Origin: Glycine soja
Lineage: Eukaryota; Streptophyta; Magnoliopsida; Fabales; Fabaceae
Assembly (NCBI RefSeq): GCF_004193775.1
Contig: NC_041005.1
Span: forward strand, 15,843,865 to 15,907,864
Length of the DNA stretch: 64,000 nt
Reading direction: 5' to 3'
Shown here: one piece after another, positions 1 through 64,000 of the stretch
How the letters are laid out: each line of letters begins with the position of its first letter
Position numbering within the stretch: position 1 is the first letter of the stretch
Position numbers and translations under genes: made by a program
Notes under the pieces: generated by a model
Database searches by the model: none
Seen by the model: the letters and a program-made list of their open reading frames with translations, nothing else
Told to the model about the DNA's origin: nothing

Positions 1-530
1 TGATTTTCCGCTTTATTTTACTAAAAGATGTCTTTTTGATTATTATATTATTTTTTACCTCTTTTTGATTTCCAACGTGGTTACGGCACGACCGAACGGT
101 CGGAATTTATTTTAACCGAAGTTAATGGATAATACAATTCAAACGTTCGGTGGAAATTTATTTTATTTTTAAGTTAAGCGAGAAATGACTTAAGTAAAAT
201 GGCTTAAGCACGTCAACAGGGGGTATAAAAAGTAAACAAAACGAGAATAAAAATGCACGAAACACAATGTGGACCACTACGGGCACATAGAATGAATCGA
301 AAAGCTTGGTTCGAGGTACTTACCCGTTGAAGATCGAAGAACGATGAAGAACGAATGAAGAACGTCGAAGAACGGTTGAAATCTTTGCGAAATTCCTCAC
401 GGAAAACGTTACGGAAACGTTTCGGAAGCGCCTCGGCTTAGATTTTCTTCACGGAAACAATTTTTCCAAGCAAATTCGAAAGAGAGAGAAGTGCCTAAGG
501 GGCTGAACCCCTTCCTTCTTCACTTCCTCC

Positions 531-540
531 CCTATTTATA
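531..540 (-). promoter_or_regulatory. Ogre LTR TATA box
   Basis: The minus strand reads TATAAATAGG, in the middle of the LTR and downstream of the TTACGGAA-rich U3 part. The same site is in copy C at 44,295-44,304. It probably sets the U3/R boundary; no start site can be read from sequence alone. Confidence 0.6.
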
Positions 541-734
541 GCAAAATAGGGGAGGTGGTTGCCGCCCAGCTCGCCCAGGCGAGCTCAGCTCGCCCAGGCG
601 AGCAGGGTTGCTTCCTCCAGAAGCAACCGCCTTCTGGAGGAATATTCCGGAGGGCCCAAGTGGGCCTGGGTGCTATTTGCACCCCCATTTTTACTAAGTA
701 CACCCCCTCTGCTGTTTTTTGGTGATTCTTTTTT

Positions 735-930
735 CGTAAAGTTACGGAAATTTACGAATTTCGTAACGATACTTGTTTTCTTTCCGTAATGTTACGGAAC
801 CTTGCGGATTACATAATCATCCCCTTTTTGACTTACGGAATGTTACGGAACCTCACTTAATTATGCAACGATGCTTCCATTTGATTTCCGGTGTGTCACG
901 GAAACTTACGGATTGTGCATCAATATTTTT
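735..930 (-). promoter_or_regulatory. TTACGGAA motif array in Ogre U3
   Basis: Variants of TTACGGAA (GTTACGGAA, CTTACGGAA, TCACGGAAA) recur at least six times between 735 and 930, 200-400 bp upstream of the TATA box on the minus strand. More copies lie downstream near 390-440. Spacing is irregular, so this is a motif cluster and not a simple tandem repeat. A regulatory role is inferred from its position. Confidence 0.4.
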
Positions 931-952
931 TTGGTTTTTCGGCATGTCCTGG

Positions 953-1480
953 AATTTCACAAATTGCCTAATGATGGGTGCCAAGCACCTCACGAGGACC
1001 AAAGAATGGTCGCACGTCATCGAGCAAAGGTCCCCGGACGAAATTAGGGTATGACAGTTGCCCCTCTTTACTTGTCTTTTATTGGAGATAAAAGGAAAGT
1101 AAAGATAAGACACTAATTTCGTTCCTCTCGATTTGACGAGAGTCGCAGGTGACCATAAAATCTCCACATGCAAATGACTTGTTGTTCCCAAAATTTCACA
1201 AATTGCCTAATGATGGGTGCCAAGCACCTCACAAGGACCAAAGAATGGTCGCTTGTCATCAAGCAAAGGTCCCCGAAAATCAGTGTATGACACTAATTTC
1301 GTTCCTCTCGGTTGACGAGAGTCACAGGTGACCATGACTTGTCGCTCCTAGAATTTCACAAATTGCCTAATGATGGATGCCAAGCACCTCACAAGGACCA
1401 AAGAATGGTCGCATGTCATCAAGCAAAGGTCCCCGAAAATCAGTGTATGACACTAATTTCGCTCCTCTCGGTTGACGAGA
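953..1480 (-). repeat. LTR-end sequence repeated inside the element
   Basis: The block containing CCTAATGATGGGTGCCAAGC followed by ACCAAAGAATGGTCGC occurs at the LTR edge (from about 953) and again at about 1,192 and 1,354, inside the element beyond the PPT. About 100-160 bp of LTR-terminal sequence plus PPT-adjacent sequence has therefore been duplicated into the 3' untranslated region. Confidence 0.75.
1057..1071 (-). other. Polypurine tract of Ogre copy A
   Basis: The minus strand reads GTAAAGAGGGGCAAC immediately before the LTR start TGTCATACCC. This is the expected place and composition for the plus-strand primer of an LTR retrotransposon. Confidence 0.7.
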
Positions 1481-1629
1481 GTCGCGAGCGACCATGAAAT
1501 TTCCGCATGTAAATGACTTGTTGTTCCCGGAGGAACAAAAGGTGCAGAAGACTATGTCAGCCTCTGCATGCTATCAAGCGTTCTGTCTTACAGATAGCAA
1601 AAGAATGTTTATACGGATAACCACTCGGG

Positions 1630-2148
1630 TATTTCCGCGTATCATCGGGCCCGCCGCCTCTGGATGATACAAGGGTGCAGAATGACCAAACTTGGTCTCT
1701 GCTTGTCATCGGGCCCGCCGCCTCTGGATGACAAAAGGGTGCGAATAACCGTAAGGTATCTCCGCGTATCATCGGGCCCGCCGCCTCTGGATGATACAAG
1801 GGTGCAGAATGACCAAACTTGGTCTCTGCTTGTCATCGGGCCCGCCGCCTCTGGATGACAAAAGGGTGCGAATAACCGTAAGGTATCTCCGCGTATCATC
1901 GGGCCCGCCGCCTCTGGATGATACAAGGGTGCAGAATGACCAAACTTGGTCTCTGCTTGTCATCGGGCCCGCCGCCTCTGGATGACAAAAGGGTGCGAAT
2001 AACCGTAAGGTATCTCCGCGTATCATCGGGCCCGCCGCCTCTGGATGATACAAGGGTGCAGAATGACCAAACTTGGTCTCTGCTTGTCATCGGGCCCGCC
2101 GCCTCTGGATGACAAATGGGTGCGAATAACCGTAAGGTATCTCCGCGG
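1630..2148 (-). repeat. 127-bp tandem repeat array in Ogre 3' UTR
   Basis: Units begin at 1,630, 1,757, 1,884 and 2,011 with a constant 127-bp period, about 4.1 copies. Each unit holds two copies of the GC-rich segment CATCGGGCCCGCCGCCTCTG about 63 bp apart, so the unit is itself a diverged dimer. Copies 2-4 are nearly identical, which means recent amplification. Tandem arrays in the 3' UTR are known for Ogre/Tat elements and have been proposed as seeds of satellite DNA. Open frames across the array come from the repeat and are not genes. Confidence 0.92.
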
Positions 2149-3969
2149 GCTACCAGCTCTTGAGTCATGGCAACAAAAGGCGGTATGGTCGACAAAAGCG
2201 AGGCTCTTGCTCCTACCTATCCTCCAATGAGGAACTCAGACCTACGTAGTTCTGGATAACTTGTGAGACTTGAAAAAGTCTCGGTGTTTTCTCCACTAAA
2301 ATGCAAACATGCTTTAGCAAAGAGACAAATATTCCAACTGATTTAGAGCAGCATATGCTTTTTTTTGAGTGAAAAACAATGCGTCTACCGGGGAAGGAGA
2401 GTCTGCTGATGAAATCTCCCATAACCATAAATGAGATTTTGGATGTTAGCATTTCGTTTCTAAATGACCATTTAGAGGAAACACTGGGTTCGACAAAAAT
2501 AGAAGAAATCCACTCAAAGTGTATCAATCTCGCACAGGTAAGTGTTTCATCCTAATTCCGAACCATAGATATGTCATGACTTGACTTTGCAAATTATTTC
2601 CTATCAAATCAAAAATTACATGCGTGATCATGGATCAATAGGGCTTCCCTTGGGAATGGGTTCTTTTGGTGGTTTCTTCTTTCGGCTTTTGTGTGTTTTT
2701 GGCTTTTGATTTTCCTGGCTTTTTCTTTTTCTGTTTTTTTTGTTTAGTGCGGGGCGAGAAAAAAAAGGGTCGCTAGCGCACGGGATTTTGGTTGGTAATT
2801 AAAGGGAGAAGACCATTTTAGGTCGTGGTTTCCTTTCCTTCCTTTTTTGTTCATTTGGTGACAATTCTGTATTGTTCAGATATTGTCCGGTCCAAAGACC
2901 TCTCTGCACATTTCTTCTGTTTTCTTTCGATCCTTGATCAGGAGCTTTCTTTCCTTCTTTTCTTTTTTTCTTTCTCCCATTCTTTGATTGGGAATTTTCT
3001 TTCTTTTCTTTTTGCTTTCTCCCATTCTTTGATTGGGAATTTCCTTTCTTTTCTTTTTTTTGCTTTCTCTTTGATTGGAAATTTTCCTTCTCTTTCTTTT
3101 TGCTTCCGAGGGTAAGGATTATGGTGAGTCAGGATTTTGGCTCAAGGTTTGTAGAATGGCTAGACATGATACATGTCGGGGTTTGGTTTGGCTCAAGGAT
3201 AAAAGGGATGCCTCACATTATTTCCATGACACAAATGCAAAAATGATGATTTGGAAACTTTATGCAAAACTGGTCATGCATGCACCTATGCGGACACTCA
3301 AGTGTCAAATTTTTATAGTCACGTGATGCTAGGGCTCAGGATTCATTTCCTCTATTTTAATCAACCCAATGTTTCCAAAATATGTTCTTTTATCAACTTG
3401 TGCATTCATCCGAGTCAATTTCGGGCGTCCGGGGAAATTTCAGAGCATTCACCCTTCAGGTGTAGACACATTTTCCAAAAATTGGTTATGATCAATGAAT
3501 TTTTTCAAAGAAAAGTTGGAAATCGTCTCTTTTCAAAAGCATGTCGTTTTTTAGCTAGACAACTTATTTTCTCTTTTTCCACCTTTTTCCTTACTTGCCT
3601 TCTTCTTTTTTCTTATTTGCTCTCTTTTTCTTTACTTGCCCTCTTCTTTCCCTTTTGTTCTCTTTTCCATTTCATTTTCTTTTCTTTTCTATTTTTATTT
3701 TTATCATGATTTTTTTTGTTTATCTTACATATATACTTTTGGACGATGTTCCTAAACGAAGAACTCTACACGGTTCCAGAATTTCAAACATCATCGATAG
3801 TAATGATATATAAATACTAACGCACCAATCTAAACAAAAAATGTATGCGCTGTACAAATGACAATCAAAACAACAAAAACAAACATTAGTCTCTCAAGTC
3901 AAAACAATAACATAGAATAAAAATGACAAAAGAAATATGAAAGAAAACATGAATCTGGGGATCTCCCAG
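2149..3969 (-). other. Ogre 3' untranslated region, pyrimidine-rich, no gene seen
   Basis: I see no credible coding sequence. Around 2,225-2,260 it resembles an LTR segment (CAGACCTACGTAGTTCT, also near 17,930). From about 2,690 to 3,110 it is strongly T/C-rich and holds about three imperfect tandem copies of a 45-50 bp unit with CCCATTCTTTGATTGGGAA. A second C/T-rich stretch lies at 3,560-3,720. Copy C contains the part from 3,079 on. Confidence 0.6.
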
Positions 3970-5220
3970 TCACGTGTCTCCACTCCCTCCCAAGAAGTCA
4001 AGCAAATCGGCCATCTCCTCATCCTCGTGGGCTTTTTCTCCATCGCCGGGAGCTTCTGGGGGTGCCTCTCCTGCTTGGGCCTCGGGCCAATCTCCGGGCC
4101 ATGCTACCTCTGCCCTGAACTGGTCTGGAGTAGGGCATGAAAAAGAAGCGAAGCCCTGGCTCTGCATGCTAAGGCTCATCTGGTACAGACAGTCATGGGT
4201 CCGTACATGTGCTCGGTGGTTGGCCGCCTGCTAGCGAACCAAATGCCGTAAATACTGCTCCATGTCAAATGCCCCAGCCTGGTCAGCCTGATGAGGTGGT
4301 GGTGGCGCGCCTGCGGCCTGTGGAGCATCACCCTGAGCCTGTCTTTGGGTACAGTACTTCTCAATAAAAGCCCGGGTGATGGGTGGCCGAATCACCTTGG
4401 TAGGTGCAACGGGGACTCCGAACGACTGGCAGAGTCCTGTGATCAGTGCGGGGAATCCCAGGGCCCTGTTGGACTTATCTGGGTCCAAAGGGTGCCTAGT
4501 GGGCGCCATACCTGCAAAAATATATATGGCATCAGCGATCAACTGAGCCACATGGATGCTCATCCGTGTCAGGATGGCGTACACCAGCTGGCACTTAGGC
4601 ATGGGGAGGTCGGAATTATGATCGGTGGGCAGGATGTTGCTGAGGAGCAACGTCATCCATATCTGGGTCAGGGTGGTCATGTTGGTGCGCATGATTCGCA
4701 CTCGCCTCCCTGCAGCAGTCCGAGCAAAATCCTGCCCCGGTATACATAGCAGCTGGGCGATGGCCTCCTCATCGAACCCATCAGACCGGTTCCTCCTCTG
4801 GCCATACTCGCATTCCTGGCCCTCTTCCAATACCATCGGATATCCCAGGAGCTGGCTGATAGCGTCGGCATCGAACGGGATCCACTGACCCCTAACCCAG
4901 GATCTCATGTCACGCACGCCCTCCTCTGTTGGCCAAGCATTGGCATAAAACTCAAGGACTATTTCTGGATCAAACTTGGCCATGGGAGTAACCAGTGGTG
5001 CCCACCGCCGGCGCCCTATTTCCTCCTGGAAATCAGTATACTCGTCGTCCCTGAGCTGGACGCGTCGCTCCCGGAGAAACGACCATCCCTTGATGGCTTC
5101 GAAGCGCTGCTGGTGTACAACGCTCCTAAAGCGGTGACTGTCGTACTCCGGGGCGGAACTAGTTCCTTCGGCCGCCTTGTCCTTCCTGGACCTCTTTGAG
5201 GCAAGCTTCCTCGGGGCCAT
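3970..5220 (-). pseudogene. Ogre additional 3' ORF (putative plant transposon protein class), copy A, one amber stop
   Basis: The frame opens at the ATG 5,218-5,220 (MAPRKLASKRSRK) and is the counterpart of the intact 416-codon ORF in copy C. In A a CAG codon of C (in LVRQQA) is TAG at 4,231-4,233, splitting the frame into about 329 and 69 codons. The N-terminus is basic. The middle (FYANAWP, WVRGQWIPF, LLGY, LLLSNILPTDH) resembles the uncharacterised plant domain annotated as putative plant transposon protein (memory, not a search). The C-terminus is acidic and proline/alanine-rich. It lies downstream of pol behind two introns. Function unknown. Confidence 0.8.
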
Positions 5221-5222
5221 TC

Positions 5223-6158
5223 CTGCGAAGGCAAACATTTGGAAAGTTAGTTTTACCAGTGGGACATTACTCTTAAAGCAAAAATGGCATGTAACCTCCT
5301 CCCATAAATACAAACATCAATGTAAATTTAGAGCAAGCTTATGCGCATATTTCCTTACAAACGTTCTCTTGCACAAGACATTCTATTAACCGAAAAAATG
5401 CACCCATATACAATCAAGGCAGCTTCGTTACCTAGATTATTTACACGTACTTCCAAGGTGTATTTGTTACTTACATCACACACATCTCCTTGGCTAAATC
5501 CACATACATGCATACTCAAAGCATTTTGGGGTACCAAAAATTGCACATGTACACATCTTGGTATTTCTAATACCTATACATACACAAACTTCATGATGAA
5601 TCTTGACTATCTACACAATAAGGTGCTACATTTCATGCTCTTTTCAAGTTTTTGCTACCTAAAGCCGCATGCAAATTCAAGTATATTCTCCTTTGCTGAC
5701 TAAAATTGTATTCAAATTAAAAGGTATACATTTTTTGGTAATGTATCTTCTTTACATAACATGCAACATATTTATGTATATTTTTTTGTGAGACATTTTG
5801 ACTACCAAAAATTATATGTACATACATCCAAGTATTTTGCTATCATACCCAAAGGGTAAATTGCCAAAGGTATTTTGCTACCTATTCTAAACCTACACAT
5901 TTATGATGAGCAAAATTCCTAACCACCTAGGCATAGGGAAAATATTGTAGCGTGGCCCATAGCTGATTGCTGGCAAAAAAAAAAGGGTAACTTTACCCAA
6001 TATGCACCTCCTTTTGTGCTCTTTTTGCATAAAATTTCAGTTTCTAGGACTAGGATATATGTGGGGCAATTACTCTAGCCTTTTTCGGGAATGAATACAT
6101 ATTCCAAAAAAATAGAAAATATGCGCAAACCAAAATACCCCATGGGTTGTCTCCTTAC
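5223..6158 (-). other. Intron 2 of Ogre 3' region (936 bp), present in A
   Basis: On the minus strand the segment begins GTAAGGAGAC (6,158 downward) and ends TTTGCCTTCGCAG (5,223). Copy C lacks exactly this segment: at 31,875/31,876 the flanks ...GTGACTTTT and GAATGGCCCC are joined directly. The precise GT-AG edges make it an intron, not a random deletion. The 3' splice site lies 2 nt before the aORF ATG. The segment is AT-rich with no long minus-strand ORF. Confidence 0.9.
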
Positions 6159-6316
6159 AAAAGTCACGCGCTAATGCCATTGAGGCATTTCACCGAACAC
6201 TTGGTGGGCGCGCGTTTAGGCATCAATAGCAAGAGAACGGGGACAATGTGGCATGTCCTATTGTTTCAAAATGCATTATAGGCCTAGGGCCATCTCATAC
6301 CAACCCCTAATTCAAC
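6159..6316 (-). other. Noncoding middle exon of the Ogre 3' transcript
   Basis: This 158-bp segment lies between the two introns in A and is retained in C (31,876-32,033), where it joins directly to both neighbours. It holds short upstream ATGs but no long frame, so it is probably 5' UTR of the aORF transcript. Confidence 0.75.
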
Positions 6317-6443
6317 CTAATCAAGCAAGAAAACAAATCAAAATTGCCCCATATATTTGAGCACACTCCCACAATTTAGAGCACAAAAAGGAGATCAAAA
6401 TACACCAATGAAAAGCTAGAAAGCTTAGGGATGGAATACTTAC
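6317..6443 (-). other. Intron 1 of Ogre 3' region (127 bp), present in A
   Basis: The minus strand starts with the consensus donor CAA|GTAAGT at 6,443 and ends ...TTGATTAG|G at 6,317. In copy C the flanks are fused exactly at 32,033/32,034. Copy B keeps a noisy version of the segment. Confidence 0.88.
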
Positions 6444-6644
6444 TTGTTGGTGATGAACAAAAGCGCAAAATGGAATTAAAAAATGCGAAAAAGGATGACC
6501 CTAGGGCTGCAAATTCGTCAATCCCGTGGGTATGGCTTTTTGAAAGGGGGGAAAAGAAGTTTTTGAATGTAAAAACGCCCCCCCTTTCGTCATTTTTATA
6601 ATTTGGTGCAGGGGTGGCTCGCCCAGGCGAGCTAACCTGCACTT

Positions 6645-6675
<31 letters not shown>

Positions 6676-7375
6676 GAACATTAACCATGTCCCCTCCCTT
6701 CTCATGGATTAGCATTTTGCCTAACTTGAACTTACTTAGGTTAGAATTAGGCGTTGATTACTTATTTTATTATTACTCTTTTCCTTTTTAAAACAAACAA
6801 ATAGTAAAAGAAAGCTGCAAAATACAAAGGATACGGGGCTGCCTTGTAGCGACATTCCCTGCTTGTTTCGCACAGAGAAGGGCAACGATCGGTCGGTCGT
6901 GACCCCATCCCCGCTTGCGTTCATCCTTAAGTACCTGCAAGTAATAAACAACCAGGTATGGCCAATCTTGGCCGCATCATTACCCTACCTTGATTGGTTT
7001 CTGCCGTTCATGTTTTGTCTTCACTCCAGAAGGTAGCCCAAGGTGATCCTGCCCCTGTTTTACCACAACAATATACATGCGTATGCGTATGCGTATGCAT
7101 GAATGTTTTCAAACGCAGAAAATTTAGGGAAAGTTGGTTCAGGTTCAATTCTAATTAAGCGCTTGGGGGATCCCATGAACTGAGCGGAAGGGCTCAGGCG
7201 ATCACAAATTAACGCAAGGTGTGAAACTAACGTGAGGACTAAAAGCCTCAAATCCATGTTCATTTCTTTGAAAGATCGTAACAAGAGATACAACGGACCG
7301 GAAATCCCTGGGGGGAAATCTAGAAAACGCATAAAGATAGAGAACATGCAGCGACATCCTTAATTGCCCCAGCTT
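6444..7375 (-). other. Noncoding stretch between pol and intron 1
   Basis: No gene seen. It holds one more copy of the palindrome GCTCGCCCAGGCGAGC (6,617-6,632), a run of about 30 T (6,640-6,670) and a short ATGCGT repeat near 7,075-7,100. The first exon of the spliced 3' transcript must end at 6,444. Whether it starts from the LTR promoter or an internal one cannot be told. Confidence 0.6.
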
Positions 7376-10300
7376 CTAAGCATAATATTGTTTGACGACA
7401 TCAGAGTTCACGGGTGAAGGTAGCTCTTCGCCATCCATGTTGGTAAGCACCAGGGCTCCTCCGGAGAAAGCCCTCTTCACAACAAAAGGCCCTTCGTAGT
7501 TCGGGGCCCATTTCCCTCGGTGGTCCTTGACAGCATGGGACATTTTCTTTAGCACAAGGTCTCCCTCATGGAACTTGCGTAAGCGTACTTTCTTGTCGAA
7601 CGCGCTCTTCATTCTTTGCTGGTACAAGCGCCCATGACTCATGGCCGTTAAGCGCTTACCCTCAATGAGGTTGAGCTGATCGTAGCGTGTTTGAGCCCAC
7701 TCTGATTCCTTTAATCCGGATTCTGCCAAGATCCTTAATGACGGGACTTCTACCTCAAATGGTAACACCGCCTCCATCCCATATACCAATGAGAACGGCG
7801 TTGCCCCAGTTGACGTTCGCACTGAAGTCCGGTAACCGTGCAACGCGAATGGGAGCATCTCGTGCCAATCCTTGTATGACACGGTCATCTTTTGGATAAT
7901 CTTTTTGATATTCTTATTGGCTGCTTCCACGGCTCCATTCATCTTTGGCCGGTAGGGTGTGGAATTGTGATGCTGGATTTTAAACTCCTCGCACATTTCC
8001 CCCATCATCTTGTTATTCAGGTTGGTGCCGTTGTCCGTGATAATCTTTCTTGGCAAACCATATCGGCAGATGATCTCCTTCTTAATGAACCTGACCACCA
8101 CATTCCTCGTGACATTGGTATATGAAGCCGCCTCGACCCACTTGGTGAAATAATCTATTGCTACGAGGATGAAGCGATGACCATTCGAGGCCTTGGGCTC
8201 AATGGCCCCGATGACATCTATTCCCCACATGGAGAAAGGCCAAGGGGCGGACATGACATTCAGGGGATGCGGTGGGGCATTGACATTATCCGCGAATGCT
8301 TGACATTTGTGGCACCTCCTCACATGGACACAACAATCACTTTCCATGGTAAGCCAGTAATAACCTGCTCTTAAGATCTTCCTGGCCATAGCATGCCCGT
8401 TGGCGTGCGTTCCAAACGAGCCCTCATGGACTTCCTCGATCATGTGATTTGCCTCCTTGGCATCCACACATCGCAGGAGTGTCATGTCGTGATTTCTCTT
8501 ATACAGTGTGCCTCCGCTCATGAAGAAACTGGCTGCCAACCTCCTCAATGTCCTTTTATCGTTGTCGGCAATCTCTGGCGGGTATTCTTTGCTTACGACA
8601 TATCGCTTGATGTCGTAATACCAAGGCTTTCCGTCCCGTTCCTCTTCCACTTGGCAACAATGTGCGGGTTTGCCACGACACTGAAATTCAATGTAGGGTA
8701 GGTCCCCGTGCGGTGTTAGCTGGAACATAGATGCCAACGTAGCAAGTGCATCTGCCATTTGATTTTCCTCGCGGGGAACATGATGGAAGGAGATCTCATC
8801 GAAAGTCTTAGCCAATTCCTTGATGTAGGCTTTGTAGGGTATCAGCTTGGGATCTCTAGTTTCCCATTCCCCTCTCAGCTGATGGATTACCAACGCTGAG
8901 TCGCCGTACACCTTGAGTAGTTTGACATCGGAGTCAATTGCTGCCTGGACGGCTAGGGCACATGCTTCATATTCGGCCATGTTGTTGGTGCAGTCGAATC
9001 CTAGCCTGGCTGTGAAAGGTACACATTGATTGTCCGGAGAGATCAACACTGCCCCAACGCCATGACCTAGAATGTTTGACGCTCCGTCAAACCATACAGT
9101 CCATTTGTCCCGATCTTCGTCCAACTTTTCCTCGAACAAGGCCATGATGTCCTCATCCGGGAATTCCGGATGCATGGGCTGGTAGTCGTTAAGAGGCTGT
9201 TGGGCCAAATAATCTGCCAAAGCGCTTCCTTTTATCGCCTTTTGGGTGACGTAGACTATATCAAACTCAGATAGCAAGACTTGCCACCGGGCGATTCGTC
9301 CTGTGAGAGCTGGCTTTTCAAAGATGTACTTGACCGGGTCCATTTTGGATATCAACCAGGTAGTATGGCTCAGCATGTACTGCCTTAAGCGATGGGACGC
9401 CCATACTAAAGCACAACACGTTCTTTCGAGCAAGGAGTAATTCATCTCACAGGTCGTGAACTTCTTACTTAGGTAGTAAACAGCGCGCTCTTTCTTCCCG
9501 GATTCGTCATGTTGCCCCAGCATACACCCCATTGATTCGTCCAAGATTGTCATGTACAAAATGAGAGGCCTTCCAGGTACTGGTGGCATAAGCACGGGAG
9601 GATTCATTAGGCACTTTTTGATCCTTCCAAAAGCCTCTTGGCAATCCTCATTCCACCGATCAGTTTGGTTTTTGCGCAAGAGTTTAAACAACGGCTCACA
9701 AATGGCGGTGAGCTGCGATATGAATCTGGCAATATAATTCAAACGCCCCAGGAAACCTCGGACTTGCCTCTCTGTACGGGGTTCCGGCATCTCAAGGATA
9801 GCCTTCACTTTTTCGGGGTCTACCTCTATCCCTTTCTGGCTTACAACGAAACCAAGCAATTTCCCTGATTTGACCCCAAAGGTACACTTAGCGGGGTTCA
9901 ACCTTAATTGATATTTCTTAAGCCTTTCGAACAACTTCCGCAGGTTGACAAGGTGTTCTTCCTCAGATTTAGATTTAGCAATTATGTCGTCCACGTAGAC
10001 CTCGATCTCTTGATGCATCATATCATGGAACAAAGCTACCATGGCCCTTTGATAAGTTGCCCCGGCATTCTTGAGTCCAAAGGACATCACCTTGTAACAG
10101 AACGTTCCCCACAGGGTGACGAAAGTAGTCTTTTCCATATCCTCGGGCGCCATCTTTATCTGATTGTAACCAGAGAAACCGTCCATGAAGGAAAATAAAG
10201 CGAAATTGGCCGTGTTATCTACGAGGATATCGATGTGTGGTAAAGGAAAATTGTCCTTGGGACTGGCCCGATTCAGGTCCCGATAATCTACACACATTCG

Positions 10301-10759
10301 TACTTTCCCATCTTTTTTAGGAACTGGTACGATGTTGGCAACCCATTCTGGATACCGAGCGACGGCCAGAAATCCAGCGTCAAATTGCTTCTTCACTTCT
10401 TCTTTTATCTTCAAGGATGTTTCGGGCTTCATCCTCCTCAATTTCTGTTTTACCGGGGAACACCCGGGATTTAGAGGTAATCGGTGCTGCACAATGTCAG
10501 AACTCAAACCGGGCATATCTTGGTATGACCAAGCAAAGATGTCTTGGTAGTCTTTTAGCAGGATTATTAATTCTTCACGGATAGGTGCGGTAATGCCTGT
10601 ACCTATCTTTACTTCCCTCTTTCCACTGCCAATTCCTAAGTCTACTAGCTCTGTTTCTTCTTGATGAGGCCCCATTTCTTGGTCCTCATGGGCGACCATT
10701 CTTTCTAGTTCCGAAGGAAGTCCCACATCCTCATCTCCTTCATCTTCCGTTTGATTCAT
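7376..10759 (-). CDS. pol: Ogre pol: reverse transcriptase, two RNase H domains, integrase (copy A)
   Basis: An open frame of 1,127 codons. RT spans about residues 60-380, with LPHIDILVD, FMDGFSGYNQI and the active site YVDD at 255-258. A Ty3-type RNase H region follows (about 398-515). A second RNase H of archaeal type lies at about 553-680 with candidate catalytic D558, E596, D620 and D670. Integrase has an H-H-C-C finger (about 778-819) and the D848, D909, E945 triad. The frame ends in QYYA with no chromodomain, as in the Tat/Ogre clade. It makes and integrates the DNA copy. It begins just after a candidate 3' splice site at 10,830. It appears full length and undamaged. Confidence 0.95.
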   Translation of the reverse strand: MNQTEDEGDEDVGLPSELERMVAHEDQEMGPHQEETELVDLGIGSGKREVKIGTGITAPIREELIILLKDYQDIFAWSYQDMPGLSSDIVQHRLPLNPGCSPVKQKLRRMKPETSLKIKEEVKKQFDAGFLAVARYPEWVANIVPVPKKDGKVRMCVDYRDLNRASPKDNFPLPHIDILVDNTANFALFSFMDGFSGYNQIKMAPEDMEKTTFVTLWGTFCYKVMSFGLKNAGATYQRAMVALFHDMMHQEIEVYVDDIIAKSKSEEEHLVNLRKLFERLKKYQLRLNPAKCTFGVKSGKLLGFVVSQKGIEVDPEKVKAILEMPEPRTERQVRGFLGRLNYIARFISQLTAICEPLFKLLRKNQTDRWNEDCQEAFGRIKKCLMNPPVLMPPVPGRPLILYMTILDESMGCMLGQHDESGKKERAVYYLSKKFTTCEMNYSLLERTCCALVWASHRLRQYMLSHTTWLISKMDPVKYIFEKPALTGRIARWQVLLSEFDIVYVTQKAIKGSALADYLAQQPLNDYQPMHPEFPDEDIMALFEEKLDEDRDKWTVWFDGASNILGHGVGAVLISPDNQCVPFTARLGFDCTNNMAEYEACALAVQAAIDSDVKLLKVYGDSALVIHQLRGEWETRDPKLIPYKAYIKELAKTFDEISFHHVPREENQMADALATLASMFQLTPHGDLPYIEFQCRGKPAHCCQVEEERDGKPWYYDIKRYVVSKEYPPEIADNDKRTLRRLAASFFMSGGTLYKRNHDMTLLRCVDAKEANHMIEEVHEGSFGTHANGHAMARKILRAGYYWLTMESDCCVHVRRCHKCQAFADNVNAPPHPLNVMSAPWPFSMWGIDVIGAIEPKASNGHRFILVAIDYFTKWVEAASYTNVTRNVVVRFIKKEIICRYGLPRKIITDNGTNLNNKMMGEMCEEFKIQHHNSTPYRPKMNGAVEAANKNIKKIIQKMTVSYKDWHEMLPFALHGYRTSVRTSTGATPFSLVYGMEAVLPFEVEVPSLRILAESGLKESEWAQTRYDQLNLIEGKRLTAMSHGRLYQQRMKSAFDKKVRLRKFHEGDLVLKKMSHAVKDHRGKWAPNYEGPFVVKRAFSGGALVLTNMDGEELPSPVNSDVVKQYYA

Positions 10760-11002
10760 TTCTTGCTCGAAGTTGATAGACGGGTCCCAGGTATTAGTAC
10801 CTTCGGGGGACTCGTCATCGAATCTGCCATTTTAGAAAAAGAAGTAAACATGCAAATGAATGAGAATGGGTAGAGACCAGGAACAGATGAAGAAAGATCC
10901 TTGTATTATAAATTCAAACACAAAAGACACAAAGCCTTAACAAAATGAAAACTCTAAAGCCTAGGCCCAACTATAGAGCTTTTAAAACCGTAAAGGTTTA
11001 CA
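10760..11002 (-). other. pro-pol junction with candidate Ogre intron
   Basis: On the minus strand a pyrimidine-rich stretch (TTTACTTCTTTTTCTAAAAT) leads into GGCAG followed by ATTCGATGACGAG, which is in frame with pol, so 10,830 is a credible 3' splice site. Upstream of it the pol frame meets a TAA. The donor is uncertain: GTAAAC near 10,996 or GTACGA near 11,079. Ogre elements are known to carry an intron between protease and RT. Both A and C retain this segment. Confidence 0.5.
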
Positions 11003-12361
11003 TTATGCTTGTTGCGTAAATGCCGGGGCGTTCCTCCACTCGCCAATTTCCCAGCTGGAAATCAGGAGAGCATGGTCGTACCAAATCCAAAGTACTCGGA
11101 ATATCATCTTCGCATATCGCGAACGCTTGACCTTTGTCTCCCAACCCGCACTTATAAAGCTTCTACTTATGTGGCAGGGCGGGCTTCCTTCACTTCTTGT
11201 CTCCAACGCGACTTGACCATTGTTCTTCCTTCCCGCAATGCTTCTTTTCATGTCGCCTGAGTGGGCTTATAGCCTAAACCATACTTCCCACGATTTCCTT
11301 GGTATTTATCAGGCTAGTTATGCCGCCGTTGTTTTTCCTAAACCCATCCCGGGTTCAAAACCGTTCCCCAACATAACTCGGGCCATCATTACCGCTGCAT
11401 CGGACAGACAAGGTTGCCCAAAGAGGGAGTCCACGGAGGAAATGCTGACCACCTCAAAAGACTGGAAAGCAGTTTCTAACGATTCTTCTGCGGCTTCCAC
11501 ATAAGGCATGGAGGATGGGCAGCTTACCAAGATATCTTCCTCGCCTGACACGATGACCAAGTGCCCCTCCACTACGAATTTCAGCTTTTGGTGGAGCGTA
11601 GACGGCACGACTCCCACTGAGTGGATCCACGGGCGCCCCAACAGGCAGCTGTAGGGGGGGTTAATATCCATTATTTGGAAGGTGACTTGACAGGTGTGAG
11701 GGCCTATTTGTACTGGGAGATCGATCTCTCCCCTAACCTCTCGGCGAGTGCCGTCGAAGGCCCGAACCACCATTGAACTTGGTTTTAAGTGGGAAACATT
11801 GAATGGTAACTTCTCCAAAGTGCTCTTAGGCATCACGTTTAAACTGGAACCATTATCGATGAGTACCTTGGCTACGATATGGTCCATACACTTGACTGAT
11901 ACGTGTAAAGCCTTATTATGCCCTCTCCCCTCGGCGGGGATTTCTTCTTCGGCGAAGGCAAGATAGTTGTTGGCAGTGATATTGTTGACCAGCCCTCCGA
12001 AACCTTCTACCGAGATATCTTGGGCCACGTGAGCCTCGTTCAGCACTTTTACTAGCAGAGCCCGATGAGGCTCGGAGCTCATAAGTAACTCCAGCAGCGA
12101 GACCCTAGCCGGGGTTTTGTTGAGCTGTTCGATAACCTTGAATTCGCTCTGCTGAATTATCCGAAGGAACTCGCTGGCTTCCTCTAGCGACACCTCCTTT
12201 CTACCATCCTTTTTCTCTGGGGGCCCCTTTGCTGGAATATCTTTATTCGAAGCGTGGGGTGCTTCGCCATCTTGTTCCTCCACCACTTTTCCTTTTCCTT
12301 TGACGTCGGCGGGTTGGACTGGTAGGTCCGGAGGTGCGAACACACGACCACTACGGGTCAC
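11003..12361 (-). pseudogene. Ogre aspartic protease with G-patch-like tail (copy A, frameshifted)
   Basis: The retropepsin signature is AKVLIDNGSSLNVMP, with the catalytic Asp about 100 residues after the glutamate-rich linker. The active site reads DNG, not DSG/DTG. The C-terminal part (GFEPGMGLGK plus further glycines) looks like a G-patch, a nucleic-acid-binding motif also found after some retroviral proteases. Compared with C, copy A has lost one T in the run at 11,332-11,336 and has several more 1-nt differences from there to about 11,090, so the tail is out of frame. The front is fused to gag in the ancestral frame. Confidence 0.8.
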
Positions 12362-12366
12362 ACCAC

Positions 12367-14591
12367 TCAGCCCGTGATATTTGTTACTTTAGCTGACAGC
12401 GAGCTGACGTCAGTGACTTCTTCTTCCTTCTTCCCCGGAGGTGTATATCTCCACGGGACCGCGTGACTATTTTGATACGGGAAAGGAACAGGTTTGGCCA
12501 TTAAGGGGTGCCCGGGCTTTTGCGAGGCTGCACTTTTAGTGAAGTATATCACCAAGGGTTTGGGCTTCGCAACACCGCTCCCCTCCGTAGATTGCATGCA
12601 TATATGCTGCTCTTCTTTTCCTTCAATGCCGACTTCTAGTCGACCTTGGTCTATCATCCGCTGTAACAATTCCTCTACTTCCAAACACGTCTCCATGTCA
12701 TGCATCTCGCCGGAATGTAGCAGACAGGAATCCTCCTTACACCCACTATGGGGAATTACACCTCCCTTTTGTAGGGCCTCAAAGATAAACCTCCTAGGGG
12801 TTGCCACATCTCTTAAAGGTTTAGACCTGTGGGGCCTATCGGATTCAACTGCATTAACTGCTCCCCCTCCATGATTGGCGAGCGGGTTGGTCCTCACATT
12901 GGGCCGATCCTCTTGGAAAGTCAGCCATCCGGCATCCATTAAATGTTGGACCTTGTATTTAAGGGCCAAGCATTTTTCGACGGAATGCCCCGGGACACCC
13001 CCATGGTACTTGCAAGTTGCATTAGGGTCATACCACTTCGGGAAAGGGGGTTCGAGGACCCTTCCGGGAGTTACCACGGCCAAATGATTGGCGATGAGGG
13101 ATGGTAGAAGATCTTCGTACGTCATTGGGAGCGGGGTGAATTCCGGCAATGGCCTCGGAGGGAAGTTCCTTGTCGTGTTGGAATTACCGGCCGGTCGAGT
13201 CGTGTTCGGAGTTGGAACTTGGGGAGCTTCCCTCTGGGTGGGTGCCTTAGGCTGCACGGGTGTTGAACTAGAGGCGTTCCCCGCATGAGCCGAGAAGCTT
13301 GGGTGATGTTGCGCGTACTGATGGGTACCATGAGGTGTTTGCTGGGGTTTGACCCACGCGGGTGTTGAAGAGACGGCATGGGCATCTCCTTCCTTCCTTT
13401 TTGCCCCTGTGCCCCGATTCTTTTGGCATTCACGTTTGTGGAGGAAACGTAATCAAACTTTCCTCTCTTCAATCCAACCTCGATTCTTTCCCCGGCAAAC
13501 ACCAGATCCGCAAAGCTGGACGGCATGTAACCCACTAGCTTCTCATAGTAGAACACTGGCAGAGTGTCTACCATCATGGTGATCATCTCTCTCTCAACCA
13601 TGGGAGGAGCTACTTGTGCCGCCAAATCCCTCCATCGCTGCGCATATTCTTTAAAGGTTTCACCCTCTTTCTTGAACATATTCTGCAGTTGAGTACGGTC
13701 AGGAGCCATATCAGAATTGTACTGATACTGCCTTAGGAAGGCGGTAATCAGATCCTTCCAAGTACGGATACGGGAAGCTTCCAAATTAGTGTACCACACT
13801 ACCGCAGCTCCGGCCAAGCTATCCTGAAAGAAGTGTATCAACAGCTTTTCATCTTTAGAATGGGCGCCCATCTTACGGCAGTACATTTTGAGATGGTTTT
13901 TGGGACAAGTCGTCCCTTTATACTTGTCGAAGTCCGGCACTTTGAACTTCGGGGGAATAACAACATCGGGTACTAAGCAAAGATCCGTCATGTCTGCAAA
14001 CGGATAGTCCCCAAATCCTTCCACAGCCCTCAATCTTTCCTCAAGGAGATCGAGCTTCCTCCTTTCTTCAGTTGCCGGGGGCGGCCCTTCCATAGACAAA
14101 ACTATTGGCGATGCTGCGATGTTGGGTTGAGGCAACGTGCCTGGTGCCGGCCCTTCGGGGATCGGGGGATAAAACTCGACATCCCTCCGAGCATAATCTT
14201 GAGGGTCTTTATGGACTTCGTCGGGCTGCTGAGGAGGCTCTTTTTCATGGACGGGAGAAGCAATGTGGCCCGCATCTTCTTGCAAGATGGGTGGTGAATA
14301 GTTGGGCGGCAATCCATAAGGGTAAGCCGCTCGGTTGTATCCCAGGTGAGGGCTGCCATCGTGCCCCAGTGTGTCCCTTCCCCGTCCTACTATGTTTGAG
14401 GGAGGATGGTGCGTAGTTGCCAAGAGAGTCGGGTCTGCTTCGGCAGCCGAACTGACAGCGGCGGCAGTGGCCGCGTTCTTCTCCATGAGCTGCTTCATAC
14501 CTAACATGGCCTCCATCATGGAGGCCATTTGTTCTTTCAGAGCCGACATGTCGGCTTTCATCTGTTCCTGCGTCTCCTCTTGATCACCCAT
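12367..14591 (-). pseudogene. gag: Ogre gag (copy A, frameshifted)
   Basis: The start is taken as the ATG at 14,589-14,591 (MGDQEETQEQ). A short helical N-terminus is followed by a proline-rich region and the retrotransposon gag domain (around FDKYKGTTCP, VVWYTNLEA, LITAFLRQY, EYAQRWRDLA). A zinc-knuckle-like segment follows (CKYHGGVPGHSVEKC). Relative to copy C one A is missing at about 13,282 and one C at about 12,372, so gag is cut before the knuckle and is no longer in frame with protease. Gag forms the particle and packages element RNA. Confidence 0.82.
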
Positions 14592-14827
14592 CGTTCTAGA
14601 TTTGGATCTGGTGCGATAGGGATCCCTTGCGGCGCGTTTAGTTATGGTGTTTTTCCCTAAAAAACCAAACGTGAGGAGTGGGTAAAGAAAGAAAATGCAT
14701 GCTAGAGATGAGATGTAGGAGTGATTTGATTTGCACAAGCTTTTTGGAGTAGAAACATGGGACCAACTCATTTTATTTCAAAAAGGAAGTCATATCTAGT
14801 CAAGGTCTGAGAGACCATACAAGTTTC
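14592..14827 (-). other. Spacer between Ogre ORF1 and gag
   Basis: A 236-bp noncoding spacer, almost identical in copy C (40,180-40,414). No motif recognised. Confidence 0.5.
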
Positions 14828-16693
14828 CTAACGATTTCTAATTATGTGGGCCATTAAGTCTATCATATGCTGACAATAGCCGAGAAGCCCATGAATCTCT
14901 TCGGGGGCGGAGTAGGTGTCTGCCATCGCCTTGGCCTTGGCTAACAATCGGGGAAGTTCTTGACTCCCGTTCAAGGTAAGAGCAAACCGATCCATCCACA
15001 TGGTTGCCTCTTGGTGTAAAGAGTCGATCACCCTTCCTCTAGCCTCTTTTTCCGCGTATACTTGGGCATACTCATCCGCGATTCTATGCTCGTGGGCCGT
15101 GGCTAGACCTAACTCTTCTTGGTACTTGGCGATGATAGCTAACATGTTGGTCTCTGTCTCGCATAAACGCTGAGACAAGCTTCTTTTGGACCTTGAACAA
15201 GCAATCAACTCCTCTTTCAGAACCATGCTATGTGCTCGCGACTGGTCCCTTTCTTCCCTTCGCAACTTGAGTTCATTATTGCTACCCCATAGAGCTCCGC
15301 GAAATTTGTTCCGGCCATACTCTTCCTTGCGAGCCCTCTTGGTCTCTTGTTCAAGGGCTCTTGCGGTAATTGCATTCTCTTCCCGTAACCCGGCACACTC
15401 CTTCCGAACGTGTGTAGCAGCCAACTTGAACTTCTCCTTGGCGAGTTTTGCCTTTCCTAACTCGCTTTTGAGAGCTTGGACTTCTTCGTCCTCTTCCGGT
15501 GCTTCAAAATTCTCTTCGCTGACGACTTTTAACTTGGCGAGCCAATCTAAACCTCGTATGCGAACTTTCAGCCATTCGTGGTACCCACCAATGATGCCAT
15601 TACGAATGCCTCTAAGCTCTTGATCTTTCCTTAACGGGGTTTCCCATGCCTTATGGATTCTTTGTATAGTCTTGGAATTTTGTGCGCCGAGATCCCTCAC
15701 AAGGAAAGGAGACATGCTTTCTTCCGTCGGTGCTCCCCTCATGGGGTACCCTAGTTGTCTTATAGCGAGCGTGGGATTGTAATTAATACAACCCCTCGTT
15801 CCTACCAGCGGAATGTTTGGGTATCTTCCACATGAGAAAAGGACTCCTTCTTTTCCTTCCTTCCATCGGGGGAACCAACTGATTGTTCTACCTCCTATCC
15901 CGGCCAAGAGCTGGTCCCAATCCATTCTCCTCTTTTCAGTACACGAGCGATGGCTCAGGAGCGGACATGGATGTCTTGTGTCTTGTTGGAACAAGTGTGA
16001 AACCAACCAAACACAGAGGGCGGGTAAGCAACAGATGATCCGTGCGCTACTCTTCTCGCACCTTCGGTCAAATGTGTCAAATAGATCTGCCAAGACAGCT
16101 ACCACCGGACTTTCCTTGCTATGGTGGTAGGCAAGGAAAGCGTCGATTGCTGCTAGGTCTACCAAACCATCCACGTTTGGAAAGAGGACGACCCCAAAAA
16201 TTAGCAAAGCTAACACATCCATAAACGGGACCCAGTCTCCTTGATTGGCCATACCCCTCGCCTTGTCTTCTAGGTACTTCTGTGGTAGGCCCGCTATGCC
16301 GTTCCGAGTCTGTTTTATGCGGTCCAAACCTCTTGCTGAATCCTTGACCACAGTTGCAATTCTGCTCAAAGAGGGGAGACATCCGGAGGAAAGATATGGT
16401 TTTCTTCCCCCGAGAGGACATCCTAGAATTTCTTCAAATTCTTCAATGGTTGGTACTAATTGGAAGTCTCCGAATGTGAAGCATCTCAAAGGCTGGTCGT
16501 AGTATTGGGTGAGTGATGCAATGGCTTCTATGGACACCTCTGCTATGGTCAACTCTAAGATCTTTCCGTAAGTCTTGCGGAAGGCTTGCATTTGGAGGGG
16601 TTCCATCAACCGCCCTAATTCCTTGATGCTGGTGGTATCTAGGCTTTTGACCTTGACTTGGTAGAACCTCTTGCCGGTTTGATTTGTTCCCAT
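14828..16693 (-). CDS. Ogre ORF1 protein, unknown function (copy A)
   Basis: An open frame of about 621 codons from the ATG at 16,691-16,693 (MGTNQTGKRF); the frame upstream has no ATG. The N-terminal half (about residues 25-330) is globular and resembles the uncharacterised plant domain DUF7745 (from memory). The C-terminal half (about 400-560) is rich in K, E and R with heptad-like spacing and probably forms a coiled coil. An ORF before gag is diagnostic of Ogre elements; its role is unknown. Copy C has an amber codon where this copy has CAG (DQP). Confidence 0.85.
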   Translation of the reverse strand: MGTNQTGKRFYQVKVKSLDTTSIKELGRLMEPLQMQAFRKTYGKILELTIAEVSIEAIASLTQYYDQPLRCFTFGDFQLVPTIEEFEEILGCPLGGRKPYLSSGCLPSLSRIATVVKDSARGLDRIKQTRNGIAGLPQKYLEDKARGMANQGDWVPFMDVLALLIFGVVLFPNVDGLVDLAAIDAFLAYHHSKESPVVAVLADLFDTFDRRCEKSSARIICCLPALCVWLVSHLFQQDTRHPCPLLSHRSCTEKRRMDWDQLLAGIGGRTISWFPRWKEGKEGVLFSCGRYPNIPLVGTRGCINYNPTLAIRQLGYPMRGAPTEESMSPFLVRDLGAQNSKTIQRIHKAWETPLRKDQELRGIRNGIIGGYHEWLKVRIRGLDWLAKLKVVSEENFEAPEEDEEVQALKSELGKAKLAKEKFKLAATHVRKECAGLREENAITARALEQETKRARKEEYGRNKFRGALWGSNNELKLRREERDQSRAHSMVLKEELIACSRSKRSLSQRLCETETNMLAIIAKYQEELGLATAHEHRIADEYAQVYAEKEARGRVIDSLHQEATMWMDRFALTLNGSQELPRLLAKAKAMADTYSAPEEIHGLLGYCQHMIDLMAHIIRNR

Positions 16694-17531
16694 GCTTACT
16701 AAAGTGAGACAAAAGCTGGTGCAAATCAAAACTCCGATATCTCATGGGTGGGATGGATGAATGCATGATGGAATGCATATGACACAGATGCAATCTAGGA
16801 ATGCGGGGGTCCGGGGAATTTGTCCCCTTCTTAGATACGACGTCTAGGGGTAGCGAAATGCCCCAACGCACGTTTTTAAGAAGGCGACACGGACCCTCCG
16901 TTGGTTTGTTTACAGTAGGGATCAAGACAGAACCCATATGCAATGCCTATGCAAAAGACACAATGCGGGAATGTGCACAGTATGACAATATTTACCGAAC
17001 ATAAGCAAAAGGGTATATGATACTCATGCATGGCAGTGTGAAAAATGGCACGCAGCGTGTTTGCTTCGTGCCCCTATTTAAGGGACCTATAAGGGAGAGA
17101 ACTAACTAGGCTTTTAGCAATAACCCCCAAGGTAGTTATATCTCTCTTGATGGTTTCTAGAGGTATCATCCCCTTTGAAGAACATATTGTAGCAGTAGGG
17201 ACTACTAGCAACAATAGGTTTTCAAAGAGAAAAGCTCTAGATGAGGGTTCACTGTAATCAAGCAAGTCGGAGACCTAGCATGATCACAGATTCACCTCCA
17301 CTCCTTATGCTCCATGAACCCGGGTATAGGGCCCTTTTTCACTCACAGTGTGTGCAAATAGTGTTGGTGTTTGTGTGCATAAAATGAATAAATATTTACT
17401 TCATGCATACATTTAAAACGCACTAAAGCAACAAAGAGTTTATACACAAGAACATAATGAAAGGAAACCAACAAAGGGGTAAGTCACGGTAAAACATTGC
17501 ACAAAATTAAATGGCCTAACTCTCTAAAAAC
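16694..17531 (-). other. Ogre 5' leader (copy A)
   Basis: About 840 bp between PBS and ORF1, nearly identical in copy C. No long ORF on the minus strand. It may hold packaging or translation signals, but none can be named from sequence. Confidence 0.6.
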
Positions 17532-17551
17532 AGTCCCCAGTGGAGTCGCCA
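17532..17551 (-). other. Primer binding site, tRNA-Arg type (copy A)
   Basis: The minus strand reads TGGCGACTCCACTGGGGACT, 2 nt inside the LTR end (...GCGACA). This matches the arginine-tRNA-type PBS reported for Ogre elements (memory). Copy C has the same site at 43,123-43,142 with one changed base near its 3' end. Confidence 0.8.
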
Positions 17552-17553
17552 AC

Positions 17554-18590
17554 TGTCGCAACCTACCCTTCGGCGGGAGGGCGACGCGTGACTCGCGGGA
17601 TGCGTGTTCCACGAAAGGAATACGCGCGGAGTCGCCACCAACGTTTATTTGAGGAAAACGTCGGAAAAACCGGAAAGACGCGATCTACGAACTTTTTAAG
17701 TGAAAGGTTCGGGAGTTGTATTTACGCACGGGGAAGGTATTAGCACCCCACACGCCCGTCCCAAGGGACGGCAGCCTTTAATCAAATGTGCAAACATGAC
17801 TTTGATTTTTTTTTTGTTCCCTTTTATGTTCTTATATCCTTTATACCCTTTTTATATTTTTCCTTTTTTGTGGTCGACAAGGGCGTTTCCCTTTGCTCCT
17901 ACGTATTCCTCAATTTGGGATGAGAAATCAGACCTACGTAGTTCTTTTTTATCAAGTGATTCTTTTTTACTTAAGGGTGATCATTTTAAGGCGTTGGACC
18001 TTAAAAATGATCCATTTTACTTAGTGAGAATTGAATGACAACTTCAAAAGCCTATTTTTGTGGACGAGCTTGACTAGGCGAATTGATTTTAGCCTTTAGT
18101 TTCACTTTAGTTATTAATCAATTCGATTAAGAATGAGAAATCCCAAAGAGAAAACGTCCGATGATTTTCCGCTTTATTTTACTAAAAGATGTCTTTTTGT
18201 TATTATATTATTTTTTACCTCTTTTTGATTTCCAACGTGGTTACGGCACGACCGAACGGTCGGAATTTATTTTAACCGAAGTTAATGGATAATACAATTC
18301 AAACGTTCGGTGGAAATTTATTTTATTTTTAAGTTAAGCGAGAAATGACTTAGTAAATGGCTTAAGCACGTCAACAGGGGGTATAAAAAGTAAACAAAAC
18401 GAGAATAAAAATGCACGAAACACAATGTGGACCACACGGGACATAGAATGAATCGAAAGCTTGGTTGAGGTACTTACCCGTTGAAGATCGAAGAACGATG
18501 AAGAACGAATGAAGAACGTCGAAGAACGGTTGAAACCTTGCGAGATTCCTCACGGAAAACGTTACGGAAACGTTTCGGAAGCGCCTCGCG
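17554..18590 (-). repeat. 5' LTR of Ogre copy A (truncated)
   Basis: It starts TGTCGCAACC, matching the complete LTR of copy C from 43,145, and follows it for about 1,040 bp. At about 18,590 it stops after GGAAGCGCCTCG and the sequence switches to element interior equivalent to A 5,224. From about 17,940 on, small indels relative to the other LTR copies become frequent, so the noisy zone starts inside this LTR. Confidence 0.82.
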
Positions 18591-19919
18591 TGCGAAGGCA
18601 AACATTTGGAAATTAGTTTACCAGCTGGGACATTACTCTTAAAAGCAAAAATGGCATTAACCCCTCCCATAATAACTTCAATGTAATTTTAGAGGCAAGC
18701 TAGCGCATTATTTCCTTACAAACGTTCTCTTGCACAGACTTTCTATAAACCGAAAAATGCTCCCATATTACAATCATGGCAGCTTCGTTACCTAGATTAT
18801 TTAAGTTTACTTCAAGTTTATTTGTTACTTACATCACACCATCTCCTTGGCTAAATCCACATTACATGCATACTCCAAAGCATTTTGTACCATTTGACAT
18901 TGTACACATCTTGGTATTTCTAATACATACATTACACAATACTTTCATGATGAATCTTGACTATCTACACAATAGTGCTCATTTCTGCTCTTCAAGTTTT
19001 GCTACCTAAAAGCCGCATGCATTCAGATATTCTCCTTTGCTGACAAAATTGTATTCAATTAAAAGGTATAGCATTTTTTGGTAATGTATCTTCTTTACAT
19101 AACATGCAACATATTTTGTATAGTTTTTTTGTGAGACATTTTGACTACCAAATTATGACACATCCAAGATTTTGCTATCATACCCAAAGGGTAAATGCCA
19201 AAGGGGTATTTTTTGCTACTTCTACCTACCCATTTTGGCATGAGCAAATCATAACCGCTAGGCATAGGGAAAATATTGTGCGTGGCCCATAGCTGATTGC
19301 TGCAAAAAAAAAGGGTAACTTTCCATATGCACCTCCTTTTGTGGCTCTTTTGCATTAAAATTTCAGGTTTCTGACTGGATATATGTGGGGCAATTTACTC
19401 TACCTTTTTCGGGATTGATACATATTCCCAAAAAAATAGAAATATGCGCAAACCAAATACCCCATGGGTTTCCCTACAAAATCAGCGCTAATGCCTTGAG
19501 GATTTTACGAACACTTGGTGGCGCGCGTTTAGGCTTCAATAGCAAGAGAACGGGGAAATGTGGCTTCCTATTGTTTCAAATTCATTTAGGCCTAGGCCAT
19601 CTCACAACCCAATCACTAATCAAGCAGAAAACAACACAAATTGCCCCACTATATTTGAAGACACTCCACACTTAGAGCACAAGGACATCAAAATACACAA
19701 TGAAAGTAGAAAGCTTAGGGATGGATACTTACTTGTTGGTGATGAACAAAAGCGCAAAAAGAATCAAAAATGCGAAAAAGGATGACCCTAGGGCTGCAAA
19801 TTCGTCATCCGGGGGTATGGCTTTTGAAAGGGGAAGAAGTTTTTGAATGTAAAACGCCCCCCTTTTCGTCATTTTATAAATTTGGTGCAGGGGTGGCTCG
19901 CCCAGCGAGGCTAACCTGC

Positions 19920-19952
<33 letters not shown>

Positions 19953-20636
19953 AGGAACATTAACCATGTCCCCTCCCTCTCATGGATAGCATTTTTGCCT
20001 AACTTGAACTTACTTAGGTTAGGAATTAGGCGTTGATTACTTTATTTATTATTACTCTTTTGCCTTTTTAAAACAAACAATGATAAAAGAAAGCTGCAAA
20101 ATACAAAGGATACGGGGCTCCTTGAGCGACATTCCCTGCTTGTTTCGCACAGAGAAGCAGACGATCGGTCGGTCGTGACCCCATCCCCGCTTGCGTTCTC
20201 CTTAGTACCTGCAAGTAATAAACAACCAGGTATGCCATCTTGGCCGCATCATTACCCTACCTTGATTGGTTTCTGCCGTTCATGTTTTGTCTTCACTCCA
20301 GAAGGTAGCCCAAGGTGATCCTGCCCCTGTTTTACCCAACAAATATACATGCGTATTGCGTATGCGTTGCATGGATGTTTTCAAACGCAGAAAAATTTAG
20401 GGAAGTTGGTTCAGGTTCATTCTAATTAAGCGCTTGGGGATCCGTGAACTGAGCGGAAGGGCTCAGGCGATCACAAATTAAGCAAGTGTGTAAACTAGTG
20501 AGGACTAAAAGCCTCAAATCCATGTTCATTTCTTTGAAAATCGTAACAAGAGATACCACGGACGGGAAATCCCTGGGGGAATCTAGAAAACGCATAAGAT
20601 AGAGAACATGCAGCGACATCCTTAATTGCCCAGCTT
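18591..20636 (-). other. Copy B 3' region with unspliced introns
   Basis: Corresponds to A 5,224-7,375. Both introns are retained (GTAAG donor sides recognisable near 19,734 and 19,468), together with a T run of about 30 at 19,921-19,951. The aORF itself is absent. No gene. Confidence 0.65.
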
Positions 20637-23600
20637 CTAAGCATAATATTGTTTGACGACATCAGAGTTCACGGGTGAAGGTAGCTCTTCGCCATCCATG
20701 TTGGTAAGCACCAGGGGCTCCTCCGGAAAAGCCCTCTTCACAACAAAAGCCCTTCGTAGTTCGGGCCATTTCCTCGATGGTCCTTGACGCATGGGACATT
20801 TTCTTTTAGCACAAGGTCTCCCTCATGGAACTTGCGTAAGCGTACTTTCTTGTCGACGCTCTTCATTCTTTGCTGGTATAAGCGCCCATGACTCATGGCC
20901 GTTAGCGCTTACCCTCAATGAGGTTGAGCTGATCGTAGCGTGTTGAGCCCACTCTGATTCCTTTAATCCGGATTCTGCCAAGATCCTTAATGACGGACTT
21001 CTACCTCCAAGTAACACCGCTTCCATCCCATATACATGAGAACGGCGTTGCCCCAGTGACGTTCGCACTGAAGTTCGGTAACCGTGTGAACGCGAATGAG
21101 CATCTCGCCAATCTTGTATGACACGGTCATCTTTGGATAATCTTTTTGATATTCTTATTGGCTGCTTCCACTGCTTCCATTCATCTTTGCACGGTTTAGG
21201 CGGTGTGGAATTTGATTGCTGGATCTTAAACTCCTCGCACATTTCTGCCTCATCTATTATTCAGGTTGGTGCCGTTGTCCGTGATAATCTTTCTTGGCAA
21301 CCATATCGCAGATGATCTCCTTCTTAATGAACTGACCACCACATTCCTCGCATTGTATATTTGAAGCCGCCTCGACCACTTGTGAAATATTCTATCTGCT
21401 ACGAGATGAAGCGATGACCATTCGAGGCCTTGGCTCAATGGCCCGATGACATCTATTCCCCACATGGAGAAAGGCCAAGGGGGACATTGACATTCAGGAT
21501 GTGGTGGGGCATTGCATTTATCCGCGAATGCTTGACATTTGTGGCACCTTCCTCACATGGACACAACAATCATTTCCATGGTAAGCCGATAACTGCTCTT
21601 AAGATCTTCCTGGCCATAGCCATCCGCAGTTGGCGTGTCTTCAAAACGAGCCCTCATGGACTTCTCTGATCATGTGATTTGCCTCCTTGGCATCCACATC
21701 GCAGGAGTGTCCATTGTCGTGATTCTCTTATACAGTGTGCCTCCGCTCATGAAGAAACTGGCTGCCAACCTCCTCAATGTCCTTTTATCGTTGTCAGGCA
21801 ATCTCTGAGCGGGTATTCTTTGCTTACGACATATCGCTTGATTCGTTAATCCAAGGCTTTCCGTCCCGTTCCTCTTTCACTTGGCAACAATGTGCGGGTT
21901 TTGCCACGACACTGAAATTCAATGTAGGGTAGGTCCCCGTGCAGGTGTTTAGCTGGACATAGATGCCAAGTAGCAAGGCATCGCCATTTGATTTCCTCGC
22001 GGGAACATGATGGAAGAGATCTCATCGGAAGTCTTAGCCAATTCCTTGATGTAGGCTTTGTAGAGGTATGTCAGCTTGGGATCTTAGTTTCCCATTCCCT
22101 CTCAGCTGTGGATACCAACGCGAGTGCCGTACCACCTTTGGAGTAGTTTGACATCGGCGTCAATTGCTTGCCTGGACGGCTAGGGCACATGCTTCATATT
22201 CGGCCATGTTGTTGGTGCAGTCGAATCCAGTGCGTGTGAAAGGTACACATTGATTGTCCGGAGAGATCAACACTGCCCCCAACGCATGACCTAAGAATGT
22301 TGACGCTCCGTCAACCATACAGTCCATTTGTCCCGATCTTCGTCAACTTCTTCTACGAACAAGCCATGATGTCCTATCCGGAATTCCGGATGCATGGGCT
22401 TGGTAAGTCGTAAGAGGCTGTGGCCAAATAATCTGCCAAAGCGCTTCCTTTTATCGCCTTTTGGGTGACGTAGACTATATCAAACTCAGATAGCAAGACT
22501 TGCCACCGGGCGATTCGTCCTGTGAGAGTGGCTTTTCAAGATGTACTTGTAACCGGTCCATTTTGGATATCAAACCAGGTAGTATGAGCTCAGCATGTAC
22601 TGCCTTAGAGCGATGGGACGCCCATACTATAAGCACCACACGTTCTTCGAGCCAAGGAGTAATCATCTTCACAGGTCGTGAACTTCTATCTTAGGTGTAA
22701 GACAGCGCGCTCTTTCTTCCCGGATTCGTATAGTGTTGCCCCAGCATACACCCCATTGACTCGATCCAAGATTGTCATGTACAAAATGAGAGGCCTTCCA
22801 GGTACTGTGGCATAATGCAGACGGAGGATTCATTAGGCACTTTTTGATCCTATCCAAAGCCTCTTGGCAATCTCTCATTCCACCGATCAGTTTGGTTTTT
22901 TGCGCAAGAGTTTTAAACAACGGTCTCACAAATGGCGGTGAGCTCTGCGATATGATCTGCAATATAATTCAAGCGCCCCAGAGAACCTCGACTTGCCTCT
23001 CTTACGGGGTTCTCGGCATTCAAGGATAGCTTCATTTTTTCGGGGTCTACCTCTATCCCTTTCTGGCTTACAACGAAACCAAGCATTTCCCTGATTTGAC
23101 CCAACAGGTACACTTAGCGGGGTTCAACCTTAATTGATATTTCTTAAGCCTTTGGACAACTTCCGCGGTTGACAAGGTGTTCTTCCTCAGATTTAGATTT
23201 AGCAATTATGTCGTCCACGTAGACTCGATTCTTGATGCAGTCATATCATGGAACAAAGCTACATGGCCCTGTTGATAAGTTGCCCGGCTTCTTGAGTCCA
23301 AAAGGAATTCACTATGTAACAGAACGTTCCCCACAGTGTGACGAAAGTAGTCTTTTCCATATCCTCGGGCGCCTTTATCTGATTTGTAACCAGAGAAACG
23401 TCCATGAAGGAAAATAAAGCGAAATTGCGTGTTATCTACGAGGATATCGATGTGTGGTACAAGGAAAATTGTCCTTGGGACTGGCCCATTTCCCGTATAT
23501 CTACACCATTCGTACTTTCCCATCTTTTTTAGACTGGTACGATGTGTGGCAACCCATTCTGGATATCAGCGACGGCCAGAAATCCCAGCGTCAATTTTCT

Positions 23601-23941
23601 TCACTTCTTCTTCTTCAAGGACGTTTCGGGTTTCATCCTCCTCAATTCTGTTTTACGGGAACACGGATTTGAGGCAATCCGGTGACTGCCAATGTCAGAA
23701 CTCAACGGGCTCTATCTTGTTGACACAGCAAAAAGGATTTTTGGTGTTTAGTAGGATTATTATCTTCACGATAGGTGCGGTAATGCCTGTCCTTTCTTTA
23801 CATTCCCTCTTTCCACTGCCAATTCCTAGTCTATAGCTCTGTTTCTTTTGATGAGGCCCATTTCTTGTCCTCATGGGCGACCATTCTTTAGTTCTCGAAG
23901 GAAGTCCCACATCCTATCTCCTTCATCTTCGTTTGGATCAT
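20637..23941 (-). pseudogene. Ogre pol remnant (copy B)
   Basis: Aligns end to end with the intact pol of copies A and C, including the QYYA end and the MNQTED start region, but is broken into many short frames by 1-bp indels. Conserved blocks such as TDNGTN of integrase and CVDYRD of RT can be found only piecewise. Confidence 0.8.
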
Positions 23942-24179
23942 TTCTTGCTCGAAGTTGATAGACGGTGCCCAGGTATTAGTACCTTCGGGGGACTCGTCAT
24001 CGAATCTGCCTTTAGAAAAGAAGTAAACATGCAAATGAATGGAATGGGTAGAGACCAGAACAGATGAAGAAAGATCCTTGTATTATAAATTCAAACACAA
24101 GACACAAAGCCTTACAAAAAGAAAACTCTAAAGCCTAGGCCCAACTATGAGCTTTTAAAACCGTAAAAGTTTACATTAT

Positions 24180-27100
24180 GCTTGTTGCGTAAATGCCGGG
24201 GCGTTCCTCCACTCGCCAATTTCCCAGCTGGAAATTCAGGAGGGCATGGTCGTCCAAATCCAAAGTACTCGGATATCATTTCAGCATATCGCGAACCTTG
24301 ACCTTTGTCTCCCGACCCCACTTATAAAGCTTCTACTTTGGTGGCAGGCGGGCTTCCTCACTTCTTGTCTCCAACGCGACTTTGACCACTTGCTTCCTTC
24401 CCGCATGCTTCTTTTCATGTCGCCTGAGTGGGCTTATAGCCTAAACCATACTTCCCACGATTTCCTTGGCGTATTTATCAGGCTAGTTATGCCGCCAGTT
24501 GTTTTTCCTAAACCATCCCGGGTTTAAACGTTCCCCACATAACCTCGGGCCATCATTACGCTGCATCGACAGACAAGGTTGCCCAAAGAGGGGAGTCCAC
24601 GAGGAAATGCTGACCACTCAAAAGACTGAAAGCAGTTTCTAACGATTTCTTTGCGGCTTCCACATAAGCATGGAGGAATGGGCAGCTTACCAAGATATCT
24701 TCCTCGCCTGACACGATGACCAGTGCCCCTCCACTACGAACTTCGCTTTTGTGGAGGTAGAGGCACAGACTCCCACTGAGTGGATCCAAGGGCGCCCCAA
24801 AGGCACTGTAGGGGGGTTAATATCCATTATTTGGAAGGTGACTTGACAGGTGTGCTGAGGCCTATTTGTACTGGAGATCGATCTCTCCCCTAACCTCTCG
24901 GCGAGTGCCGTCGAAGGCCCGAACCACCATTGAACTTGGTTTAATTGTGGAAACATTGAATTGGTAACTTTCCAAAAGTGCTCTTAGGCATCTCACGTTT
25001 AAACTGGAACCATTATCGATGAGTACCTGGCACGATATGGTTCCATAACTTGAACTGACACGTGTAAGCTTATTATTGCCTTCTCTCCCCTCGGGGGATT
25101 TCTTCTTCGGCGAAGGCAAGATAGTTGTTGGCAGTGATTTGTTGACCAGCCCTCCGAAACCTCTACGAGATATCTTGGGCCACGTGAGCCTCGTTCTGAC
25201 TTTTACTAGCAGAGCCCGATGAGGCTCGGAGCTCATAAGTAACTTGCAGCGGACCCTAGCCGGGGTTTGTTGAGCTGTTCGATAACCTTGAATTCAGCTC
25301 TGCTGAATTATCGCGAAGGAACTCGCTGGCTTCCTCTGCGACACCTCCTTTCTACCATCTTTTCTCGGGTCCCTTTGCTGGAATATCTTTATTCGAAACG
25401 TGGGGTGCTTCGCCATCTTTGTTCCTCCACCACTTTTCCTTTTCCTTTGCCGTCGCGGGGTTGGACGGTAGGTCCGGAGGTGCGAACACACGACCACTAC
25501 GGGTCACACCACTCAGCCCGTGATATTTGTTACTTTAGCGACAGCGAAGCTGACGTCAGTTGACTCTTCTTCCTTCTTCCCGCGAGTGTATATCTCCAGG
25601 GACCGCGTGGGACTATTTGATACGCGGAAAGGAACAGTTTGGCCATTATAGGGTGCCCGGGCTTTTGCGAGGCTGCACTTTTAGTGAAGTATATCACAGG
25701 GTTTGGGCTTCGCAACACCAGCTCCCCTCCGTAGATTGCATGCATATATGCTGCTCTTCTTTTCCTTCAATGCGACTTCTATCGACCTGGTCTATCATCC
25801 GTCTTGTAACAATCCTCTACTTCCAAACACGTTCCATGTCATGCATTCCGCGGATGTAGCAGACAGGAACTCCTCTTACACCCACATGGGGATTACACCT
25901 CCCTTTTGTAGGGCCTCCAAAGATAAACCTCCTAGGGTTGCCACATCTCTAAAGGTTTAGACCTGTGGGCCTATCGGATTCACTGCATTAACTGCTCCCC
26001 CATGATTGGCGAGCGGGTTGGCTTACATTCGGGCCGATCCTCTTGGAAAGTCAGCCATCCGGCATCCATAGATGTTGACCTTGTATTTAAGGGCCAAGCA
26101 TTTTTCGATGGAATGCCCCGGGCACCCCATGGTACTTGCAGTTGCATTAGGGTCATCCACTTCGGGAAAGGGTTCGGACCCTCGCGGATTACCACGGCCA
26201 AATGATTGGCGATGAGGGATAGGTGCAAGTCTTCGTACGTCATTGGGAGCGGGTGAATTCCGGCAAGGCTCGGAGGGAAGTTCCTTGCGGTGTTGGAGAT
26301 TACCGGCGCTGAGTCGCTGTTCGGAGTTGAAACTTGGGGAGCTTCCTCTGTGTGGGTGCCTTAGGCTGCACGGGTGTTTGAACTAGGCGTTCCCAGCATG
26401 AGCGGAAGCTGGGTGATGTTGCGCGTACTGATGGGTACCATGAGGGTTTGCTGGGTTTGACCATGCGGGTGTTGAAGAGACGGCATGGCATCTCCTTCTT
26501 TCTGTTGCCCCTGTGCCCCGATTCTTTTGCGATTCACGTTTGTGGGAGAACGTAATTCAAACTCCTCTCTTCAATCAACCTCCGATTCTTTCCCCGGCAA
26601 ACCAGATCCGCAAGCTGGAAGGCATGTTACCCACTAGCTTCTCATAGTAGAACACTGGCAGAGTGTCTACCTCATGGTGATCATCTCTCTTTCAACCATG
26701 GGGAGCTATTGTTGCGCAAATTCCTCCATCGCTGCGCTATTCTTTAATGTTTGCCCCTTTTCTTGAACATATTCTGCTAGTTGAGTACGGTCAGGAGCCA
26801 TATTAGAATTGTACTGATTACTGCCTAGGAAGGCGGTAATCGATCCTTTCCAAGACGGATACGGAAGCTTCAAATTGTGTACCACACTACACGAGTCCGG
26901 CCAGCTATCCTGAAGAAGTGTATCAACAGCTTTTCATCTTTTAGAGATGGGCGCCATCTTACGGCAGTACATTTTGAGATGGTTTTGGACAAGTCGTCCC
27001 TTTATACTTGTCGAAGTCCGCACTTTGAACTTCGGGGAATAACACATCGGGTACTAACAAAGATCGTCATGTCTGCAAACGATGTCCCAAATCCTTCACC

Positions 27101-27643
27101 AGCCCTCAATCTTTCCTCAAGGAGATCGAGCTTCCTCCTTCTTCAGTTGCCGGGGGCGGCCTCTTCCATAGACAAATATTGGCGATGCTGCGATGTTGGG
27201 TTGAGCACGTGCCGGTGCGCCCTTCGGGATCGGGGGATTAAACTCGACATCCCTCCGAGGCTAATCTTGAGGGTCTTTATTGGAGCTTCGTCGGGCTGCT
27301 GAGGAGGCTCTTTTCATGGGGAGAAGCAATGTGGCCCGCATTTCTTGCAAGATGGGTGGTGATAGTTGGCGGCAATCATAAGGGTAAGCGCTCGGTTGGT
27401 ATCCAGATGAGGGCTGCCTCGTGCCCAGTGTGTCGTTTTTTTTCTTTTTTTTCCCCGTCACTATGTATGTAGGAGGATGGTGCGAGTTTGCACAGAGAGT
27501 CGGTCTGCTTCGGCAGCCAGACTACAGCGGCGGCGTGCCGCTCTTTCCTAGAGCTGCTTCTCTACATGGCTCCACATGGAGCATTTTTCTTTCGAGCGAC
27601 TTGTCGGCTTTCATCTGTTCCTGCGTCTCCTCTGATCACCCAT
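24180..27643 (-). pseudogene. Ogre gag-pro remnant (copy B)
   Basis: Protease (LIDNGSSLNV near 25,000), gag and the gag start region (ATG near 27,643) are recognisable but frameshifted many times. The lesions are mostly 1-bp losses, with a few insertions such as the T-rich one near 27,436-27,452. Confidence 0.78.
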
Positions 27644-27865
27644 CTTCTAGATTTGGACTGGTGCGATCATGGGATCCCTTGCGGCGCGTTTAGTTATGGT
27701 GTTTTTTCCTAAAAAACCAACGGTGAGGATGGGTAAGAAGAAAATGCATGGAGGGATGAGATGTAGGATGATTGATTTGCACACTTTTTGGAGTAGAACA
27801 TGGGCCAACTCATTTTATTTCAAAAGAGTCTTCTAGTCAGTCTGAAGAGAACCATACAAGTTTCC

Positions 27866-29722
27866 TAACATTTCTAATTTTTGGCCATTATTATCATATT
27901 GTGACAATAGCGAGAGCATGAATTCTATCCGGGCGGATGAGGGTCTCTGCCATGTGCCTTGGCATAACATATGGAAGTTCTTGACTCCCGTTCAGAGGTA
28001 AGACAACGATCCATCACATGGTTGCCTTTGGTGTAAGAGTCGATCACCTTCCTCTAGCCTCTTTTTCCCGTATACGTGTGGCAGTACTCTATCCGCCGCT
28101 TCTAATGCTCATGGTGCTAGCCCTACTTCTTGTTAGCTTGCGATGTAAGCTAACATGTTTGGTCTCTGTCTCGCCACGGGCTGAAACAAGCTTCTTGGTT
28201 GGAGGGAGGCATAGTGTTCAAGTCGAAAGCAAGCTGCCGCCGCTTCCTGTCTCAGCGTTTATGCGAGACAAGAGACGCAACATGTTACTATCATCGCCCA
28301 AGCTTAGTACAGAAGAGTTGGTCCAACGGGCCCCTCTTATGAGATTGAATCCCGGATGGGTTATGGCTCAGGTAGGAGGCAACTGGCTGCTCCTGCAGCA
28401 ATAAGTTGAATAGAAGCAGGTCAGGCGTGGTGATCAGCTGCGAAGCGGTGAAAACTAAGGGAGCAAAAAAATTCCACGAGATACCACACGGGCTACCGAG
28501 TACGGTATTAGAGTCAGAGCATCCTCAAAAGGGAAGGCTAATAGCAAGCACAGAGACAACTAAGGCAGGAGCCCCGATGGAGAGAGTGTGCAGACTCGGG
28601 CAGCTTATTCGACTGGTTAAGCTCAAAAGCCTCAGATGAAGAGCTAGAGTAAGAGGAGTCTAGGGTGCGACAAAGGGGAGTATCGCAAAGAGCCGAAAAA
28701 AGGCGTAGAAGAGAGCGAGACGAGAACGCCTAAGATAGAAGAGCGAGTAAGCGCGAGATAGTCAACAGGGAATAAGAGTCAGCCGGACTAGATGCTGACA
28801 TTACGTATTAAATTTCTGAACAAGCAATTCACTCCCTTTCGACCATGCTATGGCTCGCGACTGGTTGCTCTTTACTTCCCTTTCGCAACTTGAGTTCATT
28901 ATTGCTACCCCCCATTTAGAGCTCGCGTAAATTTGTCGCCATACTTTCCTTGCGAGCCCTCTTGGTCTCTTGTTCAAGGGCTCTTGCCGGTAATGCATTC
29001 TTTGCCGCGTAACCGGCACACTCCTTCCGACGTGTGTAAGCAGCCAACTTGAACTTCTCCTTGGCAGTTTTGCCTTTACCTAAACTCGCTTTGAAGCTTG
29101 ACCTTCTTCGTCCTCTCGGTGCTTCAAATTTCTTTGCTGACGACTTTAACTTGGCGAGCAATCTAACCCGTATCGCAACTTCAGCCATTCGTTGGTACCA
29201 GCCAATGATGCCATAGAATGCCTCTAAGCTCTTGATCTTCCTTACGGGGTTCCCTGCCTTATGGATTTTTGATAGTCTTGGATTGTTGTGCGCCGAGATC
29301 CCTCACAGGAAAGGAGGACATGCCTTTTCTTCCGTCGTTGTGCTCCCCTCATGGGGTACCCCAGTTCTTTCTTATAGCGAGCGTGGGTTGTATTAATACA
29401 ACCCCCATCGTTCCTACAAGCGGAATGTTTGGGTATCTTCCACATTGAGAAATGACTCCTTCTTTTCCTTCCTTCGCATCGCGGGAACCAACTGATTGTT
29501 CTACCTCTATCCCGGCAAGAGCTGGTCCCAATCCATTCTCCTCTTTTCAGTACACGAGCGATGGCTAGGAGGCGGACATGGATGTCTTGTGGTCTTGTTG
29601 GAACAAGTGATGAACCAACCAACATAGAGGCGGGTAAGCACAGATATCCGTGCGCTACTATTCTCCGCCACCCTCGGTCAAATGTTGTCAAATAGTATCT
29701 GCACAAGACAGCTACAACGGAC
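27866..29722 (-). pseudogene. Ogre ORF1 remnant (copy B), truncated and interrupted
   Basis: Matches copy A 14,828 to about 16,090 and is interrupted by a foreign-looking block of about 620 bp at 28,196-28,816. The N-terminal part of ORF1 is missing because the copy ends at 29,722. Confidence 0.72.
28196..28816 (+). other. Fold-back insert: inverted, error-rich copy of adjacent ORF1 sequence
   Basis: The block lies between AAACAAGCTTCTT and ACAAGCAATTCAC, which are almost adjacent in copies A and C. Its first 150-200 bp match the reverse complement of the sequence just to the left: TGTCTCAGCGTTTATGCGAG at 28,246-28,265 is the inverse of A 15,160-15,179, continuing through AACATGTTA and ATCATCGCC. 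Further in, only scattered matches remain. An inverted repeat next to its source with extreme error is typical of a long read that passed through a hairpin adaptor; a biological inversion is less likely. Confidence 0.6.
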
Positions 29723-30622
29723 TTTGGAAATTTTCCTTCTCTTTCCTTTTGCTTCGAGGGTAAGGATTATGGTGAGTCAGGATTTTGGCTCAAGGTTTGT
29801 AGAATTGCTAGACATGATACATGTCGGGGTTTGGGTTTTGGCTCAAGGATAAAAGGGATGCCTCACATTATTTCCATGACACAAATGCAAAAATGATGAT
29901 TTGGAAACTTTATGCAAAACTGGTCATGCATGCACCTATGCGGACACTCAAGTGTCAAATTTTTATGGTCATGTGATGCTAGGGCTCAGGATTCATTTCC
30001 TCTATTTTAATCAACCCAATGTTTCCAAAATATGTTCTTTTATCAATTTGTGCATTCATCCGAGTCCATTTCGGGCGTCCGGGAAAATTTCACAGCATTC
30101 ACCCTTCAGGTGTAGACACATTTTCCAAAAATTGGTTATGATCAATGAATTTTTTCAAAAAAAAAAGTTGGAAATCGTCTCTTTTCAAAAGCATGTCGTT
30201 TTTTAGCTAGACAACTTATTTTCTCTTTTTCCACCTTTTTCCTTACTTGCCTTCTTCTCTTTTCTTATTTGCTCTCTTTTTCTTTACTTGCCCTCTTCTT
30301 TCCCTTTTGTTCTCTTTTCCATTTCATTTTCTTTTCTTTTCTATTTTTATTTTTATCATGATTTTTTTTTTGTTTATTTTACATATATACTTTTGGACGA
30401 TGTTCCTAAACGAAGAACTCTACACGGTTCCAGAATTTCAAACATCATCGATAGTAATGATATATAAATACTAACGCACCAATCTAAACAAAAATGTATG
30501 CGCTGTACAAATGACAATTGAAACAACAAAAACAAACATTAGTCTCTCAAGTCAAAACAATAACATAGAATAAAAATGACAAAAGAAATATGAAAGAAAA
30601 CATGAATCTGGGGATCTCCCAG
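29723..30622 (-). other. Copy C 3' noncoding region
   Basis: Equivalent to A 3,079-3,969, T/C-rich (especially 30,220-30,360). No gene seen. Confidence 0.6.
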
Positions 30623-31873
30623 TCACGTGTCTCCACTCCCTCCCAAGAAGTCAAGCAAATCGGCCATCTCCTCATCCTCGTGGGCTTCTTCTCCATTGCC
30701 GGGAGCTTCTGGGGGTGCCTCTCCTGCTTGGGCCTCGGGCCAATCTCCGGGCCATGCTACCTCTGCCCTGAACTGGTCTGGAGTAGGGCATGAAAAAGAA
30801 GCGAAGCCCTGGCTCTGCATGCTAAGGCTCATCTGGTACAGACAGTCATGGGTCCGTACATGTGCTCGGTGGTTGGCCGCCTGCTGGCGAACCAAATGCC
30901 GTAAATACTGCTCTATGTCAAATGCCCCAGCCTGGCCAGCCTGATGAGGTGGTGGTGGCGCGCCTGCGGCCTGTGGAGCATCACCCTGAGCCTGTCTCTG
31001 GGTACAGTACTTCTCAATAAAAGCCCGGGTGATGGGCGGCCGAATCACCTTGGTAGGTGCAACGGGGACTCCGAACGACTGGCAGAGTCCTGTGATCAGT
31101 GCGGGGAATCCCAGGGCCCTGTTGGACTTATCTGGGTCCAAAGGGTGCCTAGTGGGCGCCATACCTGCAAAAATATATATGGCATCAGCGATCAACTGAG
31201 CCACATGGATGCTCATCCGTGTCAGGATGGCGTACACCAGCTGGCACTTAGGCATGGGGAGGTCGGAATTATGATCGGTGGGCAGGATGTTGCTGAGGAG
31301 CAACGTCATCCATATCTGGGTCAGGGTGGTCACATTGGTGCGCATGATTCGCACTCGCCTCCCTGCAGCAGTCCGGGCAAAATCCTGCCCCGGTATACAT
31401 AGCAGCTGGGCGATGGCCTCCTCATCGAACCCATCAGACCGGTCCCTCCTCTGGCCATACTCGCATTCCTGGCCCTCTTCCAATACCATCAGATATCCCA
31501 GGAGCTGGCTGATAGCGTCGGCATCGAACGGGATCCATTGACCCCTAACCCAGGATCTCATGTCACGCACGCCCTCCTCTGTTGGCCAAGCATTGGCATA
31601 AAACTCAAGGACTATTTCTGGATCAAACTTGGCCATGGGAGTAACCAGTGGTGCCCACCGCCGGCGCCCTATTTCCTCCTGGAAATCAGTATACTCGTCG
31701 TCCCTGAGCTGGACGCGTCGCTCCCGGAGAAACGACCATCCCTTGATGGCTTCGAAGCGCTGCTGGTGTACAACGCTCCTAAAGCGGTGACTGTCGTACT
31801 CCGGGGCGGAACTAGTTCCTTCGGCCGCCTTGTCCTTCCTGGACCTCTTTGAGGCAAGCTTCCTCGGGGCCAT
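30623..31873 (-). CDS. Ogre additional 3' ORF, putative plant transposon protein class (copy C, intact)
   Basis: 416 codons from the ATG at 31,871-31,873. The N-terminus is basic (KLASKRSRKDK) and could serve as a nuclear localisation signal. The central part (about residues 80-270) has the pattern seen in the 3' ORFs of elements G and D: FYAN..W near the start, a W.PFD/LLG block and an ILP..H block followed by helices. The tail is rich in A, P, E and D and ends GGSGDT. Copy A has an amber stop at residue 330. An open frame in a spliced-structure copy suggests it is expressed from a processed RNA. Function unknown. Confidence 0.82.
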   Translation of the reverse strand: MAPRKLASKRSRKDKAAEGTSSAPEYDSHRFRSVVHQQRFEAIKGWSFLRERRVQLRDDEYTDFQEEIGRRRWAPLVTPMAKFDPEIVLEFYANAWPTEEGVRDMRSWVRGQWIPFDADAISQLLGYLMVLEEGQECEYGQRRDRSDGFDEEAIAQLLCIPGQDFARTAAGRRVRIMRTNVTTLTQIWMTLLLSNILPTDHNSDLPMPKCQLVYAILTRMSIHVAQLIADAIYIFAGMAPTRHPLDPDKSNRALGFPALITGLCQSFGVPVAPTKVIRPPITRAFIEKYCTQRQAQGDAPQAAGAPPPPHQAGQAGAFDIEQYLRHLVRQQAANHRAHVRTHDCLYQMSLSMQSQGFASFSCPTPDQFRAEVAWPGDWPEAQAGEAPPEAPGNGEEAHEDEEMADLLDFLGGSGDT

Positions 31874-31874
31874 T

Positions 31875-31876
31875 CA
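31875..31876 (-). other. Exon-exon junction (intron 2 removed)
   Basis: The minus strand reads ...GTGACTTTT|GAATGGCC. In copy A a 936-bp GTAAGG...GCAG segment sits at this exact point. Confidence 0.9.
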
Positions 31877-32032
31877 AAAGTCACGCGCTAATGCCATTGA
31901 GGCATTTCACCGAACACTTGGTGGGCGTGCGTTTAGGCATCAATAGCAAGAGAACGGGGACAATGTGGCGTGTCCTATTGTTTCAAAATGCATTATAGGC
32001 CTAGGGCCATCTCATACCAACCCCTAATTCAA

Positions 32033-32034
32033 CT
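32033..32034 (-). other. Exon-exon junction (intron 1 removed)
   Basis: The minus strand reads ...CACCAACAA|GTTGAATT. In copy A a 127-bp GTAAGT...TTAG segment sits at this exact point. Confidence 0.88.
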
Positions 32035-32957
32035 TGTTGGTGATGAACAAAAGCGCAAAACAGAATCAAAAAATGCGAAAAAGGATGACCCTAGGGCTGC
32101 AAATTCGTCAATCCCGTGGGTATGGCTTTTGAAAGGGGGAAAAGAAGTTTTTGAATGTAAAAACGCCCCCCCTTTCGTCATTTTTATAATTTGGTGCAGG
32201 GGTGGCTCGCCCAGGCGAGCTAACCTGCACTTTTTTTTTTTTTTTTTTTTTTGAGGGGAACATTAACCATGTCCCCTCCCTTCTCATGGATCAGCATTTT
32301 GCCTAACTTGAACTTACTTAGGTTAGAATTAGGCGTTGATTACTTATCTTATTATTACTCTTTTCCTTTTTAAAACAAACAAATAGTAAAAGAAAGCTGC
32401 AAAATACAAAGGATACGGGGCTGCCTTGCAGCGACATTCCCTGCTTGTTTCGCACAGAGAAGGGCAACGATCGGTCGGTCGTGACCCCATCCCCGCTTGC
32501 GTTCATCCTTAAGTACCTGCAAGTAATAAACAACCAGGTATGGCCAATCTTGACCACATCATTACCCTACCTTGATTGGTTTCTACCGTTCATGTTTTGT
32601 CTCCACTCCAGAAGGTAGCCCAAGGTGATCCTGCCCCTGTTTTACCACAACAACATACATGCGTATGCGTATGCGTATGCATGAATGTTTTCAAACGCAG
32701 AAAATTTAGGGAAAGTTGGTTCAGGTTCAATTCTAATTAAGCGCTTGGGGGATCCCATGAACTGAGCGGAAGGGCTCAGGCGATCACAAATTAAGGCAAG
32801 GTGTGAAACTAACGTGAGGACTAAAAGCCTCAAATCCATGTTCATTTCTTTGAAAGATCGTAACAAGAGATACAACGGACCGGAAATCCCTGGGGGGAAA
32901 TCTAGAAAACGCATAAAGATAGAGAACATGCAGCGACATCCTTAATTGCCCCAGCTT
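32034..32957 (-). other. Copy C noncoding stretch downstream of pol
   Basis: Equivalent to A 6,444-7,375, with a shorter T run (about 22) near 32,231. Nothing coding seen. Confidence 0.6.
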
Positions 32958-35900
32958 CTAAGCATAATATTGTTTGACGACATCAGAGTTCACGGGTGAA
33001 GGTAGCTCTTCGCCATCCATGTTGGTAAGCACCAGGGCTCCTCCGGAAAAAGCCCTCTTCACAACAAAAGGCCCTTCGTAGTTCGGGGCCCATTTCCCTC
33101 GATGGTCCTTGACAGCATGGGACATTTTCTTTAGCACAAGGTCTCCCTCATGGAACTTGCGTAAGCGTACTTTCTTGTCGAATGCACTCTTCATTCTTTG
33201 CTGGTATAAGCGCCCATGACTCATGGCCGTTAAGCGCTTACCCTCAATGAGGTTGAGCTGATCGTAGCGTGTTTGAGCCCACTCTGATTCCTTTAATCCG
33301 GATTCTGCCAAGATCCTTAATGACGGGACTTCTACCTCGAACGGTAACACCGCCTCCATCCCATATACCAATGAGAACGGCGTTGCCCCAGTTGACGTTC
33401 GCACTGAAGTCCGGTAACCGTGTAACGCGAATGGGAGCATCTCGTGCCAATCCTTGTATGACACGGTCATCTTTTGGATAATCTTTTTGATATTCTTATT
33501 GGCTGCTTCCACGGCTCCATTCATCTTTGGCCGGTAGGGCGTGGAATTGTGATGCTGGATTTTAAACTCCTTGCACATTTCTGCCATCATCTTATTATTC
33601 AGGTTGGTGCCGTTGTCCGTGATAATCTTCCTTGGCAAACCATATCGGCAGATGATCTCTTTCTTAATGAACCTGACCACCACATTCCTCGTGACATTGG
33701 TATACGAAGCCGCCTCGACCCACTTGGTGAAATAATCTATCGCTACGAGGATGAAGCGATGACCATTCGAGGCCTTGGGCTCAATGGCCCCGATGACATC
33801 TATTCCCCACATGGAGAAAGGCCAAGGGGCGGACATGACATTCAGAGGATGTGGTGGGGCATTGACATTATCTGCGAATGCTTGACATTTGTGGCACTTC
33901 CTCACATGGACACAACAATCACTTTCCATGGTAAGCCAGTAATAACCTGCTCTTAAGATCTTCCTGGCCACAGCATGCCCGTTGGCGTGCATTCCAAACG
34001 AGCCCTCATGGACTTCCTCGATCATGTGATTTGCCTCCTTGGCATCCACACATCGCAGGAGTGTCATGTCGTGATTTCTCTTATACAGTGTGCCTCCGCT
34101 CATGAAGAAACTGGCTGCCAACCTCCTCAATGTCCTTTTATCGTTGTCGGCAATCTCTGGCGGGTATTCTTTGCTTACGACATATCGCTTGATGTCGTAA
34201 TACCAAGGTTTTCCGTCCCGTTCCTCTTCCACTTGGCAACAATGTGCGGGTTTGCCACGACACTGAAATTCAATGTAGGGTAGGTCCCCGTGCGGTGTTA
34301 GCTGGAACATAGATGCCAACGTAGCAAGTGCATCCGCCATTTGATTTTCCTCGCGGGGAACATGATGGAAGGAGATCTCATCGAAAGTCTTAGCCAATTC
34401 CTTGATGTAGGCTTTGTAGGGTATCAGCTTGGGATCTCTAGTTTCCCATTCCCCTCTCAGCTGATGGATTACCAACGCTGAGTCGCCGTACACCTTGAGT
34501 AGTTTGACATTGGAGTCAATTGCTGCCTGGACGGCTAGGGCACATGCTTCATATTCGGCCATGTTGTTGGTGCAGTCGAATCCTAGCCTGGCTGTGAAAG
34601 GTACACATTGATTGTCCGGAGAGATCAACACTGCCCCAACGCCATGACCTAGAATGTTCGACGCTCCGTCAAACCATACAGTCCATTTGTCCCGATCTTC
34701 GTCCAACTTTTCCTCGAACAAGGCCATGATGTCCTCATCCGGGAATTCCGGATGCATGGGCTGGTAGTCGTTAAGAGGCTGCTGAGCCAAATAATCTGCC
34801 AAAGCGCTTCCTTTTATCGCCTTTTGGGTGACGTAGACTATATCAAACTCAGATAGCAAGACTTGCCACCGGGCGATTCGTCCTGTGAGAGCTGGCTTTT
34901 CAAAGATGTACTTGACCGGGTCCATTTTGGATATCAACCAGGTAGTATGGCTCAGCATGTACTGCCTTAAGCGATGGGACGCCCATACTAAAGCACAACA
35001 CGTTCTTTCGAGCAAGGAGTAATTCATCTCACAGGTCGTGAACTTCTTACTTAGGTAGTAAACAACGCGCTCTTTCTTCCCGGATTCGTCATGTTGCCCC
35101 AGCATACACCCCATTGATTCGTCCAAGATTGTCATGTACAAAATGAGAGGCCTTCCCGGTACTGGTGGCATAAGCACGGGAGGACTCATTAAGCATTTTT
35201 TGATCCTTCCAAAAGCCTCTTGGCAATCCTCATTCCACCGATCAGTTTGGTTTTTGCGCAAGAGTTTAAACAACGGCTCACAAATGGCGGTGAGCTGCGA
35301 TATGAATCTGGCAATATAATTCAGGCGCCCCAGGAACCCTCGGACTTGCCTCTCTGTACGGGGTTCCGGCATCTCAAGGATAGCCTTCACTTTTTCGGGG
35401 TCTACCTCTATCCCTTTCTGGCTTACAACGAAACCAAGCAATTTCCCTGATTTGACCCCAAAGGTACACTTAGCGGGGTTCAACCTTAATTGATATTTCT
35501 TAATCCTTTCGAACAATTTCCGCAGGTTGACAAGGTGTTCTTCCTCGGATTTAGATTTAGCAATTATGTCGTCCACGTAGACCTCGATTTCTTGATGCAT
35601 CATATCATGGAACAAAGCTACCATGGCCCGTTGATAAGTTGCCCCGGCATTCTTGAGTCCAAAGGACATCACCTTGTAACAGAACGTTCCCCACAGGGTG
35701 ACGAAAGTAGTCTTTTCCATATCCTCGGGCGCCATCTTTATCTGATTGTAACCAGAGAAACCGTCCATGAAGGAAAATAAAGCGAAATTGGCCGTGTTAT
35801 CTACGAGGATATCGATGTGTGGTAAAGGAAAATTGTCCTTGGGACTGGCCCGATTCAGGTCCCGATAATCTACACACATTCGTACTTTCCCATCTTTTTT

Positions 35901-36341
35901 AGGAACTGGTACGATGTTGGCCACCCATTCTGGATACCGAGCGACGGCCAGAAATCCAGCGTCAAATTGCTTCTTCACTTCTTCTTTTATCTTCAAGGAT
36001 GTTTCGGGCTTCATCCTCCTTAGTTTCTGTTTTACCGGGGAACACCCGGGATTTAGAGGTAATCGGTGCTGCACAATGTCAGAACTCAAACCGGGCATAT
36101 CTTGGTATGACCAAGCAAAGATGTCTTGGTAGTCTTTTAGCAGGATTATTAATTCTTCACGGATAGGTGCGGTAATGCCTATACCTATCTTTACTTCCCT
36201 CTTTCCACTGCCAATTCCTAAGTCTACTAGCTCTGTTTCTTCTTGATGAGGCCCCATTTCTTGGTCCTCATGGGCGACCATTCTTTCAAGTTCCGAAGGA
36301 AGTCCCACATCCTCATCTCCTTCATCTTCCGTTTGATTCAT
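32958..36341 (-). CDS. pol: Ogre pol (copy C), intact
   Basis: 1,127 codons, the same length as in copy A and differing at only about a dozen residues by eye (for example RL/RI near 280). YVDD, the second RNase H acidic residues, the integrase finger and the D,D,E triad are all kept. Two intact pol frames in neighbouring copies argue that the family was active recently. Confidence 0.95.
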   Translation of the reverse strand: MNQTEDEGDEDVGLPSELERMVAHEDQEMGPHQEETELVDLGIGSGKREVKIGIGITAPIREELIILLKDYQDIFAWSYQDMPGLSSDIVQHRLPLNPGCSPVKQKLRRMKPETSLKIKEEVKKQFDAGFLAVARYPEWVANIVPVPKKDGKVRMCVDYRDLNRASPKDNFPLPHIDILVDNTANFALFSFMDGFSGYNQIKMAPEDMEKTTFVTLWGTFCYKVMSFGLKNAGATYQRAMVALFHDMMHQEIEVYVDDIIAKSKSEEEHLVNLRKLFERIKKYQLRLNPAKCTFGVKSGKLLGFVVSQKGIEVDPEKVKAILEMPEPRTERQVRGFLGRLNYIARFISQLTAICEPLFKLLRKNQTDRWNEDCQEAFGRIKKCLMSPPVLMPPVPGRPLILYMTILDESMGCMLGQHDESGKKERVVYYLSKKFTTCEMNYSLLERTCCALVWASHRLRQYMLSHTTWLISKMDPVKYIFEKPALTGRIARWQVLLSEFDIVYVTQKAIKGSALADYLAQQPLNDYQPMHPEFPDEDIMALFEEKLDEDRDKWTVWFDGASNILGHGVGAVLISPDNQCVPFTARLGFDCTNNMAEYEACALAVQAAIDSNVKLLKVYGDSALVIHQLRGEWETRDPKLIPYKAYIKELAKTFDEISFHHVPREENQMADALATLASMFQLTPHGDLPYIEFQCRGKPAHCCQVEEERDGKPWYYDIKRYVVSKEYPPEIADNDKRTLRRLAASFFMSGGTLYKRNHDMTLLRCVDAKEANHMIEEVHEGSFGMHANGHAVARKILRAGYYWLTMESDCCVHVRKCHKCQAFADNVNAPPHPLNVMSAPWPFSMWGIDVIGAIEPKASNGHRFILVAIDYFTKWVEAASYTNVTRNVVVRFIKKEIICRYGLPRKIITDNGTNLNNKMMAEMCKEFKIQHHNSTPYRPKMNGAVEAANKNIKKIIQKMTVSYKDWHEMLPFALHGYRTSVRTSTGATPFSLVYGMEAVLPFEVEVPSLRILAESGLKESEWAQTRYDQLNLIEGKRLTAMSHGRLYQQRMKSAFDKKVRLRKFHEGDLVLKKMSHAVKDHRGKWAPNYEGPFVVKRAFSGGALVLTNMDGEELPSPVNSDVVKQYYA

Positions 36342-36584
36342 CTCTTGCTCGAAGTCGATAGACGGGTCCCAGGTATTAGTACCTTCGGGGGACTCGTCAT
36401 CGGATCTGCCGTTTCAGAAAAAGAAGTAAACATGCAAATGAATGAGAATGGGTAGAGACCAGGAACAGATGAAGCAAGATCCTTGTATTATAAATTCAAA
36501 AACAAAAGACACAAAGCCTTAACAAAAGGAAAACTCTAAAGCCTAGGCCCAACTATAGAGCTTTTAAAACCGTAAAGGTTTACA
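36342..36584 (-). other. pro-pol junction, candidate intron retained (copy C)
   Basis: The same acceptor-like site as in copy A (TTTACTTCTTTTTCTGAAAC then GGCAG). Unlike the two 3' introns, this segment is still present in copy C. Confidence 0.5.
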
Positions 36585-39500
36585 TTATGCTTGTTGCGTA
36601 AATGTCGGGGCGTTCCTCCACTCGCCAATTTCCCAGCTGGAAATCAGGAGGCATGGTCGTACCAAATCCAAAGTACTCGGAATATCATCTTCGCATATCG
36701 CGAACGCTTGACCTTTGTCTCCCGAACCCGCGCTTATAAAGCTTCTACTTATGTGGCAGGGCGGGCTTCCTTCACCTTCTTGTCTCCAACGCGAACTTTG
36801 ACCATTGTTCTTCCTTCCCGCAATGCTTCTTTTCATGTCTGCCTGAGTGGGCTTATAGCCTAAACCATACTTCCCACGATTTCCTTGAGTATTTATCAGG
36901 CTAGTTATGCCGCCGTTGTTTTTTCCTAAACCCATCCCGGGTTCAAAACCGTTCCCCAACATAACTCGGGCCATCATTACCGCTGCATCGGACAGACAAG
37001 GTTGCCCAAAGAGGGAGTCCACGGAGGAAATGCTGACCACCTCAAAAGACTGGAGAGCAGTTTCTAACGATTCTTCTGCGGCTTCCACATAAGGCATGGA
37101 GGATGGGCAACTTACCAAGATATCTTCCTCGCCTGACACGATGACCAAGTGCCCCTCCACTATGAATTTTAGCTTTTGGTGGAGCGTAGACGGCACGACT
37201 CCCACTGAGTGGATCCACGGGCGCCCCAACAGGCAGCTGTAGGGGGGGTTAATATCCATTATTTGGAAGGTGACTTGACAGGTGTGAGGGCCTATTTGTA
37301 CTGGGAGATCGATCTCTCCCCTAACCTCTCGGCGAGTGCCGTCGAAGGCCCGAACCACCATTGAACTTGGTTTTAAGTGGGAAACATTGAATGGTAACTT
37401 CTCCAAAGTGCTCTTAGGCATCACGTTTAAACTGGAACCATTATCGATGAGTACCTTGGCTACGATATGGTCCATACACTTGACTGACACGTGTAAAGCC
37501 TTATTATGCCCTCTCCCCTCGGCGGGGATTTCTTCTTCGGCGAAGGCAAGATAGTTGTTGGCAGTGATATTGTTGACCAGCCCTCCGAAACCTTCTACCG
37601 AGATATCTTGGGCCACGTGAGCCTCGTTCAGCACTTTTACAGCAGAGCCCGATGAGGCTCGGAGCTCATAAGTAACTCCAGCAGCGAGACCCTAGCCGGG
37701 GTTTTGTTGAGCTGTTCGATAACCTTGAATTCGCTCTGCTGAATTATGCGAAGGAACTCGCTGGCTTCCTCTAGCGACACCTCCTTTCTACCATCCTTTT
37801 TCTCTGGGGGCCCCTTTGCTGGAATATCTTTATTCGAAGCGTGGGGTGCTTCGCCATCTTGTTCCTCCACCACTTTTCCTTTTCCTTTGACGTCGGCGGG
37901 TTGGACTGGTAGGTCCGGAGGTGCGAACACACGACCACTACGGGTCACACCACTCAGCCCCGTGATATTTGTTACTTTAGCTGACAGCGAGCTGACGTCA
38001 GTGACTTCTTCTTCCTTCTTCCCCGGAGGTGTATATCTCCACGGGACCGCGTGACTATTTTGATACGGGAAAGGAACAGGTTTGGCCATTAAGGGGTGCC
38101 CGGGCTTTTGCGAGGCTGCACTTTTAGTGAAGTATATCACCAAGGGTTTGGGCTTCGCAACACCGCTCCCCTCCGTAGATTGCATGCATATATGCTGCTC
38201 TTCTTTTCCTTCAATGCCGACTTCTAGTCGACCTGGTCTATCATCCGCTGTAACAATTCCTCTACTTCCAAACACGTCTCCATGTCATGCATCTCGCCGG
38301 AATGTAGCAGACAGGAATCCTCCTTACACCCACTATGGGGAATTACACCTCCCTTTTGTAGGGCCTCAAAGATAAACCTCCTAGGGGTTGCCACATCTCT
38401 TAAAGGTTTAGACCTGTGGGGCCTATCGGATTCAACTGCATTAACTGCTCCCCCTCCATGATTGGCGAGCGGGTTGGTCCTCACATTGGGCCGATCCTCT
38501 TGGAAAGTCAGCCATCCGGCATCCATTAAATGTTGGACCTTGTATTTAAGGGCCAAGCATTTTTCGACGGAATGCCCCGGGACACCCCCATGGTACTTGC
38601 AAGTTGCATTAGGGTCATACCACTTCGGGAAAGGGGGTTCGAGGACCCTTCCGGGAGTTACCACGGCCAAATGATTGGCGATGAGGGATGGTAGAAGATC
38701 TTCGTACGTCATTGGGAGCGGGGTGAATTCCGGCAATGGCCTCGGAGGGAAGTTCCTTGTCGTGTTGGAATTACCGGCCGGTCGAGTCGTGTTCGGAGTT
38801 GGAACTTGGGGAGCTTCCCTCTGGGTGGGTGCCTTAGGCTGCACGGGTGTTGAACTAGAGGCGTTCCCCAGCATGAGCCGAGAAGCTTGGGTGATGTTGC
38901 GCGTACTGATGGGTACCATGAGGTGTTTGCTGGGGTTTGACCCACGCGGGTGTTGAAGAGACGGCATGGGCATCTCCTTCCTTCCTTTTTGCCCCTGTGC
39001 CCCGATTCTTTTGGCATTCACGTTTGTGGAGGAAACGTAATCAAACTTTCCTCTCTTCAATCCAACCTCGATTCTTTCCCCGGCAAACACCAGATCCGCA
39101 AAGCTGGACGGCATGTAACCCACTAGCTTCTCATAGTAGAACACTGGCAGAGTGTCTACCATCATGGTGATCATCTCTCTCTCAACCATGGGAGGAGCTA
39201 CTTGTGCCGCCAAATCCCTCCATCGCTGCGCATATTCTTTAAAGGTTTCACCCTCTTTCTTGAACATATTCTGCAGTTGAGTACGGTCAGGAGCCATATC
39301 AGAATTGTACTGATACTGCCTTAGGAAGGCGGTAATCAGATCCTTCCAAGTACGGATACGGGAAGCTTCCAAATTAGTGTACCACACTACCGCAGCTCCG
39401 GCCAAGCTATCCTGAAAGAAGTGTATCAACAGCTTTTCATCTTTAGAATGGGCGCCCATCTTACGGCAGTACATTTTGAGATGGTTTTTGGGACAAGTCG

Positions 39501-40179
39501 TCCCTTTATACTTGTCGAAGTCCGGCACTTTGAACTTCGGGGGAATAACAACATCGGGTACTAAGCAAAGATCCGTCATGTCTGCAAACGGATAGTCCCC
39601 AAATCCTTCCACAGCCCTCAATCTTTCCTCAAGGAGATCGAGCTTCCTCCTTTCTTCAGTTGCCGGGGGCGGCCCTTCCATAGACAAAACTATTGGCGAT
39701 GCTGCGATGTTGGGTTGAGGCAACGTGCCTGGTGCCGGCCCTTCGGGGATCGGGGGATAAAACTCGACATCCCTCCGAGCATAATCTTGAGGGTCTTTAT
39801 GGACTTCGTCGGGCTGCTGAGGAGGCTCTTTTTCATGGACGGGAGAAGCAATGTGGCCCGCATCTTCTTGCAAGATGGGTGGTGAATAGTTGGGCGGCAA
39901 TCCATAAGGGTAAGCCGCTCGGTTGTATCCCAGGTGAGGGCTGCCATCGTGCCCCAGTGTGTCCCTTCCCCGTCCTACTATGTTTGAGGGAGGATGGTGC
40001 GTAGTTGCCAAGAGAGTCGGGTCTGCTTCGGCAGCCGAACTGACAGCGGCGGCAGTGGCCGCGTTCTTCTCCATGAGCTGCTTCATACCTAACATGGCCT
40101 CCATCATGGAGGCCATTTGTTCTTTCAGAGCCGACATGTCGGCTTTCATCTGTTCCTGCGTCTCCTCTTGATCACCCAT
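36585..40179 (-). pseudogene. gag-pro: Ogre gag-pro (copy C), two 1-bp deletions
   Basis: Gag starts at the ATG 40,177-40,179 and reads through the gag domain and zinc-knuckle region without the break seen in copy A. One T is missing at about 38,234 (ACCTGG against ACCTTGG in A) and one at about 37,641 (TTACAGCAG against TTACTAGCAG in A). Between them gag continues in frame into the protease linker, so gag and protease were one reading frame. From about 37,634 the protease (LIDNGSSLNV) and the G-patch-like tail (GMGLGKNNGGI) are open to the stop at 36,585. Lesions in A and C fall at different places. Confidence 0.83.
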
Positions 40180-40414
40180 CGTTCTAGATTTGGATCTGGT
40201 GCGATAGGGATCCCTTGCGGCGCGTTTAGTTATGGTGTTTTTCCCTAAAAAACCAAACGTGAGGAGTGGGTAAAGAAAGAAAATGCATGCTAGAGATGAG
40301 ATGTAGGAGTGATTTGATTTGCACAAGCTTTTGGAGTAGAAACATGGGACCAACTCATTTTATTTCAAAAAGGAAGTCATATCTAGTCAAGGTCTGAGAG
40401 ACCATACAAGTTTC

Positions 40415-42280
40415 CTAACGATTTCTAATTATGTGGGCCATTAAGTCTATCATATGCTGACAATAGCCGAGAAGCCCATGAATCTCTTCGGGGGCGGAGT
40501 AGGTGTCTGCCATCGCCTTGGCCTTGGCTAACAATCGGGGAAGTTCTTGACTCCCGTTCAAGGTAAGAGCAAACCGATCCATCCACATGGTTGCCTCTTG
40601 GTGTAAAGAGTCGATCACCCTTCCTCTAGCCTCTTTTTCCGCGTATACTTGGGCATACTCATCCGCGATTCTATGCTCATGGGCCGTGGCTAGACCTAAC
40701 TCTTCTTGGTACTTGGCGATGATAGCTAACATGTTGGTCTCTGTCTCGCATAAACGCTGAGACAAGCTTCTTTTGGACCTTGAACAAGCAATCAACTCCT
40801 CTTTCAGAACCATGCTATGTGCTCGCGACTGGTCCCTTTCTTCCCTTCGCAACTTGAGTTCATTATTGCTACCCCATAGAGCTCCGCGAAATTTGTTCCG
40901 GCCATACTCTTCCTTGCGAGCCCTCTTGGTCTCTTGTTCAAGGGCTCTTGCGGTAATTGCATTCTCTTCCCGTAACCCGGCACACTCCTTCCGAACGTGT
41001 GTAGCAGCCAACTTGAACTTCTCCTTGGCGAGTTTTGCCTTTCCTAACTCGCTTTTGAGAGCTTGGACTTCTTCGTCCTCTTCCGGTGCTTCAAAATTCT
41101 CTTTGCTGACGACTTTTAACTTGGCGAGCCAATCTAAACCTCGTATGCGAACTTTCAGCCATTCGTGGTACCCACCAATGATGCCATTACGAATGCCTCT
41201 AAGCTCTTGATCTTTCCTTAACGGGGTTTCCCATGCCTTATGGATTCTTTGTATAGTCTTGGAATTTTGTGCGCCGAGATCCCTCACAAGGAAAGGAGAC
41301 ATGCTTTCTTCCGTCGGTGCTCCCCTCATGGGGTACCCTAGTTGTCTTATAGCGAGCGTGGGATTGTAATTAATACAACCCCTCGTTCCTACAAGCGGAA
41401 TGTTTGGGTATCTTCCACATGAGAAAATGACTCCTTCTTTTCCTTCCTTCCATCGGGGGAACCAACTGATTGTTCTACCTCCTATCCCGGCCAAGAGCTG
41501 GTCCCAATCCATTCTCCTCTTTTCAGTACACGAGCGATGGCTCAGGAGCGGACATGGATGTCTTGTGTCTTGTTGGAACAAGTGTGAAACCAACCAAACA
41601 TAGAGGGCGGGTAAGCAACAGATGATCCGTGCGCTACTCTTCTCGCACCTTCGGTCAAATGTGTCAAATAGATCTGCCAAGACAGCTACCACCGGACTTT
41701 CCTTGCTATGGTGGTAGGCAAGGAAAGCGTCGATTGCTGCTAGGTCTACCAAACCATCCACGTTTGGAAAGAGGACGACCCCAAAAATTAGCAAAGCTAA
41801 CACATCCATAAACGGGACCCAGTCTCCTTGATTGGCCATACCCCTCGCCTTGTCTTCTAGGTACTTCTGTGGTAGGCCCGCTATGCCGTTCCGAGTCTGT
41901 TTTATGCGGTCCAAACCTCTTGCTGAATCCTTGACCACAGTTGCAATTCTGCTCAAAGAGGGGAGACATCCGGAGGAAAGATATGGTTTTCTTCCCCCGA
42001 GAGGACATCCTAGAATTTCTTCAAATTCTTCAATGGTTGGTACTAATTGGAAGTCTCCGAATGTGAAGCATCTCAAAGGCTAGTCGTAGTATTGGGTGAG
42101 TGATGCAATGGCTTCTATGGACACCTCTGCTATGGTCAACTCTAAGATCTTTCCGTAAGTCTTGCGGAAGGCTTGACTTTGGAGGGGTTCCATCAACCGC
42201 CCTAATTCCTTGATGCTGGTGGTATCTAGGTTTTTGACCTTGACTTGGTAGAACCTCTTGCCGGTTTGATTTGTTCCCAT
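40415..42280 (-). pseudogene. Ogre ORF1 (copy C), one amber stop
   Basis: Equivalent to the intact ORF1 of copy A, with the ATG at 42,278-42,280. The CAG codon of the motif YYDQP is TAG here, near 42,079, about 67 codons in. The rest (553 codons) is open, with the C-terminal coiled-coil region. A CAG-to-TAG change is what deamination of a CHG-methylated cytosine would give. Confidence 0.85.
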
Positions 42281-43122
42281 GCTTACTAAAGTGAGACAAA
42301 AGCTGGTGCAAATCAAAACTCCGATATCTCATGGGTGGGATGGATGAATGCATGATGGAATGCATATGACACAGATGCAATCTAGGAATGCGGGGGTCCG
42401 GGGAATTTGTCCCCTTCTTAGATACGACGTCTAGGGGTAGCGAAATGCCCCAACGCACGTTTTTAAGAAGGCGACACGGACCCTCCGTTGGTTTGTTTAC
42501 AGTAGGGATCAAGACAGAACCCATATGCAATGCCTATGCAAAAGACACAATGCGGGAATGTGCACAGTATGACAATATTTACCGAACATAAGCAAAAGGG
42601 TATATGATACTCATGCATGGCAGTGTGAAAAATGGCACGCAGCGTGTTTGCTTCGTGCCCCTATTTAAGGGACCTATAAGGGAGAGAACTAACTAGGCTT
42701 TTAGCAATAATCCCCAAGGTAGTTATATCTCTCTTGATGGTTTCTAGAGGTATCATCCCCTTTGAAGAACATATTGTAGCAGTAGGGACTACTAGCAACA
42801 ATAGGTTTTCAAAGAGAAAAGCTCTAGATGAGGGTTCACTGTAATCAAGCAAGTCGGAGACCTAGCATGATCACAGATTCACCTCCACTCCTTATGCTCC
42901 CATGAACCCGGGTATAGGGCCCTTTTTCACTCACAGTGTGTGCAAATAGTGTTGGTGTTTGTGTGCATCAAATGAATAAATATTTACTTCATGCATACAT
43001 TTAAAACGCACTAAAAGCAACAACGAGTTTATATACACAAGAACATAATGAAAGGAAACCAACAAAGGGGTAAGTCACGGTAAAACATTGCACAAAATTA
43101 AATGGCCTAACTCTCTAAAAAC
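42281..43122 (-). other. Ogre 5' leader (copy C)
   Basis: Nearly identical to A 16,694-17,531. No gene seen. Confidence 0.6.
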
Positions 43123-43142
43123 TGTCCCCAGTGGAGTCGCCA
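43123..43142 (-). other. Primer binding site, tRNA-Arg type (copy C)
   Basis: The minus strand reads TGGCGACTCCACTGGGGACA, 2 nt from the LTR end, differing from copy A only in the last base. Confidence 0.8.
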
Positions 43143-43144
43143 AC

Positions 43145-44802
43145 TGTCACAACCTACCCTTCGGCGGGAGGGCGACGCGTGACTCGCGGGATGCGTGTTC
43201 CACGAAAGGAATACGCGCGGAGTCGCCACCAACGTTTATTTGAGGAAAACGTCGGAAAAACCGAAAAAGACGCGATCTACGAACTTTTAAGTGAAAGGTT
43301 CGGGAGTTGTATTTACGCACGGGGAAGGTATTAGCACCCCACACGTCCGCCCCAAGGGACGGCAGCCTTTAATCGAATGTGCAAACATGACTTTGATTTT
43401 TTATGTTCCCCTTTTTTTTATGTCCTTATATCCTTTATACCCTTTTTATATTTTTCTTTTTTGTGTGGTCGACAAGGGTGTTTCCCTTTGCTCCTACGTA
43501 TTCCTCAATTTGGGATGAGAAAATCAGACCTACGTAGTTCTTTTTTATCAAGTGATTCTTTTTTACTTTAAGAGGTGATCATTTTAAGGCGTTGGACCTT
43601 AAAAATGATCCATTTTACTTAGTGAGGAAATGAAATGACAAACTTCAAAAGCCTATTTTTTATGGACGAGCTTGACTAGGCGAATTGATTTTAGCCTTTA
43701 GTTTCACTTTAGTTATTAATCAATTCGATTAAGAATGAGAAATCCCAAAGAGAAAACGTCCACTTGATTTTCCGCTTTATTTTACTAAAAGATGTCTTTT
43801 TGATTATTATATTATTTTTTACCTCTTTTTGATTTCCAACGTGGTTACGGCACGACCGAACGGTCGGAATTTATTTTAACCGAAGTTAATGGATAATACA
43901 ATTCAAACGTTCGGTGGAAATTTATTTTATTTTTAAGTTAAGCGAGAAATGACTTAAGTAAAATGGCTTAAGCACGTCAACAGGGGGTATAAAAAGTAAA
44001 CAAAACGAGAATAAAAATGCACGAAACACAATGTGGACCACTACGGGCACATAGAATGAATCGAAAAGCTTGGTTCGAGGTACTTACCCGTTGAAGATCG
44101 AAGAACGATGAAGAACGAATGAAGAACGTCGAAGAACGGTTGAAATCTTTGCGAAATTCCTCACGGAAAACGTTACGGAAACGTTTCGGAAGCGCCTCGG
44201 CTTAGATTTTCTTCACGGAAACAATTTTTCCAAGCAAATTCGAAAGAGAGAGAAGTGCCTAAGGGGCTGAACCCCTTCCTTCTTCACTTCCTCCCCTATT
44301 TATAGCAAAATAGGGGAGGTGGTTGCCGCCCAGCTCGCCCAGGCGAGCAGGGTTGCTTCCTCCAGAAGCAACCGCCTTCTGGAGGAATATTCCGGAGGGC
44401 CCAAGTGGGCCTGGGTGCTATTTGCACCCCCATTTTTACTAAGTACACCCCCCTCTGCTGTTTTTTGGTGATTCTTTTTTCGTAAAGTTACGGAAATTTA
44501 CGAATTTCGTAACGATACTTGTTTTCTTTCCGTAATGTTACGGAACCTTGCGGATTACATAATCATCCCCTTTTTGACTTACGGAATGTTACGGAACCTC
44601 ACTTAATTATGCAACGATGCTTCCATTTGATTTCCGGTGTGTCACGGAAACTTACGGATTGTGCATCAATATTTTTTTGGTTTTTCGGCATGTCCTGGAA
44701 TTTCACAAATTGCCTAATGATGGGTGCCAAGCACCTCACGAGGACCAAAGAATGGTCGCACGTCATCGAGCAAAGGTCCCCGGACGAAATTAGGGTATGA
44801 CA
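43145..44802 (-). repeat. Complete Ogre LTR (5' LTR of copy C)
   Basis: 1,658 bp, plus strand TGTCACAACC...GGGTATGACA, so TG...CA in both senses. The TATA box lies at 44,295-44,304 on the minus strand. One copy of the GCTCGCCCAGGCGAGC palindrome (44,333-44,348) and the TTACGGAA cluster lie upstream of it. The outer flank AAAAG(AAG)4 is identical to element G at 49,830, which locates the insertion point inside G's LTR. Confidence 0.92.
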
Positions 44803-45603
44803 AAAAGAAGAAGAAGAAGAACTTCAAAGAGATTTCAAGGCTTGTAAAGGATTGATTGGAAAAGCAAAAGTATTCAAGATTGTTGTTAGAAAGATTTATA
44901 TAGAATACAAAACAAAGCCTTGCTTTTATAGACTCTTCATGTCTGGTCAAGAAGGCCATTCAGAAGAGTTATAACTTTTTAGAAAAACTTAAAACCCATT
45001 TAAAAAAGTCAAAACCTTTTTGAAGAGTTACATCTTTTGATTTTTCAGAAACAGTCACTGGTAATCGATTACCAAATAAGTGTAATCGATCACACAAAGC
45101 TTTTGAGTGAAAGGATGTAACTCTTCACATTTAAATTTGAATTTCAACGTTCAAGGGCACTGGTAATCGATTACCAAAACATTGTAATCGATTACAGCCT
45201 TTTGAAAATATTTGGAATGTTGTAAATTCAGTTTGAAAAGTTTTTCAAACTCATTTTGCTACTGGTAATCTATTACAACAATATGGTAATCGATTACCTG
45301 AGAGTAAAAACTCTTTGGTAAAGGTTTTGTCAAAAACTCATGTGCTATTCAAAGTTTTGAAAAAACTTTTTAATACTTATCTTGATTGAGTCTTTTCTTC
45401 ATTCTTGAATCTTGATCTTGATTCTTGAGATCTTGAATCCTTCTTGATTCTTGAACTCTTGACTGTTCTTGATTCACTTGAGTTGTTCTTTGATCTTTGA
45501 GCTTTTTGTTCATCACCTTTGTCATCATCTTTTGTTGTCATCATTGTTATCATCAAAACACCTTTGAATCATTTTTGATTCATCATGAAGCTTTGCTTCC
45601 ACA
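44803..45603 (-). repeat. 3' LTR of element G (part right of the Ogre insertion)
   Basis: Matches 49,830-50,626. It ends ...GCTTCCACA (minus: TGTGGAAGC) beside the PPT. It contains four to five GGTAATCGATTACC-type palindromes (45,060-45,298) and a minus-strand TATAAAAG near 44,923. Confidence 0.9.
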
Positions 45604-46064
45604 ATCTCCCCCTTTTTGATGATGACAACTTCTGAAATCAAGAAACACACACACACTTTTTCCTAGTCGATCACTCTTATAAATGCTCCCCCTTTGTTTT
45701 TGAATTTATGCTTATTTTAAAATTAAATTATTTACTCATGTGAGTTCTTGATTCATCCCTATTTCTCTCCCCCTTTGGCATCAACAAAAAGCCAAAGTGC
45801 GTATCAAACTTAAAGTATGCACATATATCTTAAACATTCGTACAACATTCATAAAAAATATTAACCACAACATGAAGAAAAAAAAAACCATGAAGTAACA
45901 ATCATAAATAGATTAACTTATAAAATCCACATAGTCAAATAACATACTTGTTCAACCAAACCAAACCATGCAAATAAGGAAATACTAAATTGTTCAAATA
46001 CCATAGTAATATAGCCAAAATACAAGGCTGAAAATCAAAGTAGTAATAATATTAAAATGTAATT
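45604..46064 (-). other. Multiple polypurine tracts of element G
   Basis: The minus strand carries AAAAAGGGGGAGAT next to the LTR (45,604-45,617), AAAGGGGGAGC near 45,686 and AAAGGGGGAGAG near 45,770. Repeated PPT-like tracts upstream of the 3' LTR are a known Sirevirus feature. No gene in the rest. Confidence 0.7.
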
Positions 46065-47171
46065 CTAAGATGATGGAGGCGGCGGTGGTGGAAGATCAAA
46101 GCTTGACCGGATGTAAGATACATCTTCTTCAACCTTAGTCATTCTTGACTCCATTTCATTGAAGCGCATATCCACTTGCAGTTCCAAAGTATCAAACCTC
46201 TCACCAACAAAGGTTTGAAGACCATCAAACCTTTCCAAAGTCTTCGAAAAAAGAGATGAATCTTCTCCCTCATGTCCTTCTTCACCAATATTTCTAGCAC
46301 CCTTCTTTACCCATGATCCATCATGCTCCTTAATATAACCAAAGGATGCTATGACTGAAGCGCCTATAAGGAATGATCTCTTGATTGGAACATAAGGTTC
46401 AGAATCAAGAAGGATGTTGAAATGTTGAAGGAAGAGGGTAACAAGGTGAGGATAAGGCAATGGGGCATTCAATCGCAATGCCTTATGCATGCGATATCTA
46501 ACAAGATGTGCCCAATCAATTTGTAAACCTTTATGAAAGGCCCACATGACAATGAGATCTTCTTCAGAAACCTGGGCAAGGTTTGAAGATCTAGGAAGTA
46601 GAATGCGAACTATAAGGTAATGGAGGATGCGACTTTCAAAAGCCAATGAACCGGCAAGAAGTCTTCCGGTCATATCCGCTTGGTTGGTGCAAACCAACCG
46701 GCGAGCATCATGCACAGAGAAATCGAATTTCCATTCATCAATCAGTGCACCCTCAAAAGGGACACCTTCACTAGGCAATTTGGTTAAGTCAAAAAATAGG
46801 GATTGGTCAATGACCATCTTAATCCCATAGATTTCAGACATTAGAACACCTTCATGAATTTCTAAATTAGAATAGAAGACTTTGACTAATTCAAAATAGA
46901 CAGGTAATTTCAGAGACATGAATGGAATAAGATTGGAGTTTTCAAATGCTTAGAAGCATTCAAAATTCTCATTTGAGAAGAACTCCATGTCTATGAATTT
47001 TGGGTCTGCAATGGAACGAGAGGAAAATAGGTTTGTGTACCGTATACGCTGTTCCTCTGATGAGAATAATGATCCAGAGGGAATGGAGGGAGGAATTGGT
47101 GCTTCCTGTGACCCGGAATGCCGCTGACTCCGACTCGAAGTTCCTTTCCGCTTTTTCGATGGTTCCGCCAT
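46065..47171 (-). pseudogene. Element G additional 3' ORF (envelope-like / putative plant transposon protein class)
   Basis: One frame from the ATG at 47,171 (MAEPSKKRKGTSS, basic) to 46,065, about 368 codons, with a single in-frame TAA at 46,950-46,952; the 284-codon part after the ATG at 46,919 is open. Shared blocks with the element D ORF are PKFIDMEFFS (D: PKFIYMEWFS), ELVKVFY, and RILHYLIVRILLPRSS (D: RMLVYLITYILAPRSN). The end has a coiled-coil-like stretch and a run of prolines (PPPPPP). In Sireviruses such ORFs are called envelope-like, but no signal peptide or membrane anchor is evident here. Function unknown. Confidence 0.75.
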
Positions 47172-47348
47172 TTGAAGAGTTTTTTCAGGATTTCAATCGG
47201 TTCAAATGAAATAGATTGAAAAAAGATGAAGTTTGGGCTTTGCGGGGAGTGATTTGGACAAGAATTGAGTGAGATATGGTTGAAAGAAAAATTGGGGGCG
47301 AGGGTTTTCGAGAGAATGAAAGGTTGCAAGTTTCAGAATTTGAAATTT

Positions 47349-47472
47349 GAATATATAGGTGCAGGGACGCGTCATAATCGATTACACAAATATGGTAATC
47401 GATTACCAGAGAGCAACTTTGCCAGAAATAACTGCTTGTAATCGATTACACTATTATGGTAATCGATTACCA
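47349..47472 (-). promoter_or_regulatory. Internal promoter-like module before the G 3' ORF
   Basis: Four TAATCGATTAC cores (47,374-47,385; 47,394-47,407; 47,438-47,449; 47,459-47,472) lie just upstream of a minus-strand CCTATATATTC (47,349-47,359), about 180 bp before the ORF ATG. The same order of palindromes then TATA is seen in the G LTR. Promoter activity is inferred. Confidence 0.5.
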
Positions 47473-47933
47473 GTGGTTATTTTAGCCAGAAAACAAAAGT
47501 AGAAGGCTTTCTAGGAGAGAAGAAGTTTTGAAAACTATTTTTGAAAATACTATATTTGAAAATACTTTATGACTAATTTTCAATCATGTAATTTACATAT
47601 CATGTCATGCAAAAATATTTAAAAACATGAAGATAATCAATTTTATCAAGAACAATCACACACAAGTATGAAGAATATTGATTTTACTTAAATAAATGAA
47701 TGAATATTTCATGCAAATAGAATGAAATCAATCAATCAAATATACTCATGATTTCAATCATTCAAAAGACAAACAAATAAAGAATTGTTAGTCATCATAG
47801 TCAAATTGTTTGAATAAAAATTTCAACTTTAAGAGAAATTTTAATAAGATAATGGTTTTGATATTACCTTTTTCAGGATTGAAGTGTCTAGATCTTCAAA
47901 GATGAGGATCATTCTTTTTCTCCTTGTTTTTCA
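47473..47933 (-). other. AT-rich spacer between G gag and 3' ORF
   Basis: No pol sequence and no conserved motif recognised. In an autonomous copia element about 4 kb of protease-integrase-RT-RNase H would be here. Confidence 0.55.
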
Positions 47934-48981
47934 TCATTGAGAGATGTTCTCGTCACTTTCATAATCTTTGGTTAAAAGATTAATCTCCTTTTCTGAACCA
48001 TCAGATGAATCATTGTCATCCCATGCAATGTATGCTTTCTTAGTTCTTCTTTCGTCAAATCTTTTCTTTTCACTTTTCTCCGACCATTCTTCATTTGACG
48101 GACAGTTGGCCTTGATGTGACCAATTTGGTTGCATTTGTAACACCTAAGGACTTGAGAATCCTCTTGTGATTTTCTTCCATTATTGAAATTCTGATGCCT
48201 ATCAATTCTTCTTTTCTTGATGTATTTCTGAAATTTCTTAACAAAGAAGGAAAAATCTTCATCATCAGAATCTTCTTCTTCGTTTTCTTCTTGTATTGAA
48301 GATGAGTCTTTAAGGGCTATGCTTCTCTTCTTTTTGTCATTTTCTTCATTCTGATTGAGGCGTTGAAGTTCCATCTCGTGTTCCTGCAATTTACCAAATA
48401 AAGTGGCAAGAGACATGGAAGAGAGATCTTTGCTTTCAGAAATAGCAGTTACCTTGGGCTGCCATTCCCTACTTAAAATGCAAGATGATTTACAATATGT
48501 GTAAACCTTTTTTGTAAATTCTGAATGTTTTCATTTGGATTCATCCTAAATAACTCATATTCATGGGTAAGAGTATTTATTCTAGACCTTTTTACATCTG
48601 TGGTTCCTTCATGGGTTAACTGGAGAGTATCCCACATATCCTTGGCATTAGTACAATTTGACACTCTAAAGTACTCATCTATCCCTAGGGCTGAAGTGAT
48701 GATATTTTTGGCTTTGAGATTGTACTGGATTTTTCTCCTATCTTCTTCTGTCCACTGATCTCTAGGTTTTTGGGTTGAAGTACTTGTGCTTACATCTACT
48801 ATAGTGGGTATATGTGGTCCTAATTCTATTGCTTCCCATATATTTAGATCTATGGCTTCAATGAATATTTGCATGCGGGTTTTCCAATAATGGTAACCCT
48901 CACCATTGAAAATGGGTGGTCTGTGAATAGAATTTCCTTCAGGAAATAAGGGATTTGAGGAGGCTATCCTACAAGAAACCT
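47934..48981 (-). pseudogene. gag: Element G gag (copia type), no ATG, internal deletion
   Basis: The frame starts right at the PBS with no ATG before about residue 41. The N-terminal copia gag domain (HRPPIFNGEGYHYWKTRM ... LQLTHEGTTDVKRSR ... RFTHIVNHL) parallels element D gag. After HL the frame breaks: a stretch matching about 20 codons of D is missing and a TAA follows (near 48,473). The frame resumes at EWQPKVTAISESK and continues through an acidic region to a CCHC knuckle (CYKCNQIGHIKANC, near 48,150) and ends at 47,934. Confidence 0.8.
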
Positions 48982-48993
48982 GCTCTGATACCA
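48982..48993 (-). other. Primer binding site, initiator Met tRNA (element G)
   Basis: The minus strand reads TGGTATCAGAGC, 2 nt after the LTR end ...GATCCAACA. This is the standard iMet PBS of copia elements. Confidence 0.88.
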
Positions 48994-48995
48994 CT

Positions 48996-50626
48996 TGTTG
49001 GATCGAGTGGCCTCAGAATAATTAAGAAGGGGGGGGGGGTTGAATTAATTATTCCTAAAACTTTACCAATTAAAATATTACTCTTTTCAGGCTTTTACTT
49101 TTGTTTTTAAGAGAATATGGAGTAGAAGAGAAACTTAACGGAAAGTAAAAGCGAAAATTAAATGCACAGCGGAAAGTAAAAGAGTAGGGAAGAAGGAAAC
49201 AAGCACACAAGAGTTTTTATACTGGTTCGGCAACAACCCATGCCTACCTCCAGTCCCCAAGCGACCTGCGGTCCTTGAGATTTCTTTCAACCTTGTAAAA
49301 ATCCTTTTACAAGCAAAGATCCACAAGGGATGTACCCTCCCTTGTTCTCTTTGAAACCCTAGTGGATGTACCCTCCACTAGAACCGATCCACAAGAGATG
49401 TACCCTCTCTTGTTCTCAGTCAAACCCAAGTAGATGTACCCTCTACTTGTACCACAAAGGATGTACCCTCCAATGTGTTAAGACAAAGATCTCAGGCTGT
49501 TACACCTTTGATACTTTGTGAATGGGGATACAAAAGAATTCTCAGGCGGTTAAAGCTTTGAACGCTTTTGTATTAGGGAATGAGAAGAATCAAAAGAATT
49601 CTCAGACTGTGTCGTTTTGAATTCTTTGACAAGGGAGAAGGGAGACACAAAAGAATTCAGACGGTTAGTCCCTTGTTCTTTTGGAAAAGAGAGAAGAGAG
49701 ACACAAAAAGAATTCAGGCGGTTAGTCCTTGGCGAATTCTTTTTGGCAAAGGGAGAAGAGAATGAAAAGATAAATAGCACAAGTTTTCAAGGTTTAGAAA
49801 ACTAGAAAACTTCAGAAAGCTTTTGGTACAAAAGAAGAAGAAGAAGAACTTCAAAGAGATTTCAAGGCTTGTAAAGGATTGATTGGAAAAGCAAAAGTAT
49901 TCAAGATTGTTGTTAGAAAGATTTATATAGAATACAAAACAAAGCCTTGCTTTTATAGACTCTTCATGTCTGGTCAAGAAGGCCATTCAGAAGAGTTATA
50001 ACTTTTTAGAAAAACTTAAAACCCATTTAAAAAAGTCAAAACCTTTTTGAAGAGTTACATCTTTTGATTTTTCAGAAACAGTCACTGGTAATCGATTACC
50101 AAATAAGTGTAATCGATCACACAAAGCTTTTGAGTGAAAGGATGTAACTCTTCACATTTAAATTTGAATTTCAACGTTCAAGGGCACTGGTAATCGATTA
50201 CCAAAACATTGTAATCGATTACAGCCTTTTGAAAATATTTGGAATGTTGTAAATTCAGTTTGAAAAGTTTTTCAAACTCATTTTGCTACTGGTAATCTAT
50301 TACAACAATATGGTAATCGATTACTAGAGAGTAAAAACTCTTTGGTAAAGGTTTTGTCAAAAACTCATGTGCTATTCAAAGTTTTGAAAAAACTTTTTAA
50401 TACTTATCTTGATTGAGTCTTTTCTTCATTCTTGAATCTTGATCTTGATTCTTGAGATCTTGAATCCTTCTTGATTCTTGAACTCTTGTTCTTGATTCAC
50501 TTGAGTTGTTCTTTGATCTTTGAGCTTTTTGTTCATCACCTTTGTCATCATCTTTTGTTGTCATCATTGTTATCATCAAAACACCTTTGAATCATTTTTG
50601 ATTCATCATGAAGCTTTGCTTCCACA
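48996..50626 (-). repeat. 5' LTR of element G
   Basis: 1,631 bp, plus strand TGTTGGATCG...GCTTCCACA. Minus-strand TATAAAAG at 49,950-49,957. Palindromes GGTAATCGATTACC and variants lie at 50,087, 50,107, 50,189, 50,211, 50,291 and 50,312, all upstream of the TATA box. A C run (minus strand) of about 10 lies some 40 bp from the LTR end. Degenerate repeats with GTACCCTC (49,330-49,470) and with AGAATTC (49,530-49,740) occupy the transcribed part. Confidence 0.9.
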
Positions 50627-51152
50627 GATTGATCAAGTTATATCTCTCTTTACTCATTTTTTTGTATATGGTTTTACACGTCTTTTGGTTATATTCACAA
50701 AGAACCCCAGTGTTTGGTGCCTTAGTCTCTTTTTTCAGGATGGGAATTGTAGATTGGTTGTGATTGCTTGTAAGGATTCTTGATGCATAGTAAAAATCTA
50801 ATTCTTGTTTTGAATTAGATAAATGGATTAGCTTCTCTAGTAATAGAGAGCGAACCAGTATAAAAAGATTGTCTCTTTCTTCTTCGATCCAATCTTTCTC
50901 TCATTCAAGTATTAATCAAGTTTTTCAAAAAAATTCTAGATTTATATTTGTGAAAGAAAGGATATTAATGAAGGATCTTGTTTAAGGGTGGATTGATTAA
51001 GTATTGGTTATGTTTGATTCATATATGTTTTTGTGATACGATTCATACAAAAGTTTTTTTTTGTAACTCTGTTTTTAAGAGGTACGTTTTGTCTTGAATA
51101 CCAATTCCCCCCCCCCCTCTCTTGGTTTATTGTGTTCGATCATCTTTTTTCA
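50627..51152 (+). repeat. 5' LTR of element D (right part)
   Basis: Starts at the edge of the G insertion and ends TTTTTTCA two bases before the PBS. It is homologous in reverse to 59,640-60,050 (shared block around GCCTTAGTCTCTTTTT and CTTGATGCATAGT). TATAAAAAG at about 50,860. A run of 10 C lies about 40 bp before the LTR end. Confidence 0.72.
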
Positions 51153-51154
51153 AT

Positions 51155-51166
51155 TGGTATCAAAGC
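51155..51166 (+). other. Primer binding site of element D
   Basis: TGGTATCAAAGC, one base away from the usual iMet PBS (TGGTATCAGAGC), 55 bp before the gag ATG at 51,210. Confidence 0.7.
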
Positions 51167-51209
51167 TAAGTCTTGAAAGTTACTCAAGATCATAGTTTTT
51201 TCTAAAAAG

Positions 51210-52706
51210 ATGGGCTCAAAACAAATCACTTTCAAAAATGGTGCATCTTTGAATCGACCTCCTTTGTTTGAGGGTAAACATTTTTCTTTTTGCCAAAAGA
51301 AAATGAAAATCTTTATTCAGTCAATTGATCCTGGTGCATTGAATGCCATCATTAAAGGTCCTTTCATTCCTACTAAAGAATTGAATGGTGAATTAATACC
51401 TAAAGAATGGGATGAAATGAGAGATGATGAGAAAAGAAAAGTGCAAGATGATCAAAAAGCTAAAATCATTTTAACTTCTGGTTTGTCTTCTGATGAATTC
51501 TTTCATACTGCAAGGTTAAAAAGTGCAAAGGAAATTTGGAATATGCTTGAAGTCACTCATGAAGGCACAACAAATGTGAGAAGAACAAGAAAGCACACTC
51601 TTGTATCTGAATATGAAGCGTTCCTAATGAAGAATGGTGAAACCATTTCAAGACTTCAAACAAGATTCACTCATATTGTGAACCATCTCCTTAGTCTAGG
51701 AAAAATGTTTGAAGATGAAGAGCTAAATATCAAAATTCTAAATTGTCTTACAAGAACATGGGAACCAAAGATTACAACAATCAAGGAATCCAAGAATCTA
51801 GCTACAATGACAATGGAAGCTCTCTTTGGTAAATTGTTTGCCTATGAACATGAGTTGACTCAACAATCTTATGCAAAAGAATCAGAAAAGAAAAGAAAAG
51901 GAATAACACTGAAAGTTAACTCCTCAAAGGAAGAATACAAAGATAGTTCCAATAGTGAGGAAGATGTAGAGAATTTCAATTTGATGGTAAGAAAATTTGG
52001 AAAATTTCTCAGGAAGTCCAGAGACAGAAAATTCTCCAAATCCCCCAAGAAGAATGACAACAACAACTACTTTACATGCTTCAAATGTGGTAAGCAAGGT
52101 TATATCAAATCTGAGTGTCCTATCTACCTTAGAAAATATGTTGGAGAAATGAAAGGAAAGAAGGATAGAAATAAAAGGAAAGCCTATATAGCTTGGAAAG
52201 ATATTGAATCAACAACCTCTGACTCTTCCTATGATGAAGAAATTGCAAACATATGCTTAATGGAAAAATCTATGAATGATGCATCAATCAATGAAGAAAT
52301 TGAGGTGAATCCTGAATTCTAAGAACTTTTAGAAGCATTTAATGAAATGCATGAAGAAGCTCAAAGGCTTGTTGTTTTAAACAAAAAGATGAAAAGCAAA
52401 CTGAAATCACATATCTCTAAATTGGCTTAGTTGAATAAATTGAAACAAGAAAATGAAAAACTTGTTTCAAGTTGTAAATCCACTGGTTGTGATTATACCT
52501 CTACTTCTTTTTACATGGATGATTAGTCTTTGCGATCCAAGTTTGAAAATTTCAAAAAGGATCACTATGCTGAACCTATAAAGTTGCAAATTGAGTTTTC
52601 CTATCTTAAAGATCTATTTGGAAAATTAAACAAAGGAAAGAGTGATCTTAATCACATGCTTAGTATGCAAAAGCAACATAGTCTCTGGATGATGCAACAA
52701 CTTTAA
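51210..52706 (+). pseudogene. gag: Element D gag (copia type), C-terminus broken by stops
   Basis: From the ATG at 51,210 (MGSKQITFKNG) 370 codons are open to a TAA at 52,320. The N-terminal copia gag domain (RPPLFEGKHFSFCQKKM, THEGTTNVRRTRKHT, RFTHIVNHLLSLGK) is followed by a charged region and a CCHC knuckle (CFKCGKQGYIKSEC) in which the usual GH is GY, so the His of the knuckle is replaced. The same frame continues as a coiled-coil-like region with stops TAG 52,428, TAG 52,524 and TAA 52,704. It probably packaged element RNA when intact. Confidence 0.83.
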
Positions 52707-52755
52707 GACTTTGGAGTAAACCTTGGTTCTAAAATGTGACAACTTAAGTGTTGTC

Positions 52756-52969
52756 AATCTAACAAAACATCCTGTCATGCATTCTAGGACTAAACACATA
52801 TAAATAAGGCATCATTTTCTTAGAGATTATGTGTTAAAAGGTGACTGCTGCATTGAGTTCATAGATAGTGAGCATCAACTTGCAGACATTTTCACTAAAC
52901 CACTTGCTAGAGATAGGTTCTTTTTCAATAGAAATGAACTAGGCATATTAGATGCATCCAACATAAAAT
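52756..52969 (+). pseudogene. Copia RNase H C-terminal remnant
   Basis: In-frame text including TKHI*, HHFLRDYVLKGDC and the hallmark LADIFTKPLARDRFF followed by ELGILD is the end of a Ty1/copia RNase H. Protease, integrase, RT and most of RNase H are missing between gag and this point, so about 3.5 kb was deleted. A TAA interrupts the fragment after TKHI. Confidence 0.85.
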
Positions 52970-53107
52970 AACTTCCTGTTTGCATAATGTGTGATGTACA
53001 TTGCTACTCATATCATTTGTTTTTGTTTAATTTGTGTCTTAGTTTATTGATTCATATGCATACTCACTAGTTTTTCAGAAAATCACATGTTTTCCTAGTT
53101 TTTTCGT

Positions 53108-53628
53108 GATTTCTCTCCATTTTAATCAATTGTTATTTGTTTTAATCGATTACTATAAGATATCTGCTTGATAAGTTCTTTAAAAACATTCTATTTTAAT
53201 CAATTGAACCATGATTTAATCGATTACCATCGCTTGGTATGTGTTTTCAGTTTTGAAAACTTTCTGTTTTAATCAATTTTTGCATTTTAATCGATTACCG
53301 TTTTTTTATGTTTGTGGTGTTTTGTTTAAAACTTTTTGTTTTAATCGATTACTAATCGATTATAATGGCCTTAGGGGGAGTTTTTTTGGCATATTTAAAC
53401 GATAATGCTTGTGCTTTAATTGATTACTTATAACAACTTTTGGTTTTAATTGAAAATGAGGGCCAATTTAATCAATTACTATGCCATTTTAATCGATTAC
53501 TTGCGTGTCGGTTGTGTGTAATCAGTTACACTTCTTCGTTTTCACCTCATCAAAATCTCCATTACTCTAGCATTTACTCCCGCCACCTACCATAGCCCAT
53601 CTAAACGCCTCTATCCCTCTATAAAAGG
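53108..53628 (+). promoter_or_regulatory. Palindrome array and TATA box before the D 3' ORF
   Basis: TAATCGATTAC cores at about 53,142, 53,216, 53,287, 53,341 and 53,488, alternating with diverged TTAATCAATT copies, then TATAAAAGG at 53,620-53,628, 91 bp before the ORF ATG at 53,719. The arrangement matches that in element G and in the LTR promoters. Activity is inferred. Confidence 0.55.
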
Positions 53629-53718
53629 CCACCAAAATCTCTACTCCAGTCACACCTTCACCTTCTCAAGATTATTCCTTCCAAACCCTAATCTTTCTTC
53701 TCTGTTTCTCTTCTGAAA

Positions 53719-54825
53719 ATGGCTAGCAACCCCTCCAGAGTTCAGAAGAAGTCCAAGTCCTCCATAAGAAAACAAGGAGAGTTGTCTCAAGCAGCTCTTA
53801 ACAGGATGGATACGTGGTTCACAGATGAAAATAAGAAAACTGATTTCAAGATGATTTACACCGTGAAGAATGTGAGGATACCCAAGTTTATTTACATGGA
53901 ATGGTTCTCTCAATAGGGATTCAACTTTCCCAATTTGCTTGAAGCACAAGGTCTGTCAAAATTTGTGTAGATGAAAGAAACTTTGTACCCAGAGTTGGTA
54001 AAGGTTTTCTATACTTGTGCCCGTGCTGACAAGGAAGGCAATTTGCACTCTACCATCAATGGTGTAGAGATTATCATTGATGCTGAAGTTTGGAAAGAAG
54101 TTGCAGGACTGGATATGGGTGGAGTCTACAAGTTCAAAGTATCTGCGGATGGCTACAGCAAGATGCAGATGTACAGAGCTATGCTCCTTGACCTAGCAAG
54201 GACTATGAGAAACTACATAGGAGTTGGTGGTTTAACTATCGAAGATAGGATGTTAGTGTATCTCATTACCTACATTCTCGCACCAAGGTCCAACAATCAT
54301 GCACAGGTAACTAACGACAACTTATAGATCATATATGGTCTCAAATTAGGTATTCAGATGAATTGGATACTTCTGATTGAAGATATTATGTTAAAGAGCC
54401 ATCGATTAGTGGATTATGAGTTTCCATATGTTGTCTTAGCCTCTAGATTCATTGACTACTTTAATATCGATGTTTCCAATGAGATAGTAGATTTCACTAA
54501 AGCCTCTAATAAGATAACCGAAAGGCATCTCAAGAAGCTTGGGATGAGATTTGTTGATTATGAATGGATTATGGCTAGAGAGCCATCGACAACAACAAAA
54601 ATGGACCAAACGGGAGAAGAAGAAGAAACTCAACAAGAGCCTGCACACCAATGGAACCCTTTTGAGTGTCTTATGACTCAAAAGATGGATGCCATTCTTC
54701 ACCTCCATCAAAAGCACCAAGCCAATGTTCACAATTCCTTAGAAAACATTACCACTAGGCTTAAGAACATAGAAACTAGACTATCCCTTAGTAACCTTCT
54801 CAACCCAGATGAGGATGAAGCGTAG
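53719..54825 (+). pseudogene. Element D envelope-like / putative plant transposon ORF, three amber stops
   Basis: One reading frame of about 369 codons from the ATG at 53,719 to TAG at 54,823, interrupted only by TAG at 53,914, 53,968 and 54,325; there is no frameshift. The N-terminus is basic (RVQKKSKSSIRK). The middle shares ELVKVFY and YILAPRSN blocks with the element G ORF. The C-terminus has glutamate/glutamine-rich and heptad-like stretches. All three breaks being TAG suggests CAG or TGG codons mutated by deamination. Function unknown. Confidence 0.78.
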
Positions 54826-55287
54826 TCTTGTTCTTGTGCTTGGTTTTGTTGTTTGATGGTCTGTTTGCTATGGTATGTTTTGTTTGTCTCTTTTTTAAGC
54901 TAATAGTTAAGTTTTTTTGCCTTATGATTAATGGTTATGTAATGCTCTATGATTAATAAAATATCATTTTATTTCTCTTCTATTGGTGTATGTTTTGTTT
55001 TGTGCATAATCAAACTTTTTGGCCTTGTTATTGCCAAAAGGGGGAGAATATAAACTATTGTGTATTTGCATATTGGTTGCATTGTAATAAGCATTAAGCA
55101 CTGCATTAATATCAATAATATATACAAGTATAATATATGACGATGATAATGAATTAATCTCTTCTTAAGTGTTAAGTATCTACAGGATAGACTAAGGATC
55201 AAGTCTCCAATCTCAAGACTCAGACCCTCCAAATGCACTAAATGTCATATTCAAGTTTGGCATCATCAAAACCAAAAAAGGGGAGAT
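54826..55287 (+). other. Element D 3' UTR with polypurine tracts
   Basis: Contains GCCAAAAGGGGGAGAATAT near 55,033 and CAAAAAAGGGGAGAT at 55,273-55,287 directly before the LTR start. No coding sequence seen. Confidence 0.7.
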
Positions 55288-55825
55288 TGTTAGAGATAGG
55301 GGGAGCAACATGAGCAAAATGGTGAACAACGTAAAGGCCAAAGCTTGAAGCTCAAGGAAAAGCTTGAAGATGTTTTGACTTTTACATGCCTAACTCCCTT
55401 GAGTGGCATTTGTATTGGTTGTTATATTGTATGTTGCATCTTAGTACATATGATATCTATGCTGCATCATTCATCATCATGGTTAGCGTAAAGAAACGTT
55501 TCTAAGTTAGAAAAATTTCTTCAAGAGGCAAAAACTCTCTGTTTTAATCAATTACAGGTCTATCATAATCGATTACAACAAGCTGTCTGAAGCTTGAAGA
55601 ATTGAGTCTCGTATCAGTTTAATCAATTAATGATATCTCGTAATCGATTATGAAAAAAGATGATGGAACTCAAAAAACCAAGATGGGGAGTGAATTGGTT
55701 TTCAAACAAAAATTACTTTTTAAAAAATAGAGTTGTAGCAGAAAACTTTTCTATGTAGATCATATCACAAAACAAATAAGAATCGAATGTAATCAATACT
55801 TAGTCATTCCTTCCTTACACATGAT
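55288..55825 (+). repeat. 3' LTR of element D (partial)
   Basis: Starts TGTTAGAGATAGGGGGAG after the PPT, as does the inverted relative near 60,153. TAATCGATTAC-like cores lie near 55,545-55,650. The end is cut by LTR E at 55,826. No gene. Confidence 0.65.
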
Positions 55826-57090
55826 TGTTGGACCAGCAGCCTCAATAACTTAAGAGGGATAGGCTTAGAATGCAGAAGAAGCAACAATCAATTTAATAAT
55901 ATTCTTTAAACATGCAAGACAAAATTGATTGCAACAAAATAAATAAGATAAGGGAAGAGAGAATACAAACACAGTTTTATACTGGTTCGACAAAGTTTAT
56001 GCCTATGTCCAGTACTCAAGCAACCTACTTGAGATTTTCCTTTCTCTTTGTAAATTCCTTTACAACTTCTGAATTGTAATGAGCCGCCTCGTCGCTACGA
56101 TATCAACACTCTAATATGCGATAATTTCAATTTTTATAACAAGAACTTCCTTCATTTGCTTATGAAAATAGAAGTAATTTTGTCACAACATACATTCACC
56201 CAACAACACGCCATTACTTAAGTGAATATACATAATTATATAGAAATAGTAACTCGGTACACGTCATACACATAACGAAAATTAAATCTGTTCATAAATA
56301 CAATTAAAATCCAAGTTTTACATCTTTAACTCAACAAAATAAAACTTAAAACCAACTACGGAGGAGTTGATTACAAAACACAACTATCTCCCAAAATAAT
56401 GCCACTGTCGGCGGCTCCTTACCAGAATCTTACTTCCTGCACCCTGCCACTGTCATTCTGCTCCCACGAACAATGTTCGCGATCATCACAGGTATCAACC
56501 ACATGATACAAAATTGCAACGGTGAGTTCATTATAAAAAAAAACCAATACCAATTCCAAATAACGACAATTAGCAAGGAACATAGGTAAACATTATGAGC
56601 TTACACAAAATTCATTATTCAACACTCACATCCAACAATTATTCATCATCCACATCCAACAATTATTCATCATCCATCCATGGATCCAATCAAGACTGCA
56701 CAAAATGATGCATGCACCTGACTCAACACTCAGATGCAATGCGGTACGTACCAACAACCAAATCTCAGGAAATAGCCTAAGCGTGTCCACACGACACTCT
56801 CACTTAGGGAACCATGCAGAGTTCGTCGAGATCACCCGGTTGTGCATGTAACTGCCCCCCTCCCATAGGTGATTAGCCTGGGAGCCCAAAGGAGTTCCCT
56901 ACCAGGTGACAAGCCCCCTTAGTACAAAGTACACTCTGCCACAGTTACTCTATTTCCTGTGTCGTATGAGCTATGAACACGGCCAAAAGCAAGTGCCAAA
57001 GACCATGAACCAATTAAAGCGCCTAAGCATCCCCTAAGAAATGCTTAGATTCTTTAACCACGCTAGTCACCCACGTCTGGGCCATCCGAC

Positions 57091-57300
57091 AAGGTCAGTG
57101 CACTTAACCCCCCATGACATACACTACATACGACGTATGAACGTGGCCCAAAGCAAGTGCCAAAGATCCTGGAAGGTCGGTGCACTTCGCCCCCCACGAA
57201 TATACACAACATCCAACGTATGAACGTGACCCAAAGCAAGTGCCAAAGACCCTGGAAGGTCAGTGCACTTCGCCCCCCATGAACATACACAACATGCACA
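57091..57300 (-). repeat. 82-83 bp tandem repeat in the solo LTR
   Basis: AAGGTCAGTGCACTT starts at 57,091, with further copies at 57,173 and 57,256, joined by CCAAAGCAAGTGCCAAAGA blocks. About 2.6 copies, plus a degenerate one near 56,960. Short frames across it are by-products. Confidence 0.8.
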
Positions 57301-57555
57301 TGCCAATGCATTTCCAACATCAATCAACATTCCATTTTCACATCATTCTCAACATAGACATCACCTCGTCTCATTGACGTTATCAACAACAACAACCTCA
57401 TTTCATATTCACATAATCATCAACAATACCATCAATTCATGTTGACATGGTCTTTATTAACAACGTCATCTCAAATCAATATCATCATAATTATCAATAT
57501 AACCACAAATCAATTAAAATCCTCAATAGCGACATCAACAATAAATCACATTCCG

Positions 57556-57557
<2 letters not shown>

Positions 57558-57608
<51 letters not shown>
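57558..57608. repeat. (AT)n microsatellite
   Basis: About 25 uninterrupted AT units. Confidence 0.97.
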
Positions 57609-57610
<2 letters not shown>

Positions 57611-58579
57611 CATCTCATTCGTCAAAATATAGTTTTTCCTAAAAACCAGCATGCATATCAATAACAATTATATCGCATCCCATTAGTTAAAAACATCATT
57701 TTCTATTAAAGAAAAATCAGCATGCAATAGGGACAGGCAGTTATCCTCATAGCTAGGTTACCTGACCCTAACTATGGTGTTAAAACAGTAAATTTTATAA
57801 TAAACTCCCCTCACATATAGTGAGCTACCCGCAGGTTCCTCATCACGTCACTTGAAGATTTCTTTTTCGTCCTTGCTCGTCGGTTCCACGCAAGCCTCTA
57901 CCATGCCAAAATGAAGGAGTCTTAATATGGATTTCAAAAAACAAAGCTAATAACAATGCCCTGGGTCAAACACCCACATAACTACATGAAAGGGCTGAGA
58001 GCATTTCGGGTTTTACAAAGAGATATCATTTGGAAATTCTGAACATAACTTGCATTTCATGAAAGGATAACGTTTACAAAGTCTCTTTCTTTAGGGTTTT
58101 TCAAAGGAAGCGTAAAACATGCAATGACGGTTCCAAAGTCAGAAAAGATGCAAAGACAAGCTGAATCAAACAAGGAACAAGCATAGAAGCATGGTTACCT
58201 CAAAGGAAAATGAAAGGTCAGATTAGGTTTTTGTTTTCTACCGAAACCGCGAGGCAAGTTGGAAGAAAGAGCTTAGAATGTTGGTTTGTGGTGGCTAATG
58301 GTGGCTGTGGGTGATGGAGAAAGAGCTTAGAATGTTGGAAATGGTTTTGGAAGAAAGAAAGAGAAGAAATGACATTTTTCCTAAGCTACTTGGACTACAA
58401 GGCTCAAAACACACAAGTGAGAAATGCTCTCGGGAATGGAAACTTCGCGCATACTCCAGACATCTTCTCAAAGATCCCAACGGTAAGATCATGAAAAATT
58501 GTCTTGTGAAGCTGTAGACCAAATTTTGAGAAGATCCAACGGTTAACGAAGGCTGGGAAGCATTTTTACCGAGACAGCT

Positions 58580-58670
58580 TCATGTAGCTTCCTTGAGAAG
58601 CTTCATTAAGAGGCTTCCTCGTGGCTTCTTTGAGAAGCTTTATCAAGAAACTTCTTTGAGAAGCTAAATC
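58580..58670 (-). promoter_or_regulatory. GAAGCTTC-rich motif cluster in the solo LTR
   Basis: The minus strand repeats AGCTTCTCAAAGAAG and AGCTTCTCAAGGAAG several times. The same motif recurs in LTR F (60,655-60,808). Alternating GAA/TTC blocks resemble heat-shock elements loosely. Role unproven. Confidence 0.35.
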
Positions 58671-59544
58671 CTTATCTATCCACACCCCTCTATTAACTAA
58701 ATTAACTTCCTTGAAAGTAATTACGAATAAAAATAACGCAACAAATATAATCAAACATCGAACATAATTACTAATAATATGTAGATATGTATCAGGGTGT
58801 TACATGAACCACACAGGGACAACCCATCCCTTGTGTTCATGAATTTTTACAACTTAAGAGACCCTCAGTCCCTTAATCAATCTCTTTGTATAAGAAGAAA
58901 GAAGAGGAATTCTCTCTTGAAGAGAAGGATATTACAATTGAAGTCCATGGATGGACTCTTAATGGATTTGCAAGTGTTTGTCCAAGAGTTTCTTTTGAGA
59001 GAGCATTTGGCAATGAAGTTCTCTTGGAACCTCTCATTTCCTTTTGAGAGAATAAGACATTTTGAACAAGCAAAACTCTCTCTTCGAAATTCGTGCCCAA
59101 GTCACCTATTTATAGGCCTTTGATGACCATTCATAAATCCAATCAAAAGATGTGACTGTTGGCAGATTTTCTGAAAACTCTCCACTAGTAATCGATTACA
59201 ATGTTTGTGTAATCGATTACATAGTTATAATTTGAAGGTTCATGAATTTTGAATTTGAATTTCAGGAGTTTCGTTGCTGGTAATCGATTATAGACATATG
59301 GTAATCGATTACATGTTCAAAATTCAAATTGAAAACCCTTTTCAACAGTTCTTTTTCATTCTTCCCTTTTGTGGTAATCGATTACCAAAGTCTCGCATGA
59401 CTTTGAAACCCTTTGTTTTGAGGCAAGGCTTGATCTTTGTTGAAGCAATCTTGAATTAATCTTGAGGCAAATGCTTATCCTTTGAAGTGGCCTTGTTTGA
59501 TTCTTCTTTGGCATCATCAAAATTCATGTATTCATACATTCACA

Positions 59545-60312
59545 TTCTCCCCCTTTTTGATGATGACAATCAAATGATTTCTTTTCGACATCATCAAAAC
59601 AATGCATGATCCACAATGATCCTTCATTAAACATCCTTTCTTTCACAATCATAAAACTTGAATCTTTAAAACCTTGATAAAAATGTGAATGAGTTGATCA
59701 AACCTTGAATGAGTGAAAGATATGAGCAAGAGAAAAAGATATCTTTTATACTGGTTCACTCTCTATTTCTAGAGAAGCTAATCTAGTTATCTAATCCATA
59801 ACCAGAATTAGATTTCCACTATGCATCAAGAATTCTTACAAGCAATCACAATCAATCTACAATTCTTACCCCGGAAAAAGAGACTAAGGCATCCAACACT
59901 AGGACCCTCTGTGAATATAAGCCTAAGAGAACCCTACTCTTAGCCCAAACTAGAAAACCCTATTCTAACATGTTGTAAGCAATTCACGCATAAACATAAG
60001 ACCGTGTAAAAACCATACAATGAAGTTAACAACCAATACAAATGTCACTGAAAAAAGTTGCCAAAACTTCTTCTAAAACTTCTTCAAACTTTAGCCTTGG
60101 GCTTCAAGGTTTAGCGCTAAGTTGTTCATGTTGCTACTCCCTTATCTCTAACAGATTACACTGTTGCTTGAGACAATGACTGATTTATTCAAGAGTCTAT
60201 ACTTTAATCGTTTACCTAGTGGTTTAATCGATTACTTCTCTCTCACTTAGTTGTTCAGAAGTGAACAAGAACACTTTAATCAATTACTTTGAGTATTTAA
60301 TCGATTACATTA
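59545..60312 (-). repeat. PPT remnant and D-type LTR fragment, inverse orientation
   Basis: 59,545-59,560 is a polypurine tract on the minus strand. From about 59,620 to 60,153 the minus strand follows the LTR of element D, from TGTTAGAGATAAGGG downward, including TATAAAAG near 59,735 and the GCATAGTGGAAATCTAATTC block. 60,154-60,312 has more TTAATCGATTAC motifs and is not clearly assignable. No gene. Confidence 0.6.
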
Positions 60313-61175
60313 TGATGCAATCCTACCCCCCAAGGGTATTGGATAGAAGACTCCAAGAGGCTTGGGCTAGAGCTACTAAAGAAGGCCCTAGGGTTCTCAT
60401 GAACCTTAGGGTAGATTTTTGAGCCCATGGGTCAAGGTTGGATCCATTCTTCTTTATAAAAGTTAGAATTGGTTTTTCCTTCTTTTGGGCCTTGTATTTT
60501 GGCCATTCTAGTAGTATAGGGTTTTAGCCTTGTATTTCAGGGCATTTTGAGTAGTCTTTGTAATAGGGACTTTTTTTATATTTTCATGTATTTTGGCATG
60601 GGGGTGAGCTTAGCTATTATAGGGGGTGTGTGTAGCTAAGCTCTAGCTTCTTTAGGAATCTTCTCAAGGAAGCTTCTCAAGGAAGCTTCTCAAGGAGGTG
60701 AACTTAGTTATTAGAGGGGTGTGTGTAGCTAAGCTCTAGCTTCTCAAGGAAGTTTTCTCAAAGAAGCTTCTCAAGGAAGTTTTCTCAAGAAAGCTTCTCA
60801 AGAAAGCTACCTAGTCTATAAATAGAAGCATGTGCAACACTTGTTGTAACTTTGATGAATGAGAGTCTTATGAGACACAACTCAAAGTTCAACTTCTCTC
60901 CCTTTTTCTTCCTTCAATTTCGTGCTCCCCCCTCTCTCTTTCTCTCCCTCTTTCTTTTCCTCCATTGAAGCATCCTCTCCAAACTTCTTATCCAAGGCTC
61001 ATCTTGGTGGTGAAGCTCCTTCTTCCATGGCTTATTCCTTAATGGATGACGCCTCCTCTCACCTCTTTTCCTTTGTCTTCCGCTGCATCTCCATGGTGGA
61101 AAATCACCATTAAAGGACCCCATTGAAGCTCAAAGATCCAGCCTCCATAGAAGCCTCACAAGCAAGCTTCCATCA
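60313..61175 (+). repeat. 5' LTR of element F
   Basis: TGATGCAATCC...CTTCCATCA, 863 bp, ending 2 nt before the PBS. The left edge is inferred from TG and from where recognisable neighbours stop. It contains two GTGTGTGTAGCTAAGCTCTA blocks (about 60,625 and 60,719) and the TTCTCAAGGAAGC array. Confidence 0.65.
60655..60824 (+). promoter_or_regulatory. TTCTCAAGGAAGC array and TATA box of LTR F
   Basis: At least seven close variants of TTCTCAAGGAAGC lie between 60,655 and 60,808, directly followed by TATAAATA at 60,817-60,824. Placement right upstream of the TATA box suggests a promoter element. Confidence 0.5.
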
Positions 61176-61177
61176 AG

Positions 61178-61189
61178 TGGTATCAGAGC
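61178..61189 (+). other. Primer binding site, initiator Met tRNA (element F)
   Basis: TGGTATCAGAGC, 2 nt after the LTR end CATCA. Confidence 0.88.
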
Positions 61190-63053
61190 ACAAGAGCTTC
61201 AAGTAGGTGCTCCTTAAACCTCCATTAATTGTTTTGCTTTACCTTCTCTTCCATTGTTGTTTCTTCATTTTTTCTCCATGTATCTCCTCACATGTCTTGT
61301 GCTAAATGTTGTTAACATTATTCTTTAGAGTTTCTACCAATTAAACTTGCTATAGAAGCAAGATTTGATTTTCTATGGTTCAAATTTCTTGTTCTTGTTC
61401 TTGAACCATGAATTGTGTTGAGTTTAGGTTCCTTTGAGTTTTGTCTTGTTATTTTTTGTTGCTGAAACCTAAATCATAAAATTCTTACAAAAATATTAAA
61501 GTAGAAGAAAACCTCAAAAAGCTAGAGTGACTTGTTCACCTATTGTAGTTTTGTCATAGAAGTCATGTCTAGTCATGAAACTTGTCACATAAGATTTCTT
61601 ATGTTGTGCTGAATTTTATTTTCTTGTTTCTTCGTCTAACTCATTTGTTCATGAGTGTATGAAATTCTTTTAGCCTATTATTTGATTGGAGTCAAATCTT
61701 TCGTGTTAATTAGTCCTTAACATGTTCATACAAAATTCTTAGAGTCTTTGATTATGAACCTTTTCTTGAACTTTTAGGTTTCCTTATGATTGTGTCTATT
61801 GTGAATTTGAGTTTCGGTGATTGAATTTCTGGCTGAAATGTTGATCCTAAGTGAATATTGAACTCCTAAAACTGTGGTAAACAATACTAGTGAGTTCAAC
61901 ATACATAGGAAGGTTGAAAGTAAGCCCAAGGCAATCAATATACCATGCTTAAAAAAAAAATTGTTGGTGCTGGCAGTTTGGACATGCAAACTTGTAAAAA
62001 TTACTGAGAATTGGTTACTTCGAATTTTGAGCTGAAATTTTTACTGAATTTTCTATACATCTGGAAAAAAGTTAGAAAAAAAGAAACAGGTGATTTGGAT
62101 AAAAGGAAAAATACGAAAAATCACACAAGTTGGCAGGAAAATCAGTATACAGATAAAAAAAAAAGGTGAAAGGGAAGTGTGCTTGTTGTTTTGGCTAAAA
62201 ATTTATTCTATAATTGGAAATTTCAATTGAAAATTAGTCTGAAGACAAGTGCCAAAGCTACAGGTTTGTTGAGTCTTTTTTTTAGTTTTTTAACTCTACT
62301 CTAGAGTCATTCTAAGTTTCTCTTTGAGTCCTAGCTTGCTTCTATGTCCTTTTCATTGCTTTAATTGTTGAATAATCCTTGAAAAATTGTCTTGTTAAAA
62401 CTCCATTGGTTTAGCTTTCATTTAATTTTTTTTTTTTGGTCTTTGGTTATTTCTTGTCTCTTTGTTTCCTTGTTTGTGAGTTACCATATAGGGAATTGGA
62501 AAAGAGGATTGGTGTCATCCCTTAAAGAATTTGAGTCAAGAAGCAAGGGGCCAACCACTTTAAGAGCTATTGGACTAAGAAGTACTCCAAATTGAGTGAA
62601 TCACCAAAGAGAGAACAACCACCAAAATTGAGGACATTTTGTAATTTTTTAATTTGCAATTTACTTACCTTCATTGCTTTCAAGTTTTGTAACAAAAAGG
62701 CCTTTCATTGGAAGTGTGTTGGGAGCCTCCAATAGGTTACCAAACTTCCATTTGTGTGTAATAATTTTAGGCAATTTTTCCTTAGGATAGTGAGTGTTTT
62801 GTTGGGAACCTTGAATGTGGTCATCTAAACACTCTTAGGATACACCTAGTTTACTTTTCTTGCTTACTTTCATAGCTTATTTCCTTTACCTTCCATTGTC
62901 AAACCGCCTAGATAGCTTGCATTTTACCAATTAGTTTTTTCCCTTATCTTTCACACCTCTTTTAGTGTTTATTTTGGCTAGTTTCAACCATAGTTTCTTT
63001 TACCTTTTGTTTTCAAACCTCCAACAAGAAAGAACCACAACTTAGGAACCAAC
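61190..63053 (+). other. Long noncoding leader of element F
   Basis: About 1.86 kb, AT-rich, with no ORF of note. A purine-rich strip appears near 62,060-62,190. Leaders of this size occur in plant gypsy elements. Confidence 0.6.
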
Positions 63054-64000
63054 ATGAGTCATCATTCATCTAGTGTTAATGGCAAGGGTACTAGTCATAA
63101 AGACCCTTTATCTAGAATCTTAGATGAGTTGAGTTCCCTCAAGTTATGGAAAGAAAAACAAGAGAGAAAAGAAAAAGGAAAAAAAAAGAGTTGAAGAAAT
63201 AAGTCAAGGTGAAAGAAAGAAAATAAGAGAGGAAGAAAGAAGAAAAATAATGAAAGAAATGAAAAGAGAAAAACATGCCTCCGATAGTAGTCATAATTAT
63301 TGCAAGAGCCTAAGTGAAGAACTTCGTGACTATTACGAAGGAAGGCATAGGTCACATCTTAGACCTCACTCCCATAGAAGAGAAAAGGAAAGAAAGCCTC
63401 AAGAGGCTAACATTAACCTCTCATACTTCCATGGGAAGGACAATGTAGAGGCTAACTTAGATTGGGAAATAAGGGTAGAGCAACAACTTAAAAAGAAGTC
63501 TACTTCAAAATCTTATGGCTCTCACTCTTATCCAAAGAAAGACCAAGGTCAAGGCCTCTTAGGGGTGACACCTTCTAAGCCCAAAGATGATAAGGGGAAG
63601 ACAATAGAAAAGCATGCCCCTAAGGCTAGTATGCAAGAGAAAACTAGCTCTATAAAGTGCTTTAAATATCTTGGAAGAGGACACATTACTTCTCAATGCC
63701 CCACCACAAAAACCATGATTATGAGGGGCCAAGACATTTATAGTAGCCAAGATGAGGCTACTACTTCACCTTCCTCTAGTGAAAGTGAAGAAGCAAAAGG
63801 GGAAGAATCTAGTGAAGAAATCTACCCCCAAGAAGATGGACAACCATTAGTGGTTAAAGAGAAGTGTAAGGAGGTAAGTGTCTCCTCCAAGAGGTTAGCT
63901 AAGAAGGAAACTCATTTTACAATAAAGACAAACATTAAAGAAACTTTCCCTCTTAGACAACCTCCACATTTTCTCTTTTGTAAAAAGACGCTTGTTAGCA
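63054..64000 (+). pseudogene. gag: Element F gag remnant (Ty3/gypsy), frameshifted, core missing
   Basis: ATG at 63,054 (MSHHSSSVNGKGTSHKD). The frame ends at TGA 63,192, just after a run of nine A (63,179-63,187), and continues open in the next frame to the window end, so a 1-bp slip in the run is likely. The gag core seems to be missing: the text passes from LSYFHGKDNVEANLDWE straight to a basic linker near 63,480. The zinc knuckle reads CFKYLGRGHITSQC, so the second Cys is Tyr (codon 63,667-63,669). A serine/glutamate-rich linker follows. Confidence 0.75.

Follow-up and report, generated by a model that had tools for sequence, protein, structure and literature searches.

Exact removal of segments bounded by splice sites from genomic copies of an Ogre-type retrotransposon in Glycine soja

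Among the copies of one Ogre-type retrotransposon family in the genome of Glycine soja, segments bounded by splice sites have been removed exactly, at four types of junction and in many places, and the copies that lack them are nested among unspliced copies. The gag-pol intron has been removed without the leader intron of the 3' gene, and the reverse is also found. In all likelihood these copies arose because incompletely spliced RNA of this Gmr9/GmOgre-type element, spliced in the leader and in gag-pol, is at times packaged, reverse transcribed and integrated.

The element and the two segments missing from copy C

The window, which is the whole stretch of 64,000 nucleotides that was analysed, holds on its minus strand copies A (~1-18588) and C (29724-44802), which are members of one family. 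Their order is ORF1 (DUF7745), gag, protease, gag-pol intron, RT/RNase H/additional RNase H/integrase, aORF (PF20167), minisatellites and LTR. The features are as follows.

1..1056, minus strand: 3' LTR of A, which runs past the window edge; 5' end TGTCAT at 1056
1628..2147, no strand: minisatellite array between aORF and 3' LTR, periods of 127 bp and 64 bp (TRF)
4231..5220, minus strand: aORF of copy A, PF20167, 329 aa, shorter than that of C (Pfam 4.7e-44)
5223..6158, minus strand: intron 2 of copy A, 936 nt, GTAAGG...CTTCGCAG, absent from C
6159..6316, minus strand: exon 2, 158 nt, non-coding, apparently optional (skipped at 35 spliced places)
6317..6443, minus strand: intron 1 of copy A, 127 nt, GTAAGT...TTAG, absent from C
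6594..6600, minus strand: TATA box of a putative internal aORF promoter, the only TATAWAW upstream of the aORF in 1-17500
6618..6631, minus strand: GC-rich palindrome, core of a 17-mer common with the LTR, part of a 19-bp unit
7376..10831, minus strand: pol exon 2 of A, with RT, RNase H, additional RNase H and integrase (Pfam)
10824..11001, minus strand: gag-pol intron of copy A, 178 nt, GTAAAC...GGCAG, 45% T (in-frame join)
14828..16741, minus strand: ORF1, DUF7745 (PF24924), 5' of the gag ORF (Pfam 4.7e-105)
18590..29725, minus strand: noisy copy B, both introns present; probably an unpolished read patch
30623..31873, minus strand: aORF of copy C, PF20167, 416 aa, spliced leader directly before it (Pfam)
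31875..31876, minus strand: exon2/aORF splice junction of C
32033..32034, minus strand: exon1/exon2 splice junction of C
36406..36583, minus strand: gag-pol intron kept in copy C, 178 nt (in-frame join)
43765..44802, minus strand: 5' LTR of the element including C, as far as aligned with 1-1056

Three traits of Ogre elements (Tat clade of Ty3/gypsy) are present: an extra ORF upstream of gag; an intron from PROT to RT, here a 178-nt GT-AG segment whose removal joins the frames and for which spliced DNA copies exist; and an additional RNase H between RH and INT, which is also a feature of Retand elements (PMC6317226). The domain order in pol exon 2 is RT_RNaseH (residues 419-523), RVT_3 (591-699) and integrase (789-962) by Pfam. 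The traits of Gmr9/GmOgre are found as well, namely the Glycine host and the order ORF1, gag-pol exon 1, intron, exon 2, ORF3, minisatellites, and the order given in the figure legend of the Gmr9/GmOgre paper is identical to that of A and C (PMC3305785). Minisatellite families A-E of Gmr9/GmOgre are reported there with units of 26, 38, 37, 105 and 43 bp; compared by period length only, the array periods in the window correspond to 64 = 26+38 and 127 = 26+38+26+37.

The aORF has PF20167 (Transposase_32) as its sole Pfam match, which is not an env-type family. Its 15 best protein matches have 90-99% identity, and 12 of these are from Glycine max or G. soja (90-96%). No relative was found among PDB sequences (best E 0.36) or in IMG/VR, and an AlphaFold model of the protein from a 26-row alignment had a mean pLDDT of 33.7. 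The residue before the start methionine is E in 26 of the 144 proteins listed, and the sequence further upstream is varied. One of these 26 (P0004) is an intron read-through, and most of the others are named gene models seemingly spliced onto the same acceptor; such models are predictions and carry little weight as evidence for it. A different LTR element at 44803-50626, with ~800-bp LTRs and a copia-type gag plus zinc knuckle, contains a PF20167-like domain (46065-46949; 44.4 bits against a cut-off of 45); the accessory domain of the aORF would accordingly occur in another superfamily too. A plus-strand ORF at 51177-52322 also encodes a copia-type gag (PF14223).

Positions 6317-6443 (127 bp) and 5223-6158 (936 bp) of copy A are missing from copy C to the base, at 32033/32034 and 31875/31876 respectively. 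On the coding strand both segments read GTAAG...AG (GTAAGT...TTAG and GTAAGG...GCAG). Intron 1 is 46% T, and intron 2 carries a branch-point-like CTAAC at -28, ends in CTTCGCAG and stops 2 nt before the aORF ATG (5220). The two junctions have three and two equivalent placements, one of each being GT-AG. Edges of the form GTAAG..AG at an equivalent placement occur in 4 of all 15374 windows of 127 bp in the element and in 5 of all 14565 windows of 936 bp, the true intron being among them in both cases, and the product of the two gives a joint chance of ~9e-8 (about once in 10^7) for a random pair of deletions with such edges. The original prediction that two segments with splice-consensus edges are precisely absent from C, and that random deletions would not both have such edges, is thus confirmed. 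Copy B, which is noisy, also carries both segments.

The quality of the assembly bears on how the window is read. Copy B and the tail of A from ~17 kb (~17000-29725) are noisy and rich in deletions and short indels, and in B transitions are about equal in number to transversions; the region looks like an unpolished long-read gap fill, and the possibility that B is a diverged family member was rejected on its substitution pattern and its excess of deletions. The low edge of B coincides with the family's intron-2 acceptor. Between copies A and C there are 2 substitutions over 12.0-15.5 kb and none in 1037 aligned LTR bases (1-1056 and 43765-44802), whereas their divergence over 3.1-12 kb is ~1.3-1.5%. 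This mosaic is either a template-switch mosaic or an assembly chimera, the latter being probable. The block in which C differs from A (~29724-37550) has few indels relative to A and holds both junctions as well as the gag-pol intron.

Splice forms across the genome

Searches were made in the window's own assembly (1,013,641,977 bases), in which four splice forms are present as DNA copies. With at most two mismatches, the spliced exon1-exon2 junction was found in two places, copy C and C5:11975960, with none for a reversed-pattern control, and the exon2-aORF junction was found in the same two copies, which have therefore lost both introns. Under the same limit, unspliced donor 1 was found in 516 + 475 = 991 places (control 0). 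The commonest spliced form joins donor 1 directly to acceptor 2 (exon1-exon3) and was found in 35 places by an exact pattern with one optional base (control 0), 28 with the acceptor flank GAAATGG and 7 with GAATGG. Twenty of these 35 loci were read, and all are flanked by exon 1 and the aORF, lack any match to the two introns and to exon 2, and are 84-99% identical to A upstream of exon 1.

A spliced query of 358 bp that was not tied to the junction word gave 2646 candidates, of which 40 were scored: 2 are fully spliced, 10 lack intron 2 and 28 have no contiguous exon2-aORF match. All 12 spliced candidates have a precise edge, although they represent only two groups of related copies. Eight of the 28 were fetched (L059-L066), and intron 2 is present in all eight. 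In the 10 loci that lack intron 2 alone, which include C1:22441375 and C70:17729, exon 2 is joined to the aORF by an exact junction in its GAAATG variant and intron 1 is kept. A pattern search for this variant (at most two mismatches) returned exactly those 10 loci, which also fall, within the mismatch limit, among the 991 unspliced-donor places.

The copy on contig C5 has in common with C 23 of 26 A-C differences in the aORF block and 12 of 12 at the start of pol, and because of the former it is taken as the sister of C. One splicing event followed by later copying would explain both. Within the aORF block the C5 copy carries 40 private differences and numerous indels as well, in part probably sequencing noise, and next to it lie a gap of 4095 N and a deletion or misjoin in pol. 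Both fully spliced copies adjoin assembly gaps or noise.

The structure of the leader was compared in the first 30 donor-1 places listed (L017-L046, contigs C1-C2), which are not a random sample. Acceptor 1 is AG in 11 of these, GG in 16 and AA in 3, acceptor 2 is CAG in all 29 that could be measured, and donor 2 has no GT in 3 of the 30. Among other unspliced loci, L066 is without the CAG of acceptor 2. From the acceptor-1 counts, therefore, the two leader introns look like a subfamily trait, and a single intron of ~1.2 kb from donor 1 to acceptor 2 looks like the wider state. The AG acceptor of A-like copies is best described as making the 158-nt exon optional, in agreement with 35 direct joins of donor 1 to acceptor 2 versus 2 copies with exon 2 included. 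The earlier claim of two 5' introns accordingly seems to hold in the subfamily of copy A and not family-wide, since acceptor 1 is not AG in 19 of the 30 copies.

Removal of the 178 nt between protease and RT (44-45% T in A and C) joins the two frames, and the spliced junction predicted from the reading frame was matched in 18 places with at most three mismatches (6 exact; control 0), these being matches to the junction only. For the match at C4:35305977, an unspliced donor 1 is found 4406 bp away, at C4:35310383. From the coordinates of A, a spacing of ~4383 would be expected with the loss of the gag-pol intron alone and ~4561 with that intron retained, so that the observed spacing is close to that expected of one element. 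C retains the gag-pol intron, as do four of the five other leader-spliced copies fetched (two exon1-exon3 and two intron-2-less), the fifth stretch having missed the region. None of the 18 gag-pol-spliced places is near a listed leader-spliced junction in the coordinate lists, and fewer than one would be expected if the two were independent. The original suggestion that splicing was selective thus describes C and four further spliced copies and fails for the family, in which the gag-pol intron appears not always to be spared.

A tree was built from 71 rows that include 20 of the 35 exon1-exon3 copies, with eight rows left out for long branches or missing or misjoined sequence (L002, L003, L010, L025, L033, L038, L045 and L063). 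The exon1-exon3 label changes 13 times on this tree (bootstrap range 12-13, at least 9 forced by supported branches), 12 times when only unspliced and exon1-exon3 rows are counted, and again 13 times on a quick tree of all 79 rows. The 20 exon1-exon3 copies are scattered over the tree, and for 8 of them the distance to the closest of 40 unspliced copies is shorter than that to every other exon1-exon3 copy. The label shows clustering too, as 1 of 500 shuffles gave so few changes. These 9-13 changes are no clean count of events, because parsimony counts gains and losses alike and homologous template switching could move a spliced segment between lineages; the exon1-exon3 form would nevertheless represent several to many events. 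Copy C falls among unspliced A-like copies. Moderate support (89% ultrafast bootstrap, 65% SH-aLRT) unites the ten intron-2-less copies, which most simply form one clade, probably the product of a second splicing event followed by amplification.

Taken across the genome, the 35 + 10 + 2 leader-spliced and 18 gag-pol-spliced places indicate that spliced RNA was reverse transcribed repeatedly in this genome. That C descends from a spliced, reverse-transcribed RNA is supported for its 3' part, and much better so because of this whole-genome comparison, in which members with and without the segments were both found.

Origin of the spliced copies

In the mechanism that we favor, the 3' gene of the element, the aORF, lies in sense orientation, and a spliceosomal intron would break up its leader, running from donor 1 to an acceptor 2 that sits 2-3 nt before the aORF ATG. 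In the subfamily of copy A, an AG acceptor would split this intron into 127 + 936 nt around the optional exon. Splicing of the element RNA would be incomplete in the leader as well as in gag-pol, and its spliced forms would now and then be packaged, reverse transcribed and integrated. The RNA that is spliced may be the genomic RNA driven by the LTR or an aORF mRNA packaged with it, and the aORF would be translated from a transcript with the spliced leader, possibly one made from its own TATA promoter. The route of packaging is part of what we infer, and spliced descendants may transpose by themselves or in trans.

Alternatively, the RNA genome could have been unspliced, with reverse transcriptase jumping to a co-packaged spliced aORF mRNA made from an internal TATA promoter. 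This is a variant of the mechanism above, in that spliced RNA would still be the source and only the 3' region would be intronless, and we consider it possible but fairly unlikely. The TATA box and LTR-shared palindrome ~155 nt upstream of donor 1 are consistent with such a jump, as are the retention of the gag-pol intron in C and in four of five further leader-spliced copies fetched (the fifth stretch missed it), the mosaic of A and C, and the separation of the 18 gag-pol-spliced places from leader-spliced junctions. The last, however, is expected anyway if the two splicings are independent and ~4% of copies are leader-spliced, the divergence between A and C does not point clearly to another parent at the aORF leader, and the gag-pol-spliced copies cannot come from an aORF mRNA.

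The internal promoter on which this alternative depends would be a serious alternative to the LTR for the aORF transcript. On the sense strand of 1-17500, TATAWAW has six matches, that at 6600 and five more at 4526, 3812, 3735, 3317 and 540, the last of which is that of the LTR. Of 59 distinct upstream regions, 40 have TATAWA at a distance of 148-162 nt from donor 1, and 17 of the other 19 have TATAAG there. The exact 17-mer in common with the LTR promoter gives an alignment score of 34, the highest of 300 shuffles being 32. The palindrome core is found at five places in the window, and the palindrome is present in at least one copy, and in up to five, in 57 of the 59 upstream regions. A 19-bp palindromic unit of variable copy number precedes both the LTR TATA and the aORF TATA (570-602, 6618-6631, 32206 and 44334). 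The promoter stays putative because common descent alone could keep both TATA box and palindrome. The LTR of A also has a strong splice donor, CGG/GTAAGT, at position 323 downstream of its TATA; if this donor were used, the primer-binding site would probably be removed, so that the RNA could serve as messenger only.

The aORF may be expressed from a spliced leader transcript, as originally proposed. A further proposal, which we hold to be rather doubtful, is that the 3' gene is a self-contained transcription unit, equipped with its own TATA box and the palindrome also found before the LTR TATA, whose leader intron helps to mark RNA as messenger and not as genome, the spliced copies being leaks and mostly replicative dead ends. 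The tally of such leaks would be 37 DNA copies joined at donor 1 versus 991 unspliced places. If the proposal were true, the introns would be kept because most spliced copies are replicative dead ends.

Gain of the segments as introns in A and B, with C ancestral and intronless, is extremely improbable. The window by itself leaves the direction open, but 991 unspliced places are set against few spliced ones, the spliced forms sit among unspliced ones in the trees, and the same edges bound losses of 127, 936 and ~1220 nt; in addition, the amino acids that precede the start methionine of the protein P0100 (64% identity to the query) are compatible with a T-rich tract plus CAG in the underlying DNA. 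Losses by DNA-level deletion or gene conversion have next to no probability: recombination is common in repeats, but the chance for the pair in C is ~9e-8 with only 1-2 nt of junction ambiguity, the same sites are used in three combinations, and the 12 losses found without the junction word are all exact, though from only two groups of related copies. An assembly artefact or cDNA contamination, for which the noisy patch and probable chimera in the window and the 4095-N gap at C5 might speak, is hardly credible given that spliced junctions lie on many long contigs as well as several short ones and that sequence matching the element flanks the junction on either side in the 20 exon1-exon3 loci read.

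Relation to known elements

Ogre elements of Pisum and Medicago have a gag-pol intron between PROT and RT that part of the transcripts lose by splicing (Neumann 2003 and Steinbauerova 2008, as cited in PMC6317226), and the 178-nt intron described here is at the same place. Unlike what is described for those elements, a second spliced region is present here, in the leader of the 3' ORF, and spliced DNA copies exist for both. Gmr9/GmOgre is reported at more than 3,200 copies in soybean, and the main text of that paper uses the word intron once, for gag-pol, with no leader intron before ORF3 (PMC3305785). Searches of the open-access literature turned up neither introns ahead of an Ogre 3' ORF nor DNA copies of spliced Ogre RNA.

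Splicing for a 3' ORF is described for Bagy-2 (Vicient 2001, as cited in PMC7264820 and PMC3735527), where it likewise serves a sense ORF. That ORF is env-like, whereas the one here belongs to PF20167 and has an intron confined to the 3' region. Gene23 of Grande (Gomez-Orte 2013, as cited in PMC7264820) is also a 3' accessory gene with its own promoter, a promoter that is only putative here, but it is antisense, while the aORF is sense and has leader introns. An accessory protein from a spliced LTR-element mRNA is described for Cer1/CERV of C. elegans (PMC10309623), a likeness of arrangement. BARE1 offers a parallel in a plant LTR element, its splicing setting messenger RNA apart from genome RNA, yet DNA copies of the spliced RNA could not be amplified from barley, and here they are numerous (PMC3735527). 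It has been argued that elements need to avoid integration of spliced RNA (PMC3735527), and retroviral particles are able to take up spliced RNA (PMC3486793).

LTR elements that contain introns should lose them whenever spliced RNA is replicated, and the genome described here preserves a record of such leakage that can be counted, sorted by splice form and dated from divergence. The ten-copy intron-2-less group and the pair of C and the C5 copy suggest that some spliced descendants can still multiply. For a 3' accessory gene in a retrotransposon family of a crop genus, the record gives evidence of splice sites at the level of DNA, and it makes testable how messenger and genome RNA stay apart and whether spliced descendants multiply.
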